IMG/VR virus record: IMGVR_UViG_3300032342_000667 | Location: 1 to 28,763 of that record | DNA: 28,763 bases | DNA from: a virus | Direction: 5' to 3' (one strand) | In this document: positions 1 through 28,763 of the stretch, one piece after another | Layout: each line of letters starts with the position of its first letter | How positions within the stretch are numbered: the stretch's first letter is position 1 | Translations under genes and position numbers: made by a program | Notes under the pieces: generated by a model | Told to the model about the DNA's origin: nothing | What the model saw: only the letters and a program-made list of their open reading frames with translations | Databases searched by the model: none

Positions 1-90
1 CCTGAGTGTGTCCGCAATGCGGCGAATGTCCGGGTAGTGCCGATACAAATCGCAAAGATGATCGAGTCCGTCTCGGGCTTCAGGTGTCAT
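1..90 (-). CDS. Partial hypothetical protein, runs off the left edge
   Basis: Thirty codons are visible, starting MTPEARDGL at 90 and open to the window edge. The start is well supported: AAGGAG lies 7 nt upstream of the ATG, and the gene begins 3 nt after the TAG stop of the preceding gene (94-414), so it is the next member of the leftward operon. The visible part is charged with several His/Tyr and no recognisable domain. Function unknown. Confidence 0.6.
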   Translation of the reverse strand, partial: MTPEARDGLDHLCDLYRHYPDIRRIADTLR

Positions 91-93
91 ACA

Positions 94-414
94 CTAACTC
101 CTTCGCTCGGCTTCTAGTTTTGCTATCGCCTCGTCCGACTCGGCCCATACATGCGGTGCCAGTTCAATCGGCCCGACGTACTCCCTTGTTTCTTTCTCGG
201 CTTCGAGTTCCGCAATTCGATTTCCCATTTCGGCGATCACATCGTCACGCCTGCGAATCGCCGCATCGGCTTTTTCGGCACCGGCTGCCTCACAGACTGC
301 AGTAACATCCAGGTAATACAAACCTTTTGGCAACTGCAAATAGGGACTACCAGAGCCACCGCAAGCCTCGATGCTCTGCGTCAATCGTTCGATCGCTTCC
401 GATAGGTCGCTCAT
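94..414 (-). CDS. Hypothetical protein with helical/coiled-coil character
   Basis: A 106-residue protein. The ATG overlaps the stop of the upstream gene (ATGA, 411-414) with AAAGGTGG ahead of it, which supports the start and translational coupling. The N-terminus (MSDLSEAIERLTQSIEACGG) and the middle (about residues 50-75, with RIAELEAEKE) look helical and coiled-coil prone. There is no signal peptide or membrane segment. Not recognised; it belongs to the leftward operon with thyX. Confidence 0.65.
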   Translation of the reverse strand: MSDLSEAIERLTQSIEACGGSGSPYLQLPKGLYYLDVTAVCEAAGAEKADAAIRRRDDVIAEMGNRIAELEAEKETREYVGPIELAPHVWAESDEAIAKLEAERRS

Positions 415-1175
415 GGCTCACCACCTTTCAGCAGATTGTGCAATTCGATTAACGCATCGCCTAATTCTGAAAAGTTGTCGTGGTCGTAAACCCGATACCC
501 GTCCTCCGTGTGGCACGTCCCCTCGCACGATAGGTATATGACGCCCTGGTCGCTGCCTCCAATTTCGACAATCGAATACAGGTGACTGTCTGCCTTATCA
601 ATCCGATCCCGCAGCTTCGCGTTCTCGGCTTGTAATAAGCCGCATTCACGACTCAATCGTTCCGTTTGGTTTCGTAGCAGTTGCTCTAGCTTCGCGTTCT
701 CGGCTTCGAGTCGAACTGCATTATCCAATTGCACGCGGTGTTGTAAGGTGCGCTCTTCCAGCCGCTCCGACAGACTCGCGTTCTCGGCTTCTGCTTTTCG
801 TGCTCGCCTCATAAAATTGATAGCCGCCCTCATCACTACTTCCAATCGCTCTTCGAGCGTCCCCAGAATTGGCGTCATGTCCATCGAGTTCATGGCGTTA
901 CGTTGTTCGTACGTGAGTTCCGGAAGGTGGCAAACGCCTTCGGTTTCAGGATCATTTCCGGCGCCTTCGGTTTCAGGATCATTTCCGGCAATACCTCGTA
1001 TTGATTCACAGAAGGAGTTCCAAGAACCAACGCACTCCTGGAGACTCGGGAATGGCCCTGATATACACCCCACTCCAGTGGATGTCTCCACGGCGGCCCA
1101 CGCATACTCCGTTCCGAAGGATCCAGCCACTTCCACCGTCCAGCCATCGAGTATCGTCAAGGTTCGTTCCAGCAT
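411..1175 (-). CDS. Hypothetical coiled-coil protein with an exact 9-residue tandem duplication
   Basis: A 254-residue protein. AAAGGAG lies about 8 nt upstream of the ATG at 1175. The N-terminal 60 residues are Trp/Gly rich and likely globular. Next come two perfect copies of GNDPETEGA, encoded by a 27-bp tandem DNA duplication at 935-988. Residues about 120-200 form a long coiled coil with three AENA(K/S)L heptad repeats, themselves encoded by near-identical DNA. The C-terminus is acidic. No catalytic motif is seen. The coiled coil suggests an oligomeric or scaffolding role, but that is inference only. Confidence 0.7.
   Translation of the reverse strand: MLERTLTILDGWTVEVAGSFGTEYAWAAVETSTGVGCISGPFPSLQECVGSWNSFCESIRGIAGNDPETEGAGNDPETEGVCHLPELTYEQRNAMNSMDMTPILGTLEERLEVVMRAAINFMRRARKAEAENASLSERLEERTLQHRVQLDNAVRLEAENAKLEQLLRNQTERLSRECGLLQAENAKLRDRIDKADSHLYSIVEIGGSDQGVIYLSCEGTCHTEDGYRVYDHDNFSELGDALIELHNLLKGGEP
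935..988 (-). repeat. Perfect 2 x 27 bp in-frame tandem duplication
   Basis: Positions 935-961 and 962-988 are identical and encode a 9-residue repeat (GNDPETEGA) inside the coiled-coil protein gene at 411-1175. Perfect identity at the DNA level points to a recent duplication. Confidence 0.9.
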
Positions 1176-1211
1176 TCTATCGCTCCTTTGTCGTACCTTA
1201 ACCGTGCCTTA

Positions 1212-1235
1212 CCGCATTCCCTATCCAGCATTCCC
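1212..1235 (-). repeat. Dispersed GGGAATGCGG repeat: one exact and one variant copy
   Basis: Read leftward, a variant (GGGAATGCTGG, 1235-1225) is followed by an exact copy (1221-1212). Both lie in the 163-bp gap between the gene ending at 1339 and the start of 411-1175, oriented with transcription. The rest of the gap (1236-1338) holds the imperfect palindrome TTCAGCGCTTAAA but no gene or convincing promoter that I can see. Confidence 0.9.
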
Positions 1236-1338
1236 TGCTTCACGAAGTACTATTGAATCTCATTTAAGCGCTGAAGTTGTTTGATACCGAGTGGTTACGT
1301 CAGAAGCCACGTTTCTTTCCGGAAGTTCTCCAGGAAAT

Positions 1339-1554
1339 CTACTCCAAGAACTGCCAGTCAGGATTCAGGCGAATCCGTTCGACTCCATGTTTCCGGATTT
1401 CTAAAATCACCTTGTACAGCGAGTGGCAGTTGGTGTCGATCCATTCCCCATCCGCTTCCACCCAGACGTTCATCGGGCCGTTGGTGTGCTGCCCGGAGGT
1501 GATCGTGGGGTGGCTGAATGGGGTTTGCAGGACTCGGAATTTACCTCGCTCCAC
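1339..1554 (-). CDS. Small hypothetical protein, probable GTG start
   Basis: About 71 residues if it starts at the GTG at 1554. This start is preferred over the longer ATG at 1596 because it has GGAG at good distance and overlaps the end of the upstream gene by only 14 bp. The sequence includes NVWVEADGEWIDTN and a basic C-terminal half (EIRKHGVERIRLN). The pattern resembles a small beta-rich domain. No family recognised. Confidence 0.5.
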   Translation of the reverse strand: MERGKFRVLQTPFSHPTITSGQHTNGPMNVWVEADGEWIDTNCHSLYKVILEIRKHGVERIRLNPDWQFLE

Positions 1555-1846
1555 GGTACATCTCCGGAAAGCCAGCCTGCACGTGCCACTGGTCAATCAA
1601 TTGCTGAACCTCGGTTGGTGCCGATCCGCCACCGCTGATCCCGCTCGACTGAATCGGTATCGTTTTTGACACCGATACAAGCATGTCGAACACTCTCACG
1701 GAATTGAGCCCAATACGGCTTGAATAGTTGTATCCAAGTCCCACCAGCGTCATTTGAATTGTTTTGCTACTCGTGCTGGTGATATCGCATCGTCTCCCGG
1801 GATCAGCTTGCAGCCAGTCATTCAGTGAATGGTCGATGTTCCTCAT
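1541..1846 (-). CDS. Hypothetical protein in leftward operon
   Basis: A 101-residue protein. Its ATG overlaps the stop of the upstream gene (ATGA, 1843-1846), which supports the start and coupling. The middle is beta-prone (QMTLVGLGYNYSSRIGLNS) with a Gly/Ser-rich linker near residue 80. No cysteine pairs, membrane segment or motif recognised. Function unknown. Confidence 0.6.
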   Translation of the reverse strand: MRNIDHSLNDWLQADPGRRCDITSTSSKTIQMTLVGLGYNYSSRIGLNSVRVFDMLVSVSKTIPIQSSGISGGGSAPTEVQQLIDQWHVQAGFPEMYRGAR

Positions 1847-2094
1847 ACCCCACGGTCCCTTTCCATCTTCAGTGAAGCCGCCACCCTGATGAGACGATTG
1901 GCGGTAATCTCGGCGCTGTGGTACTGGATCTCCTCACTGGCGTCCTGTCCCATGCCGATCTCCACCCCCAGTGCCAAGCAGAGTCCCTCGATCACGACGT
2001 CGTTGTCCGGGATCTTCCCAGCGTCATCCATCGCTTCGATCGTGTCCAATAGACGACTTGCCAGTCTCTTGATTGCTTTTTTTCTGTTTCCCAT
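1843..2094 (-). CDS. Hypothetical protein, helical
   Basis: An 83-residue protein starting MGNRKKAIKRL, with GGAAG upstream of the ATG at 2094. A longer reading from 2148 would start on the ATG inside a GGGAATGCGG repeat and translate two more repeats as RECGECG, so I reject it. The body is predicted mostly helical and acidic. It ends in an ATGA overlap with the next gene. Function unknown. Confidence 0.6.
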   Translation of the reverse strand: MGNRKKAIKRLASRLLDTIEAMDDAGKIPDNDVVIEGLCLALGVEIGMGQDASEEIQYHSAEITANRLIRVAASLKMERDRGV

Positions 2095-2110
2095 AGTCTT
2101 CCTTGCGTTT

Positions 2111-2152
2111 CCGCATTCCCCGCATTCCCTTTTGAAATAATCCCGCATTCCC
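2111..2152 (-). repeat. Three GGGAATGCGG repeats between two operon genes
   Basis: Exact copies at 2152-2143, 2129-2120 and 2120-2111 (the last two share one base), oriented with leftward transcription. The first overlaps the TAG stop of the gene at 2152-2532, so the stop codon is part of the extended repeat TAGGGAATGCGG. They fill the gap before the gene starting at 2094. Confidence 0.95.
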
Positions 2153-2532
2153 TATCGTGCTGAATGGGCGCTCCGTGTGCGAAGTTGACCCGGAGCGGCC
2201 GCTTGCAAAAAGAACAACGCCTGCTCGGTCAGTACGTCCTCGTCCTTGTCTGGTAACACGCCAGCGTAGTGCGGCAACTGCGCCAGCACTTCCGCCACCC
2301 AAGGTCCCGTGTGCGCCACGTGAAAGGCGGTGGATGGCGTCAGGATAGCGAAGAGAACAGCCCGCAGGTTCATGCTCTGCTTGGGGGTCAGTCTGATCTG
2401 ATCCCGTTCAATCGCAGCCTCCCCCTCCAGTGTCTGGATCTTGTGGATGGCTTGCGAAACGATCTCAGCCTGCCAAGAATCCAGGGAGCAGGGTTCCGTG
2501 ATTATCTCCTGCAGCTCGTCGATCAGCTTCAT
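2152..2532 (-). CDS. Hypothetical protein in leftward operon
   Basis: A 126-residue protein. GGAGG lies 7 nt upstream of the ATG at 2532, and the ATG overlaps the upstream stop (ATGA). The first half is acidic and helical (MKLIDELQEIITEPCSL). A more hydrophobic stretch with small residues follows around residues 50-85 but is not a clear membrane segment. The TAG stop is shared with the first base of a GGGAATGCGG repeat. No family recognised. Confidence 0.65.
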   Translation of the reverse strand: MKLIDELQEIITEPCSLDSWQAEIVSQAIHKIQTLEGEAAIERDQIRLTPKQSMNLRAVLFAILTPSTAFHVAHTGPWVAEVLAQLPHYAGVLPDKDEDVLTEQALFFLQAAAPGQLRTRSAHSAR

Positions 2533-2864
2533 GTTTTATCCTCCAGTTCCTTGGTGAACCCAGGGTCTTCCTTCACGACTCTCTTCGCGTAATTCTTCCC
2601 GCGGATCCTGCTCAGGTAGTCAAACAGCGTCCGCGTCTTGGGAGGGTAACACTTAATGCACCGCCACCCTGGAGCGACGTTCCCAAGCAAATCTCCCGTG
2701 ACCGGCAGGTAGGTGTCTCCTGATCCGCAGGTGGGGCAGAACACGATCTCCTCTTCCACTTCACCCTCGACGTTCTTCACTGGTGGCGTGAGGTCCTTGG
2801 TGGTTTTCACGGGAGCGACCTTCTTCTTAGTGTTGCGTGCGTCCAGGCGAAATGAATCGTCCAT
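2529..2864 (-). CDS. Small zinc-ribbon-like protein
   Basis: A 111-residue protein. GAGAGGAGA lies 5 nt before the ATG at 2864. After a basic, Lys/Pro-rich N-terminal tail come CPTCG (about residue 43) and CIKC (about residue 73), a CxxC/CxxC arrangement typical of zinc ribbons. The C-terminal third is basic (SRIRGKNYAKRVV). Nucleic-acid or protein binding is plausible but not shown. It overlaps the upstream gene by 38 bp. Confidence 0.65.
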   Translation of the reverse strand: MDDSFRLDARNTKKKVAPVKTTKDLTPPVKNVEGEVEEEIVFCPTCGSGDTYLPVTGDLLGNVAPGWRCIKCYPPKTRTLFDYLSRIRGKNYAKRVVKEDPGFTKELEDKT

Positions 2865-3159
2865 GAAGTCTCCTCTCCACCAGCGCTTCGATATGACAGG
2901 GGCTCTTTGTTATATCCGCGGGCGTGTGTTGGTTCATCGCGAATATCAGGCGATGCACCGACTCCACGGAGGAGTGCTTCACGTTGTTGATCATCACGGA
3001 TTGCAGGCGGATGGTTCGACCATCAAGATCCACCGCCCCCTCCCTGGTCCAGGCGGAAACGACATTCCTTGTCCTGCCAATCACCGCGCTTAGCTTGGCG
3101 ATCATCAGGGGAGTTTCGGTGGTGTAGTCAAACACGGCTATATCCTGAGTTTGGTCCAT
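2827..3159 (-). CDS. Putative helix-turn-helix-like DNA-binding protein
   Basis: A 110-residue protein. Residues about 20-45 (IAKLSAVIGRTRNVVSAW, then a basic/polar segment and IRLQSV) have the spacing of a helix-turn-helix followed by a wing, like small phage regulators. The start at 3159 has only a weak ribosome binding site and overlaps thyX by 22 bp; the end overlaps the zinc-ribbon gene by 38 bp. It is a candidate for a factor binding the operators in this genome. That link is inference. Confidence 0.5.
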   Translation of the reverse strand: MDQTQDIAVFDYTTETPLMIAKLSAVIGRTRNVVSAWTREGAVDLDGRTIRLQSVMINNVKHSSVESVHRLIFAMNQHTPADITKSPCHIEALVERRLHGRFISPGRTQH

Positions 3160-3947
3160 TCATTCAAACCATCGACCTCGATCCGCTCCCCGCCGTGTAA
3201 CATCATGGGGAACTTGGCGCGAATGATCTCCCCCACGTCGTGGAAGACTTGACGAATCTCCCATTCGGCATAACGGGAGGTCCTCAATTCCAGCATGTGT
3301 CTCAACGATCTGACATTGACCGTCCATCCGATCTCGTTCGTGGCGCCATTCGGCATGATCCTTCGCAGAGCGGACGTGAGCCGTTTCTTCGTGGCAAAGT
3401 CAGTACCCGGATCGTCGAGTTTCAATAGGGTACGGTAGTGCCTCACGTTCTGCTTGATCATCGACAGCAGATCGCGCATGGCATCGCCAATGGACCTGTC
3501 AGCCATGTATCCAGGGATGATCTTCTCCTCCAGTTCAGGCGGCAACACAAGTTCGGCATCCTCCACCGTGCAGTATCGTCCGCTAGTTTGCGAAAATGCT
3601 GTTCCAACACGGTGTCTGACCAGTTCGTGAGTGAAGACCCTGGAACAGTCAGTGGTCAAGAAATTCAGGTTGCAGTGCTCGAAGACTGATCCGTGTCCAG
3701 AGCGAATCGTGGCGGTGATGTTGTCAGCAATCTCCCGCGTCTTCCCGATATTGGAGTTCTTGCCCAACACCAGTGATCGGTAGCAGAGTTTCGCGTACAG
3801 CGAGACGAGAATCATCCCGCTGGACATCCCGTCCTCTTCGGCGATGCTCATGTCCCGCAGGAATTCCACCTGCCCAGTGTCGCTCAGGTACTCCGTCACT
3901 CCCTGGTAATCAATCTCCGTCGCTCCGATCAAGTACGTCTTTGGCAT
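3138..3947 (-). CDS. thyX: Flavin-dependent thymidylate synthase ThyX
   Basis: A 269-residue protein. ThyX methylates dUMP to dTMP using FAD, NADPH and methylenetetrahydrofolate. Visible signatures are the flavin/dUMP motif region HELVRHRVGTAFSQTSGRY (about residues 107-125) and the C-terminal TVNVRSLRHMLELR block followed by AEWEIRQ, which matches the conserved SLRHF.ELR..-.AQWEIR region of the family. The spacing from RHR to the conserved Ser is one residue longer than the classical RHRx7S. AGGAG precedes the ATG at 3947. It is in the leftward operon, so it is probably made with the other early/metabolic genes to supply thymidine for phage DNA. Confidence 0.93.
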   Translation of the reverse strand: MPKTYLIGATEIDYQGVTEYLSDTGQVEFLRDMSIAEEDGMSSGMILVSLYAKLCYRSLVLGKNSNIGKTREIADNITATIRSGHGSVFEHCNLNFLTTDCSRVFTHELVRHRVGTAFSQTSGRYCTVEDAELVLPPELEEKIIPGYMADRSIGDAMRDLLSMIKQNVRHYRTLLKLDDPGTDFATKKRLTSALRRIMPNGATNEIGWTVNVRSLRHMLELRTSRYAEWEIRQVFHDVGEIIRAKFPMMLHGGERIEVDGLNEWTKLRI

Positions 3948-4152
3948 GAATCAGCTCCTGGTGAACATAACGATGTACCCGATTTCCACCACAACCGCCG
4001 TCCAGTGGCTGATCACGGAAGTAGGCGTGCTGCTCCACTACCACCGTGCTTCCAAGCGAGACTTTCCACTCGATGACGATTTGCTTCGGTGATTCCCCTA
4101 CGTCGATCACGGCCCCGTCCCGAGGTCCTCCAAAAAGAAAAGCTCTGTCCAT
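3910..4152 (-). CDS. Small hypothetical phage protein with a GGPRDG motif, first gene of the leftward operon
   Basis: An 80-residue protein starting MDRAFLFGGPRDGAV. This start is chosen because a GGAGGGGGG purine run lies about 10 nt upstream; the longer reading from 4254 would cross the promoter and translate the repeats. The pattern GGPxDG near the N-terminus, a central beta region and a late tyrosine/histidine segment (HRYVHQ) recurs in small uncharacterised phage proteins. It overlaps thyX by 38 bp. Function unknown. Confidence 0.6.
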   Translation of the reverse strand: MDRAFLFGGPRDGAVIDVGESPKQIVIEWKVSLGSTVVVEQHAYFRDQPLDGGCGGNRVHRYVHQELIHAKDVLDRSDGD

Positions 4153-4169
4153 TTTCCCGCACCCCCCTC

Positions 4170-4199
4170 CCGCATTCCATGCCTTGGCCCCGCATTCCC
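4170..4199 (-). repeat. GGGAATGCGG repeats at the start of the leftward transcript
   Basis: An exact copy (4199-4190) is followed by a variant TGGAATGCGG (4179-4170), both oriented leftward. The exact copy begins about one base after the expected transcription start of the promoter at 4207-4234, so it would form the very 5' end of the operon mRNA. Confidence 0.9.
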
Positions 4200-4206
4200 T
4201 GCTGAG

Positions 4207-4234
4207 ATTATAGCAAGTGTCGAAATGTGTGCAA
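4207..4234 (-). promoter_or_regulatory. Leftward sigma70-type promoter
   Basis: On the minus strand, TTGCAC (4234-4229), a 16-bp spacer and a perfect TATAAT (4212-4207). The expected start is near 4200. It is correctly placed to drive the whole leftward operon starting with the gene at 4152. Confidence 0.75.
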
Positions 4235-4279
4235 TAGTGCCAGAACTCAACCAAATGTGACCAAATGTGTGTAAATGTG
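4223..4279 (+). repeat. 10-bp-phased AAATGTG direct repeats (iteron/operator-like)
   Basis: AAATGTG occurs at 4223-4229, 4253-4259, 4263-4269 and 4273-4279. The last three are exactly 10 bp apart and the first is exactly 30 bp before them, so all lie on one face of the helix. The first overlaps the spacer of the leftward promoter. The arrangement suggests cooperative protein binding, as repressor/activator sites or replication iterons. No clear rightward promoter is seen in 4280-4392, only weak candidates near 4287-4315. Confidence 0.6.
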
Positions 4280-4392
4280 GGAATGTTTGTTTATTTCTTA
4301 GCATGTGGCAAACTCGGTATTGTTGCTTATCTAAGTCCTTGTTGTGATTGGTTTATCGCCCAGCCGATGGCGAATCACACAAGGAGCATTTC

Positions 4393-5562
4393 ATGCCAGT
4401 TGAAGTCCAGGAAGAGCCGGAAGTTAAGAGCGATCCGGTCGTTGACGTATTCGCGGAAGCCAGAACGGAAGCGGCCAAGATCGACAAGGCCGAACAAGCT
4501 GCCTCCACGGAAGCCAAAAGTGTCGACCCCCCGGCCGAGACGCCAGAAAAGCCGTCAGAACCGCCACCATCCAGCGTGATGGAGGCCTTCAAGGCTCGCG
4601 GCTACGACATTTCCCACATCAAGTCAGAAGACGAGCTGTTCGAGTACATCGAAGCCGTTGGCGAGCAGGCGCGGGCCAATGCCGATGCCACGCAGCGGCG
4701 TCAAGAAGTGGCTGCCGAACGATTCCGCGAACCAGCCAAAGAACCGGAGAAATCTCCGGAACCAGCCGAGAAAAAGCCAGTATTCCGCAAATGGGAAGCT
4801 GCTCCGCAGTACGACGAAGGCTGGGAGTCGGTGTGCGAATTCGACCAAAAGCTCGGTCGCTACGTCATTTCCGAGCCCTATCGCGGCACGGTTCAGGCGG
4901 ACGTCGCCAGTAAATTGACGGACTACAAAAAGTGGGAAATCAACGCGTTGCGGACCACGCTGCGGGAATTCCCCACCCAAGTTCGCCAGCAACTCGGGAT
5001 GCCGGACGACGTGAACTCGATCGAGGAAATGATCGACCGTCGCGTGGAAGAAAAACTGGCCGAATCCCAGCAGCATCAGGCGGCCCAATCAGAAACCGAC
5101 AAGATTCGGAACTGGATGGACAGCAACCGTCAATATCTCTACGCCTGCGATCCGTCGGGCACTCCGAAGAACGATCCACTGACCGGGCGCGCGATGATGA
5201 CCGACGCTGGCCGGTATGTTTCCGGACTGATTCAAGAGGGCCTGGATTTCGCCAGCGATATTGGCGCCGAGCCGAATATTGAGCGGATCACGATGCGCGC
5301 GATCAATCAGGTCGAGCGTCTGCTGGCGGAAGCGAGCGTGACTCCGCAAGTGCCGCAGGTCCCCCAGACTCCGGCTGAGGATCCCAAGGAAAAGTTCGTC
5401 AAGAAGGCCCTGCAACAGGCTCGGGTCAATCCGCCAACCGGAGGCAATCGCGACGGCAGTATTCGCCGGGCGGTTGCGCATGAAATCTCGCAGAACAAAG
5501 ACAATCTCGACCTCAAATCAATGCTCGTGGAGGACTTCCGCGAGGCAGGAATGCTGAATTAA
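4393..5562 (+). CDS. Putative capsid scaffolding protein
   Basis: 389 residues from the ATG at 4393, which has AAGGAG with 6-nt spacing; the earlier ATG at 4348 has no ribosome binding site. The protein is highly charged with Ala/Glu/Pro/Lys-rich disordered stretches (residues about 1-70 and 115-140), helical glutamine-rich middle and C-terminal segments, and no enzymatic motif. This composition, and its place directly upstream of the major capsid gene, fits an internal scaffold that is removed after head assembly. No protease gene or protease motif is seen nearby. The role is inferred from context. Confidence 0.7.
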   Translation: MPVEVQEEPEVKSDPVVDVFAEARTEAAKIDKAEQAASTEAKSVDPPAETPEKPSEPPPSSVMEAFKARGYDISHIKSEDELFEYIEAVGEQARANADATQRRQEVAAERFREPAKEPEKSPEPAEKKPVFRKWEAAPQYDEGWESVCEFDQKLGRYVISEPYRGTVQADVASKLTDYKKWEINALRTTLREFPTQVRQQLGMPDDVNSIEEMIDRRVEEKLAESQQHQAAQSETDKIRNWMDSNRQYLYACDPSGTPKNDPLTGRAMMTDAGRYVSGLIQEGLDFASDIGAEPNIERITMRAINQVERLLAEASVTPQVPQVPQTPAEDPKEKFVKKALQQARVNPPTGGNRDGSIRRAVAHEISQNKDNLDLKSMLVEDFREAGMLN

Positions 5563-5662
5563 GCGGTAACTGACAACGCCGGTGTAACCGGACGGGGTGC
5601 CGATCGCAACCGCAGCGATTGCCGTGGCGTCACGGAACAAGCACTTCAGTGGAAGGTGAAAA

Positions 5663-6763
5663 ATGGCTGAAGCACTGTCGTTAGTCAACGTGACCGCCAA
5701 GCGATACATGGCGGGGGCGGCTGATCTTACTCTCCGTCGTCGCCTCTTGCTGGCCCTATTGGCCAAGAATGACCGCATTCGCTACGGCGAGAGTGGTTTC
5801 GATTGCAACTGGAACGTCCAGTTCTCCGAGCCTCCAGTGCAGCCGCACGGGTCGAGCGGTGAGTACGAGTTCAACGCCCAGGATCTCTATCGCCAATTGG
5901 TGATCGACTGGCGCGGCTACGTGGCCACCGACAAGATGGACTACAAGGACGAACTGATGAACCGCGGTTCGCTGGCGATCATCGATCGCTACGCTCGGAT
6001 CATCCCGAACCTGAAATCCTCGTTGGAGAACAAGTTTGGAGGCGAGTTCTACATCAACGGCAATCTGGCCGCGAACTCCAGTCGGTTGCATGGAATGTTG
6101 ACGTTCGCGGTGGCGGGCACGGTTGCCGCTGGCGACGTCATCGCTGTCCCAGCCGCGACCTACGGTGGGAAGAGTACCGCTCCGCAGGATCAAGGTGGGT
6201 CGTGGTCAGCGAACCTGACCACCAAGCCAAACGCCACCCTGGCGACCGATTGGCCCGACGGAAACGGCACCACGGAGTACGACTACTTGGCGCCGGTTCT
6301 GATCAACACCTCTTCGACGAACTGGGGAACCGGCTCGACGATCTGGGAGGACAACTGCGGACGCATTCTACGTCGGGCAAGCACGTGGCTGACGAAAAAT
6401 GCTGGTCAAGACGGCAAGCCCACGGTTTACGTCTGTGCTGCTGACATCTTCAACGGCTACCAGAACTACCAGGAAGCCAAGTTCCGCAACATCATTCCTC
6501 ATCCGGAAGGGCGTGATCTGGGTTTCCCGGACACCCTCAGTCAGGACGGCGTGATGGTGAAGTACGAGTTCGACGTGGCGGCCGGAGAATTCTGGGGCGT
6601 CAATGTGTTTCAAATGGAAATGGCCTCCCTGGATGACGTGATGTGGGGCGTCCGCGGCCCGACCTACGACATCAAGTCGGATTCCACGCTGTTCAAGGCT
6701 GGCTTCTTCGGCAACATGCGATATCAGCCGAAGTACTTCTGCCACGGCAAGGCCCGAGCGTAA
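5663..6763 (+). CDS. Major capsid protein
   Basis: 366 residues from an ATG preceded by GGAAGGTG. Size, position after the scaffold-like gene and composition match an HK97-fold capsid subunit: an N-terminal helical arm, an extended-loop region (about residues 45-90), an alpha/beta middle with RYARIIPNLKSSLENKFGGE, and a C-terminal region of alternating beta and loop segments ending in GFFGNMRYQPKYFCHGKA. It builds the icosahedral shell. The 100-bp gap upstream holds a small CCGGT/ACCGG hairpin but no gene. Confidence 0.8.
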   Translation: MAEALSLVNVTAKRYMAGAADLTLRRRLLLALLAKNDRIRYGESGFDCNWNVQFSEPPVQPHGSSGEYEFNAQDLYRQLVIDWRGYVATDKMDYKDELMNRGSLAIIDRYARIIPNLKSSLENKFGGEFYINGNLAANSSRLHGMLTFAVAGTVAAGDVIAVPAATYGGKSTAPQDQGGSWSANLTTKPNATLATDWPDGNGTTEYDYLAPVLINTSSTNWGTGSTIWEDNCGRILRRASTWLTKNAGQDGKPTVYVCAADIFNGYQNYQEAKFRNIIPHPEGRDLGFPDTLSQDGVMVKYEFDVAAGEFWGVNVFQMEMASLDDVMWGVRGPTYDIKSDSTLFKAGFFGNMRYQPKYFCHGKARA

Positions 6764-6836
6764 CACACGCGCCTCCCTGGTAACGGTGCCTCGGGACGCT
6801 GATTGGTTGCAAGATTTCAAGTAAAGGACGAAGAAA

Positions 6837-7391
6837 ATGGAAAATCAAGTTGGTCACATGCCGCGCGGCCAGTCTGTTACGCAAATTCCAGACGCCGTGT
6901 TGGGAGTTCGGAAGGTCTTCACAGACGTCAACTGGGGCTCGACCGAAGCGATCAAGCCTCGTTTGACTGGTGCGGACGTCCATTGCCGGTTGGTGCAGAA
7001 CACCTCCGCTGGCGCGTTGCTTCCTGGTCAAGCCGTGGTTTGGAAGACTGGGTTCTTCCTGACTCAGATTGGTGCCACTGCTGGCTCGCTGTCGCTGGCG
7101 GCCGGAATCGTTGATGAGTATTTACCAGCCGCTGGCGTGCCCATCAATTCGTACTTCTGGCTGGTCGTTGAAGGTCCCACGCTGGTCATCAATGACGGTG
7201 TTGGTGTTTTGGCGGAAGGTGCGATCCTGGTCTGCTCGGCGACTGCTGGTCAGGTGCTGGCTCAGACCGCTGCTCCGGGGCAGGGTAGTGAATTGGCGCA
7301 GGTCAACGGTGTCATCGGCTTCACCTTGGCGTCCATCACGAACGTGGCCGCAACCAAAGGCCGAGCGGTAGTCAAACTCGCCTCTCGGTAA
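6837..7391 (+). CDS. Putative capsid decoration/stabilisation protein
   Basis: A 184-residue protein. AAGGACGA precedes the ATG. It is rich in Ala/Gly/Val with repeating short beta strands, and the C-terminal half (VLAEGAILVCSATAGQVLAQTA, then GVIGFTLAS) has the pattern seen in small head-decoration proteins where added and outgoing strands carry AxAGQV-type turns. It directly follows the major capsid gene and is the last gene before a strong terminator. The assignment rests on composition and position; other head roles are possible. Confidence 0.6.
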   Translation: MENQVGHMPRGQSVTQIPDAVLGVRKVFTDVNWGSTEAIKPRLTGADVHCRLVQNTSAGALLPGQAVVWKTGFFLTQIGATAGSLSLAAGIVDEYLPAAGVPINSYFWLVVEGPTLVINDGVGVLAEGAILVCSATAGQVLAQTAAPGQGSELAQVNGVIGFTLASITNVAATKGRAVVKLASR

Positions 7392-7438
7392 CGATTTCGG
7401 CAATGGGGGTCTTCGTTCCTGGCGAACGATTCCCATTT

Positions 7439-7476
7439 ATGCGGACCATCAAGCTCCGGTGGTCCGCATTTTTTTT
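7439..7476 (+). terminator. Rho-independent terminator after the head genes
   Basis: A perfect 10-bp stem (ATGCGGACCA / TGGTCCGCAT, 7439-7448 and 7460-7469) with an 11-nt loop, followed by a run of T to 7476. It ends the scaffold-capsid-decoration transcript. Confidence 0.9.
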
Positions 7477-7483
7477 GCGCTAC

Positions 7484-7511
7484 TTGACGCATTAGCCATA
7501 CACGCTAAACT
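7484..7511 (+). promoter_or_regulatory. Promoter with embedded palindromic operator, copy 1
   Basis: TTGACG (7484-7489), 16-bp spacer, TAAACT (7506-7511). Inside it is TTAGC-N7-GCTAA (7492-7508), overlapping the -10 box. The same boxes, spacing and palindrome occur at 10140-10167, so both promoters are probably controlled by the same regulator. Expected start near 7518, right before a hairpin. Confidence 0.75.
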
Positions 7512-7517
7512 GTACTG

Positions 7518-7603
7518 CGTTGGTCTGGCCGATCGACACTGGTTTCAGCCGTTTAATCGAGCCCAGTAGTAATACCGGAGGTAGAGCGGCTGGAGCCTTT
7601 TTT
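7518..7603 (+). ncRNA. Small structured RNA candidate 1
   Basis: A free-standing unit with its own promoter and terminator and no ORF. From the predicted start come a hairpin (GTTGGTC / GATCGAC, 7519-7537, 5-nt loop, two G-U pairs), then a closing stem GGTTTCAGCCG / CGGCTGGAGCC (7541-7551, 7587-7597; 11 pairs with two G-U) and six T. The large loop holds TCGAGC-CCAGTAGTA (7557-7571), shared with candidate 2 as TCGAGC-GCGCAGTAGCA. A GGGAATGCGG repeat follows immediately. Confidence 0.6.
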
Positions 7604-7613
7604 GGGAATGCGG
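7604..7613 (+). repeat. GGGAATGCGG repeat directly after an RNA terminator
   Basis: An exact copy that starts on the base after the T-run of the small RNA 1 terminator, in the direction of transcription. Confidence 0.9.
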
Positions 7614-7784
7614 GCTGAAGACAGGGAAGAAGCCCAGGAAGAAATAGCCCGTGCGGAGTCTGTTGTGGATCTGCATCCGAGTCTTCGGTGTCTCCCGCAC
7701 GGGCGCGGGGTTTGTGGGGACACCGACATAGAAAGACGTCGATTCGCTGATCGGATGGGTGCCAAGAGATTGGCGAGTGCGAAC
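7614..7784 (+). other. Non-coding structured segment between two terminators
   Basis: No credible gene. It contains a 10-bp perfect stem GCCCGTGCGG / CCGCACGGGC (7647-7656, 7695-7704) with smaller hairpins in its loop (such as GGAT-CTGC-ATCC). ORFs that cross it run through the terminator hairpins on either strand and have no ribosome binding site. No separate promoter was found; it may be read-through from RNA 1, or a second RNA. Confidence 0.4.
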
Positions 7785-7835
7785 GACCCGGTCGCGTCGT
7801 GTTCTCATGGGACACGACGCGGCCGGTCCTTTTTT
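7785..7835 (+). terminator. Strong rho-independent terminator
   Basis: An uninterrupted 10-bp core CGCGTCGTGT / ACACGACGCG (7793-7802, 7812-7821) with a 9-nt loop, extended outward by GACC / GGTC (7785-7788, 7825-7828), then six T (7830-7835). It separates the RNA segment from the gene at 7864. Confidence 0.85.
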
Positions 7836-7841
7836 AATCCA

Positions 7842-7851
7842 TGGAATGCGG
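7842..7851 (+). repeat. Variant repeat TGGAATGCGG after a terminator
   Basis: A one-base variant of GGGAATGCGG, 6 bp after the terminator T-run and 12 bp before the ATG at 7864. Its internal ATG is in frame with that gene. A weaker variant AGGAATGCAG lies at 7871-7880 within the first codons. Confidence 0.75.
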
Positions 7852-7863
7852 GGCCTATTGCAA

Positions 7864-8241
7864 ATGAATGAGGAATGCAGAAAAAACGTCAACACGTTTA
7901 CGACAGGCGCCGTACGAGGGACGGACGCTGACAGCACGAGGTACGATCTGATCAGCCCCGTCGCGATGCGCAGGATCGCCGAGACATACGCCGAAGGGGC
8001 GACGAAGTATGGCGCTCACAACTGGCGGAAGGGGTTTCCCGCTTCGGACCTGATGAACCACGCCCTGAAGCATCTCTACACGTTCTTGGCTGGTGATCGT
8101 TCCGAGGATCATCTAGCGCACGCCACATGGAATCTGATGGCGATCATGCACTTCCAGGAAAAGATGCCAGGGATGATTGACATACCGTGTGAAGCTCCCA
8201 TGCTTCCCGTAGAAAAACTCTCTCCCTGGAAGAGCACATGA
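7864..8241 (+). CDS. Putative dATP/dGTP diphosphohydrolase (MazZ-type N-terminal domain)
   Basis: 125 residues from the ATG at 7864. Residues about 23-105 show the family's run of motifs: YDLISPVAMRRIAETYAEGA, KYGAHNWRKG, SDLMNHALKHLYTF, GDRSEDHLAHATWNL and MAIMHFQE. This is an all-helical metal-dependent nucleotide pyrophosphohydrolase fold related to MazG; relatives cleave dATP/dGTP and shape the phage nucleotide pool. The ribosome binding site is poor. An alternative start at the ATG inside the repeat (7845) is in frame. No purZ or DNA polymerase gene is visible in the window to show which nucleotide is targeted. Confidence 0.75.
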   Translation: MNEECRKNVNTFTTGAVRGTDADSTRYDLISPVAMRRIAETYAEGATKYGAHNWRKGFPASDLMNHALKHLYTFLAGDRSEDHLAHATWNLMAIMHFQEKMPGMIDIPCEAPMLPVEKLSPWKST

Positions 8242-8489
8242 TTGAACATACCTACATCTGCAACATTTGCCACCAAGCCATGCGAACCGATACAGCCCGC
8301 CGCTGGATTGATGGTGTGGTAATCCACACCTCTGGTCCACCAGCAAATCCCACGGAGAGAATGGTGTTAGACAGTTACCCGAGTGGCGGCAGTGTCCACA
8401 TTTGCTCGCGATGTTTTCCTCCCTTGAAAAAGGCCATCGAATCCACGACGTTGGAGATCATAACCCTGCATGTTCCAGAAGTGAGGTGA
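8238..8489 (+). CDS. Small cysteine-pair (zinc-binding-like) protein
   Basis: An 83-residue protein. ATGA overlap with the upstream gene. CNICH at residues 8-12 and CSRCF at about 56-60 form a CxxC...CxxC pair, likely a zinc-binding site. The middle (GVVIHTSGPPANP) is loop-like. A small phage zinc protein of unknown role, translated together with the diphosphohydrolase-like gene. Confidence 0.6.
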   Translation: MIEHTYICNICHQAMRTDTARRWIDGVVIHTSGPPANPTERMVLDSYPSGGSVHICSRCFPPLKKAIESTTLEIITLHVPEVR

Positions 8490-8492
8490 TTT

Positions 8493-8831
8493 ATGATCGA
8501 TTCTCATGCTGAACCAAGTGAGCCAACTAGCGAACAGTGCAACAATCACGACCAAGTGTTCGAGTCGCACGATCACGTTGGCTACGCGATTTGGTATCCG
8601 TCGATGGGCGGATACAGCGGCAAAGCCGTTGCTGTCATGTGTAAGAAGTGGGTCGACGAAGGGACGTCTCGTACCGGAGGCTGTATCGACGTGTATGTCT
8701 GGCACGATGGCGAGTTTCCGTTCCACGACGGAGAACAGCCAACAATCATTCACCACTGCTGCCCGGAAGGGTTCATCACGTTCGGCGAGAAACTTTCGCG
8801 ACTGAACAATAAAGGGCGTGTGAAGACATGA
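8493..8831 (+). CDS. Hypothetical protein
   Basis: A 112-residue protein. GAGGTGA lies just upstream of the ATG and overlaps the end of the preceding gene. The protein is rich in His, Trp, Tyr and Asp, with a compact alpha/beta pattern around GYAIWYPSMGGYSGKAVAVM and IDVYVWHDGEFPF. Not recognised. The ATGA-type overlap with the next gene shows coupling. Confidence 0.6.
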   Translation: MIDSHAEPSEPTSEQCNNHDQVFESHDHVGYAIWYPSMGGYSGKAVAVMCKKWVDEGTSRTGGCIDVYVWHDGEFPFHDGEQPTIIHHCCPEGFITFGEKLSRLNNKGRVKT

Positions 8832-9250
8832 CGCACTCACCTGAACCGTGGATCGAAGGCGAATGGAGGATTAACGAAGAAGCACGCGGTGGCAAAAATC
8901 CGTGCAAGCGTTCCTGGATCTTCACTGCTGGCAGCGGAATCCACTCTGGCGTTCAGCGCGGCGATATCATTGAGGACGTTTTACCACCACCAACCGAGAT
9001 CATTCGACAACTCGACTGCGAGGAAGGCGGTGGCTACGAAATCTCCGATGACGACATGGAACGTATTGTGGCCTGCGTAAACGCCATGGTTGGAATAGAA
9101 CGACCAGTGGAGTTCATGAAGCAGCTCGGGCGAGTGATGATGCGATCTGGAGGAGTTTGCGTGATGCGGGATTTGCCAATGGGCATGATTGGATTCGTGG
9201 AAGAGTTAGAGAAACTCAAAGAGATTCAGTCGTTCGAGGAATTCTGCTAG
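8828..9250 (+). CDS. Hypothetical phage protein of the MTHSPEPW type
   Basis: A 140-residue protein. The start MTHSPEPW and the later segment DDDMERIVACVNAMVGI match a pattern I know from many small uncharacterised phage and prophage proteins (MTHTPEPW ... ARIVACVNAC.GI). Function is not established for that group. The C-terminus is helical (GFVEELEKLKEIQSF). The TAG stop is part of a GGGAATGCGG repeat. Confidence 0.7.
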   Translation: MTHSPEPWIEGEWRINEEARGGKNPCKRSWIFTAGSGIHSGVQRGDIIEDVLPPPTEIIRQLDCEEGGGYEISDDDMERIVACVNAMVGIERPVEFMKQLGRVMMRSGGVCVMRDLPMGMIGFVEELEKLKEIQSFEEFC

Positions 9251-9296
9251 GGAATGCGGTGCCGGAAAGGATGGAAAATATGTCTAGGGAATGCGG
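9250..9296 (+). repeat. Two GGGAATGCGG repeats flanking a gene start
   Basis: Exact copies at 9250-9259 (sharing the G of the upstream TAG stop) and 9287-9296, 37 bp apart. The second lies within the first codons of the gene at 9280 and is translated as RECG. Confidence 0.9.
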
Positions 9297-9489
9297 GGAA
9301 TATTTCATTGATTTCATTGAATTGCGAATGTTGTCAGTTGATGAGCTGAGCGTTCAGCTTCAGTACCGAATGAGGCCACCTGGAAAGAAGGGAGACTGGG
9401 GACCATGGCGAGACGCCAAAGTTCTGACGATCGGGGATCCGGAGAATCAGGCACAGGACGATCGTCCTGCCAAGCTCGCCCCCTTGTGA
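9280..9489 (+). CDS. Small hypothetical protein with a repeat-encoded N-terminus
   Basis: A 69-residue protein from the ATG at 9280, chosen because AAAGGA lies 8 nt upstream; an in-frame ATG at 9271 is too close to that site. It begins MSRECGEYFIDF, where RECG is the translated GGGAATGCGG repeat. The rest (YRMRPPGKKGDWGPWRDAKVL) looks like a small beta domain. It ends in a TGATG overlap with the next gene. Unknown function. Confidence 0.55.
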   Translation: MSRECGEYFIDFIELRMLSVDELSVQLQYRMRPPGKKGDWGPWRDAKVLTIGDPENQAQDDRPAKLAPL

Positions 9490-9698
9490 TGCGGATTTTC
9501 TGTCAGGCCTGCGAGGACGACCTCTCAGATACCGAGCGCACGATCAGTCGAATCTTCGAGGGCAAGTACTACTGCCTGGAGTGCTACACCGAGAAGGCCC
9601 ATGGTCGCGTCTTTTGCTACGAGCGGGAGAACTCCCAGTATCTCGGCGATCATCTGACACCACGTCAGTTCGCAAAACTTGACCGCGAGGACGAATGA
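9489..9698 (+). CDS. Small zinc-ribbon-like protein
   Basis: A 69-residue protein starting MRIFCQACEDDL. CQAC at residues 5-8 and CLEC at about 31-34 make a treble-clef-like CxxC pair, with a further Cys and His nearby (HGRVFCYE). The start overlaps the upstream stop (TGATG). One of several tiny zinc-binding-like proteins in the accessory segment. Role unknown. Confidence 0.6.
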   Translation: MRIFCQACEDDLSDTERTISRIFEGKYYCLECYTEKAHGRVFCYERENSQYLGDHLTPRQFAKLDREDE

Positions 9699-10126
9699 TG
9701 AAGAAGCCGTTGGATGTGATTGAGGTGGTGGCGGTGATCAACGTCAAACTCCCAGACCCAGCCGTGAGGGCCTTACGCCTGCTGACGAGAACCTACCTCT
9801 CGCAGGCGCTGCATTTGCTGAATATCGAAGAGAACTTGGCGGACACCGCCTCCGGTAATTCAGCGACCACCACCCAGTACGATCTGATTCAGAAATCACT
9901 GAGAGCCTTTGGTGGCGCCCCTGGAAAAGACGAGGCCGCGGAACTGCTGCAAGAAGTGATCGGCCGGATTTCCGAGTTCAGGAGTAACGTGGCGCGTTTC
10001 ACCTCACGGAAAGATCGTTTGCTGGCCGAGATCAAAACCCTGCAAGAACAGGTCGATAAGTTGATCCAGAAAAAACGCCTCTTCAAAGAGGTCAGGAATC
10101 ATCACGCCGAGCCAGTGCAGGAATGA
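9695..10126 (+). CDS. Hypothetical coiled-coil protein
   Basis: A 143-residue protein. GAGG lies ahead of overlapping ATGATG starts at the end of the previous gene. The N-terminus is helical/hydrophobic (ALRLLTRTYLSQALHLL). Residues about 90-130 form a coiled coil (LLAEIKTLQEQVDKLIQKKR). No catalytic motif. A weak AATCAT/ATGATT stem followed by seven T at the stop may end this transcript just before the next promoter. Confidence 0.65.
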   Translation: MMKKPLDVIEVVAVINVKLPDPAVRALRLLTRTYLSQALHLLNIEENLADTASGNSATTTQYDLIQKSLRAFGGAPGKDEAAELLQEVIGRISEFRSNVARFTSRKDRLLAEIKTLQEQVDKLIQKKRLFKEVRNHHAEPVQE

Positions 10127-10139
10127 TTTTTTTGGGCCA

Positions 10140-10167
10140 TTGACAGATTAGCTTTTGCCGCTAATCT
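10140..10167 (+). promoter_or_regulatory. Promoter with embedded palindromic operator, copy 2
   Basis: TTGACA (10140-10145), 16-bp spacer, TAATCT (10162-10167). A perfect 8-bp inverted repeat AGATTAGC-N7-GCTAATCT (10145-10152, 10160-10167) spans from the last base of the -35 to the end of the -10. The TTAGC-N7-GCTAA core matches copy 1 at 7492-7508. A bound protein would block polymerase, so repression is the likely mode. Confidence 0.85.
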
Positions 10168-10173
10168 ATGTGA

Positions 10174-10266
10174 ATCACCAACGCGAGTTGGCAAGGTCGA
10201 CCGCACGACCAAAGGTGAGAAAAGCTGGCGACTTCGAGCGCGCAGTAGCACTCACCTTCCCTTTTT
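10174..10266 (+). ncRNA. Small structured RNA candidate 2
   Basis: It starts at the predicted initiation site. Three hairpins follow: CCAAC-GCGA-GTTGG (10178-10191, a GNRA tetraloop); GGTCG-ACCGCA-CGACC (10195-10210); and a closing stem AAGGTGAG / CTCACCTT (10212-10219, 10251-10258). After CCC and five T the transcript may end, though the CCC makes it a weaker terminator. The loop contains TCGAGC-GCGCAGTAGCA, shared with RNA 1. The second loop contains CCGCA, the exact complement of TGCGG in the dispersed repeat. If transcription reads through, this is the leader of the Cas12-like gene. Confidence 0.6.
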
Positions 10267-10272
10267 ATGTAG

Positions 10273-10282
10273 GGGAATGCGG
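10273..10282 (+). repeat. GGGAATGCGG repeat between RNA 2 and the Cas12-like gene
   Basis: An exact copy just after the RNA 2 T-run. It is followed by a GCGCT-TCGTAGT-AGCGC hairpin (about 10289-10305) and then the ribosome binding site of the next gene. Confidence 0.9.
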
Positions 10283-10326
10283 AGAGAGCGCTTCGTAGTA
10301 GCGCGTAAAAAAGAAAGGGGATGCGT

Positions 10327-11583
10327 ATGTTAGTTAGTGTGACTCCATTTGAGATTTTCAAGTTCGCTGGTGGGGACAAGGCTCGTCGCGCGCAGTGGAA
10401 GCTAGTCTCCGAGGAATGCCAGCAGATTCACAATCGAGTCTGGCAGCTATTCCTCCAGTGGCATAGCGTTAATGGGTCTGTTGCAAAGATCAAGGCTGGC
10501 TTGGAGGCCTTGGCTGCTTGGCGTGCGGCAGGTGGAGACAAGGAGACGAAACCTAAGCCGGAAGTGGTGGCGATCGGCTCCGAGCTTAGCAAGATCATCT
10601 ACCGTGATGTATCTGATGGCTGGCCGGATGTTCACTCACGCACCAGAGTGCTGCTGCTGAATCGTTTAGTATCCGGCATCCGAACCCGCAAGGCTTGCAG
10701 AGGCTCCTTGCCGGGTTGGATCAATATCCTGTTCTGCCGGGAGGGAATCCCATCCTTCACGCATCCAGTTCCGATTCCATTCGATAAGGTAAACTCCCAT
10801 CTGATTCCTCCTGACGACGAGAACGATAACTGGCGGCTGTCGGTGAAGGTGGAGCGGTCGCCTAGTGACGGCCACTCCCTGGTAGATGAGTGTGAACTCA
10901 TGACCCGCAAGCGAAAGACACGCAGAATCGCTGGCGTGCTCTCTAGGATCGCTGAGGGACTGTCATCGTTTCGTGGCTCCTATTTGGTATGTGATCGCGG
11001 GAAGTGGGTTGCCATGATCTGCCACACCTCAGCCGCGGAGCAGGCTAACATGCTCGACTCCACCAGGAAGGCCATCCTCATGCCGGGGGTGCATAACGCG
11101 TGGGTGGTGAAGAAGAACGGCATGATACGTCGTCGATTCGCTGACCGGAATGGTGAAGCGAGGCACGTCCTTGGTATGCGTCGGTTGATCTTCGGTGAAC
11201 GTCAGGAGCGGCAGGCAAATTACCGCTGGGCCTCGTCCAGCCTTAAGGGTCACGGCCGCGGGAAAGCCACGCACGGATGGGAAAAGCTCTCCAGCCGCTG
11301 GCGTGATTTCGTGAAGCGTTACAACAACGAGATCACGACGAAGCTGGTGAAGGAGTGCGTGCAGGACGGGATTGGAACGATCGAGTACTACCAGCCAGTT
11401 GATTTCCAGCGCGATCGGCGCTGGCTAACCGGGAAAGACTACCGTTGTGGCTGGGACTATTTTCAGGTTAAAACGATGCTCTCCCAGAAGTGTCAACGGG
11501 CTGGCATCGTGTTTACAACGAAGCAGATCGGTGCGGTGGAGGAGGGCGCGAAGCCAGCCACCATACCTCGAAAAACTGCCTAA
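10327..11583 (+). CDS. Cas12/TnpB-like protein, apparently nuclease-dead
   Basis: 418 residues from the ATG at 10327 (AAAGGGG with 6-nt spacing; the ATG at 10321 is too close). The C-terminal half follows the Cas12/TnpB plan: a strand pair with GKWVAMI (about 225-231); a RuvC-I-like segment LMPGVHNAWVV (251-261); KGHGRG with basic helices (307-312); a long helix (LSSRWRDFVKRYNNEITTKL); and a RuvC-II-like strand GIGTIEYYQP with Glu353. At RuvC-I the expected Asp before (P/L)G is Met252. The protein stops about where the TSxxCxxCG zinc ribbon and RuvC-III Asp should follow. It would therefore bind RNA and DNA without cutting, like TnpB-derived repressors (TldR). It sits behind RNA 2 and before the repeat array. 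The family call is from motif reading. Confidence 0.65.
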   Translation: MLVSVTPFEIFKFAGGDKARRAQWKLVSEECQQIHNRVWQLFLQWHSVNGSVAKIKAGLEALAAWRAAGGDKETKPKPEVVAIGSELSKIIYRDVSDGWPDVHSRTRVLLLNRLVSGIRTRKACRGSLPGWINILFCREGIPSFTHPVPIPFDKVNSHLIPPDDENDNWRLSVKVERSPSDGHSLVDECELMTRKRKTRRIAGVLSRIAEGLSSFRGSYLVCDRGKWVAMICHTSAAEQANMLDSTRKAILMPGVHNAWVVKKNGMIRRRFADRNGEARHVLGMRRLIFGERQERQANYRWASSSLKGHGRGKATHGWEKLSSRWRDFVKRYNNEITTKLVKECVQDGIGTIEYYQPVDFQRDRRWLTGKDYRCGWDYFQVKTMLSQKCQRAGIVFTTKQIGAVEEGAKPATIPRKTA

Positions 11584-11590
11584 CTATCAA

Positions 11591-11710
11591 GGGAATGCGG
11601 GCTGCTGGGCGCACTGGAGGTGAAGTGGGTAAGGGAATCAATAGGGAATGCGGGAATTCCGACTCGCCTCGACGGGTGAAGTGGGCGAGGGAATCAATAG
11701 GGAATGCGGG
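11591..11710 (+). repeat. Three GGGAATGCGG repeats with a 56-bp tandem duplication
   Basis: Exact copies at 11591-11600, 11644-11653 and 11700-11709. The last two lie in a duplicated 36-bp block (11619-11654 and 11675-11710, 34/36 identical) offset by 56 bp, twice the 28-bp period of the later array. Each block also has the half-copy AGGGAATC just before the full repeat. The segment follows the Cas12-like stop and has no credible gene. Confidence 0.9.
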
Positions 11711-11721
11711 CCGGGCAAGCA

Positions 11722-11988
11722 ATGACTAGATTTTTCCGATCGTGTTTCATCTGCCATGATATCGTCTCAGTCAGTGCAAAGGTCGCTGGGCGTGGTGAGA
11801 AGGTGTATTGTTCCGATCATGGCAAGTACGCCACGGTCATAACCAGAAAGGCCAATACTTATGTCAGAGAACCAGGAAAACGCCGTGTGGTCGCAGTCAA
11901 TCGCCAAGGCCCGGGAGCTTCGCCGGAAGGGGGCGGGATTGCTGTGGGATCGCGTGAAGATTCTGATCGGGGTTTACAAGGACAGTGA
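11722..11988 (+). CDS. Small Cys/His protein, overlaps the next gene by 128 bp
   Basis: 88 residues from the ATG at 11722. CFICH (about 8-12) and CSDH (about 30-33) suggest a zinc-binding site in the first 45 residues. The C-terminal 40 residues lie in another frame over the start of the next gene and look low-quality (Gly/Arg/Ser rich), as if only the N-terminal part is under selection. No good ribosome binding site; an in-frame ATG at 11704 lies inside the repeat. Function unknown. Confidence 0.45.
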   Translation: MTRFFRSCFICHDIVSVSAKVAGRGEKVYCSDHGKYATVITRKANTYVREPGKRRVVAVNRQGPGASPEGGGIAVGSREDSDRGLQGQ

Positions 11989-12367
11989 CTTTCTGGCGCA
12001 CTGCGATTCACTCGATCGCAATGCGGAGGACGTGCTCGACGACGAGCTGTCGGACACCTGTTCGGAGTTCCTGCCTCTGAAGATTACCATGGAGTACTTT
12101 CCCGAGAAAAACGACTGGCTGAACACGAAGATTGACGTCCTGCGTGCCAAGGCCGAGGAGATGTGCAAGAAAAGCCGTCATGATGGAGAGGAGATCACGC
12201 GTGATCGGCCTTCCTGGAAAGAACGGTACATGGAATTGAAGCGGAAGTACGACGCCTCCCAGATCGAGTGGCAGCTCAAGCACGACGCCCTGCAGAAGAG
12301 CCACGACGTCATGGAGGCCCGGTTTGAGGAGCTGTCGAAGGTGCTGCAGTTCCAGGCGACGCATTGA
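11861..12367 (+). CDS. Hypothetical coiled-coil protein preceding the repeat array
   Basis: A 168-residue protein. AGAAAGG lies about 9 nt before the ATG. The protein is acidic and strongly helical. Residues about 85-168 look like a continuous coiled coil (KERYMELKRKYDASQIEWQL, then SHDVMEARFEELSKVL). No enzymatic motif. It lies between the Cas12-like gene and the 28-bp repeat array on the same strand, so it could be part of the same module; this is position-based inference. Confidence 0.65.
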   Translation: MSENQENAVWSQSIAKARELRRKGAGLLWDRVKILIGVYKDSDFLAHCDSLDRNAEDVLDDELSDTCSEFLPLKITMEYFPEKNDWLNTKIDVLRAKAEEMCKKSRHDGEEITRDRPSWKERYMELKRKYDASQIEWQLKHDALQKSHDVMEARFEELSKVLQFQATH

Positions 12368-12371
12368 AAAG

Positions 12372-12548
12372 GGGAATGCGGTAGTACTCCTCAACCCTAG
12401 GGAATGCGGGTGGGAACCGTGATGTCAGGGAATGCGGGGGGGTCATCGGCTCGATAGGGAATGCGGGTATACGTCGCATCAACTGGGAATGCGGGGCAAG
12501 GGTGATGCTAGGGAATGCGGGTTCGTCGTTTTGCCCGAGGGAATGCGG
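12372..12548 (+). repeat. Array of seven GGGAATGCGG repeats, about 28-bp period, unique spacers
   Basis: Exact repeats start at 12372, 12400, 12428, 12457, 12485, 12511 and 12539 (steps 28, 28, 29, 28, 26, 28). The six intervening spacers are 16-19 bp and unrelated to each other. The repeat is usually extended to AGGGAATGCGGG. A degenerate eighth unit (ACAATGCGAG) falls in the spacer of the promoter at 12561-12588. The layout is CRISPR-like in miniature, but the repeat is far shorter than a CRISPR repeat and has no internal hairpin. It could instead be an array of protein-binding sites next to a promoter. Confidence 0.9.
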
Positions 12549-12560
12549 GGTACACTAGGC

Positions 12561-12588
12561 TTGACAAAAACAATGCGAGAAGTAGGAT
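12561..12588 (+). promoter_or_regulatory. Promoter at the 3' end of the repeat array
   Basis: TTGACA (12561-12566), 16-bp spacer, TAGGAT (12583-12588). The expected start (about 12594) coincides with the first base of a perfect 9-bp hairpin. It lacks the TTAGC-N7-GCTAA operator of the other two RNA promoters but abuts the seven-repeat array. Confidence 0.7.
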
Positions 12589-12593
12589 GAACG

Positions 12594-13255
12594 CCACTGA
12601 GGGATGAGATCCTCAGTGGTGCGGAAGGCGAGCGAGATTAAAGGCCAAACGTAATATGAGTACATCACTGCAATTTTCGTTACGTTTGGCAAAGCTCGCT
12701 AACGAAAACTCACTTCAACAGCCAGCTCCTTCGGGTTCTGGCTGTTGTCGTTTGCGTCACAGGCATTGCTTGCCAAACGGGCTTTCTCTGACCACACCCG
12801 TAACAGTCTGGTGGTCGAAATCCGATATGCCAAAAACCCGTAAGACGGGTGGCGAAGTAGTGGGTCGAACGGTTGTGGGCAATCTGGTTCACGACGAGAG
12901 TCGAGCACGGACAGCTCGTCTCTTCCACCAAAAGCACATGGCATCTTCGGTAATCGGTGAAACGCACAAAGCGCTGCCCGGCTTCAACTCGGCAGATTCC
13001 AGGAGTATTCCTGGAACGCGTGCGTCTAAAGCACAAACAGATTAACGTGTACCGATTGAAAACTCATGTCACCCCCCCTTTAGCTGTTGAGGGGGAAAGG
13101 GGGTGTCTTCGCCAGAGTTTGACCCCACTTCAGTCAGACGTCACCATCGGCGGACTCCAAGAGTGTCGAGTGCTCTTGGCTGAGGAGGGTCGTCACGAGA
13201 CAAGCCTGTCACGCCTATCGACCCGCGAAAAGAGCCTTCAAAGGCTAAGAGAAAG
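12594..13255 (+). ncRNA. Large, densely structured non-coding RNA candidate
   Basis: About 660 nt with its own promoter and no credible ORF. Perfect stems in order: CCACTGAGG/CCTCAGTGG (12594-12619); AGCGAG/CTCGCT enclosing GCCAAACGTAA/TTACGTTTGGC (12631-12700); AACGA/TCGTT enclosing AACAGCCAG/CTGGCTGTT with a UUCG loop (12701-12752); GACCAC/GTGGTC (12790-12816); ACCCGT/ACGGGT (12836-12850); GACGAG/CTCGTC (12893-12920); AATCGGT/ACCGATT (12952, 13057) enclosing ACGCAC/GTGCGT and two hairpins, one of them TTCCAGGA/TCCTGGAA; a C-rich/G-rich stem (13070-13105); CCAAGAG/CTCTTGG (13157-13179); GGGTCG/CGACCC (13187-13224). It recalls the GOLLD/ROOL class by size and phage context only. It may end as the leader of the gene at 13260. 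Confidence 0.65.
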
Positions 13256-13259
13256 AACC

Positions 13260-13442
13260 ATGAAAAAACAACAGACCGACGCCCAGAAGCGACGCGACAG
13301 GAGGCCAGTGAAATTCACCCCTGTCCATGCTTGTTCGCGCTGCGGCGTTAAACGCGTGGTGACTGTTCAGGAGGAGAGGCAGGCCGCACGACTGCGGTGC
13401 TTTGAGTGTGGTGGACCAATGAACCGCATCAGCCAAACTTGA
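13260..13442 (+). CDS. Tiny zinc-ribbon protein
   Basis: A 60-residue protein. A basic N-terminal tail (MKKQQTDAQKRRDRRPVKF) is followed by CSRCG and CFECGG, a CxxC-x20-CxxCG zinc ribbon. The tail suggests RNA or DNA contact. It lies directly downstream of the large structured RNA, so it may be translated from the same transcript and could bind it, which is inference. The ribosome binding site is weak (AAGAGAAAG). Confidence 0.6.
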   Translation: MKKQQTDAQKRRDRRPVKFTPVHACSRCGVKRVVTVQEERQAARLRCFECGGPMNRISQT

Positions 13443-13468
13443 CTGGTAGTGGCGGGATACGCTACCTT
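13439..13468 (+). promoter_or_regulatory. Possible promoter ahead of the packaging genes
   Basis: TTGACT (13439-13444), 18-bp spacer, TACCTT (13463-13468), with the inverted repeat GGTAG / CTACC (13445-13449, 13462-13466) between the boxes. The predicted start would fall at the ATG at 13475, giving a leaderless message, so this is uncertain. The inverted repeat could instead be an RNA hairpin. Confidence 0.35.
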
Positions 13469-13474
13469 TCAGGA

Positions 13475-14014
13475 ATGAGCACGACGATTGTGGACAATAA
13501 CGGCAACACCCGGGTGGTGCCTGACATCAAGAAGCGGATGCGAAAGTGCATCGTCTGTGGACTGCCCAGGTTTGACGCTGACTTCACGTCCGATCAGGTG
13601 CGCTGCGACGTCTGCGTGTTCCGGGCGCGCGACAAGGAGTTGACTGAAAAGGTCGATTCCGCGCTGCAAAACACCGTGCTTTCGATCTTGCAGCGGACCC
13701 AGACTGGTGAAAGTGCCACGGAGTTTGCTCCGGTGGTGGACGGATTGTTCGCCCGATTCGGCGGTGTTGATGGGTTCTGCGACGACTGGTACAGCCAGAT
13801 CGCCATCGCCATGCGTGATCGTCCTGGTACGATGGGAATCCTGAACCACTTCAAGGCGATTGCTGAGCTGGTGAAGAAGGCCAAGCCAGACTCCCCTCTG
13901 GGTGATCTCTCCAAGAAAACTGATGCCGAGTTGATATCGGCCGTCAGGAGCTTCTTGGTGACTGAGCAAACTCCCCGTATCGAAGGACCGTTCTCGGTGG
14001 CTCCTCTGCCATAG
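13475..14014 (+). CDS. Putative small terminase subunit
   Basis: 179 residues from the ATG at 13475. The N-terminal region has CIVCG and CDVC (about 24-45), a zinc-finger-like pair. The rest is helical: an oligomerisation-like segment (LTEKVDSALQNTVLSILQR), then GLFARFGGVDGFCDDW and a final helical part. Size, helical make-up and position immediately upstream of the large terminase fit a DNA-recognition terminase subunit; sequence alone is not diagnostic. AGGA is directly adjacent to the ATG, an unusual spacing. Confidence 0.5.
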   Translation: MSTTIVDNNGNTRVVPDIKKRMRKCIVCGLPRFDADFTSDQVRCDVCVFRARDKELTEKVDSALQNTVLSILQRTQTGESATEFAPVVDGLFARFGGVDGFCDDWYSQIAIAMRDRPGTMGILNHFKAIAELVKKAKPDSPLGDLSKKTDAELISAVRSFLVTEQTPRIEGPFSVAPLP

Positions 14015-14026
14015 TCAGGCGCCGTA

Positions 14027-15730
14027 GTGCCCAGACACCGTTGTGGAATGGACGCTGCCCAACTTCGCGACTTCATGCGCGAGTTGTCGGATCGTGGCGA
14101 GGAATCCCTGAAGCTCTTCCGGCCGCAGGAGCATCAGGAGGAGATTTTCACCAGCACGGCTTCTGAACTGTTGATCCGCGGAGGCAACCGTAGCGGCAAG
14201 AGCGTGTGCGTTGCGGTGCTTCTGGCCTCGGAGATGATGCGCACTCCGGTGCGGGATCACATCGGCGTTCTACTGCCGCTCCACGCCCCCCCAGAGGGCA
14301 ACAAGATGACGGTCTGGCTCGTGGGGTACGGCGAGAAGCATATTGGCCAGACCTTTCACAGACTCTTGTTCCAGCCGGGTTTGTTCGAGATCATCAAGGA
14401 CGAGCAAACGCAGGCTTGGCGCGCGTATCAGCCGTGGAGGGATTGGGACCGGCGTAAGGAGCGAAAGCCAGCACCTCCCCTGATTCCGAGACGCATGATC
14501 GACAAGGGCGGTTGGGGTTGGAAGAACAAGTCCATCCGCCACTTCGAGGTCTGTCGCTTGGTGAATGGAACGGAGATTTTCGCCTTCACTTCGATCGGTG
14601 ATCCGAAGATGGGTGATCCCGTGGACAGGGTGTGGGTGGATGAGGCGATCCGTTTCCCGAAGCATTACGCTGAATGGCAGGCGAGAATTTCGGATCGCAA
14701 GGGCAGGATCTTCTGGTCCGCGTGGCCGGGCCGCGTGAATAGTGCCTTGATTAACCTGCACTCCCGCGCCAAGGCCCAAGTGACGCGCATTCCACCAGAC
14801 GTCCAGGAAGTGAGACTGGCGTTCAGTCAGAACCAATTCGTGGATGACGACGAGAAGAGAAAGCGTCTGGAGGGCTGGAGCCCGGACGAGGCGCTCAGTC
14901 GCGACCTGGGTGAGTTCGTGCGAGGCAACTCCCAGGTTTACCCAACTTTCTCGGCAGCTCTTCACAGCACCCCCTGTCAGGCAGAATCACAGGATGACGA
15001 GGTGGATGCGGTATTGCGAAAAACCAACGGCGTTCCACCGGACGACTGGAGTCGAACCTTGATTCTGGATCCGGGCCACACGCATCCAGGAGTTCTCTTT
15101 GCGGCGATTCCCCCTCCGCGATTAGTGAAAAACGGCGACAAGATCGTTTGCGGCGTGGTCTACGACGAGATTTACCTACCAAGCTCCGACGCCACGGAAA
15201 TCGCCAAGGCTTGTCTGCCGAAGATGGAGGGGTACGCCTTCCACACTTTTCTGATTGACTTTCATGCTGGCAGGCAGACCCCGATGGGGTTCAGCATGAC
15301 CATTGCCGATCAGTACTCCAATGCCTTCCGGGAGCAGGGGCTTTTCTCCTTGCAGAGTGGCAGCGCTTTCTCGTGGTCCAGTGATGACGTGGAGGGTGGG
15401 CTGGAACTAGTCAGGGTGCGTCTGCGCCCGGCGAGGAAGTTTCGCCCGTGGCTCAGGGTGGTGTCCAAGACCTGTCCGAATTTCATGCAGCAGATGGAAT
15501 TGTACGAGAAACAGACCGATGCCAGGGGGTTTGTGTTGAACAAGCCAGCTCCACGGCAGGTGGATTGTCTGTGCGATTGTGTTCGGTATTGGGTTCAGAA
15601 CGACCCCACCTACATTACACCCGATCAGCCGATTCGGGTGAAAAGTCCAGCTTGGTTGGCCTTTACCAATGACTGGAGCGAGAAACCGAAGGGCCAAGTT
15701 TCAATCACTTTGGGAATGAAGGAGCGATAA
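14027..15730 (+). CDS. terL: Terminase large subunit (packaging ATPase/nuclease)
   Basis: 567 residues from a GTG with AGG 7 nt upstream; an ATG at 14048 is an alternative. ATPase domain: Walker A GGNRSGKS (residues 52-59) and Walker B VWVDEA (Asp205-Glu206). Nuclease domain: acidic residues in LILDPG (Asp348), FLIDFH (Asp411) and a late Asp in CLCDCVRYW (about residue 517), the layout of the RNase H-like TerL nuclease. It packages and cuts phage DNA at the portal. The stop overlaps the next start (TAATG). Confidence 0.92.
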   Translation: MPRHRCGMDAAQLRDFMRELSDRGEESLKLFRPQEHQEEIFTSTASELLIRGGNRSGKSVCVAVLLASEMMRTPVRDHIGVLLPLHAPPEGNKMTVWLVGYGEKHIGQTFHRLLFQPGLFEIIKDEQTQAWRAYQPWRDWDRRKERKPAPPLIPRRMIDKGGWGWKNKSIRHFEVCRLVNGTEIFAFTSIGDPKMGDPVDRVWVDEAIRFPKHYAEWQARISDRKGRIFWSAWPGRVNSALINLHSRAKAQVTRIPPDVQEVRLAFSQNQFVDDDEKRKRLEGWSPDEALSRDLGEFVRGNSQVYPTFSAALHSTPCQAESQDDEVDAVLRKTNGVPPDDWSRTLILDPGHTHPGVLFAAIPPPRLVKNGDKIVCGVVYDEIYLPSSDATEIAKACLPKMEGYAFHTFLIDFHAGRQTPMGFSMTIADQYSNAFREQGLFSLQSGSAFSWSSDDVEGGLELVRVRLRPARKFRPWLRVVSKTCPNFMQQMELYEKQTDARGFVLNKPAPRQVDCLCDCVRYWVQNDPTYITPDQPIRVKSPAWLAFTNDWSEKPKGQVSITLGMKER

Positions 15731-16221
15731 TGAAGACTTTGACGATTGGTGAGGTGTGCGTGTACTACCCAGGAGGCGAGGTAACTCTGGAGCCAGCCGC
15801 CGCCCTGGTGACTGGCGTGTCCCACGGGACTTGCGTTACGTTGGCGGTGTTCCAGAAAGGATCCACGATCATTTGGCACCGTCCGAGCGTGTTCCACCTC
15901 GACGACCCGGCGAACAAGAATCCATCCGTACCCAAGCTTTACGGAACGTGGGATACTGTGGAGGCTCACCGGGAGCGTGTTCAGGAGGAGCGTGAAAGGC
16001 TGGCTCGTATTCGACAGAGGGCCGCCGATGGGGAGGTGGATCGTGAGCGGAACTTCGATGATCTGATGAAGTTTCACGCGGAAGATATCGTGAAGATGCG
16101 TACGGAACAAAACATGACCGCAGTGGACATTGCTCAGGAAATGTCCAGCCGAACCGGCCTATCCTGGACCTACCAACGAATTGGTAAGATGCTCAGGAAT
16201 CGTGGGCTGGTGCCTACCTAA
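15730..16221 (+). CDS. Conserved phage protein: N-terminal beta domain plus C-terminal helix-turn-helix-like region
   Basis: A 163-residue protein. Residues 1-75 are beta-rich, with VYYPGGEV, AALVTGVSHGTCVTLAVF and WHRPSVFHLDD followed by YGTWDTVEAH. This type of small beta (SH3-like) domain is found in many phages near terminase or tail genes. A charged helical linker follows. Residues 118-160 (MTAVDIAQEMSSRTGLSW, then IGKMLRNRGL) read as a helix-turn-helix. A fused beta/HTH form between terminase and portal could link packaging to DNA binding. Function unproven. Confidence 0.6.
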   Translation: MKTLTIGEVCVYYPGGEVTLEPAAALVTGVSHGTCVTLAVFQKGSTIIWHRPSVFHLDDPANKNPSVPKLYGTWDTVEAHRERVQEERERLARIRQRAADGEVDRERNFDDLMKFHAEDIVKMRTEQNMTAVDIAQEMSSRTGLSWTYQRIGKMLRNRGLVPT

Positions 16222-16233
16222 AAAAGGGAACGC

Positions 16234-18765
16234 ATGGACGCCGCTATTCTCACGCAACTGATCTCGGACAAGTACGAGTTCATGCGCCCGATCACTGATG
16301 GCTGGATTCGGATGTTCGAGTCCGCCAAGGAGTCTCGCTCTGGTTTTGATGCCGTGGCACGGCAATGCACGGAGTTCTTCTCAGGCGCCATTGGGTTCAT
16401 GTGGGAGAAGGAGTACGCGAAGAAGTACATGGGCGGCAATATGTCGCCCCGGTTCAAGATCACCATGGCGAAGGCGTTCGAGTTGGTCGCACTCTATGGT
16501 CCGGTGCTGTACTGGAAGAACCCCCAGCGCACGGTTCGCACGCGCAAGGGAATCAACTACTCACCGGAGATGTTCGGTGGCCAGCAGGACCCTCGATCCC
16601 AGCAGATGTTTCAGCAGGCTCAGATGGAGCAGCAGATGATGGCCGCGTCGGATTCCGCGCGCTGTCAATTGCTGGAGTCTTGGCTGAATTACACCCCTCT
16701 AGAGATGCCCGGTGGAGGGCTCGCGTCCCACTCCGAGATGGCGATCACTCAGGCGTTGGTGACGGGACGTGGAGTCCTGTGGCCGGAACCGTACACGATG
16801 CCCGGTTCCGAGCGAGTTCTTACCGGGTGTTTTTTTGATTCCCAGGACAACCTCTTCATCGATCCGGATGCGACCTGCCTCCAGGATGCGATGTGGATCT
16901 GCCGCAGGCGGGTAGAGCCGTACTGGGTGGCTGAGCGGAAGTTCAAGCTTCCTCCCGGGACGCTGAAGCAGTACGCCACCATGGAGAGTGTTTCCACCCA
17001 GACGGACGTCAAGAATAGCACTTTTGGGAGGAATGACCGTGCCCAAGGCAAGACCAACGACATGCTCATTTACATGGAGTTCTTTTCCAAGATGGGCGTG
17101 GGTGCTCGAATCCGCAATGTGGACACACCACTGCGTGAGGCCTTTGACCGCGTGGTAGGTGACTATGCCTACGTCGCGGTGTCCAGGGACGTTCCGTTCC
17201 CTCTCAATGCTCCCACGAAAATGATCCTGGATGGGTCCGACGACGATGTGGAGAAAGCCTTCCGCTGGCCGGTCCCGTACTGGATGGACAACCGCTGGCC
17301 GTGCGCCGTGCTGGATTTTTACCGCAAATGGAACGAGCCGTACCCTATTCCACCGATGGCTCCGGGGCTGGGTGAGCTGGCCTATCTCAACGTGTTCATG
17401 AGTCACTTGGCTGGCCGGATCTGGACGTCTTCGCGCGACTTCATTGTCGTGTTGGAGGCCGCCAAGAAGTACATCGAGCCAGCCTTGAAAAACGGTGAGG
17501 ACCTGTCGATCCTGTCGTTGCCATCGAACTTCAAGTCCATCAAGGACGTTGTTGATTTTCTCCAGCAACCGCAGGTGAACAAGGACGCCTGGGAGATTAT
17601 TGATCGTCTGACGGCCCAGTTCGAGAAACGCGTTGGCTTGAATGAGTTGTTGTACGGGCTGAATCCCGGTGGTACTCAGAGCAGGACTGCCACCGACACC
17701 GAGGCCAAGAAGGACTTTCTCTCAGTGCGGCCGGATTACATGGCCGGTAAAGTGGAGGCGTGGCAGCAGGATGCCGCTGACCTGGAGAAGATTTGCACGC
17801 GGTGGTTCGTGAAGCCGGAGCATGTGGAAAGCAAGTTTGGCAAGATCGGCGCCATGCTGTGGGGCCAGCATGTGTCCACCTCTGACCCCGAGTCGATCGT
17901 CCGCGACATGCGGGCTGGCGTTGAAGCTGGCTCGGTGCGTAAGCCAAACAAGGCACGTGAAGCCCAGAACATGCAGACCGTGTTGCCGATCCTATTCCCA
18001 GAGTTGTCCAAGCACGCTGACGCCACGGGTGACACGAATCCTATCAATGCCCTCATTAAGCATTGGGGAGAGGCCATCGAGGAGAACGTGGACGACATGA
18101 TGATGGGTCAACGTCGTCCGCCTCCTGATGACGAGATGGCCAACATGCAGAAGGAGCAGATGCAGCTCACCAACCAGAAGACCGGGGCGGAGGTCCAGAA
18201 GATCACCGCTGACGCGCAGCTCTCCCAGGTGGAGGCGGTGGTGAAACAGACCGAGATCCAGACCGCTGGCGCCGAAGTCGAGAAGGCTCAATTGGAGTCT
18301 GAGGGCGAACGTCAGAAGATGATGGCAGCCATGCAGAAGATGCAGATGGACCTCCAGAAAGATCACGCCGAGTTGCAGATGAAGGCCGAGGGGTTCCAGC
18401 AAAAGCTGGCTGCCGATCAGCAGTCTGGAGAAGTGAAGATTGCCCAGGGCGCCCAGAAGTTGGAACTCGACAAGGCTGCTGGCGTACAGAAACTTGAACT
18501 CGACCGTGCCATGGGCGAGATGAAGTTGGAGCAGGAGCGTCAGAAAATTGAACTCGCTCGCGTGGATGCGGCGCTGGGCTTGCGCCAGAAGTCTGATGAC
18601 CACGCCCTGCAAATGGGACAGGATTCCGAGTCCCACATGCGAGAGATGGATTCCAAGCAGGACGCTCACGAACAAAGTGTCAAGCAGACCCAGGAAATGT
18701 CCAAGGCGAAGGTGGATGCCGCGAAGAAGGCAGCCGCAGCCAAACCGAAGGGAAATAGCAAGTGA
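16234..18765 (+). CDS. Portal protein with long C-terminal coiled coil
   Basis: 843 residues; AAAAAGGG lies 5 nt before the ATG. Portal features: an N-terminal helical clip/stem region, repeated aromatic-rich segments (ALYGPVLYWKNPQRTVRTR), the QALVTGRGVLWPEP and NLFIDPDA segments typical of large portals, and the crown-proximal GLNELLYGLNPGGTQSRTATD. Residues about 630-843 form a Gln/Lys/Glu-rich coiled coil that could make an extended barrel inside the head, as in P22-type portals. It forms the dodecameric DNA channel. It lies after terminase. Confidence 0.85.
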   Translation: MDAAILTQLISDKYEFMRPITDGWIRMFESAKESRSGFDAVARQCTEFFSGAIGFMWEKEYAKKYMGGNMSPRFKITMAKAFELVALYGPVLYWKNPQRTVRTRKGINYSPEMFGGQQDPRSQQMFQQAQMEQQMMAASDSARCQLLESWLNYTPLEMPGGGLASHSEMAITQALVTGRGVLWPEPYTMPGSERVLTGCFFDSQDNLFIDPDATCLQDAMWICRRRVEPYWVAERKFKLPPGTLKQYATMESVSTQTDVKNSTFGRNDRAQGKTNDMLIYMEFFSKMGVGARIRNVDTPLREAFDRVVGDYAYVAVSRDVPFPLNAPTKMILDGSDDDVEKAFRWPVPYWMDNRWPCAVLDFYRKWNEPYPIPPMAPGLGELAYLNVFMSHLAGRIWTSSRDFIVVLEAAKKYIEPALKNGEDLSILSLPSNFKSIKDVVDFLQQPQVNKDAWEIIDRLTAQFEKRVGLNELLYGLNPGGTQSRTATDTEAKKDFLSVRPDYMAGKVEAWQQDAADLEKICTRWFVKPEHVESKFGKIGAMLWGQHVSTSDPESIVRDMRAGVEAGSVRKPNKAREAQNMQTVLPILFPELSKHADATGDTNPINALIKHWGEAIEENVDDMMMGQRRPPPDDEMANMQKEQMQLTNQKTGAEVQKITADAQLSQVEAVVKQTEIQTAGAEVEKAQLESEGERQKMMAAMQKMQMDLQKDHAELQMKAEGFQQKLAADQQSGEVKIAQGAQKLELDKAAGVQKLELDRAMGEMKLEQERQKIELARVDAALGLRQKSDDHALQMGQDSESHMREMDSKQDAHEQSVKQTQEMSKAKVDAAKKAAAAKPKGNSK

Positions 18766-19280
18766 GCCATGTGATCATTGAGGGCGGCGTCCAGTATCGC
18801 GTTACCATCGTCGCTGGCAAGACGGTTTACGATCCCCCATTGCCGAAACAGATCGTGAAACGCAACGCCAAGCGATTGAAAGCGATGCTGGACGCCCAGT
18901 CCCCGCCAAGGAGTATGACTGATGTGGAGCTATTTGCAGACGTCGGTACACTTGATAAACAGTACCGGGGGGAGGAGCAGTACCTCGACAGCATCGTTGC
19001 CGGAGCCAGAAAGCACGGCTACAACCCTAATCCACATGACTTCTACATGGGGAACATGGCAAGATTCGTTGGAGATCCAGAAGCCTTCGTGCCCCCTACT
19101 GGTGGACGAGGGCATATCCGCAAGGTGTGCGAGCAGCGGGGAATTCCTAGCTCGGGAGCGGTTAATCTGGCCGGACGTGAGCCGGAGGTTGATCCGTGGG
19201 AGGCTATTGAGGCCACCCAGAAGCGGGCTAAGGAGGTGGGTAGGTCGAGAAAGGCGTCCACAGGCAAAGGGAAACAGTAA
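18762..19280 (+). CDS. Hypothetical virion-associated protein after the portal
   Basis: A 172-residue protein with a GTG start in a GTGA overlap with the portal stop. The N-terminus is beta-like (VQYRVTIVAGKTVYDPP). The middle and C-terminus are helical and Lys/Arg rich (EATQKRAKEVGRSRKASTGKGKQ). Not recognised. Tight coupling to the portal suggests a head-related role. Confidence 0.6.
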   Translation: MSHVIIEGGVQYRVTIVAGKTVYDPPLPKQIVKRNAKRLKAMLDAQSPPRSMTDVELFADVGTLDKQYRGEEQYLDSIVAGARKHGYNPNPHDFYMGNMARFVGDPEAFVPPTGGRGHIRKVCEQRGIPSSGAVNLAGREPEVDPWEAIEATQKRAKEVGRSRKASTGKGKQ

Positions 19281-19442
19281 TACTTCTGTTGCGGTTCAGG
19301 CGAAATACTAATCTGATTGTAAAAAAACCAGAAGTACTTCTGCAAAACAGGTTCCCAAACGCAAGTCTAAGCGGTAGAGTGGGTTAAGTCAGATTGGCGT
19401 TTTTCGCCTCTAGTGCCGCAAACCGTATCCGAGGACTTAACC
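19281..19442 (+). other. Intergenic region with palindrome and start-codon hairpin
   Basis: 162 bp without a gene. It holds the perfect 14-bp palindrome CAGAAGTACTTCTG (19329-19342), whose half TACTTCTG also occurs at 19281-19288. Then comes a GGTTAAGTC / GACTTAACC stem (19382-19390, 19434-19442) with an inner GGCG-TTTTT-CGCC hairpin. The right arm ends at the ATG of the next gene and includes part of its ribosome binding site (GAGGA), so the fold could control translation. No clear promoter. Confidence 0.6.
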
Positions 19443-19889
19443 ATGGCTTTAGCATCCGTTACTAAGACGTTTCTCACGCAGGCGCTCGCCAGTCGATCCG
19501 CTGCCCGTGAGATCATCGGGCTCCTGAACTCACTGTCTGGTAGTTTGGCGACTGTGACTTTTGCGGTAGCGGTCGAGGCCGCCAACAACATCGACGTGAC
19601 GATTCAGGTGAAGGACGAGTGGGGCAACAACGTCACCTCCGTCCACGCCCTTGATGTCCTCCTAGTGGCCACCGCTGCAGCTTTGGCGTTCAACGCCAAT
19701 GCCTACACGATCACGGCTACCGCAGGGAATGTCGTGGAGCCAGTGGCGGCTAAGGTGCTGAAGGTGCTCACGACCGCCGCAGGGTTGGCGACGATCCGCC
19801 TGAATAATGTCGCCGCGGTGACATGCTTCATGGCGGTGCAACTGAACAGCAGCCAATTGTCCGTGAGCCCAACCATCACCCACGTGTAA
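19443..19889 (+). CDS. Putative virion structural protein
   Basis: 148 residues from the ATG at 19443 (GAGGA upstream). It is low in charge and rich in Ala, Val, Thr and Leu with repeated beta strands (VTFAVAVEAANNIDVTIQV, then AYTITATAGNV), a composition typical of head decoration or spike proteins. It is paired with a similarly composed gene at 19935. Between portal and neck genes, a head-surface role is plausible but unproven. Confidence 0.6.
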   Translation: MALASVTKTFLTQALASRSAAREIIGLLNSLSGSLATVTFAVAVEAANNIDVTIQVKDEWGNNVTSVHALDVLLVATAAALAFNANAYTITATAGNVVEPVAAKVLKVLTTAAGLATIRLNNVAAVTCFMAVQLNSSQLSVSPTITHV

Positions 19890-19934
19890 TAGTGGTCGAG
19901 TCTTTCCAAGAGCACTACTGGAACGAGGTGAATT

Positions 19935-20258
19935 ATGTTGGGTGCAAGCCTTGACCGGATTAAAAGGGTGAAGGTCGACACTGCCGCTGGCGGTACTGTC
20001 GCCCTGATCGCTGGCGTCGCCAACCAGAGGATTCAGATCCTTGGCCTGGATTTAACCTTGGCTGCGGGAACGGTGCAGTTCCTGAGTGCGGCCGTGACAT
20101 TGACCGGGGCCATGACGTTCACCTCCAAGACCCTGCCGTTGCTGCCAATCAACGACGGGGTGGTTCCTTGGTACGTCTGCACGGCTGGATCGGCATTCAA
20201 TGCGGCATTCAGTGGATTGAATCAATGCAGCGGCGAACTTATCTACCTGCAAGAGTAG
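19935..20258 (+). CDS. Small virion structural protein
   Basis: A 107-residue protein. GAGGTGA lies just before the ATG. It is an almost uncharged beta-rich protein (VALIAGVANQRIQILGLDL, then GTVQFLSAAVTLTGAMTFTS), with an aromatic/Cys segment (VVPWYVCTAGSAF). The strand pattern matches small capsid-decorating or fibre-base proteins. Exact role unknown. Confidence 0.6.
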   Translation: MLGASLDRIKRVKVDTAAGGTVALIAGVANQRIQILGLDLTLAAGTVQFLSAAVTLTGAMTFTSKTLPLLPINDGVVPWYVCTAGSAFNAAFSGLNQCSGELIYLQE

Positions 20259-20268
20259 GAGGTGAGCC

Positions 20269-21477
20269 GTGGCTGATTACGTTGCCCTGCGACCGCAGTT
20301 CGATCGTGATTCCGAGCTGTGGACCTACCAGGACGTCGTGGAGTTTCTCCTCGACGCCTTTGGTTATACTCGCACAAACTCCATGGCAGTTAGGTTGTGC
20401 CAGCGGTCCATCGTGCAGGCTATGCGGGATCTCCCTTCCCGGTCTCGTTGGTCGATTTACGAGGGGCGCGTGCAGCTCCTGACCGAGGCGCCGTACTCCA
20501 CTGGCACGATCAGTTACACCAACTCCAACCGGCAAGTGACGCTGGTGGGTGGAACATGGCCCACCACGGCGACCTACTATCGACTGAGAATCGGGACGAT
20601 TGATTACGAGATCCAGGAACGCATCAGTGGGACCGTGGTGACGCTGGCGTATGACTCCAATCCCGGCGCTGACGTGGTTGCCGGTACGGCGTACTCCGCC
20701 TATCGTTCCGTTTACAACCTCCCTCCAGATTGGCGGAGGATGGTTTGCCTGACTGACCAGTCCAGTAAGACTGAGTTGGGTTTCGTCGAGTCTCTGAGCG
20801 TCAGTCGCCAGCAGGTGTTTCAGGGGTCCACGGGACTGCCGGTGTCGTACACTATTCGTAATTCCAAGGACACTTATGGTTCGTTGGCGATCGAATTCGG
20901 CCCAGCGCCGTCCGCGGCCAGGACGTACCTCATGCTCTACGAGCGAGGTCCGCGTCTCCTATTGACGGAGAAGTACTCCAAGGGAACAGTTTCCACGGTT
21001 GGGACGGCGCTGACGGGTGTTAATACCGCGTTCGCGAACGCCCACGTGGGGGCGATCATTCGCTTCTCGGGCGACGTCACGGTGGAGCCCACTGGGATCT
21101 TCGGCAACTCGGATGACACCAGCAATCCATTCACGGAGCAGCGGGTGATCATGGCTCGCGGTAGTTCCACTACTTTGACCTTGGATGCCGCCCTGAGTGC
21201 TGACGTGACCGGGATGAAGTACACGATCAGCGACCCTATCGATTGCTGGGGTCAGGCGATGATGACCTATGTGTTGCGGGCGGCGGAAGTGGAAGCTGCT
21301 CGTCTTTCTGCCAAGAAGGACATTCAGACGTACATCATGTTCGAGCGTCAGGCGTTGATGGAAGCTCAGGCAGCGGACTCTGGCGCGCGGGATTCGGGGT
21401 TCCCCGGCCGGTCGTATCCGTTCCATTTAATGCCTTGGACAACGATCCCCGCTGAGGTTGTAGGTGGACAGGCGTGA
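20269..21477 (+). CDS. Putative head-tail connector (neck/adaptor) protein
   Basis: 402 residues from a GTG with AGGAGGTGA upstream. The N-terminal 60 residues are helical (VVEFLLDAFGYTR, then LCQRSIVQAMRDLPSRSRW), like adaptor proteins that dock on the portal. A long beta-rich part contains QVTLVGGTWPTTATYYRLR and YNLPPDWRRM. The C-terminus returns to helix (MMTYVLRAAEVEAARLSAKK). Inserted beta domains on a helical adaptor core are known in phage necks. Supported by position between portal and tail tube. Confidence 0.55.
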   Translation: MADYVALRPQFDRDSELWTYQDVVEFLLDAFGYTRTNSMAVRLCQRSIVQAMRDLPSRSRWSIYEGRVQLLTEAPYSTGTISYTNSNRQVTLVGGTWPTTATYYRLRIGTIDYEIQERISGTVVTLAYDSNPGADVVAGTAYSAYRSVYNLPPDWRRMVCLTDQSSKTELGFVESLSVSRQQVFQGSTGLPVSYTIRNSKDTYGSLAIEFGPAPSAARTYLMLYERGPRLLLTEKYSKGTVSTVGTALTGVNTAFANAHVGAIIRFSGDVTVEPTGIFGNSDDTSNPFTEQRVIMARGSSTTLTLDAALSADVTGMKYTISDPIDCWGQAMMTYVLRAAEVEAARLSAKKDIQTYIMFERQALMEAQAADSGARDSGFPGRSYPFHLMPWTTIPAEVVGGQA

Positions 21478-21935
21478 CAAGTCCGGCAGTATTTCAGGTT
21501 TCATTGGATCGTGTGAAAGCGACCTTGCTGGGACTCAACCTGCCGTTCGGTAAGGGTCAGATTGAGATCCGTAAGCTTCCTTGGGATAGGGACATGATCT
21601 ACCCAGGGATTACGATCTACCCCATGCCGGAGCGTGAGTCGCGAGGGACGTGTGGACGGGACGACATTGGCTACGGGATTGGAATTGCTTACGTCAGGCC
21701 AACCACCAGGAATTTGAGTGAGGGGCTGGGGGATATCGTGACGGCTAGGCAGCGGGTGCGGCGGGTGTTTCACAATAAGCGTTTGCCTGGATTCGAGAGT
21801 GACGACTGCCATGTGATGAGCTGCAAGGTCATTGGGAGTGGAGTGGAGATCCCCAAGGAGTTCTACGCCAGCAACGACATTGGGCAGCAGGTTATTTGGG
21901 CGTGGTTTCGCGAGTACCGGACAGATCCGACATAG
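21474..21935 (+). CDS. Putative tail terminator/tail completion protein
   Basis: 153 residues, GTG start in a GTGA overlap with the adaptor gene. Strand pattern: PGITIYPMPE, then YGIGIAYVRPT, a helix (ARQRVRRVFHNK), then SCKVIGSG and VIWAWFREYR. This alternating alpha/beta order resembles phage tail terminators, and it sits immediately before the tail tube gene where such proteins usually are. Moderate confidence; head-closure is the alternative. Confidence 0.5.
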   Translation: MTSPAVFQVSLDRVKATLLGLNLPFGKGQIEIRKLPWDRDMIYPGITIYPMPERESRGTCGRDDIGYGIGIAYVRPTTRNLSEGLGDIVTARQRVRRVFHNKRLPGFESDDCHVMSCKVIGSGVEIPKEFYASNDIGQQVIWAWFREYRTDPT

Positions 21936-21942
21936 GTGATAT

Positions 21943-22869
21943 ATGGCTTTCTTTTGTGCTCAGGGCGTGTTCGCACGCATGTTTTCCAAGGACGGTGCTG
22001 GCCAATTGGCGTTTACGTCTGGGCACACCACCGAGGAGTTTGTGCGTGAGAACCTCGCCAAGCGTGGCACGATTGCGCATCCTAATGGCATCCGTGGAAC
22101 CAGAAGTGCTCCCTCCGAACGTGCCCGCACTGGCCCCTATGCGCCGTTCGGAACTATCCATTTCAATCCCGATCCTGGCTTCCTTGGTCGCTGGTTGCAG
22201 AGGGCGATGGGCGGGACTCCAACGGGCGCTGATCCGATCACGTATCCATTGGCGGAAGGGCTGTCTCCATTCGGTGTGGCGATTGATCGCGTGACCACAA
22301 AGTTTCGCTACAACGATTGCTACATCAATCAGTTCCAGCTCTCCGGGCGCCGGACGGAGTATGGTGCTCACCCGGACGTTCTGGATGTGATGATGGAGGT
22401 CTATGCTCAGACAAGGGATAAGGGTATCACCGTAACGGACACCCCACTGGCATTCACCGCTGACGCCGCGCCGTATATTTTCGAGGACGCCACGATCACG
22501 ATGTTGGGTGTGACGCGGGAGATGTTCAACGTGGTGCTGAGGATCCACAATCACCTGCACGTGCGAACGAGCAACTCCTTGACCCCGACGATCATCTGTC
22601 CCACGAATCGCTCGGTTACTTTCGAGGCGACGGTCCCTTATACGGCGAACGAGACTGACTTGCTTGATCAGACCACGGCTGGTGCGGCGGCGGTCTTGAA
22701 GTTCACGAACGGGAATATGTCCATCGAGTGGGATCTGGCTACGTTGCAAGTGGAGTCCCATGATCCAGTGGTGACTGGCAAGGGAGAGATCGTGCTGCCG
22801 ATCCGTGGCATTGCCAGGACTGTTGGCGCCGTGAAGGAGCTGGTCGCGATCAACGACAGCACGCCGTAA
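21943..22869 (+). CDS. Major tail tube protein
   Basis: 308 residues; AGGTGATAT leads to the ATG. The sequence follows the siphophage tail tube pattern: N-terminal FTSGHTTEEFVRENLAKRGTI, a GPYAPFGTIHFNPDPGFLGRWLQRAM segment like the RG/SG...P..l...L block of tail tubes (residues about 65-90), IDRVTTKFRYNDCYINQF, then long beta strands. Hexamers of it stack to form the tail lumen. No sheath gene is adjacent, so a non-contractile tail is likely. Confidence 0.7.
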   Translation: MAFFCAQGVFARMFSKDGAGQLAFTSGHTTEEFVRENLAKRGTIAHPNGIRGTRSAPSERARTGPYAPFGTIHFNPDPGFLGRWLQRAMGGTPTGADPITYPLAEGLSPFGVAIDRVTTKFRYNDCYINQFQLSGRRTEYGAHPDVLDVMMEVYAQTRDKGITVTDTPLAFTADAAPYIFEDATITMLGVTREMFNVVLRIHNHLHVRTSNSLTPTIICPTNRSVTFEATVPYTANETDLLDQTTAGAAAVLKFTNGNMSIEWDLATLQVESHDPVVTGKGEIVLPIRGIARTVGAVKELVAINDSTP

Positions 22870-23637
22870 ATGGCCACCGATCAATCCATCCCAGACCCTT
22901 CAGAGGTTCCATTCCTGGAGCCCGATACCGAGCAGAATCCAGCTCATCCAGAGCCGGGAGGGATGCAGGACGTGGCGGCTGCGATTCGGGAGCTGCTGGC
23001 GGCGTTCCTGGGCCAGCAGCAGGGGCAGGGCGTACCGATGGTGGTTGGTCCGGCCGCTGTTCCTGGAGCGGCTCCGGTGGCTCCCGTGGGTCCCCCTATT
23101 CTTCCCGTTGTGCCTCCGCGTGGCGGCAGGCCTCGTTTGCCGCCCCGTGCTTCACGGCCAGCTCCGCAGCCACGGATTCCAGAGGAGCGTCCCAAGTTCT
23201 CTGGACCAGGGCAGGGGAGTACGAGTTCCAGTTCTGACGCATTTACGGCTGAAGGTTCACCGACGTCGAGGACGAAGGTTCCCGAGGACTTTGCACCATC
23301 CATACAGGCCCCACGGGGGGAACCATTCGTTGTCGATGAGCAGCCGGATGTGGGGGAGTGGCGAGAACGCCAATCAGCTCCATCGGGCTTTGATGAAAAC
23401 TGGTTTGGTCCAAAACAAGATGAAGTTCGGATGGACCCGAACATGCAGGAGGAGTTTGGCCGGAACGACGACCAGCTCACGATCCTGCAAAAGATGGATG
23501 AGATCCGGGAAGAGCAGCGGAAGTTTCATCGCGGTCTAATCCTGGTGTTACACAAGATCATCATGGACTTGAAGGACGACAATGTCTCGATCGAGGACAT
23601 TATTCGGCACTTTGAACAGGAGCGGCTGACCCTGTGA
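22870..23637 (+). CDS. Hypothetical protein with Pro/Gln-rich disordered region and helical end
   Basis: 255 residues starting right after the tail tube stop. Residues 45-180 are Pro/Gly/Ala/Gln rich and surely disordered. Residues 195-255 are helical and charged (LTILQKMDEIREEQRKFHRG, then VSIEDIIRHFEQERLTL). In siphophages the position after the tail tube is that of the tail assembly chaperones, but no frameshift slip site was recognised here and the composition is unusual. Function unassigned. Confidence 0.55.
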   Translation: MATDQSIPDPSEVPFLEPDTEQNPAHPEPGGMQDVAAAIRELLAAFLGQQQGQGVPMVVGPAAVPGAAPVAPVGPPILPVVPPRGGRPRLPPRASRPAPQPRIPEERPKFSGPGQGSTSSSSDAFTAEGSPTSRTKVPEDFAPSIQAPRGEPFVVDEQPDVGEWRERQSAPSGFDENWFGPKQDEVRMDPNMQEEFGRNDDQLTILQKMDEIREEQRKFHRGLILVLHKIIMDLKDDNVSIEDIIRHFEQERLTL

Positions 23638-24377
23638 AGTTCAGTTACCGCGGCTACACGCATCCAGATAACGAAGTCGACTTGGCGGCCTTCATGGTCC
23701 GTCCCCGGTTCTCCGCGCGTCACCGGAGGATTTCCAGCATCTACCAGATGCACTTGCGTGGCCAGTTGATCATTAACGATCCGTCGATCGTCACTCCAGA
23801 TCAATTGCAGGCTGCGATGGCCACGAAGATAGCCAAGATCGTTGATGTCTACGCCTACGATGACGGCGATGCCATTTTCAGGCACGACAACGGCACCCCA
23901 ACACGTCACTCATTGATCAGCGCGAATTCCATCACTGGCGTGAAGGTGCGGCATCGCTCATGGCCTCGTGGCGGGATGGATGAGTACGCCACTATCCGCA
24001 CCTTCTACATCGTGTTGGAGGCGGAGTTCCTAGAGCCCGATGCGCAGTTGTTGTACTTCTTCGAGGCGTTGCGATTTATTGGGACTGGTGGTCCTCGAAT
24101 TGTGGTTGAGGATACGTTTGATGGTCCACCGATCTACCAGCTCACGAACCTCTACACTCACCAGAAGGTGGTGCAGTGGGGCTCGGCGGTGGGATTGAAC
24201 GGCTGGCCTTTGCTGGACGTGGTGCCGCTTTACCCGGACTACGAGCATCTGGATCGTCGTGAAATCACGCCCACGTCCGCTGACAGTTTCACGAACGGAT
24301 ACATGAACTACCCGGTGCAATGGACCTTCCATTTTAGCTTGCCAACGGGAACGATAGGCTTCCCACATTTGAGGTGA
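23634..24377 (+). CDS. Putative tail-associated structural protein
   Basis: 247 residues, GTG start in a GTGA overlap. Mixed alpha/beta: IYQMHLRGQLIINDPSIVT, then KVRHRSWPRGGMDEYATIRTF and FYIVLEAEFLEPDAQLLYFF. The FYIVLEAEF and VQWTFHFSLP strands are typical of beta-sandwich virion proteins, possibly distal tail-like. No tape-measure gene is recognisable in the window, so the tail assignment rests only on position. Confidence 0.5.
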   Translation: MKFSYRGYTHPDNEVDLAAFMVRPRFSARHRRISSIYQMHLRGQLIINDPSIVTPDQLQAAMATKIAKIVDVYAYDDGDAIFRHDNGTPTRHSLISANSITGVKVRHRSWPRGGMDEYATIRTFYIVLEAEFLEPDAQLLYFFEALRFIGTGGPRIVVEDTFDGPPIYQLTNLYTHQKVVQWGSAVGLNGWPLLDVVPLYPDYEHLDRREITPTSADSFTNGYMNYPVQWTFHFSLPTGTIGFPHLR

Positions 24378-24381
24378 TTCC

Positions 24382-25743
24382 ATGACTCTGCGACGATGGT
24401 TGGGTGCCGCTAAACAGACGATGCAGGTCGACAGCATGACCGTTGCTGGCACGTGGTTGGCTGGTGAGAAGATCACGTTCACGATCGCCAACTTGGATGT
24501 GACGGTAACTGTTGGTTCGCTGGTCACGACCGCTCAGGTTGCCACCACGATCGTTGAAGCCTGGGAGGCGCTGGGGTTCACGGACACTACAGCGGTGTGC
24601 GACCCGACGATCGCCAACGGTGGCCTGAAGTCAGTGCCGCAGTTCTCGGAGATCGCCGCTGCGGTCGATACGGTCAACACCTCCAAGGTGATCTTCTCCG
24701 CCCGCACCCCCGGTAAACCGTACACTATGACGTCGACAGAGAACTCCGTGAGCGGCACCGCACCGCTGGTGTCCGTGACGGTATCCAACGGAAAGTGGTA
24801 TTGGGACGAGCCGGACAATTGGAGCGGCAATGCTGTGCCAGTGAACAGCGATGACGTGTTGTTTGATTCCGGTGACGTGGACTGCCTATTCACGAACTAT
24901 GGTGCCACGCCAGCGAACAACCTGATTACCGGGGTGGCCATTCAGCCATTGACGTTTACTCAGACTTCCGGTTACTCCGGTTCACTGGGGTTGTCGCCTG
25001 TCAATCGAGACAACGCCTCCAAGCCTTACAGTGAATATCGAGGTCTGTCCTTGACGTTCACCAATAATGCTATCACCACTACGCTGAAGTTTGGTGAGAC
25101 GACTGGGGTTGGTTCGCGCCGGATGAATATGGATTCCGGCGCGGGGCGGGTAACGGGCTTGGTGTTGAACACTGGCACTCGAAGCGAGACGAGCTACCCG
25201 ACTCTGCTCTGGAAGGGGTCGCACGTCAGTAATGACTGGACCGCAGAGCAGGGGGATCTTGGCATTGCTTACCTCCCAGGAGAAACGGCGACTGTCGCCA
25301 CGCTGCGGGTTGGTACGGAAACTAACGCTTCCGCGAAGTGTTACTGCGGTTCTGGGGTAACGCTGACAACTGTATTGACGGCCGGATCTGGAAAGCTAAC
25401 GCTGAATTCCAGTCCCACCACGCTGACCATGTCTGGATTGAACTCTGAAGTTGAGCAGCTCGCCGGGGTTCCGGCTTCGGCAAATATCTGGTCGGGAGTG
25501 TTTCGTTTCCGCTCTGTCACGACTCTGCCAACCGCACTCTCGATCGGCCCGACAGGGAAGCTGGATAGGACTGGCGAGGCTCGTGCTGCCACCATCACTC
25601 CCGTGGTGCAAATGTACGAGGGTGCTACCCTACTGGACCCCAACAGCTCATTGGTGTTCTCCGGTGGAATCAAGGTCGTGGGTGGGAAGCTGGGGAAGGT
25701 GACGATCGACGCCGGGGCAAACCGGACTTATCAAGTGGCATAA
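24382..25743 (+). CDS. Putative beta-rich tail/fibre protein
   Basis: 453 residues; GAGGTGA precedes the ATG. Nearly all short beta strands, rich in Thr/Ser/Gly/Val. The segment WYWDEPDNWSGNAVPVNSDD (about residues 134-153) is the W..P.NWS...VP..-D signature that starts many secreted beta-helix proteins. The remainder looks like a parallel beta helix, suggesting a surface or receptor-binding part of the tail. N-terminal MTLRRWLGAAKQTM may be a docking segment. Confidence 0.55.
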   Translation: MTLRRWLGAAKQTMQVDSMTVAGTWLAGEKITFTIANLDVTVTVGSLVTTAQVATTIVEAWEALGFTDTTAVCDPTIANGGLKSVPQFSEIAAAVDTVNTSKVIFSARTPGKPYTMTSTENSVSGTAPLVSVTVSNGKWYWDEPDNWSGNAVPVNSDDVLFDSGDVDCLFTNYGATPANNLITGVAIQPLTFTQTSGYSGSLGLSPVNRDNASKPYSEYRGLSLTFTNNAITTTLKFGETTGVGSRRMNMDSGAGRVTGLVLNTGTRSETSYPTLLWKGSHVSNDWTAEQGDLGIAYLPGETATVATLRVGTETNASAKCYCGSGVTLTTVLTAGSGKLTLNSSPTTLTMSGLNSEVEQLAGVPASANIWSGVFRFRSVTTLPTALSIGPTGKLDRTGEARAATITPVVQMYEGATLLDPNSSLVFSGGIKVVGGKLGKVTIDAGANRTYQVA

Positions 25744-25744
25744 C

Positions 25745-27376
25745 ATGGCTGACTTCCCGCAGGGGATCTTCTCGTTCACTGGCATTCCACAGACCGTGGG
25801 CGGGGATATGACCTATTCGCGCGGGATCACTCCCGGCGTGTGCATCTTGCGCACGGTAGCCCAGCCGCAGTTGATTTCCCTGGTGGGCGATCTACTGATC
25901 ACGTACGGTGGCGAAACGATCAAGTTCCCGGAGTGCGCCGTCAATACACACAGTCTTCGTAAGGAGCGAGATCGCCACAAGGGTTGGTTCTGGTCGATTC
26001 AGGTTAGGGACCGTCGCTGGAAGTGGGAGTACCAAAAGATCAGCGGGATCTACAACCAGCGGATGCCGGATGATTCAGTACGATCCAGTCCTACCCATCC
26101 CGAGATCAAGAAGAATCTCCAGGAGTTGGCGGTGCTTTGTCTGACTGCCATGGGGGAAGTGAACCCGGACGTCGGAGTACTTCCAACTAATAGCTGGCCA
26201 CCATCCCACTGGGAGGACGCCAACCCAGCCCAAGAGCTGGCTGCGTTGTGCGACCTCGTATCGTGCGTGGTGGTCTACGACTGGAAGACGGATTCAGTGC
26301 AGATCCGTTCCTTGGGTGTGGGCGCCACACTTCCGCTCCCCACTCGCAAGAATCCCGTGATGCCAGTCACGATCAGCAAGCGTCCGGATTTTTTATCCGT
26401 GGAGTGCTGGCCCACGAAGTTCCAGTTGAAGTTTGAATTGGAGGCAGTCGCTTACGACCCCGACTACGGCAAGATCGTTGCCATGGACGGGGCCTCGTAC
26501 GCTCCCGCTACCGACAAGTGGAAGTACAACTGGTGGTGTGCGTTTCCAAACGTGGCCGCGACTTCTCGTCATTGGGCGTTCGAGTCCGCGTTTCGGTGGT
26601 ATCGGATCAAGGGCCTAGCCCAGGGAGGGCTGGCGGTCCCGCAGTTGAGCGAAACGATCAAGAGCGTCGATCAGTTCTACTTGGAAGATGGCTTGGTGCA
26701 GTTGGTGACTGACATTGGCAATATGCCGCAGACTCGCCCCACGATCGTGGAGGGTGAGTTCTGGCCGCAGTGTCACTGGCAGGCCACGACTAACAAGAGT
26801 GCGGTCTACGACGCGGAGTACCGCATTCACCCAGACCACCGTAATGTGATCGAGTTCGCATATCCAGTGTTCAAGGTCACGACTTCCGGATCAGACACAT
26901 TCTACGAGGGCGCTAAGCTGTACTTGACGGCCCGTTGCCAAATCCGCAAGGAGAATGGCGACTGGTTCGTGGCTGAATCACTGACGAAGAATCTCCCGTG
27001 GCGAGCGACTGGCGCTGGTCCGAGAATTCTCAAACACCCAGAACTTTGGAAGAGTGTTATCTACAACTACTCCGACACCACTTCTGGGTCCACGATCAGC
27101 GATAACGTGCAGGCCTTGACTGAGGAAGCCAATGTGTACCTTAGCGCCGTGGCGCTGGGATACAACTCCGGCCCCCAGGAGGATGTGGAGTACGCCTCTG
27201 TTCTGCCATTGACCCTTGATGGCGCGATCGCTCAGATTAGGTGGCGGGCTGGGATCTTCATGCTCGCCAGAACACGTGCATCAAGGAACCACGAGTTCGA
27301 CCTTTTCACTCCTAGTGCAGACTTCCGCAGGCGGACGGAGAAGATAGACACCTTGGCTAACAGGGAGGTGCTGTAA
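25745..27376 (+). CDS. Putative tail-tip/hub-type minor tail protein
   Basis: 543 residues starting one base after the previous stop. Alternating beta domains with short helices; CDLVSCVVVYDWKTDSVQIRS and GAKLYLTARCQIRKENGDWF suggest hub-like beta domains, and the protein is rich in Trp/Tyr. It may build the tail tip or baseplate hub. No peptidase or lysozyme motif was seen. Called from size, order and fold impression only. Confidence 0.5.
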   Translation: MADFPQGIFSFTGIPQTVGGDMTYSRGITPGVCILRTVAQPQLISLVGDLLITYGGETIKFPECAVNTHSLRKERDRHKGWFWSIQVRDRRWKWEYQKISGIYNQRMPDDSVRSSPTHPEIKKNLQELAVLCLTAMGEVNPDVGVLPTNSWPPSHWEDANPAQELAALCDLVSCVVVYDWKTDSVQIRSLGVGATLPLPTRKNPVMPVTISKRPDFLSVECWPTKFQLKFELEAVAYDPDYGKIVAMDGASYAPATDKWKYNWWCAFPNVAATSRHWAFESAFRWYRIKGLAQGGLAVPQLSETIKSVDQFYLEDGLVQLVTDIGNMPQTRPTIVEGEFWPQCHWQATTNKSAVYDAEYRIHPDHRNVIEFAYPVFKVTTSGSDTFYEGAKLYLTARCQIRKENGDWFVAESLTKNLPWRATGAGPRILKHPELWKSVIYNYSDTTSGSTISDNVQALTEEANVYLSAVALGYNSGPQEDVEYASVLPLTLDGAIAQIRWRAGIFMLARTRASRNHEFDLFTPSADFRRRTEKIDTLANREVL

Positions 27377-27594
27377 TGGCTGAATTGCGTGTTGGGAAGT
27401 GCATCGGAGTGATTCTGCAAATGGACGAGATCGGGGTGGTGGAGGTGGATGGGAAGACGGTTCGCTGCTCGAACTGCAACCATCTGACGACCATTCCCAA
27501 CTCAGAGGTAACGCTTGGTCCCCCCAGGGAGGTTGGTGGACTGCCGGTGATTGTTTCAGTTGAGCATCGACCACCAGTGATTGGATCATCATGA
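27376..27594 (+). CDS. Small hypothetical protein with a CxxC motif
   Basis: A 72-residue protein. GGGAGGTG precedes the ATG, which overlaps the upstream TAA by one base. A small beta domain with CIGVILQMDEIGVVEVDG and CSNCNH. It has one Cys pair plus an extra Cys. Tucked between two virion genes; role unknown. Confidence 0.55.
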   Translation: MAELRVGKCIGVILQMDEIGVVEVDGKTVRCSNCNHLTTIPNSEVTLGPPREVGGLPVIVSVEHRPPVIGSS

Positions 27595-28736
27595 CCGGAG
27601 TTCCCCAGGACGACCGATCGCCATTTCGTCAGACTCGCTGGATCGAGGCTACGAACAATGGCAGTTCCACGATCCCAGCCCATGGGGCGGTGGAGGTGGT
27701 TAGCAACACGGTGGTAGGCGCGGAGTTTCGGGAAGTTTTCTCGGTGCGGCGACCGACGAACTATGGACTGCCGAATATCGCAATCAATGGATTGATGCCG
27801 ATCAAGGTTGGGAAGACTGGTTTCGTGACCAAGGATTACCCGGCAAACTTTATGGGCGCCGCGGGATTGACCGTTGGCATGATGGCTGGCACGCAGCCGA
27901 ATTCTTACCTGCTTGCCAAGGGGTATCCCGGAGTGATGGTGGAGGGTAACGGCCCCAGCAGTGGATTGTACCGCGGGACGTACCTCTGGAGCCCGGCGAC
28001 GCGTGGAGTTCTTTCGTCAACGATCTGTCCCGATGACCCCACTGGTTCCGTTGGTTCGTTTTGGGTGGCGCGGGTGGATATGGGTGCGATCACGGCCGAT
28101 AACGCTTTTGGATTGGCTGGTATTGGCGGAGAGGCAGTGGAGCTGACGTGGAATGGATTGGCGAACGGTACTGGTCGTTGGGAGATTGTGCAGATCCATC
28201 ACCGCATGAAGACCATCACAACAGACGTAACGAGGAACGTCTGCGAGGTCGACAAGACCTTGCTCGATAAGGTTGCCTTGATGTACTGCGGATCGGAGGT
28301 TACGTCTATTGTGATCCCGACGAAGGTGGTAACGGTCGTGACCGGCGCCAAGATCGAAAGCATAGCCAGCCCCGGCAACCCACTGATCAGGACCTGCGAG
28401 CTGCAGAACGCCTTTACGGATATCTGTGTGATCGACGCTGGAGTGCAGAGTGCGTACTCAACGATCCTGGGCGGAGTATTTTCGCCGATGCCGGTCTTGC
28501 AGGATCTCAGGCAATTGGACCTGTGTCTTCAGATCCGCATTGCGACCGCCTATGTTCCGTGCCAGGATGCTGGAGCCTGGGTGAATGCCGTCTGTGGCGT
28601 GGAATGCACCACCAGCACGACTGGCGGCGGAGGCGGCGGAGGAGGGACCACGCCAGCAACTCCAACCTCACCCACCACGCCAACATTCTTCCGGTCCCCG
28701 TCCATGCGTCCTGGTGGACCGTGGCTTAAGCAGTGA
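27591..28736 (+). CDS. Minor structural (tail) protein with poly-Gly/Thr-Pro tail
   Basis: A 381-residue protein. ATGA overlap with the previous gene. The N-terminal 300 residues are beta-rich (GSSTIPAHGAVEVVSNTVVG, VGKTGFVTKDYPANFMG). The end holds a run of eight Gly followed by a Thr/Pro-rich linker and a short basic/Pro terminus, suggesting a flexible attachment between virion parts. Exact function unknown; likely tail or host-contact related from position. Confidence 0.55.
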   Translation: MTGVPQDDRSPFRQTRWIEATNNGSSTIPAHGAVEVVSNTVVGAEFREVFSVRRPTNYGLPNIAINGLMPIKVGKTGFVTKDYPANFMGAAGLTVGMMAGTQPNSYLLAKGYPGVMVEGNGPSSGLYRGTYLWSPATRGVLSSTICPDDPTGSVGSFWVARVDMGAITADNAFGLAGIGGEAVELTWNGLANGTGRWEIVQIHHRMKTITTDVTRNVCEVDKTLLDKVALMYCGSEVTSIVIPTKVVTVVTGAKIESIASPGNPLIRTCELQNAFTDICVIDAGVQSAYSTILGGVFSPMPVLQDLRQLDLCLQIRIATAYVPCQDAGAWVNAVCGVECTTSTTGGGGGGGGTTPATPTSPTTPTFFRSPSMRPGGPWLKQ

Positions 28737-28750
28737 TATAGTATTACCTG

Positions 28751-28756
28751 AAGGAG
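28751..28756 (+). promoter_or_regulatory. Ribosome binding site of a gene beyond the window
   Basis: AAGGAG followed by AGAGTTT at the window end; the start codon should lie just outside. It shows the rightward structural operon continues. Confidence 0.6.
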
Positions 28757-28763
28757 AGAGTTT

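Follow-up and report, generated by a model that had tools for sequence, protein, structure and literature searches.

The DNA analysed here, hereafter the window, is IMG/VR record IMGVR_UViG_3300032342_000667 at its full length of 28,763 bases, and all motif counts given for it below cover this length. On its plus strand lies a cassette that comprises a tracrRNA gene (10177-10262, approximate ends), the gene of a nuclease-dead Cas12f-like protein of 420 aa, P0001 (10321-11583), CRISPR repeats, genes for a small Cys-rich zinc-ribbon-like protein (11722-11988) and a helical partner protein (11861-12367), and a miniature array of seven ten-nucleotide repeats (12372-12548). The combination of tracrRNA, dead Cas12f, zinc ribbon and helical partner also occurs on five other viral contigs, referred to below as the relatives.

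P0001 was assigned by profile, structure and fold matches. It matches the PADLOC Cas12f profile (1.9e-14) and the Cas12f1 of PDB entry 9i8y (4.7e-9), and its structure model matches AsCas12f (Foldseek, 8.8e-18; VIA Z, 21.7). Two Cas12f/Cas12u3 profiles, PDLC01699 and PDLC00932, match all six family members. The catalytic RuvC residues of Cas12f are Asp-Glu-Asp; in P0001 the Asp and Glu positions align to Met and Tyr, and in 6/6 members both positions are substituted and RuvC-III is absent. The family is therefore a nuclease-dead derivative rather than a Cas12f nuclease. P0001 had no match in the phage collection, where the L040 protein gave two weak matches, and none of 76 stretches from a scan of genome contigs with query A2 encodes a relative. 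Searches run without a positive control detected neither dCas12f nor a match to the L035 array in 100 genomes from the phylum of L042's genome. In the plasmid collection, 75 Enterococcus plasmids match P0001 at 24-26% over half its length and were set aside. Loosening the tracr pattern also brought up L043-L045, in which the dCas12f protein is absent; these were rejected as chance matches.

Both partner genes lie downstream of the effector gene. The zinc-ribbon-like protein has syntenic small Cys-rich ORFs in the relatives; it gave a weak Pfam zinc-ribbon match (0.013), with none in the three relatives scanned. The helical partner, which has a C-terminal coiled coil, has a homologue 3′ of 6/6 dcas12f genes; it is predicted by AlphaFold to be all helical (pLDDT 83.5) and matched no PDB fold (best E 9). 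The six records, all of them fragments, gave no match to the transposase families PF09299, PF02914 (controls silent) and PF00665 (controls detected). There are dCas12f systems with a partner sigma factor; here, PF08281 was above the cut-off in 0/6 records, with one sub-threshold match in G001.

Repeats, miniature array and tracrRNA

Immediately 3′ of the dcas12f gene, two CRISPR repeats of 35 nt each end in the ten-letter motif, GGGAATGCGG. Past the stop codon, a 5′-truncated repeat carries the motif at 11591-11600 (+) and is followed by an 18-nt spacer. The first full repeat (11619-11653, +; motif at 11644-11653) is followed by a 21-nt spacer and then by the second (11675-11709, +; motif at 11700-11709), which differs from it by two mismatches. 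In the miniature array, the copies are spaced 28, 28, 29, 28, 26 and 28 nt apart, and the six internal spacers, of 18, 18, 19, 18, 16 and 18 nt, are unrelated to one another. The preliminary description of this DNA had overlooked both this regular seven-copy array and the 35-nt repeats that end at the 11644 and 11700 copies. Measured against a long-repeat CRISPR array, the window has two 35-nt repeats plus one array of 10-nt repeats. To our knowledge, ten nucleotides would be the shortest repeat in any CRISPR array; that it is much shorter than the repeats of the five relatives counts against the reading that we prefer below.

The relatives' arrays have 36-nt repeats, a period of ~66 nt and unique spacers mostly of 29-31 nt; the repeat is dispersed through the genome in 0/5 relatives, and in L040 the array sits at the cassette position that matches the miniature array. 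These real arrays, together with the unique spacers that the window arrays also retain, argue against the single copies being RNA decoys that mimic host Cas12f repeats, as RNA anti-CRISPRs or for dead-Cas sequestration, with meaningless guides. Precedents exist: phage single repeat units serve as RNA anti-CRISPRs (PMC10651486), and a phage dead-RuvC Cas9 that comes with a tracrRNA has been proposed to tie up the crRNAs of the host (PMC10910872, PMC11656645). The published solitary units are, however, described there without associated cas genes (PMC10651486), and we consider the decoy explanation unlikely.

A conserved tracrRNA core lies upstream of 6/6 dcas12f genes. A covariance model matches the window at 10201-10257 with 71.9 bits, the window sequence being among its six training sequences, and an Rfam search gave one sub-threshold match. 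In the fold, 72/72 cells are paired and 5/12 pairs show two-sided changes, a covariation equalled by 1/500 shuffles. On cross-pairing, the anti-repeat of each relative pairs best with its own repeat (5/5 relatives), and the window's tracr-repeat pairing is weaker than that of two foreign repeats; 619 of 2000 shuffled ends pair with the window's tracr tail as well as its 18-nt repeat end does, and for the window both comparisons count against the reading that we prefer. The window's anti-repeat, UUCCCU (10257-10262), forms 6 bp, a pairing backed by the leader fold and not by shuffles. A copy of the motif in the tracrRNA leader (10273-10282, +) begins 10 nt past the anti-repeat, and the unconstrained minimum-energy fold of 10177-10300 contains the tracr and a hairpin between the anti-repeat and this copy. 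The prediction suggests that the tracrRNA and one motif copy fold jointly in the window as a natural single-guide RNA, for which the 10273 copy is the candidate. The base preceding the motif is A in 14/19 copies, which fits the last U of the anti-repeat.

A 5′-truncated first repeat, repeats and spacers shorter than those of the relatives and a weak anti-repeat could also be the marks of a decaying remnant, an ordinary array eroded to non-working 10-nt stubs. Against this, all 19 copies of the motif are identical over ten nucleotides despite variable flanks, copies lie in operons far from the array, where they are not a product of erosion, and the effector frame is open across 420 codons; decay thus described seems to us very unlikely. 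As judged by sequence comparison, the effector family and its catalytic loss, the tracrRNA, the repeat identity, the array and the conservation of the cassette are established.

Copies of the motif along the operons

The window contains 19 exact copies of the motif, 5 on the minus and 14 on the plus strand, in agreement with the number and positions reported earlier. Dinucleotide shuffles of the window (n=100) gave a mean of 0.07 copies and a maximum of 1, and a reversed control pattern gave 0. The claims that the motif is oriented with transcription and missing from 13-28.7 kb were borne out: all 19 copies follow the local direction of transcription and no exact copy lies beyond 12,548, past which a single site appears when one mismatch is allowed, at 26,821 (GTGAATGCGG). 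Two of the near copies proposed before, at 4170 and 7842, have one mismatch each; the one placed at 1225 really lies at 1226, and that at 7871 has two mismatches. Among other IMG/VR contigs with two close copies, 14/15 stretches were unrelated tandem or low-complexity repeats and the fifteenth was the same phage.

The copies had further been placed in gaps, at stop codons or in first codons. By a hand-made gene model, 18/19 are indeed intergenic, two of them overlapping a stop codon by one base, and the nineteenth (9287-9296, +) falls in the first codons of an ORF starting at 9271. The intergenic share of 1-12,600 in this model is about 16%, an approximate figure since 5/22 gene rows have slightly wrong ends. 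The position of the 9287 copy within a reading frame counts against our preferred reading.

Eight single copies lie 11-48 nt upstream of start codons. On the minus strand, one (1212-1221) is 36 nt upstream of the start codon at 1175, three (2111, 2120 and 2143; 2111-2152) are 16-48 nt upstream of that at 2094, and one (4190-4199) lies in the leader of a leftward operon, 37 nt from the start codon at 4152. A TATAAT occurs 7 nt ahead of this last copy, and the promoter scan called no promoter there. On the plus strand, the copy at 7604-7613 lies within a structured non-coding stretch, and that at 9250-9259 is at a stop codon, with the start codon at 9271 following 11 nt on.

Such an arrangement recalls the stoperators of cluster A phages, short directional repeats along phage operons (PMC6550527). 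Like them, the motif is short and asymmetric, occurs in many copies and keeps a single orientation relative to transcription, as expected if an unknown phage repressor bound it as DNA along the transcription units and Cas12f were nearby by coincidence. This is not the best reading, however, because a longer repeat of the CRISPR type ends in the motif, and a tracrRNA and a nuclease-dead Cas12f are encoded next to it. Nor is it supported, since seven copies form a regular repeat-spacer array and L055, a contig that has capsid and terminase genes in common with the window and no cas12f cassette, has just one copy in 19 kb. Stoperators are, by our own definition, isolated sites outside any longer repeat or array, and the motif is found in both. 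A protein reader is disfavoured, and we hold this explanation to be highly improbable. The part of the earlier proposal that stands is a real, directional, intergenic motif, confined to non-structural regions and probably regulatory; a stoperator or start-associated site for a DNA-binding repressor is unsupported.

Proposed guide RNAs and their possible action

The reading that we prefer, and consider likely, is that the motif is a minimal crRNA handle for the phage's nuclease-dead Cas12f and tracrRNA, that transcripts yield guides, and that the complex binds matching DNA without cutting it, most likely blocking transcription. Because the motif looks like the guide-RNA tag of a CRISPR protein that has lost cutting, the phage probably makes its own guide RNAs, many and small, out of its own messages. 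The motif would be the minimal functional 3′ portion of the CRISPR repeat; a phage transcript crossing it would supply the handle and, as guide, about 18 nt downstream, and guide RNAs would begin at or near GGGAAUGCGG. (A)GGGAA would be the pairing partner of the anti-repeat, and the guide would directly adjoin the UGCGG tail. Guides could come from the two or three long repeats 3′ of the dcas12f gene, from the seven-repeat miniature array, and from single intergenic copies in early operons, one of them fused to the tracrRNA as a single-guide RNA.

The guides gave no target match in the window and none that was convincing in the other five phages (7 matches at 3 mismatches in 18); one 18-nt spacer searched against IMG/VR matched solely the phage itself. 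With no target found, a result that counts against the preferred reading, we infer DNA binding and repression by dCas12f, as we do the processing and the targets of its complex. The 20-nt guide of the 9287 copy has a 1-mismatch match in L011, a record chosen solely for its two copies of the motif. Matches of the L035 array to phages (best E 0.3) were mainly on repeat sequence and were rejected.

A further proposal, which we consider unlikely, is that of RNA-guided stoperators, in which early transcripts would guide dCas12f to their own source DNA as a self-addressed roadblock, if the repeat flank is tolerated as a candidate PAM. Given their distance from start codons, the eight single copies are where the block would act, and autoregulation and immunity to superinfection by the same phage would follow.

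If the minimal-handle reading is true, a phage has trimmed its repeat to ten bases and spread it over its own operons, its messages doubling as guide-RNA precursors; it would then possess a naturally occurring single-guide RNA, together with a compact regulator that is RNA-guided and has two partner proteins. Small enough for rebuilding in the laboratory, the system would reveal the minimal repeat needed by Cas12f and the conversion by a phage of immune parts into gene control. The motif count alone gives a plausible 'stoperator' label, which the CRISPR context corrects.

Comparison with known systems

Judged mostly from titles and the beginnings of abstracts, the literature yielded no report of a nuclease-dead Cas12f from a phage whose repeats are dispersed or 10 nt long. 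With type V-F CRISPR-Cas12f (including the former V-U3), the system has in common the effector sequence and fold, a tracrRNA by the gene and, in the relatives, 36-nt repeats. It differs in lacking the catalytic residues (6/6), in the window's repeats, which are cut to 10 nt, separated by 16-21-nt spacers and dispersed, and in the two extra small proteins of its cassette.

Cas12m (V-M) is a Cas12 that binds DNA uncut and blocks transcription (PMC11013384, PMC11656645). The proposed non-cutting block is alike, whereas Cas12m is of another subfamily and the phage system has a tracrRNA and a Cas12f-type sequence. TldR uses a single guide; here, a tracrRNA is combined with many guides, from arrays and from mRNA-embedded repeats. 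What the two have in common is that TldR, too, is encoded by phages and represses under RNA guidance as a protein of the TnpB/Cas12 kind (PMC13418256). CasMu-V is presented as a Cas12 inactivated through RuvC-III loss (PMC10910872); that loss is alike, and no transposase was found in our six fragmentary records. Phage genomes also contain mini-arrays and solitary repeat units (Racr), some of them just downstream of promoters (PMC10651486, PMC11656645); these are copies of the host's repeats that exploit or inhibit its Cas proteins. Racr are solitary repeats without cas genes, whereas the window phage itself encodes an effector and a tracrRNA. With cluster A stoperators, finally, the motif shares short directional sites, to which the window adds an array, longer repeats and CRISPR machinery; its copies may work much as stoperators do, blocking the way along the phage's transcription units, with RNA providing the address.

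A nuclease-dead Cas12f cassette in phages

The window ORF 10321-11583 encodes P0001, a Cas12f-like protein that hits the Cas12f profile at 1.9e-14 and, among PDB chains, those of Cas12f at 4.7e-9. Its AlphaFold model (pLDDT 74.5) superposes with AsCas12f (Foldseek 8.8e-18; VIA Z 21.7, rmsd 8.0 over 353 residues). In the PDB alignment, the Asp of GVDLG and the Glu of IEN, which we take to be catalytic residues of RuvC, lie opposite Met and Tyr of P0001, and the C-terminus stops short of RuvC-III. With these positions substituted and RuvC-III absent, the effector should, judging by its sequence, be non-cutting.

Three IMG/VR scans added five contigs that encode this effector (L025, L026, L035, L039 and L040), 30-35% identical to P0001; L009 duplicates the window phage at 99.98% identity. 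All six effectors match the Cas12f and Cas12u3 profiles, and the catalytic residues are missing from every one. Each gene is preceded by a conserved RNA and followed by a small Cys-rich ORF, which our script did not cleanly delimit in L035, and then by a helical coiled-coil protein (window 11861-12367). The latter, with no known fold in a PDB search, is a candidate new Cas partner. We read these loci as an RNA-guided, nuclease-dead Cas12f cassette carried by phages. L027, L029, L032 and L033 hold more remote Cas12f relatives from phages, next to CRISPR-like arrays. The six cassette records, which are fragments, contain no sigma factor over the cut-off and no transposase, so that neither of the two roles published for dead type V effectors, transposition and sigma recruitment, is supported by these fragments. 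The window also encodes a ThyX-type thymidylate synthase (3138-3947, Pfam 1e-41) and a dGTP diphosphohydrolase-like protein (7759-8241, 4.7e-20).

Guide RNA and repeats

The RNAs before the six effector genes share AGCUG..GACUUCG...GC...GUAGC and a 12-pair structure, in which 72 of 72 cells are paired and five pairs show two-sided changes, a single shuffle out of 500 doing as well; because the structure was drawn from the same six sequences, control (b) leans in its favour. A covariance model finds one tracrRNA per cassette record, the six matched sequences being its training set. The tail 3' of the conserved core forms pairs with the end of the repeat. In a 6 by 6 pairing table, the tails of all five relatives pair most stably with their own repeats (-15.1 to -19.0 kcal/mol), whereas the window tail reaches -8.6 with its own, against -9.0 and -9.8 kcal/mol for two foreign repeats. 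Among 2000 shuffled repeats, 45 were as stable for L025, 65 for L026 and 29 for L035; the window pairing was no better than shuffles (619 of 2000). The window anti-repeat is therefore limited to UUCCCU:AGGGAA, a pairing supported by the unconstrained fold of 10177-10300, which forms the tracr stems and a hairpin joining the anti-repeat to the 10-mer at 10273.

The relatives carry classical CRISPR arrays, mostly with a period of ~66. Full 36-nt repeats number two in L025, three in L026, twelve in L035 and three in L039; L040 has eight repeat ends, six of which fit the full pattern. Outside the arrays these ends do not recur, bar two sites in record G002, at two mismatches and at chance level. 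In the window, two 35-nt repeats, with two differences between them, terminate in copies 11644 and 11700; copy 11591, the first of this group, lacks the 5' part, and 12372-12548 holds seven bare 10-nt copies with six mutually dissimilar spacers of 16-19 nt. The long repeats occupy the site of the arrays in L025, L026, L035 and L039, directly behind the effector gene, and the bare copies that of the L040 array, behind the helical gene. Dispersed and shortened repeats occur in the window phage alone among the six carriers, and we know of no precedent. Window spacers measure 16-21 nt, against 29-31 nt in L025, L026 and L035. An excerpt of PMC7229846 gives ~20 nt as the spacer length for most robust Un1Cas12f1 cleavage.

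Directly behind the mini array lies a structured non-coding stretch (12594-12780; fold of 12549-12780, z -5.7) with a promoter-like site at 12561-12588. Another non-coding stretch, 7512-7835, folds far better than shuffles (z -4.1), contains the 10-mer at 7604 and is accompanied by a promoter-like site (7484-7511) and a strong terminator (7788-7826).

Distribution of the 10-mer

The preliminary description of the 10-mer as a directional, non-structural motif holds: the window, which is the whole record, has 19 exact copies (dinucleotide shuffles average 0.07), every one oriented with local transcription and none beyond 12,548. A hand-made gene model places 18 of the 19 between genes, whereas intergenic sequence makes up approximately 16% of 1-12,600. 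Their flanks vary, except for a preceding A and a following G, each in 14 of 19.

L055, a relative without the cassette, shares with the window the major head protein (55%), terminase (48%) and further genes. Within the 19,105 bases covered of this single 26 kb contig, the 10-mer occurs once, the best Cas12f hit is a partial one at E 0.004 and not convincing, and the tracrRNA model has no match at a meaningful score. With the five other cassette carriers the window has just the effector in common, plus, in three of them by tblastn, the helical protein. The 10-mer therefore travels with the cassette rather than the phage backbone, L055 being a comparison with one contig.

Proposed function and known systems

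No guide targets were found within the window, and none convincing in the other five cassette phages; one array spacer does not occur elsewhere in IMG/VR. A 20-nt stretch at 5672 of L011, a contig containing two 10-mers, differs at one position from the sequence that follows copy 9287. A bacterial CRISPR array with 58 exact repeats lies on L042, a Candidatus Acetothermia MAG contig, and its 37-nt spacer 53 (5286-5322) matches the cassette tracrRNA core (34/37 to L039). By this match, the bacterium seems to target cassette phages at the tracrRNA gene, the binning of such contigs being uncertain; the spacer is a possible host link and a possible defence aimed at the phage guide-RNA gene.

Most likely, transcripts passing through a 10-mer copy would be trimmed to a handle and guide, which would join tracrRNA and dCas12f; the complex would then occupy matching DNA. 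Transcript-derived guides would thus direct dCas12f to block transcription, for which Cas12m, whose DNA-bound complex does so, is a known precedent (PMC11013384, in part). Phage dead Cas9, mini-arrays, solitary repeats, Cas12m and CasMu-V are described in portions of PMC11656645 and PMC10910872, and RNA anti-CRISPRs in a portion of PMC10651486; these portions, all of open papers, do not describe a phage dCas12f accompanied by dispersed 10-nt repeats. The window fold at 10177-10300 resembles a natural single-guide RNA.

Follow-up and report, generated by a model that had tools for sequence, protein, structure and literature searches.

A candidate RNA-guided DNA-binding module in a tailed phage: a shortened Cas12f-like protein, a tracrRNA-like RNA and an array of ten-base repeats

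Results

A cargo block in a tailed phage

The window, by which we mean the whole stretch of DNA analysed, is a linear IMG/VR record of 28.8 kb. Because its right arm has terminase, portal and head genes, we assign it to a tailed phage; the left-arm genes run leftwards, and the two arms are divergent. A related record, L014, has a terminase that is 48% identical and is syntenic, with head and packaging genes in the same order, and it has almost nothing between its decoration-like gene (ending at 8994) and the next gene (9103). At this place the window has a 6-kb block (7391–13406) containing a dATP/dGTP pyrophosphohydrolase-like gene, small ORFs, two RNAs (nc1 and nc2), a Cas12-like gene and a repeat array. 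The absence of this block from L014 indicates that the region flagged by the earlier note is a cargo block. The features are as follows, with cas12 denoting the Cas12-like gene.

1212–4199, minus strand: five exact repeat copies (1212, 2111, 2120, 2143, 4190) and one variant (4170)
7484–7613, plus strand: nc1, with promoter/operator (7484–7511), structured RNA, T6 and one repeat (7604–7613)
7724–7761, plus strand: probable decayed cas12 copy, a 38-nt match to cas12 gene positions 11118–11155 (76% identity)
7788–7832, plus strand: strong intrinsic terminator at the end of the nc1 unit, an 18-pair stem followed by TCCTTTTTT
9250–9296, plus strand: two dispersed repeat copies (9250 and 9287; exact matches)
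10140–10167, plus strand: promoter with palindromic operator TTAGCn7GCTAA ahead of nc2-cas12 (assigned by resemblance)
10172–10272, plus strand: nc2, a tracrRNA-like RNA (from its fold z score and complementarity to the repeat)
10273–10282, plus strand: repeat fused to nc2 (exact match to GGGAATGCGG)
10321–11583, plus strand: nuclease-dead, C-terminally shortened Cas12f-like protein of 420 aa (from alignments and family profiles)
11591–11709, plus strand: three repeat copies with unique stretches of 18–21 nt
12372–12566, plus strand: short-repeat array, seven copies of GGGAATGCGG with unique 16–19-nt spacers (from repeat count and spacer comparison)

The Cas12-like gene was found in one other IMG/VR record, which is the same phage at 99.98%; the two records have two differences over 9846 bases, one of them at 10292. 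It was not found in INPHARED, which also gave no DNA match to window positions 7478–13100. Four related phage contigs have neither the Cas12-like gene nor the array; besides L014 these are the records L015–L017, which are fragments and in which no Cas12f-family match was found. In the left arm, an ORF contains a perfect two-copy tandem repeat of 27 nt (935–989).

A shortened Cas12f-like protein

The product of the ORF at 10321–11583 matched Cas12f (1.9e-14, over residues 32–397) and Cas12u3 (3.9e-12) in PADLOC, TnpB in NCBIfam (4.4e-8) and a solved Cas12f among PDB chains (4.7e-9); four libraries agreed on its Cas12-type identity, and it has the Cas12f-family membership that characterizes the effectors of type V-F CRISPR-Cas. 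When aligned with 9i8y, the protein has M254 at the Asp of GVDLG and Y358 at the Glu of QIEN. The protein ends about 20 residues past the RuvC-II helix, without RuvC-III (which supplies the third Asp) and without the zinc ribbon, and the intact RuvC D-E-D plus zinc ribbon of type V-F was not found. Because the protein lacks RuvC-III, the zinc ribbon and both of the leading acidic residues of RuvC, we predict that it is very unlikely to cut DNA; the dead Cas12-like effector proposed by the earlier note is borne out and can be placed near Cas12f. An AlphaFold model built from two sequences was poor (pLDDT 38.7), and the catalytic loss thus rests on alignment and not on structure.

A ten-base repeat and its array

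The sequence GGGAATGCGG is by far the most frequent 10-mer, with 19 exact copies where 0.07 are expected; no shuffle came close. Seven copies form the array, in which the repeats span 12372–12548 at start-to-start distances of 28, 28, 29, 28, 26 and 28 nt and the 16–19-nt spacers are mutually unrelated. The plus-strand copies outside the array begin at 7604, 9250, 9287, 10273, 11591, 11644 and 11700. The array and the copy behind each RNA had been recognized earlier, and the five minus-strand copies of the left arm, missed at that time, lie mostly upstream of left-arm genes. In each of the two divergent arms, every copy is on the same strand as the local genes, as would suit an element that acts at the RNA level, and the earlier suggestion that array and dispersed repeats are a source of guides agrees with their placement, which would supply guides on the 3′ side. 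The repeat is preceded by A in 14 of the 19 copies and followed by G in 14 of 19.

The copies at 11644 and 11700 are held in a 35-nt extended repeat, GGTGAAGTGGGNNAGGGAATCAATAGGGAATGCGG (11619–11653 and 11675–11709, 94% identical), which recalls a full-length CRISPR repeat. An array of the ~36-nt repeats of type V-F was not found, the main array consisting of 10-nt repeats. We found no plus-strand terminator between 10140 and 12548. Directly behind the array (12561–12720) there is a promoter-like TTGACA-16-TAGGAT, and the RNA after it has a very strong predicted fold (z −5.3) and no Rfam match.

Pairs of GGGAATGCGG elsewhere in IMG/VR were rejected as arrays, as they lie in low-complexity, repeat-rich sequence. 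In a relaxed three-copy scan, the matches listed mostly had a period divisible by three and were set aside as coding-like; a relative of the protein lay beside none of the matches listed.

Predicted pairing of nc2 with the repeat at two places

The motif TTGACnnATTAGCn7GCTAA has exactly two exact matches, at 7484 and 10140 (0.10 expected at three or fewer mismatches), which upholds the two operator-matched RNA promoters claimed earlier. nc2 lies between the second of these promoters and the Cas12-like gene. Its hairpins are, in order, CCAAC/GUUGG, GGUCG-ACCGCA-CGACC (10195–10210) and a long GGUGAG..CUCACC, and its fold is better than that of shuffles (z −2.65, 5/200). The 6-nt loop of the second hairpin contains CCGCA, complementary to UGCGG, the 3′-terminal pentamer of the repeat; near the 3′ end, an anti-repeat UUCCCU (10257–10262) is complementary to AGGGAA. 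Together, CCGCA and UUCCCU can pair with precisely the conserved AGGGAATGCGG. Among all 19 repeat copies, the anti-repeat features occur upstream of one, the copy behind nc2. Rfam gave nothing convincing.

Both anti-repeats occurred together in 1e-4 of dinucleotide shuffles, or in 0.4% if any repeat 5-mer is counted. Because the motif test was set up after the complementarity had been seen, the generalized 0.4% is the fairer figure, and we count the post hoc design against the V-F-like reading discussed below. The guide RNAs of type V-F contain a long repeat/anti-repeat duplex and a short pseudoknotted one of 5–7 bp (PMC11246509), and the computed pairing of nc2 has the same two-duplex form, long plus short pseudoknot. 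Bases ~10283–10302, which follow the repeat fused to nc2, would be a built-in guide. The difference at 10292 between the two phage records is a SNP within this putative guide.

Relatives in Enterococcus

The nearest relatives found are Cas12f-family proteins of Enterococcus, 24–27% identical, which also end after RuvC-II. Two are plasmid proteins (WP_002350689 and WP_229029667), and the third source is the draft genome of E. faecalis 13-SD-W-01. In GTDB genomes, the protein alone as query found no relative and the alignment found one Enterococcus. The Enterococcus loci have 36-nt repeats ending in CAAAU (CAAAT in the DNA) and ~30-nt spacers, and all three loci examined (L019:2362–4262, from NZ_LR134109.1; L018:2515–3791; L021:5053–6450) have a hairpin whose loop of 6 nt, AUUUGG, is complementary to the repeat end. 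This pairing of hairpin loop to repeat end is the same as in the phage, and thus provides an independent check on the anatomy of nc2. The Enterococcus elements, which are low-GC Gram-positive, differ from the phage system in their longer repeats and spacers and in having the tracr-like RNA downstream of the gene.

Shortened Cas12f-family proteins on Enterococcus plasmids matched 105 records; in the two that were opened, the protein is annotated as 'hypothetical protein'. L019 has two copies of the tracr-repeat block (150 nt, 97%).

nc1 as a probable decayed duplicate

The two RNAs had been described as structured twins that act as tracr/scout-like partners, and this description holds in part. 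They have the promoter/operator and the downstream repeat in common, but the RNAs themselves give no convincing alignment, and the structure that is evident in nc2 is weak in nc1, whose fold is slightly better than that of shuffles (z −1.75, 10/200). nc1 has neither the CCGCA nor the UUCCC anti-repeat and was ruled out as a tracr on that ground, and so the partner role is retained for nc2 only. Downstream of nc1, the 38-nt match to the cas12 gene was equalled in 0 of 300 shuffles, and the peptide RRRFADRxG is common to both sites. The simplest reading of these sequences is that the nc1 unit would have arisen by duplication of the nc2-cas12 module and decayed since.

Searches for spacer targets

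We found no convincing spacer match in the phage itself or related phages, nor in phage and plasmid collections. Two spacers (4 and 6) were searched in IMG/VR without a convincing match: spacer 4 had none, and spacer 6 had one exact match of 20 nt (the spacer plus one flanking base per side) in an unrelated viral contig of similar GC (L151:4961–4980), which was not counted, as a collection of this size is estimated to yield about one 18-nt match to each spacer by chance. Self-targeting was rejected, as no non-trivial seed match is longer than 9 nt, a length not above chance. Regulation of host or phage genes, as first proposed, is therefore without spacer support.

Discussion

A possible programmable repressor

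We favour, with a probability of about 0.55, the reading that this phage carries a nuclease-dead, V-F-like RNA-guided DNA binder that acts as a repressor. nc2 and the array would be transcribed together with cas12, which we infer from the lack of a detectable plus-strand terminator between them. In trans, nc2 would then form a 5-bp pseudoknot duplex and a 6-bp anti-repeat duplex with each repeat, and the dead Cas12f-like protein would hold this guide RNA, bind DNA matching the 3′ spacer and block transcription of genes of the host or of competing elements. The repeat downstream of nc2 may serve as a ready-made single guide RNA. Further points count against the V-F-like reading: no spacer gave a convincing match in the collections searched, repeat and spacers are short relative to known V-F arrays, the structure model was poor, and a second, independent case of the short-repeat form was not found. 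If the reading is right, the 10-nt repeat would be wholly used in tracrRNA pairing, so that the repeat part of a crRNA would be reduced to an extreme degree; dead-Cas12 regulators programmed by an array would be within the reach of a phage; and the locus would offer a small programmable DNA-binding module. It is a speculative extension, and an improbable one in our estimate, that the dispersed 10-nt repeats in leaders and intergenic stretches let nc2 turn phage transcripts into guides besides those of the array, such that expressed genes would program the Cas12f-like protein.

The main rival is an anti-CRISPR that sequesters crRNA, in which the protein, nc2 and repeats would mimic the V-F system of the host and capture its effector, crRNA or tracrRNA. 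Two published precedents are thought to act in this manner (PMC10651486, PMC11656645): RNA anti-CRISPRs, and a dead Cas9 that a phage encodes together with a tracrRNA of its own. Many of the repeats are also solitary and dispersed. We retain this reading because no convincing spacer match was found in the collections searched; however, an array of seven copies whose spacers are unique and even in size exceeds what a decoy needs, and no host array is known to carry the repeat. We consider the decoy clearly the less probable explanation, though a serious one.

It is unlikely that the repeats instead serve within phage transcripts, in leaders and intergenic mRNA, as RNA sites at which nc2, with or without the protein, would bind and control processing or translation, the array being a sponge. 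Most of the dispersed copies do lie between genes, none departs from the coding strand, and nc2 can pair with every one of them, but neither the even 26–29-nt period of the array nor the link to a Cas12f-family protein is explained. We give little credence to a decaying TnpB/Cas12f locus without present function: the lost catalytic residues, the decayed duplicate at nc1 and the confinement to a single phage lineage are as expected of a remnant, but the reading frame is open over 420 codons, all 19 copies of the 10-nt repeat are identical and neither anti-repeat has been lost. Least credible is an iteron-like DNA binding site for replication or partition, unconnected to the Cas12-like gene, as the short identical words are regularly spaced but without helical phasing, their strand tracks transcription in both divergent arms and they are exactly complementary to nc2.

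Likeness to known systems

The proposed RNA-guided binder has the effector family, the two-duplex tracrRNA anatomy and the 3′ position of the spacer in common with type V-F CRISPR (Cas12f / V-U3). It differs in its dead RuvC and missing C-terminus, in its repeat (10 nt, compared with ~36 nt), in spacers of 16–19 nt that are shorter than those of known V-F arrays, in the dispersal of repeats between genes and in being carried by a phage. TldR proteins, which repress with guides down to 6 nt (PMC13418256), are likewise dead members of the TnpB/Cas12 superfamily found in phages, with their own guide RNA and short guides, and the phage locus has such a nuclease-dead protein with a guide RNA adjacent to it. 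Because TldR guides can be this short, spacers of 16–19 nt are no obstacle. TldR has a dedicated guide and a recognizable host target, whereas the phage system has an array and a separable tracr-like RNA, and no guide target next to a TAM was found in the collections searched; if our reading is correct, the system sits between TldR, with its dedicated guide, and true CRISPR, with its array.

Cas12m (type V-M), a naturally dead Cas12, binds DNA and blocks transcription (PMC11656645), but the phage protein matches no Cas12m model, PADLOC giving Cas12f and Cas12u3 only. Racr RNA anti-CRISPRs and solitary repeat units are also phage-borne, but this phage encodes an effector and a tracr-like RNA of its own. 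Searches of the open-licence literature turned up no described phage system that joins a dead Cas12f-like effector to an array of 10-nt repeats, which is weak evidence of novelty. PDB 9n9c (365 aa) is a Cas12f-family chain named 'nuclease-deactivated Cas12f'; the phage protein alone did not match it at E 10, and a profile of the protein with its relatives matched it at 2.1e-12.

What the first reader, a model, noticed from the sequence alone, without database searches (positions are those of the whole stretch)
12372..12548. Miniature CRISPR-like array: 10-bp repeat, 28-bp period, 16-19 bp unique spacers
Seven exact GGGAATGCGG copies at steps 28, 28, 29, 28, 26, 28 with unrelated spacers. The repeat is shorter than any CRISPR repeat I know, yet the layout (conserved repeat, variable spacer of guide-like length) sits one small gene away from a Cas12-like protein. 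Alternatively it is an array of binding sites upstream of the promoter at 12561.
Basis: partly seen in the sequence, partly recalled or inferred. Interest (0 to 1): 0.85.

Follow-up and report, generated by a model that had tools for sequence, protein, structure and literature searches.

The report
Dispersed phage control sites, clustered sevenfold
The CRISPR-like mini-array is real, but its 10-bp repeat also occurs twelve more times, almost always in the gaps between this phage's accessory genes and always pointing the way those genes are read, so it is most likely a cluster of regulator-binding sites; an apparently inactivated Cas12f-like protein encoded nearby makes an RNA-guided version worth testing.

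Summary
In detail: seven exact GGGAATGCGG copies at 12372-12548, steps 28/28/29/28/26/28, unrelated spacers. The window holds 19 exact copies; 18 are noncoding (at most one base shared with a gene) and all 19 run in the direction of local transcription. All lie in two lineage-specific gene blocks (411-4250 and 7392-13253); none lies in the conserved virion-gene backbone. Motif: (t)AGGGAATGCGG(g), 10-12 bp, asymmetric, with no conserved flanks or RNA stem. A CRISPR array is not supported: short repeats scattered on both strands, no convincing anti-repeat, no spacer matches. The spacer-turnover test was impossible, because the only other carrier is nearly the same virus (2 SNPs in 9,846 bp, array identical). 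Best reading (about 0.6): directional regulator sites of the stoperator/operator kind, with the seven-site cluster separating the accessory operon from a promoter-like sequence at 12561 and a strongly structured noncoding stretch. The nearby Cas12f-like protein lacks two RuvC catalytic residues and the C-terminal Zn-ribbon/RuvC-III part, and is absent from the relatives that lack the motif. It might therefore be the regulator, reading TAM plus seed through a guide RNA (about 0.1, untested).

The parts
12372..12548 (+). seven-copy cluster of GGGAATGCGG (12372, 12400, 12428, 12457, 12485, 12511, 12539)
1212..1235 (-). exact copy 1212-1221 and one-mismatch copy 1226-1235, 36 nt upstream of gene 411-1175
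2111..2152 (-). three exact copies (2111, 2120, 2143) in the gap upstream of the gene starting at about 2094
4157..4199 (-). exact copy 4190-4199 at the predicted start of the leftward transcript, with degenerate copies at 4170 and 4157, in the 5' leader of gene 3910-4152
4207..4234 (-). promoter-like TTGCAC-16-TATAAT with extended -10 (TGC); motif copy 4190-4199 begins 7 nt after the -10 hexamer
   Evidence: sequence, (read by eye; the consensus scan did not list it)
7604..7613 (+). exact copy directly after a TTTTTT tract
7842..7851 (+). one-mismatch copy (TGGAATGCGG) shortly after the T-tract of the strong terminator-like hairpin 7788-7826
9250..9296 (+). exact copies at 9250 (overlaps a stop codon by one base) and 9287 (the only copy inside a likely CDS)
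10273..10282 (+). exact copy upstream of the Cas12f-like gene, a few nt after a TTTTT tract that follows an inverted repeat
11591..11710 (+). three exact copies (11591, 11644, 11700) directly downstream of the Cas12f-like gene; the last two are the 3' ends of two 36-nt repeats (11619-11654, 11675-11710; 94% identical, 20 nt apart)
10321..11583 (+). Cas12f/TnpB-like protein, 420 aa; RuvC-I Asp aligned to Met, RuvC-II Glu aligned to Tyr, no C-terminal Zn ribbon or RuvC-III; candidate nuclease-dead
12561..12588 (+). sigma70-type promoter-like TTGACA-16-TAGGAT, 12 bp after the last array copy
   Evidence: the scan found no excess over shuffles, so weak by itself
12590..13107 (+). noncoding, strongly structured stretch downstream of that promoter-like sequence; candidate structured RNA, no Rfam match
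   Evidence: (12590-13070, z=-6.0)

Best explanation
GGGAATGCGG is a lineage-specific, asymmetric recognition site of 10-12 bp for a sequence-specific regulator of the phage's accessory (probably early) genes. Single or grouped sites sit in the gaps between those genes, in one orientation relative to transcription. The seven-site cluster at 12372-12548 is the densest group; it sits between the end of the rightward accessory operon (12367) and a promoter-like sequence (12561) that precedes a structured noncoding stretch and then the virion genes. Most likely mechanism (inferred): the regulator binds duplex DNA and either stops elongating RNA polymerase (stoperator/roadblock) or blocks initiation where the site lies at a start (4190), with the cluster insulating the operon from, or controlling, the 12561 promoter. 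Shown here: the sites, their number, placement, direction, exactness, and restriction to the two non-backbone blocks. Inferred: that a protein or RNP binds them, that binding is to DNA, and that the effect is on transcription.
For: 19 exact copies where 3rd-order simulations give a commonest 10-mer of 4-6. 18/19 are noncoding, though only about 15% of 0.4-12.6 kb is noncoding (12 non-array copies alone: P about 1e-8). All 5 minus copies lie in the leftward gene block and all 14 plus copies in the rightward one. The motif is asymmetric with sharp borders and no flank pairing (P=0.23), as expected for a binding site rather than an RNA hairpin. Copies occur only in the two blocks without homologues in relatives, never in the backbone. 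One copy lies where a promoter-like sequence would start transcription; three lie 0-9 bp after T-tracts, at least one of them a strong terminator, where a roadblock would help termination. The layout matches published cluster A mycobacteriophage stoperators: 13-14 bp sites without dyad symmetry, 20-30 per genome, oriented with transcription (PMC6550527). Relatives carry other lineage-specific clusters: six CACAGTGCGCCAA in about 180 bp in L025/L026, and five GGAGGTGGAGTGATG at apparent gene starts in G006.
Against: No cognate DNA-binding protein was identified in the window. No integrase or HTH_3 repressor was found in the window or nine related records, so an L5-type lysogenic repressor is unlikely as such. 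The near-constant 28-bp step of the cluster is not a whole number of helical turns (2.67) and is unexplained. The only other carrier is nearly identical, so conservation cannot be tested. An RNA-level site in leader transcripts would show the same strand bias.
Confidence: 0.6

Rival explanations
1. The sites are targets of the phage's own nuclease-dead Cas12f-like protein: one guide RNA directs it to a TAM plus short seed (together 10-12 bp) at about 19 places, making an RNA-guided stoperator system; the cluster is a multi-target block.
For: The protein is Cas12f-like (PADLOC E=1.9e-14; PDB 9i8y E=4.7e-9) with both testable RuvC residues replaced and the C-terminus missing. It sits in the middle of the motif-bearing block, and both it and the motif are absent from the relatives searched. 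TldR, a phage-encoded dead TnpB, represses with guides as short as 6 nt next to a TAM (PMC13418256), so a 10-12 bp site is about the right length.
Against: No guide RNA identified: upstream noncoding 10127-10326 folds only mildly (z=-2.1) and the downstream region does not (z=+0.5). No clear TAM/seed partition in the motif. Co-occurrence rests on a single lineage.
Confidence: 0.1
2. The motif works as RNA: a protein-binding or antisense-pairing site in the 5' leaders, with the seven-copy cluster as a sponge or 3'UTR element.
For: Strict co-direction with genes; many copies within 60 nt upstream of starts; AGGGA fits the ANGGA core of CsrA-type sites (own knowledge); a 12-nt wobble complement lies in a terminator at 7463-7474.
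Against: No consistent accessibility or flanking stem. Conservation of TGCGG exceeds what CsrA needs. The array RNA folds no better than shuffles (z=-1.0). The 7463 match is expected about 0.9 times by chance and lies largely inside a stem.
Confidence: 0.17
3. The copies are promoters or activator sites for a phage-encoded RNA polymerase or transcription activator.
For: Co-directional, intergenic, some located after terminators and before genes; the cluster is just upstream of a promoter-like sequence.
Against: No PF00940 RNA polymerase hit in the window or nine related records, although that search's controls did not ring, so this is weak. Seven tandem promoters 28 bp apart are implausible, and some copies lie directly before start codons.
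Confidence: 0.09
4. A miniature CRISPR-like array: the 10-12 nt repeat with 16-19 nt spacers makes guides for the Cas12f-like protein.
For: Repeat-spacer layout and guide-like spacer length; Cas12f-like gene nearby; two 36-nt repeats 20 nt apart directly downstream of that gene.
Against: Most copies are not in an array and occur on both strands; no clear anti-repeat; no targets; resemblance to a remembered Cas12f1 repeat is not significant (P=0.06); repeat shorter than known CRISPR repeats.
Confidence: 0.03

Closest known systems
Stoperators/operators of cluster A mycobacteriophages (L5, Bxb1)
   Same: short asymmetric sites, about 20 per genome, dispersed, oriented with transcription, some at promoters (PMC6550527)
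   Different: unrelated sequence; a seven-copy cluster; exact rather than degenerate copies; no repressor or integrase found; restricted to the accessory blocks
Start-associated sequences (SAS) of cluster K mycobacteriophages
   Same: 11-19 copies of a 13-bp asymmetric repeat, mostly one orientation, lineage-specific, near gene starts (PMC3203893)
   Different: here distances to the start vary from 12 to over 250 nt and the array is about 850 nt from the next called gene, so the motif is not tied to translation starts
TldR (TnpB-like nuclease-dead repressors)
   Same: phage-encoded Cas12/TnpB-family protein with RuvC catalytic residues lost; a short site would suffice for targeting (PMC13418256)
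   Different: Cas12f-like rather than a clear TnpB descendant; no guide RNA found; would target about 19 sites on the phage itself
Type V-F CRISPR-Cas (Cas12f)
   Same: homologous effector family near repeats with spacers
   Different: apparently dead and truncated effector, 10-12 nt repeats that are mostly dispersed, no clear anti-repeat
TIGR-Tas
   Same: phage-borne tandem interspaced short repeats
   Different: no Nop-domain protein found and no dual-spacer unit seen

Membership tests
CRISPR array (type V-F) | identical repeats of roughly 23-37 nt confined to an array | tested here: not met
   conserved unit is 10-12 nt; 12 of 19 copies lie outside the array, on both strands
CRISPR array (type V-F) | spacers matching mobile elements or other targets | tested here: inconclusive
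   no self matches beyond random; only chance-level hits in phages and plasmids; 16-19 nt spacers are too short for sensitive searching
CRISPR array (type V-F) | tracrRNA anti-repeat complementary to the repeat | tested here: inconclusive
   one 12-nt wobble complement, in a terminator at 7463; about 0.9 expected by chance
CRISPR array (type V-F) | active RuvC effector | tested here: not met
   Asp aligned to Met, Glu aligned to Tyr, C-terminal part absent; low-identity alignment
Stoperator system (cluster A type) | many short asymmetric sites oriented with transcription, mostly intergenic | tested here: met
   19/19 co-directional, 18/19 noncoding
Stoperator system (cluster A type) | cognate immunity repressor in a temperate phage | tested here: inconclusive
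   no HTH_3 or integrase in the window or nine related records, but all records are fragments and the L5-type repressor itself was not searched
Stoperator system (cluster A type) | repressor-dependent block of elongation at the sites | not testable with these tools
   needs a reporter assay
SAS (cluster K type) | located immediately upstream of translation starts | tested here: not met
   distances 12 to over 250 nt; array copies about 850-1020 nt from the next start used
TldR | Cas12/TnpB homologue with inactivated RuvC | tested here: met
   from alignments at 24-27% identity only; the fold prediction failed (pLDDT 32)
TldR | adjacent guide RNA matching a target next to a TAM | tested here: inconclusive
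   no convincing scaffold; no separable TAM
TIGR-Tas | Nop-domain Tas protein | tested here: not met
   no Nop-domain Pfam match among the window proteins scanned

The most novel reading that the evidence does not exclude
A phage domesticated a Cas12f-like protein into a nuclease-dead, RNA-guided regulator and seeded its own accessory genes with about 19 copies of one TAM-plus-seed site, including a seven-site cluster: a self-targeting, RNA-programmed transcription-control network in a virus.
Probability: 0.1. Interest if true: 0.92.

Novelty: new variant of a known kind. Interest (0 to 1): 0.5.

Why it matters
If the sites are ordinary operators, this is a clear example of lineage-specific dispersed control sites in an uncultured phage group, with an unusually dense cluster and exact copies, and it warns that short repeat arrays near Cas-like genes need a genome-wide motif check before being called CRISPR. 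If the nuclease-dead Cas12f-like protein is the reader of the sites, it would be an RNA-guided transcription network that a phage uses on itself, which is not among the systems I know.

Tried and rejected
Closer array relatives: a triple-motif scan of IMG/VR found only the near-identical L001; a double-motif scan found only unrelated repeat-rich sequences besides it. Terminase relatives and capsid relatives lack the motif family. Two scans of genome contigs gave no relatives. Resemblance of the 36-nt repeats to the 3' end of 16S rRNA: within the range of shuffles. Resemblance to a Cas12f1 CRISPR repeat recalled from memory: shuffle P=0.06 and not verifiable in the library. Hairpins formed by motif flanks: P=0.23. 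Spacer homology from tandem duplication: not significant after trimming one base. Structure prediction of the Cas12f-like protein: single-sequence model too poor to use (pLDDT 31.9). Coding repeat: spacing is not a multiple of three. Rfam: nothing meaningful.

Full report
OBSERVATION. The seven GGGAATGCGG copies and their steps are exactly as described. The cluster is not chance: it is the densest part of a family of 19 exact copies in the window (5 on the minus strand, 14 on the plus strand, 0 for the reversed control pattern), while 3rd-order simulations give a commonest 10-mer count of only 4-6. One-mismatch copies are few, and several adjoin exact ones or fit the same pattern (1226, 4170, 7842). 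An alignment of the 19 exact copies shows an A before (14/19) and a G after (14/19), and otherwise no strongly conserved flank.

WHERE THE COPIES ARE. I made gene calls from the ORF list and upstream sequence. Eighteen of 19 copies are noncoding (two of these share one base with a neighbouring gene); one (9287) lies inside a likely small CDS. For the 12 copies outside the cluster the probability of so many noncoding placements is about 1e-8. All copies point in the direction of local transcription. They occur only in 1.2-4.2 kb (leftward genes) and 7.6-12.5 kb (rightward genes). Comparison with related viruses shows that exactly these two blocks lack homologues, whereas scaffold, capsid, decoration, the 13406-14014 gene, terminase, portal and several tail-side genes have them. 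In relatives the decoration gene and the gene homologous to 13406-14014 lie close together (about 150 bp apart in L028), so 7392-13253 is a lineage-specific block.

CONTEXT OF INDIVIDUAL COPIES. The copy at 4190 begins 7 nt after the -10 hexamer of a promoter-like sequence (TTGCAC-16-TATAAT, extended -10, read by eye). The copies at 7604, 7842 and 10273 lie 0-9 nt after T-tracts; the one before 7842 belongs to an 18-bp hairpin terminator. The cluster ends 12 bp before a TTGACA-16-TAGGAT sequence (consensus matches in the region are no more frequent than in shuffles, so each is weak). Downstream, 12590-13070 is noncoding and folds far better than shuffles (z=-6.0); so does the noncoding stretch at the other edge of the block, 7392-7862 (z=-5.4). 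Neither matches Rfam. The cluster itself does not fold unusually (z=-1.0).

RELATIVES. The only other contig with the cluster (L001/L002, 9,846 bp) differs from the window by two substitutions, neither in the cluster; it is the same virus population and cannot show spacer turnover or drift. Relatives found by terminase (32-50% identity) and by capsid (42-69%) lack the motif family. Some carry other clusters: six copies of CACAGTGCGCCAA in about 180 bp, in inverted pairs (L025/L026), and five copies of GGAGGTGGAGTGATG on the minus strand at what look like gene starts (G006). Lineage-specific short repeats therefore seem to recur in this phage group. Integrase and HTH_3 families give no hits in the window and nine related records, with controls ringing. 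All records are fragments or of unknown completeness.

THE CAS12-LIKE PROTEIN. The 420-aa product of 10321-11583 matches Cas12f (PADLOC, E=1.9e-14, residues 32-397), Cas12u3 (E=3.9e-12), NCBIfam guided_TnpB (E=4.4e-8, below its cut-off) and PDB Cas12f1 chains (E=4.7e-9). In the alignments the RuvC-I aspartate position is Met, the RuvC-II glutamate position is Tyr, and the protein ends about 23 residues after the aligned region, before the Zn ribbon and RuvC-III. Alignment at 24-27% identity leaves some doubt, and the fold prediction was unusable. It is absent from the 11 related records searched. Two 36-nt near-identical repeats, each ending in the motif, lie just downstream of it, 20 nt apart.

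INTERPRETATION. Dispersed, exact, asymmetric, co-directional and intergenic sites limited to accessory gene blocks are best explained as binding sites of a regulator of those genes. The published system with the same layout is the stoperator/operator set of cluster A mycobacteriophages (PMC6550527); cluster K start-associated sequences (PMC3203893) resemble it in copy number and direction but sit at translation starts, which is not so here. The binding factor is unknown. A protein binding DNA is the default. The dead Cas12f-like protein is a specific candidate, because phage TldR proteins repress with guides as short as 6 nt beside a TAM (PMC13418256), so a 10-12 bp site is about what such a complex would need. 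I found no guide RNA: the 200 nt upstream of the gene fold modestly (z=-2.1) and the downstream gap not at all. I therefore give that reading about 0.1.

CRISPR-LIKE READING. It fails on repeat length and on dispersal over both strands, and no positive evidence was found for an anti-repeat or targets. The RNA-level reading remains possible, since strand bias would look the same. What keeps the case open is the near-constant 28-bp step of the cluster (2.67 helical turns), which none of the readings explains well.

LIMITS. The window is probably a fragment: related contigs reach 63.8 kb, so the regulator may be encoded outside it.

Noticed in passing
window 12590-13107: Noncoding stretch of about 500 nt right after the 12561 promoter-like sequence folds far better than shuffles (z=-6.0 for 12590-13070) and has no Rfam match; candidate structured RNA.
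   Followed up: partly
window 7392-7862: Second long noncoding stretch with strong structure (z=-5.4), two terminator-like hairpins and motif copies, at the other edge of the lineage-specific block.
   Followed up: partly
window 10321-11583: Phage-borne Cas12f-like protein that appears nuclease-dead and C-terminally truncated.
   Followed up: partly
window 10127-10326: Noncoding 200 nt upstream of the Cas12f-like gene with several consecutive hairpins (z=-2.1); possible guide or tracr scaffold, unproven.
   Followed up: partly
window 4218-4290: AAATGTG/CACATTT repeated about four times in the divergent region upstream of the leftward promoter-like sequence (TRF lists 2 copies of ACCAAATGTG); possibly a second regulator's sites.
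   Followed up: no
L025 1676-1854: Related phage: six copies of CACAGTGCGCCAA (one with a mismatch) in about 180 bp, some in inverted pairs that could form hairpins.
   Followed up: partly
G006 27098-28912 (minus strand; L038 7098-8912): Related phage: five copies of GGAGGTGGAGTGATG, apparently ribosome-binding site plus start codon, resembling start-associated sequences.
   Followed up: partly
window 3138-3947 and 7759-8241: ThyX-like thymidylate synthase and a dATP/dGTP diphosphohydrolase-like protein in the two non-backbone blocks.
   Followed up: no

What the first reader, a model, noticed from the sequence alone, without database searches (positions are those of the whole stretch)
12594..13255. 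About 660-nt ornate non-coding RNA candidate starting at a promoter
At least ten perfect stems of 5-11 bp, nested multi-branch junctions (for example AATCGGT/ACCGATT enclosing ACGCAC/GTGCGT and two hairpins) and a UUCG loop, with no credible ORF. The first hairpin begins at the predicted transcription start. Size, complexity and phage setting recall GOLLD and ROOL RNAs, some of which form large multimers, but I do not recognise the specific consensus.
Basis: partly seen in the sequence, partly recalled or inferred. Interest (0 to 1): 0.8.

Follow-up and report, generated by a model that had tools for sequence, protein, structure and literature searches.

The report
Large orphan structured phage RNA
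An uncultured tailed phage carries a roughly 650-base stretch that codes for no protein, folds far more strongly than chance, and sits just ahead of its DNA-packaging genes and just behind what looks like a switched-off CRISPR-like guide system; what it does is not known.

Summary
12594-13255 is the most strongly folding 662-base block of the record (z -6.2 against 120 shuffles; first of 43 blocks on each strand), with 15 confident helices of at least 5 bp and no frame with gene-like codon use. It begins at a TTGACA-16-TAGGAT promoter-like site and has no terminator before the packaging genes (p60, TerS-like, TerL). It matches no Rfam family, GOLLD and ROOL included. The only other copy is in a nearly identical contig, so covariation cannot be tested; 15 related loci, 12 of them covering the place, lack it. 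It ends a private insert of about 5-6 kb between the capsid and terminase genes. That insert also encodes a Cas12f-like protein without RuvC catalytic residues or C-terminal nuclease part, a candidate tracr-like RNA, and two arrays of a 10-12 nt repeat. I read the region as a large structured RNA transcribed as the leader of the packaging operon (0.4). Rivals are a stand-alone GOLLD/ROOL-like RNA, a DNA-level element and a part of the guide system. Minus-strand folding is nearly as strong (z -5.2), so RNA-level function is likely but unproven.

The parts
12561..12588 (+). Promoter-like site TTGACA-16-TAGGAT, start of transcription expected at about 12596; overlaps the end of the last array unit
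   Evidence: 10 of 12 matches; 1.9 expected by chance in 5.3 kb, so position is the main support
12594..13255 (+). Structured non-coding element (candidate large RNA)
   Evidence: z -6.2; first of 43 blocks on each strand; non-coding; no Rfam family
12594..12619 (+). First hairpin, 9 bp, 8-nt loop, at the expected transcription start
   Evidence: mean pair probability 0.99; z -3.6
12644..12690 (+). 12-bp stem GCCAAACGUAAU/GUUACGUUUGGC with 23-nt loop
   Evidence: mean pair probability 0.96
12716..12747 (+). 10-bp stem with an inner C(UUCG)G loop
   Evidence: mean pair probability 0.94
12862..13125 (+). Domain closed by a 9-bp helix (12862-12870/13117-13125), holding hairpins 12872-12895 and 12902-12918 and the multi-branch junction 12951-13058
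   Evidence: pair probabilities 0.80-1.00; 12938-13073 alone z -3.35, 12872-12924 alone z -3.4
13260..13442 (+). p60, 60-aa zinc-ribbon-like ORF directly downstream; its codon score (0.001) is weak
   Evidence: no terminator-like site between the RNA and this ORF on the + strand
13466..14014 (+). TerS-like gene (place before TerL; matches ORFs at the same place in relatives)
   Evidence: tblastn E 1e-7 to 1e-12 in 9 of 11 loci; naming it TerS is an inference from place
14027..15730 (+). Terminase large subunit (TerL)
   Evidence: PHROG phrog_2 E 2.2e-11
12372..12566 (+). Array of seven GGGAATGCGG repeats, starts 26-29 nt apart, ending at the promoter of the RNA (neighbouring module)
   Evidence: 25 matches with up to 1 mismatch in the window against 2.9 expected
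10321..11583 (+). Cas12f/TnpB-like protein, apparently RuvC-dead and C-terminally truncated (neighbouring module)
   Evidence: PADLOC Cas12f E 1.9e-14; PDB 9i8y E 4.7e-9; alignments
10175..10290 (+). Candidate tracr-like/guide RNA: hairpin with CCGCA in its loop, TTCCC, then the repeat GGGGAATGCGG and a guide
   Evidence: (z -2.7 for 10175-10282)
11591..11720 (+). Three repeat copies behind the Cas12f-like gene, two of them in a 36-nt repeat, starts 53-56 nt apart
   Evidence: D2, D3

Best explanation
A large (about 650 nt) structured RNA of a tailed phage, made from its own promoter at about 12596 and, for want of a terminator, read on into p60, the TerS-like gene and TerL. It is thus most likely a giant structured leader of the packaging operon, acting in cis on when or how much of that operon is transcribed or translated, and perhaps processed into a separate RNA. 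It came with, or evolved at the edge of, a 5-6 kb accessory insert that also carries a Cas12f-like guide system. Shown: extreme fold, no coding signal, position, no Rfam match, absence from the relatives examined. Inferred: transcription, read-through, function in cis.
For: Fold z -6.2, first of 43 blocks on each strand; non-coding; promoter-like site ending just before the first hairpin; of four perfect TTGACA on the + strand only this one and 10140 have a usable -10, and both precede structured segments; last hairpin ends 13 nt before the ATG of p60 with no T run, although the phage has plain hairpin-plus-T-run terminators elsewhere (7440-7477, 7790-7836).
Against: No transcript data. The promoter score alone is at chance level. 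The minus strand folds almost as well (z -5.2). The relatives run their terminase genes without any such leader, so it is not needed for packaging gene expression in general. p60 has weak codon support.
Confidence: 0.4

Rival explanations
1. A stand-alone ornate RNA that works like GOLLD or ROOL: an abundant free RNA, perhaps a multimer, made late in infection.
For: Size (662 nt; the ROOL studied by cryo-EM is 659 nt), number of helices, own promoter-like site, phage setting.
Against: No Rfam match, no tRNA nearby, no terminator at its 3' end, no homologue beyond a nearly identical contig.
Confidence: 0.25
2. A DNA-level element: inverted repeats at a replication origin or packaging site beside iteron-like direct repeats; the fold is that of single-stranded or extruded DNA.
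For: Both strands fold well (z -6.2 and -5.2), only 6 of 105 confident pairs are G-U, and the strand difference is matched by 10 of 120 shuffles. Seven direct repeats with nearly regular spacing lie next to it, and it lies before the terminase genes.
Against: Repeats lie all over the accessory regions, in the direction of the genes, unlike an origin; complementarity of the repeat to a structured segment beside the Cas12f-like gene suggests a guide repeat; stems differ in sequence and no protein-site pattern was seen.
Confidence: 0.17
3. Part of the neighbouring Cas12f-like guide system: a long scaffold, a 3' extension of the array transcript or a regulator of it.
For: Starts about 30 nt behind the last array unit, in the same direction and the same private insert.
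Against: No good anti-repeat in it (best -10.9 kcal/mol against -13.9 elsewhere in 9300-13500); a better tracr-like candidate lies directly before the gene; no such RNA seen in the E. faecium relative.
Confidence: 0.13
4. A protein-coding stretch (12656-13045 or a reverse frame).
For: Open frames of 129 and 108 aa exist.
Against: Codon scores of the two + strand frames tested (-0.148, -0.118) lie below all 116 gene windows; the two - strand frames (-0.082, -0.045) lie within the wrong-frame range. No Pfam match for the first frame.
Confidence: 0.02

Closest known systems
GOLLD and ROOL RNAs (PMC12286853, passages)
   Same: Phage-borne, 600-800 nt, many helices, no protein coded
   Different: No covariance-model match, no tRNA nearby, no terminator, one phage lineage only
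Structured 5' leaders of bacterial and phage operons (general knowledge, recalled)
   Same: Promoter-like site, hairpins up to the next gene, no terminator in between
   Different: Much longer than usual leaders; no known leader family matched
TldR / nuclease-dead Cas12f regulators (neighbouring module, not this RNA)
   Same: Neighbouring Cas12f-like protein appears to lack RuvC residues; phage-borne; guide-like RNA beside the gene (TldR: PMC13418256, passages)
   Different: Carries arrays of very short repeats plus scattered single repeats; the 660-nt element has no counterpart in the TldR passages read

Membership tests
GOLLD / ROOL | Match to the family's covariance model | tested here: not met
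   cmscan against 4227 Rfam families: none at gathering scores in the window; none for these families at E<=5 in 12300-13500
GOLLD / ROOL | Often near phage tRNA genes (not strictly defining) | tested here: not met
   ARAGORN: 0 tRNA or tmRNA genes in 28.8 kb; the record may be a fragment
GOLLD / ROOL | Covarying secondary structure | not testable with these tools
   Only other copy has no difference in the RNA
GOLLD / ROOL | Ordered homo-multimer | not testable with these tools
   Needs biochemistry or cryo-EM
Operon leader RNA | Promoter upstream and no terminator before the next gene | tested here: inconclusive
   Site present but at chance expectation; no terminator-like site at the 3' end
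Operon leader RNA | Changes expression of the downstream genes | not testable with these tools
   Needs a reporter experiment
Nuclease-dead Cas12f/TldR (neighbour 10321-11583) | Homology to Cas12f/TnpB | tested here: met
   PADLOC Cas12f E 1.9e-14, PDB 9i8y E 4.7e-9; below the NCBIfam guided_TnpB cut-off (32.8 of 100 bits) and the Pfam OrfB_IS605 cut-off (21.6 of 30.5)
Nuclease-dead Cas12f/TldR (neighbour 10321-11583) | RuvC catalytic residues lost | tested here: met
   RuvC-I D and RuvC-II E positions appear to hold M and Y in the alignment to 9i8y, read by eye, and the protein ends before RuvC-III and the zinc domain; catalytic positions are recalled
Nuclease-dead Cas12f/TldR (neighbour 10321-11583) | Guide RNA with a DNA target | tested here: inconclusive
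   Candidate guide RNA found. No self or L004 match of 20 guides beyond a 10-nt start, apart from the repeats. In 12 related loci no guide stands out from its shuffles except 1 of 19 (repeat at 4199, - strand, 2 mismatches), whose guide contains part of the repeat

The most novel reading that the evidence does not exclude
A new class of giant phage RNA that belongs to an exapted, nuclease-dead Cas12f guide locus with miniature (10-12 nt) repeats, and that couples this RNA-guided regulator to the phage's packaging operon.
Probability: 0.1. Interest if true: 0.85.

Novelty: new variant of a known kind. Interest (0 to 1): 0.5.

Why it matters
Large structured phage RNAs are few and their functions are open. 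An orphan one placed between a probable RNA-guided regulator and the terminase operon gives a concrete, testable setting: promoter, operon and neighbouring guide system are all defined. The neighbouring module may be the more important find: a Cas12f-like, apparently dead effector with a tracr-like RNA and repeats as short as 10-12 nt, scattered also upstream of several phage genes.

Tried and rejected
Rfam at both thresholds: nothing credible. Homologues of the RNA: blastn against phage records, exact hairpin pattern in viral contigs, blastn against loci, a covariance model of one sub-domain in 19 sources and in 392 genomes of one phylum: only the window and the nearly identical contig. Scans of viral contigs with p60 and p168: the same contig only. 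AlphaFold of the Cas12f-like protein without an alignment failed (mean pLDDT 31.9), so no fold search was made. The Cas12f-like protein had no match in phage records or in 199 genomes of one phylum. Guide targets: none convincing. Protein coding: rejected. tRNA/tmRNA: none. Phylum-wide searches with the capsid protein found one related prophage (42% identity; 1 of 392 genomes in one phylum, 0 of 288 in the other), without the RNA.

Full report
What is there. The segment 12594-13255 folds far more strongly than its composition predicts (-263 kcal/mol against -214.7 +/- 7.8 for 120 shuffles, z -6.2). Among 86 blocks of 662 nt that tile the record on both strands, it is first on each strand. Base-pair probabilities give 28 helices of at least 4 bp, of which 15 have at least 5 bp and mean probability >=0.80. 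The UUCG hairpin and the AATCGGT/ACCGATT junction are real features of the ensemble. In 120-nt windows no part of it is extreme by itself on the + strand; it is the sum of many good stems that stands out.

It is not a gene. Codon use in every frame of the segment is like that of wrong frames. The 12656-13045 ORF scores -0.148, below the lowest of 116 windows from 27 genes.

RNA or DNA? The plus strand folds better than the minus strand by 11.8 kcal/mol, which 10 of 120 shuffles reach. Only 6 of 105 confident pairs are G-U. So strand-specific (RNA) selection is favoured by context, not proven by the fold. A TTGACA-16-TAGGAT site ends just before the first hairpin. The scan expects 1.9 such sites by chance in 5.3 kb, but of the four perfect TTGACA on the + strand of the window only this one and 10140 have a usable -10, and both stand right before structured segments. 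At the 3' end there is no T run; the last hairpin ends 13 nt before the ATG of p60. Elsewhere the phage has plain hairpin-plus-T-run terminators. Hence the inference that transcripts run on into p60, the TerS-like gene and TerL.

Conservation. The only other copy lies in IMGVR_UViG_3300032516_003155, which differs at 2 of 9846 bases, neither in the RNA. Eleven contigs found through the capsid protein (one of them the contig of L004, several nearly alike), three more found through TerL (L010-L012) and one prophage in a genome of the phylum of a Rubripirellula MAG show no blastn match to the RNA better than E 0.07 and no match to the Cas12f-like protein at the limits used (E 0.01, 0.1). L010-L012 are short or begin at or near TerL, so their lack says little. 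From the capsid gene to TerL is 1.3-3.1 kb in 7 representatives and 7.3 kb here. The RNA is therefore the last part of a private insert of roughly 5-6 kb.

The neighbourhood. The insert encodes a 420-aa Cas12f/TnpB-like protein (PADLOC Cas12f E 1.9e-14; PDB 9i8y E 4.7e-9; a weak match, E 0.59, to 9n9c 'Nuclease-deactivated Cas12f'). In the printed alignments the RuvC-I Asp and RuvC-II Glu positions appear to hold M and Y, and the protein stops before RuvC-III and the zinc domain. The pairing is read by eye, and which positions are catalytic is recalled. The motif GGGAATGCGG occurs 19 times exactly (25 times with up to 1 mismatch, 2.9 expected): seven times in an array with starts 26-29 nt apart that ends at the promoter of the RNA; three times with 53-56 nt spacing just behind the Cas12f-like gene, two of these within a 36-nt repeat; and otherwise alone or in small groups. 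14 copies are on + and 5 on -, in the direction of the genes around them. Directly upstream of the Cas12f-like gene is a 108-nt structured segment (z -2.7) with a hairpin whose loop holds CCGCA, complementary to the 3' half of the motif, then TTCCC, complementary to its 5' half, then the motif itself. Of 8 hairpins with CCGCA in the loop in the whole window this is the only one followed by both; the test was made after seeing it. This resembles Cas12f tracrRNA-crRNA pairing as I recall it, and it makes the motif a candidate miniature CRISPR-type repeat with 16-19 nt guides. No convincing targets were found.

A relative of that protein. tblastn in plasmid records found 75 Enterococcus records. 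The one examined, from Enterococcus faecium, is a 408-aa Cas12f-like protein (PADLOC Cas12f E 5.8e-45) that aligns at 24% identity to 190-396 of the phage protein and ends at about the same place; behind it lie two copies of a 150-nt block, each running into 36-nt repeats. So truncated Cas12f-like proteins with arrays exist outside this phage. Phage-encoded dead TnpB regulators (TldR) with short guides are described in PMC13418256 (passages), and inactivated type V effectors that block transcription in PMC12669027 (passages). My searches of the paper library for Cas12f, TnpB, TldR or Cas12 with related terms listed no paper whose title or shown abstract describes an array of such short repeats. 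I opened passages of only four papers, one of them on GOLLD and ROOL, so this is a narrow check.

Does the RNA belong to that system? Only position says so. It has no good anti-repeat (best -10.9 kcal/mol, against -13.9 elsewhere in 9300-13500), though by the same measure the tracr candidate's loop is not first either (-11.8), since the measure ignores its split pairing. I give this 0.13.

Against GOLLD and ROOL: no match to any of 4227 Rfam models and no tRNA. It may still work like GOLLD or ROOL (0.25); membership is not met.

Verdict. A real, unusually structured, non-coding phage element, orphan in the collections searched. Most likely a giant leader or processed RNA of the packaging operon (0.4). 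Transcription, RNA-level function and mechanism are inferred.

Noticed in passing
10321-11583 with 10175-10290, 11591-11720, 12372-12566: Cas12f-like, apparently RuvC-dead protein with a tracr-like segment and two arrays of a very short repeat: possibly a phage RNA-guided regulator.
   Followed up: partly
1212-1221, 2111-2152, 4190-4199 (- strand); 7604, 9250, 9287, 10273 (+ strand): Single or paired copies of GGGAATGCGG outside the arrays, in the direction of the genes around them; several lie shortly before a likely gene start.
   Followed up: partly
7298-7959: Second most structured 662-nt block on the + strand; holds strong hairpin-plus-T-run terminators at about 7440-7477 and 7790-7836.
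   Followed up: partly
L146 862-2800 (Enterococcus faecium plasmid NZ_LR134109.1): Truncated Cas12f-like protein followed by two 150-nt blocks 97% alike, each running into 36-nt repeats with 63-66 nt spacing.
   Followed up: partly
   Followed up: partly
7759-8241: dATP/dGTP diphosphohydrolase N-terminal domain (Pfam E 4.7e-20) at the start of the private insert.
   Followed up: no
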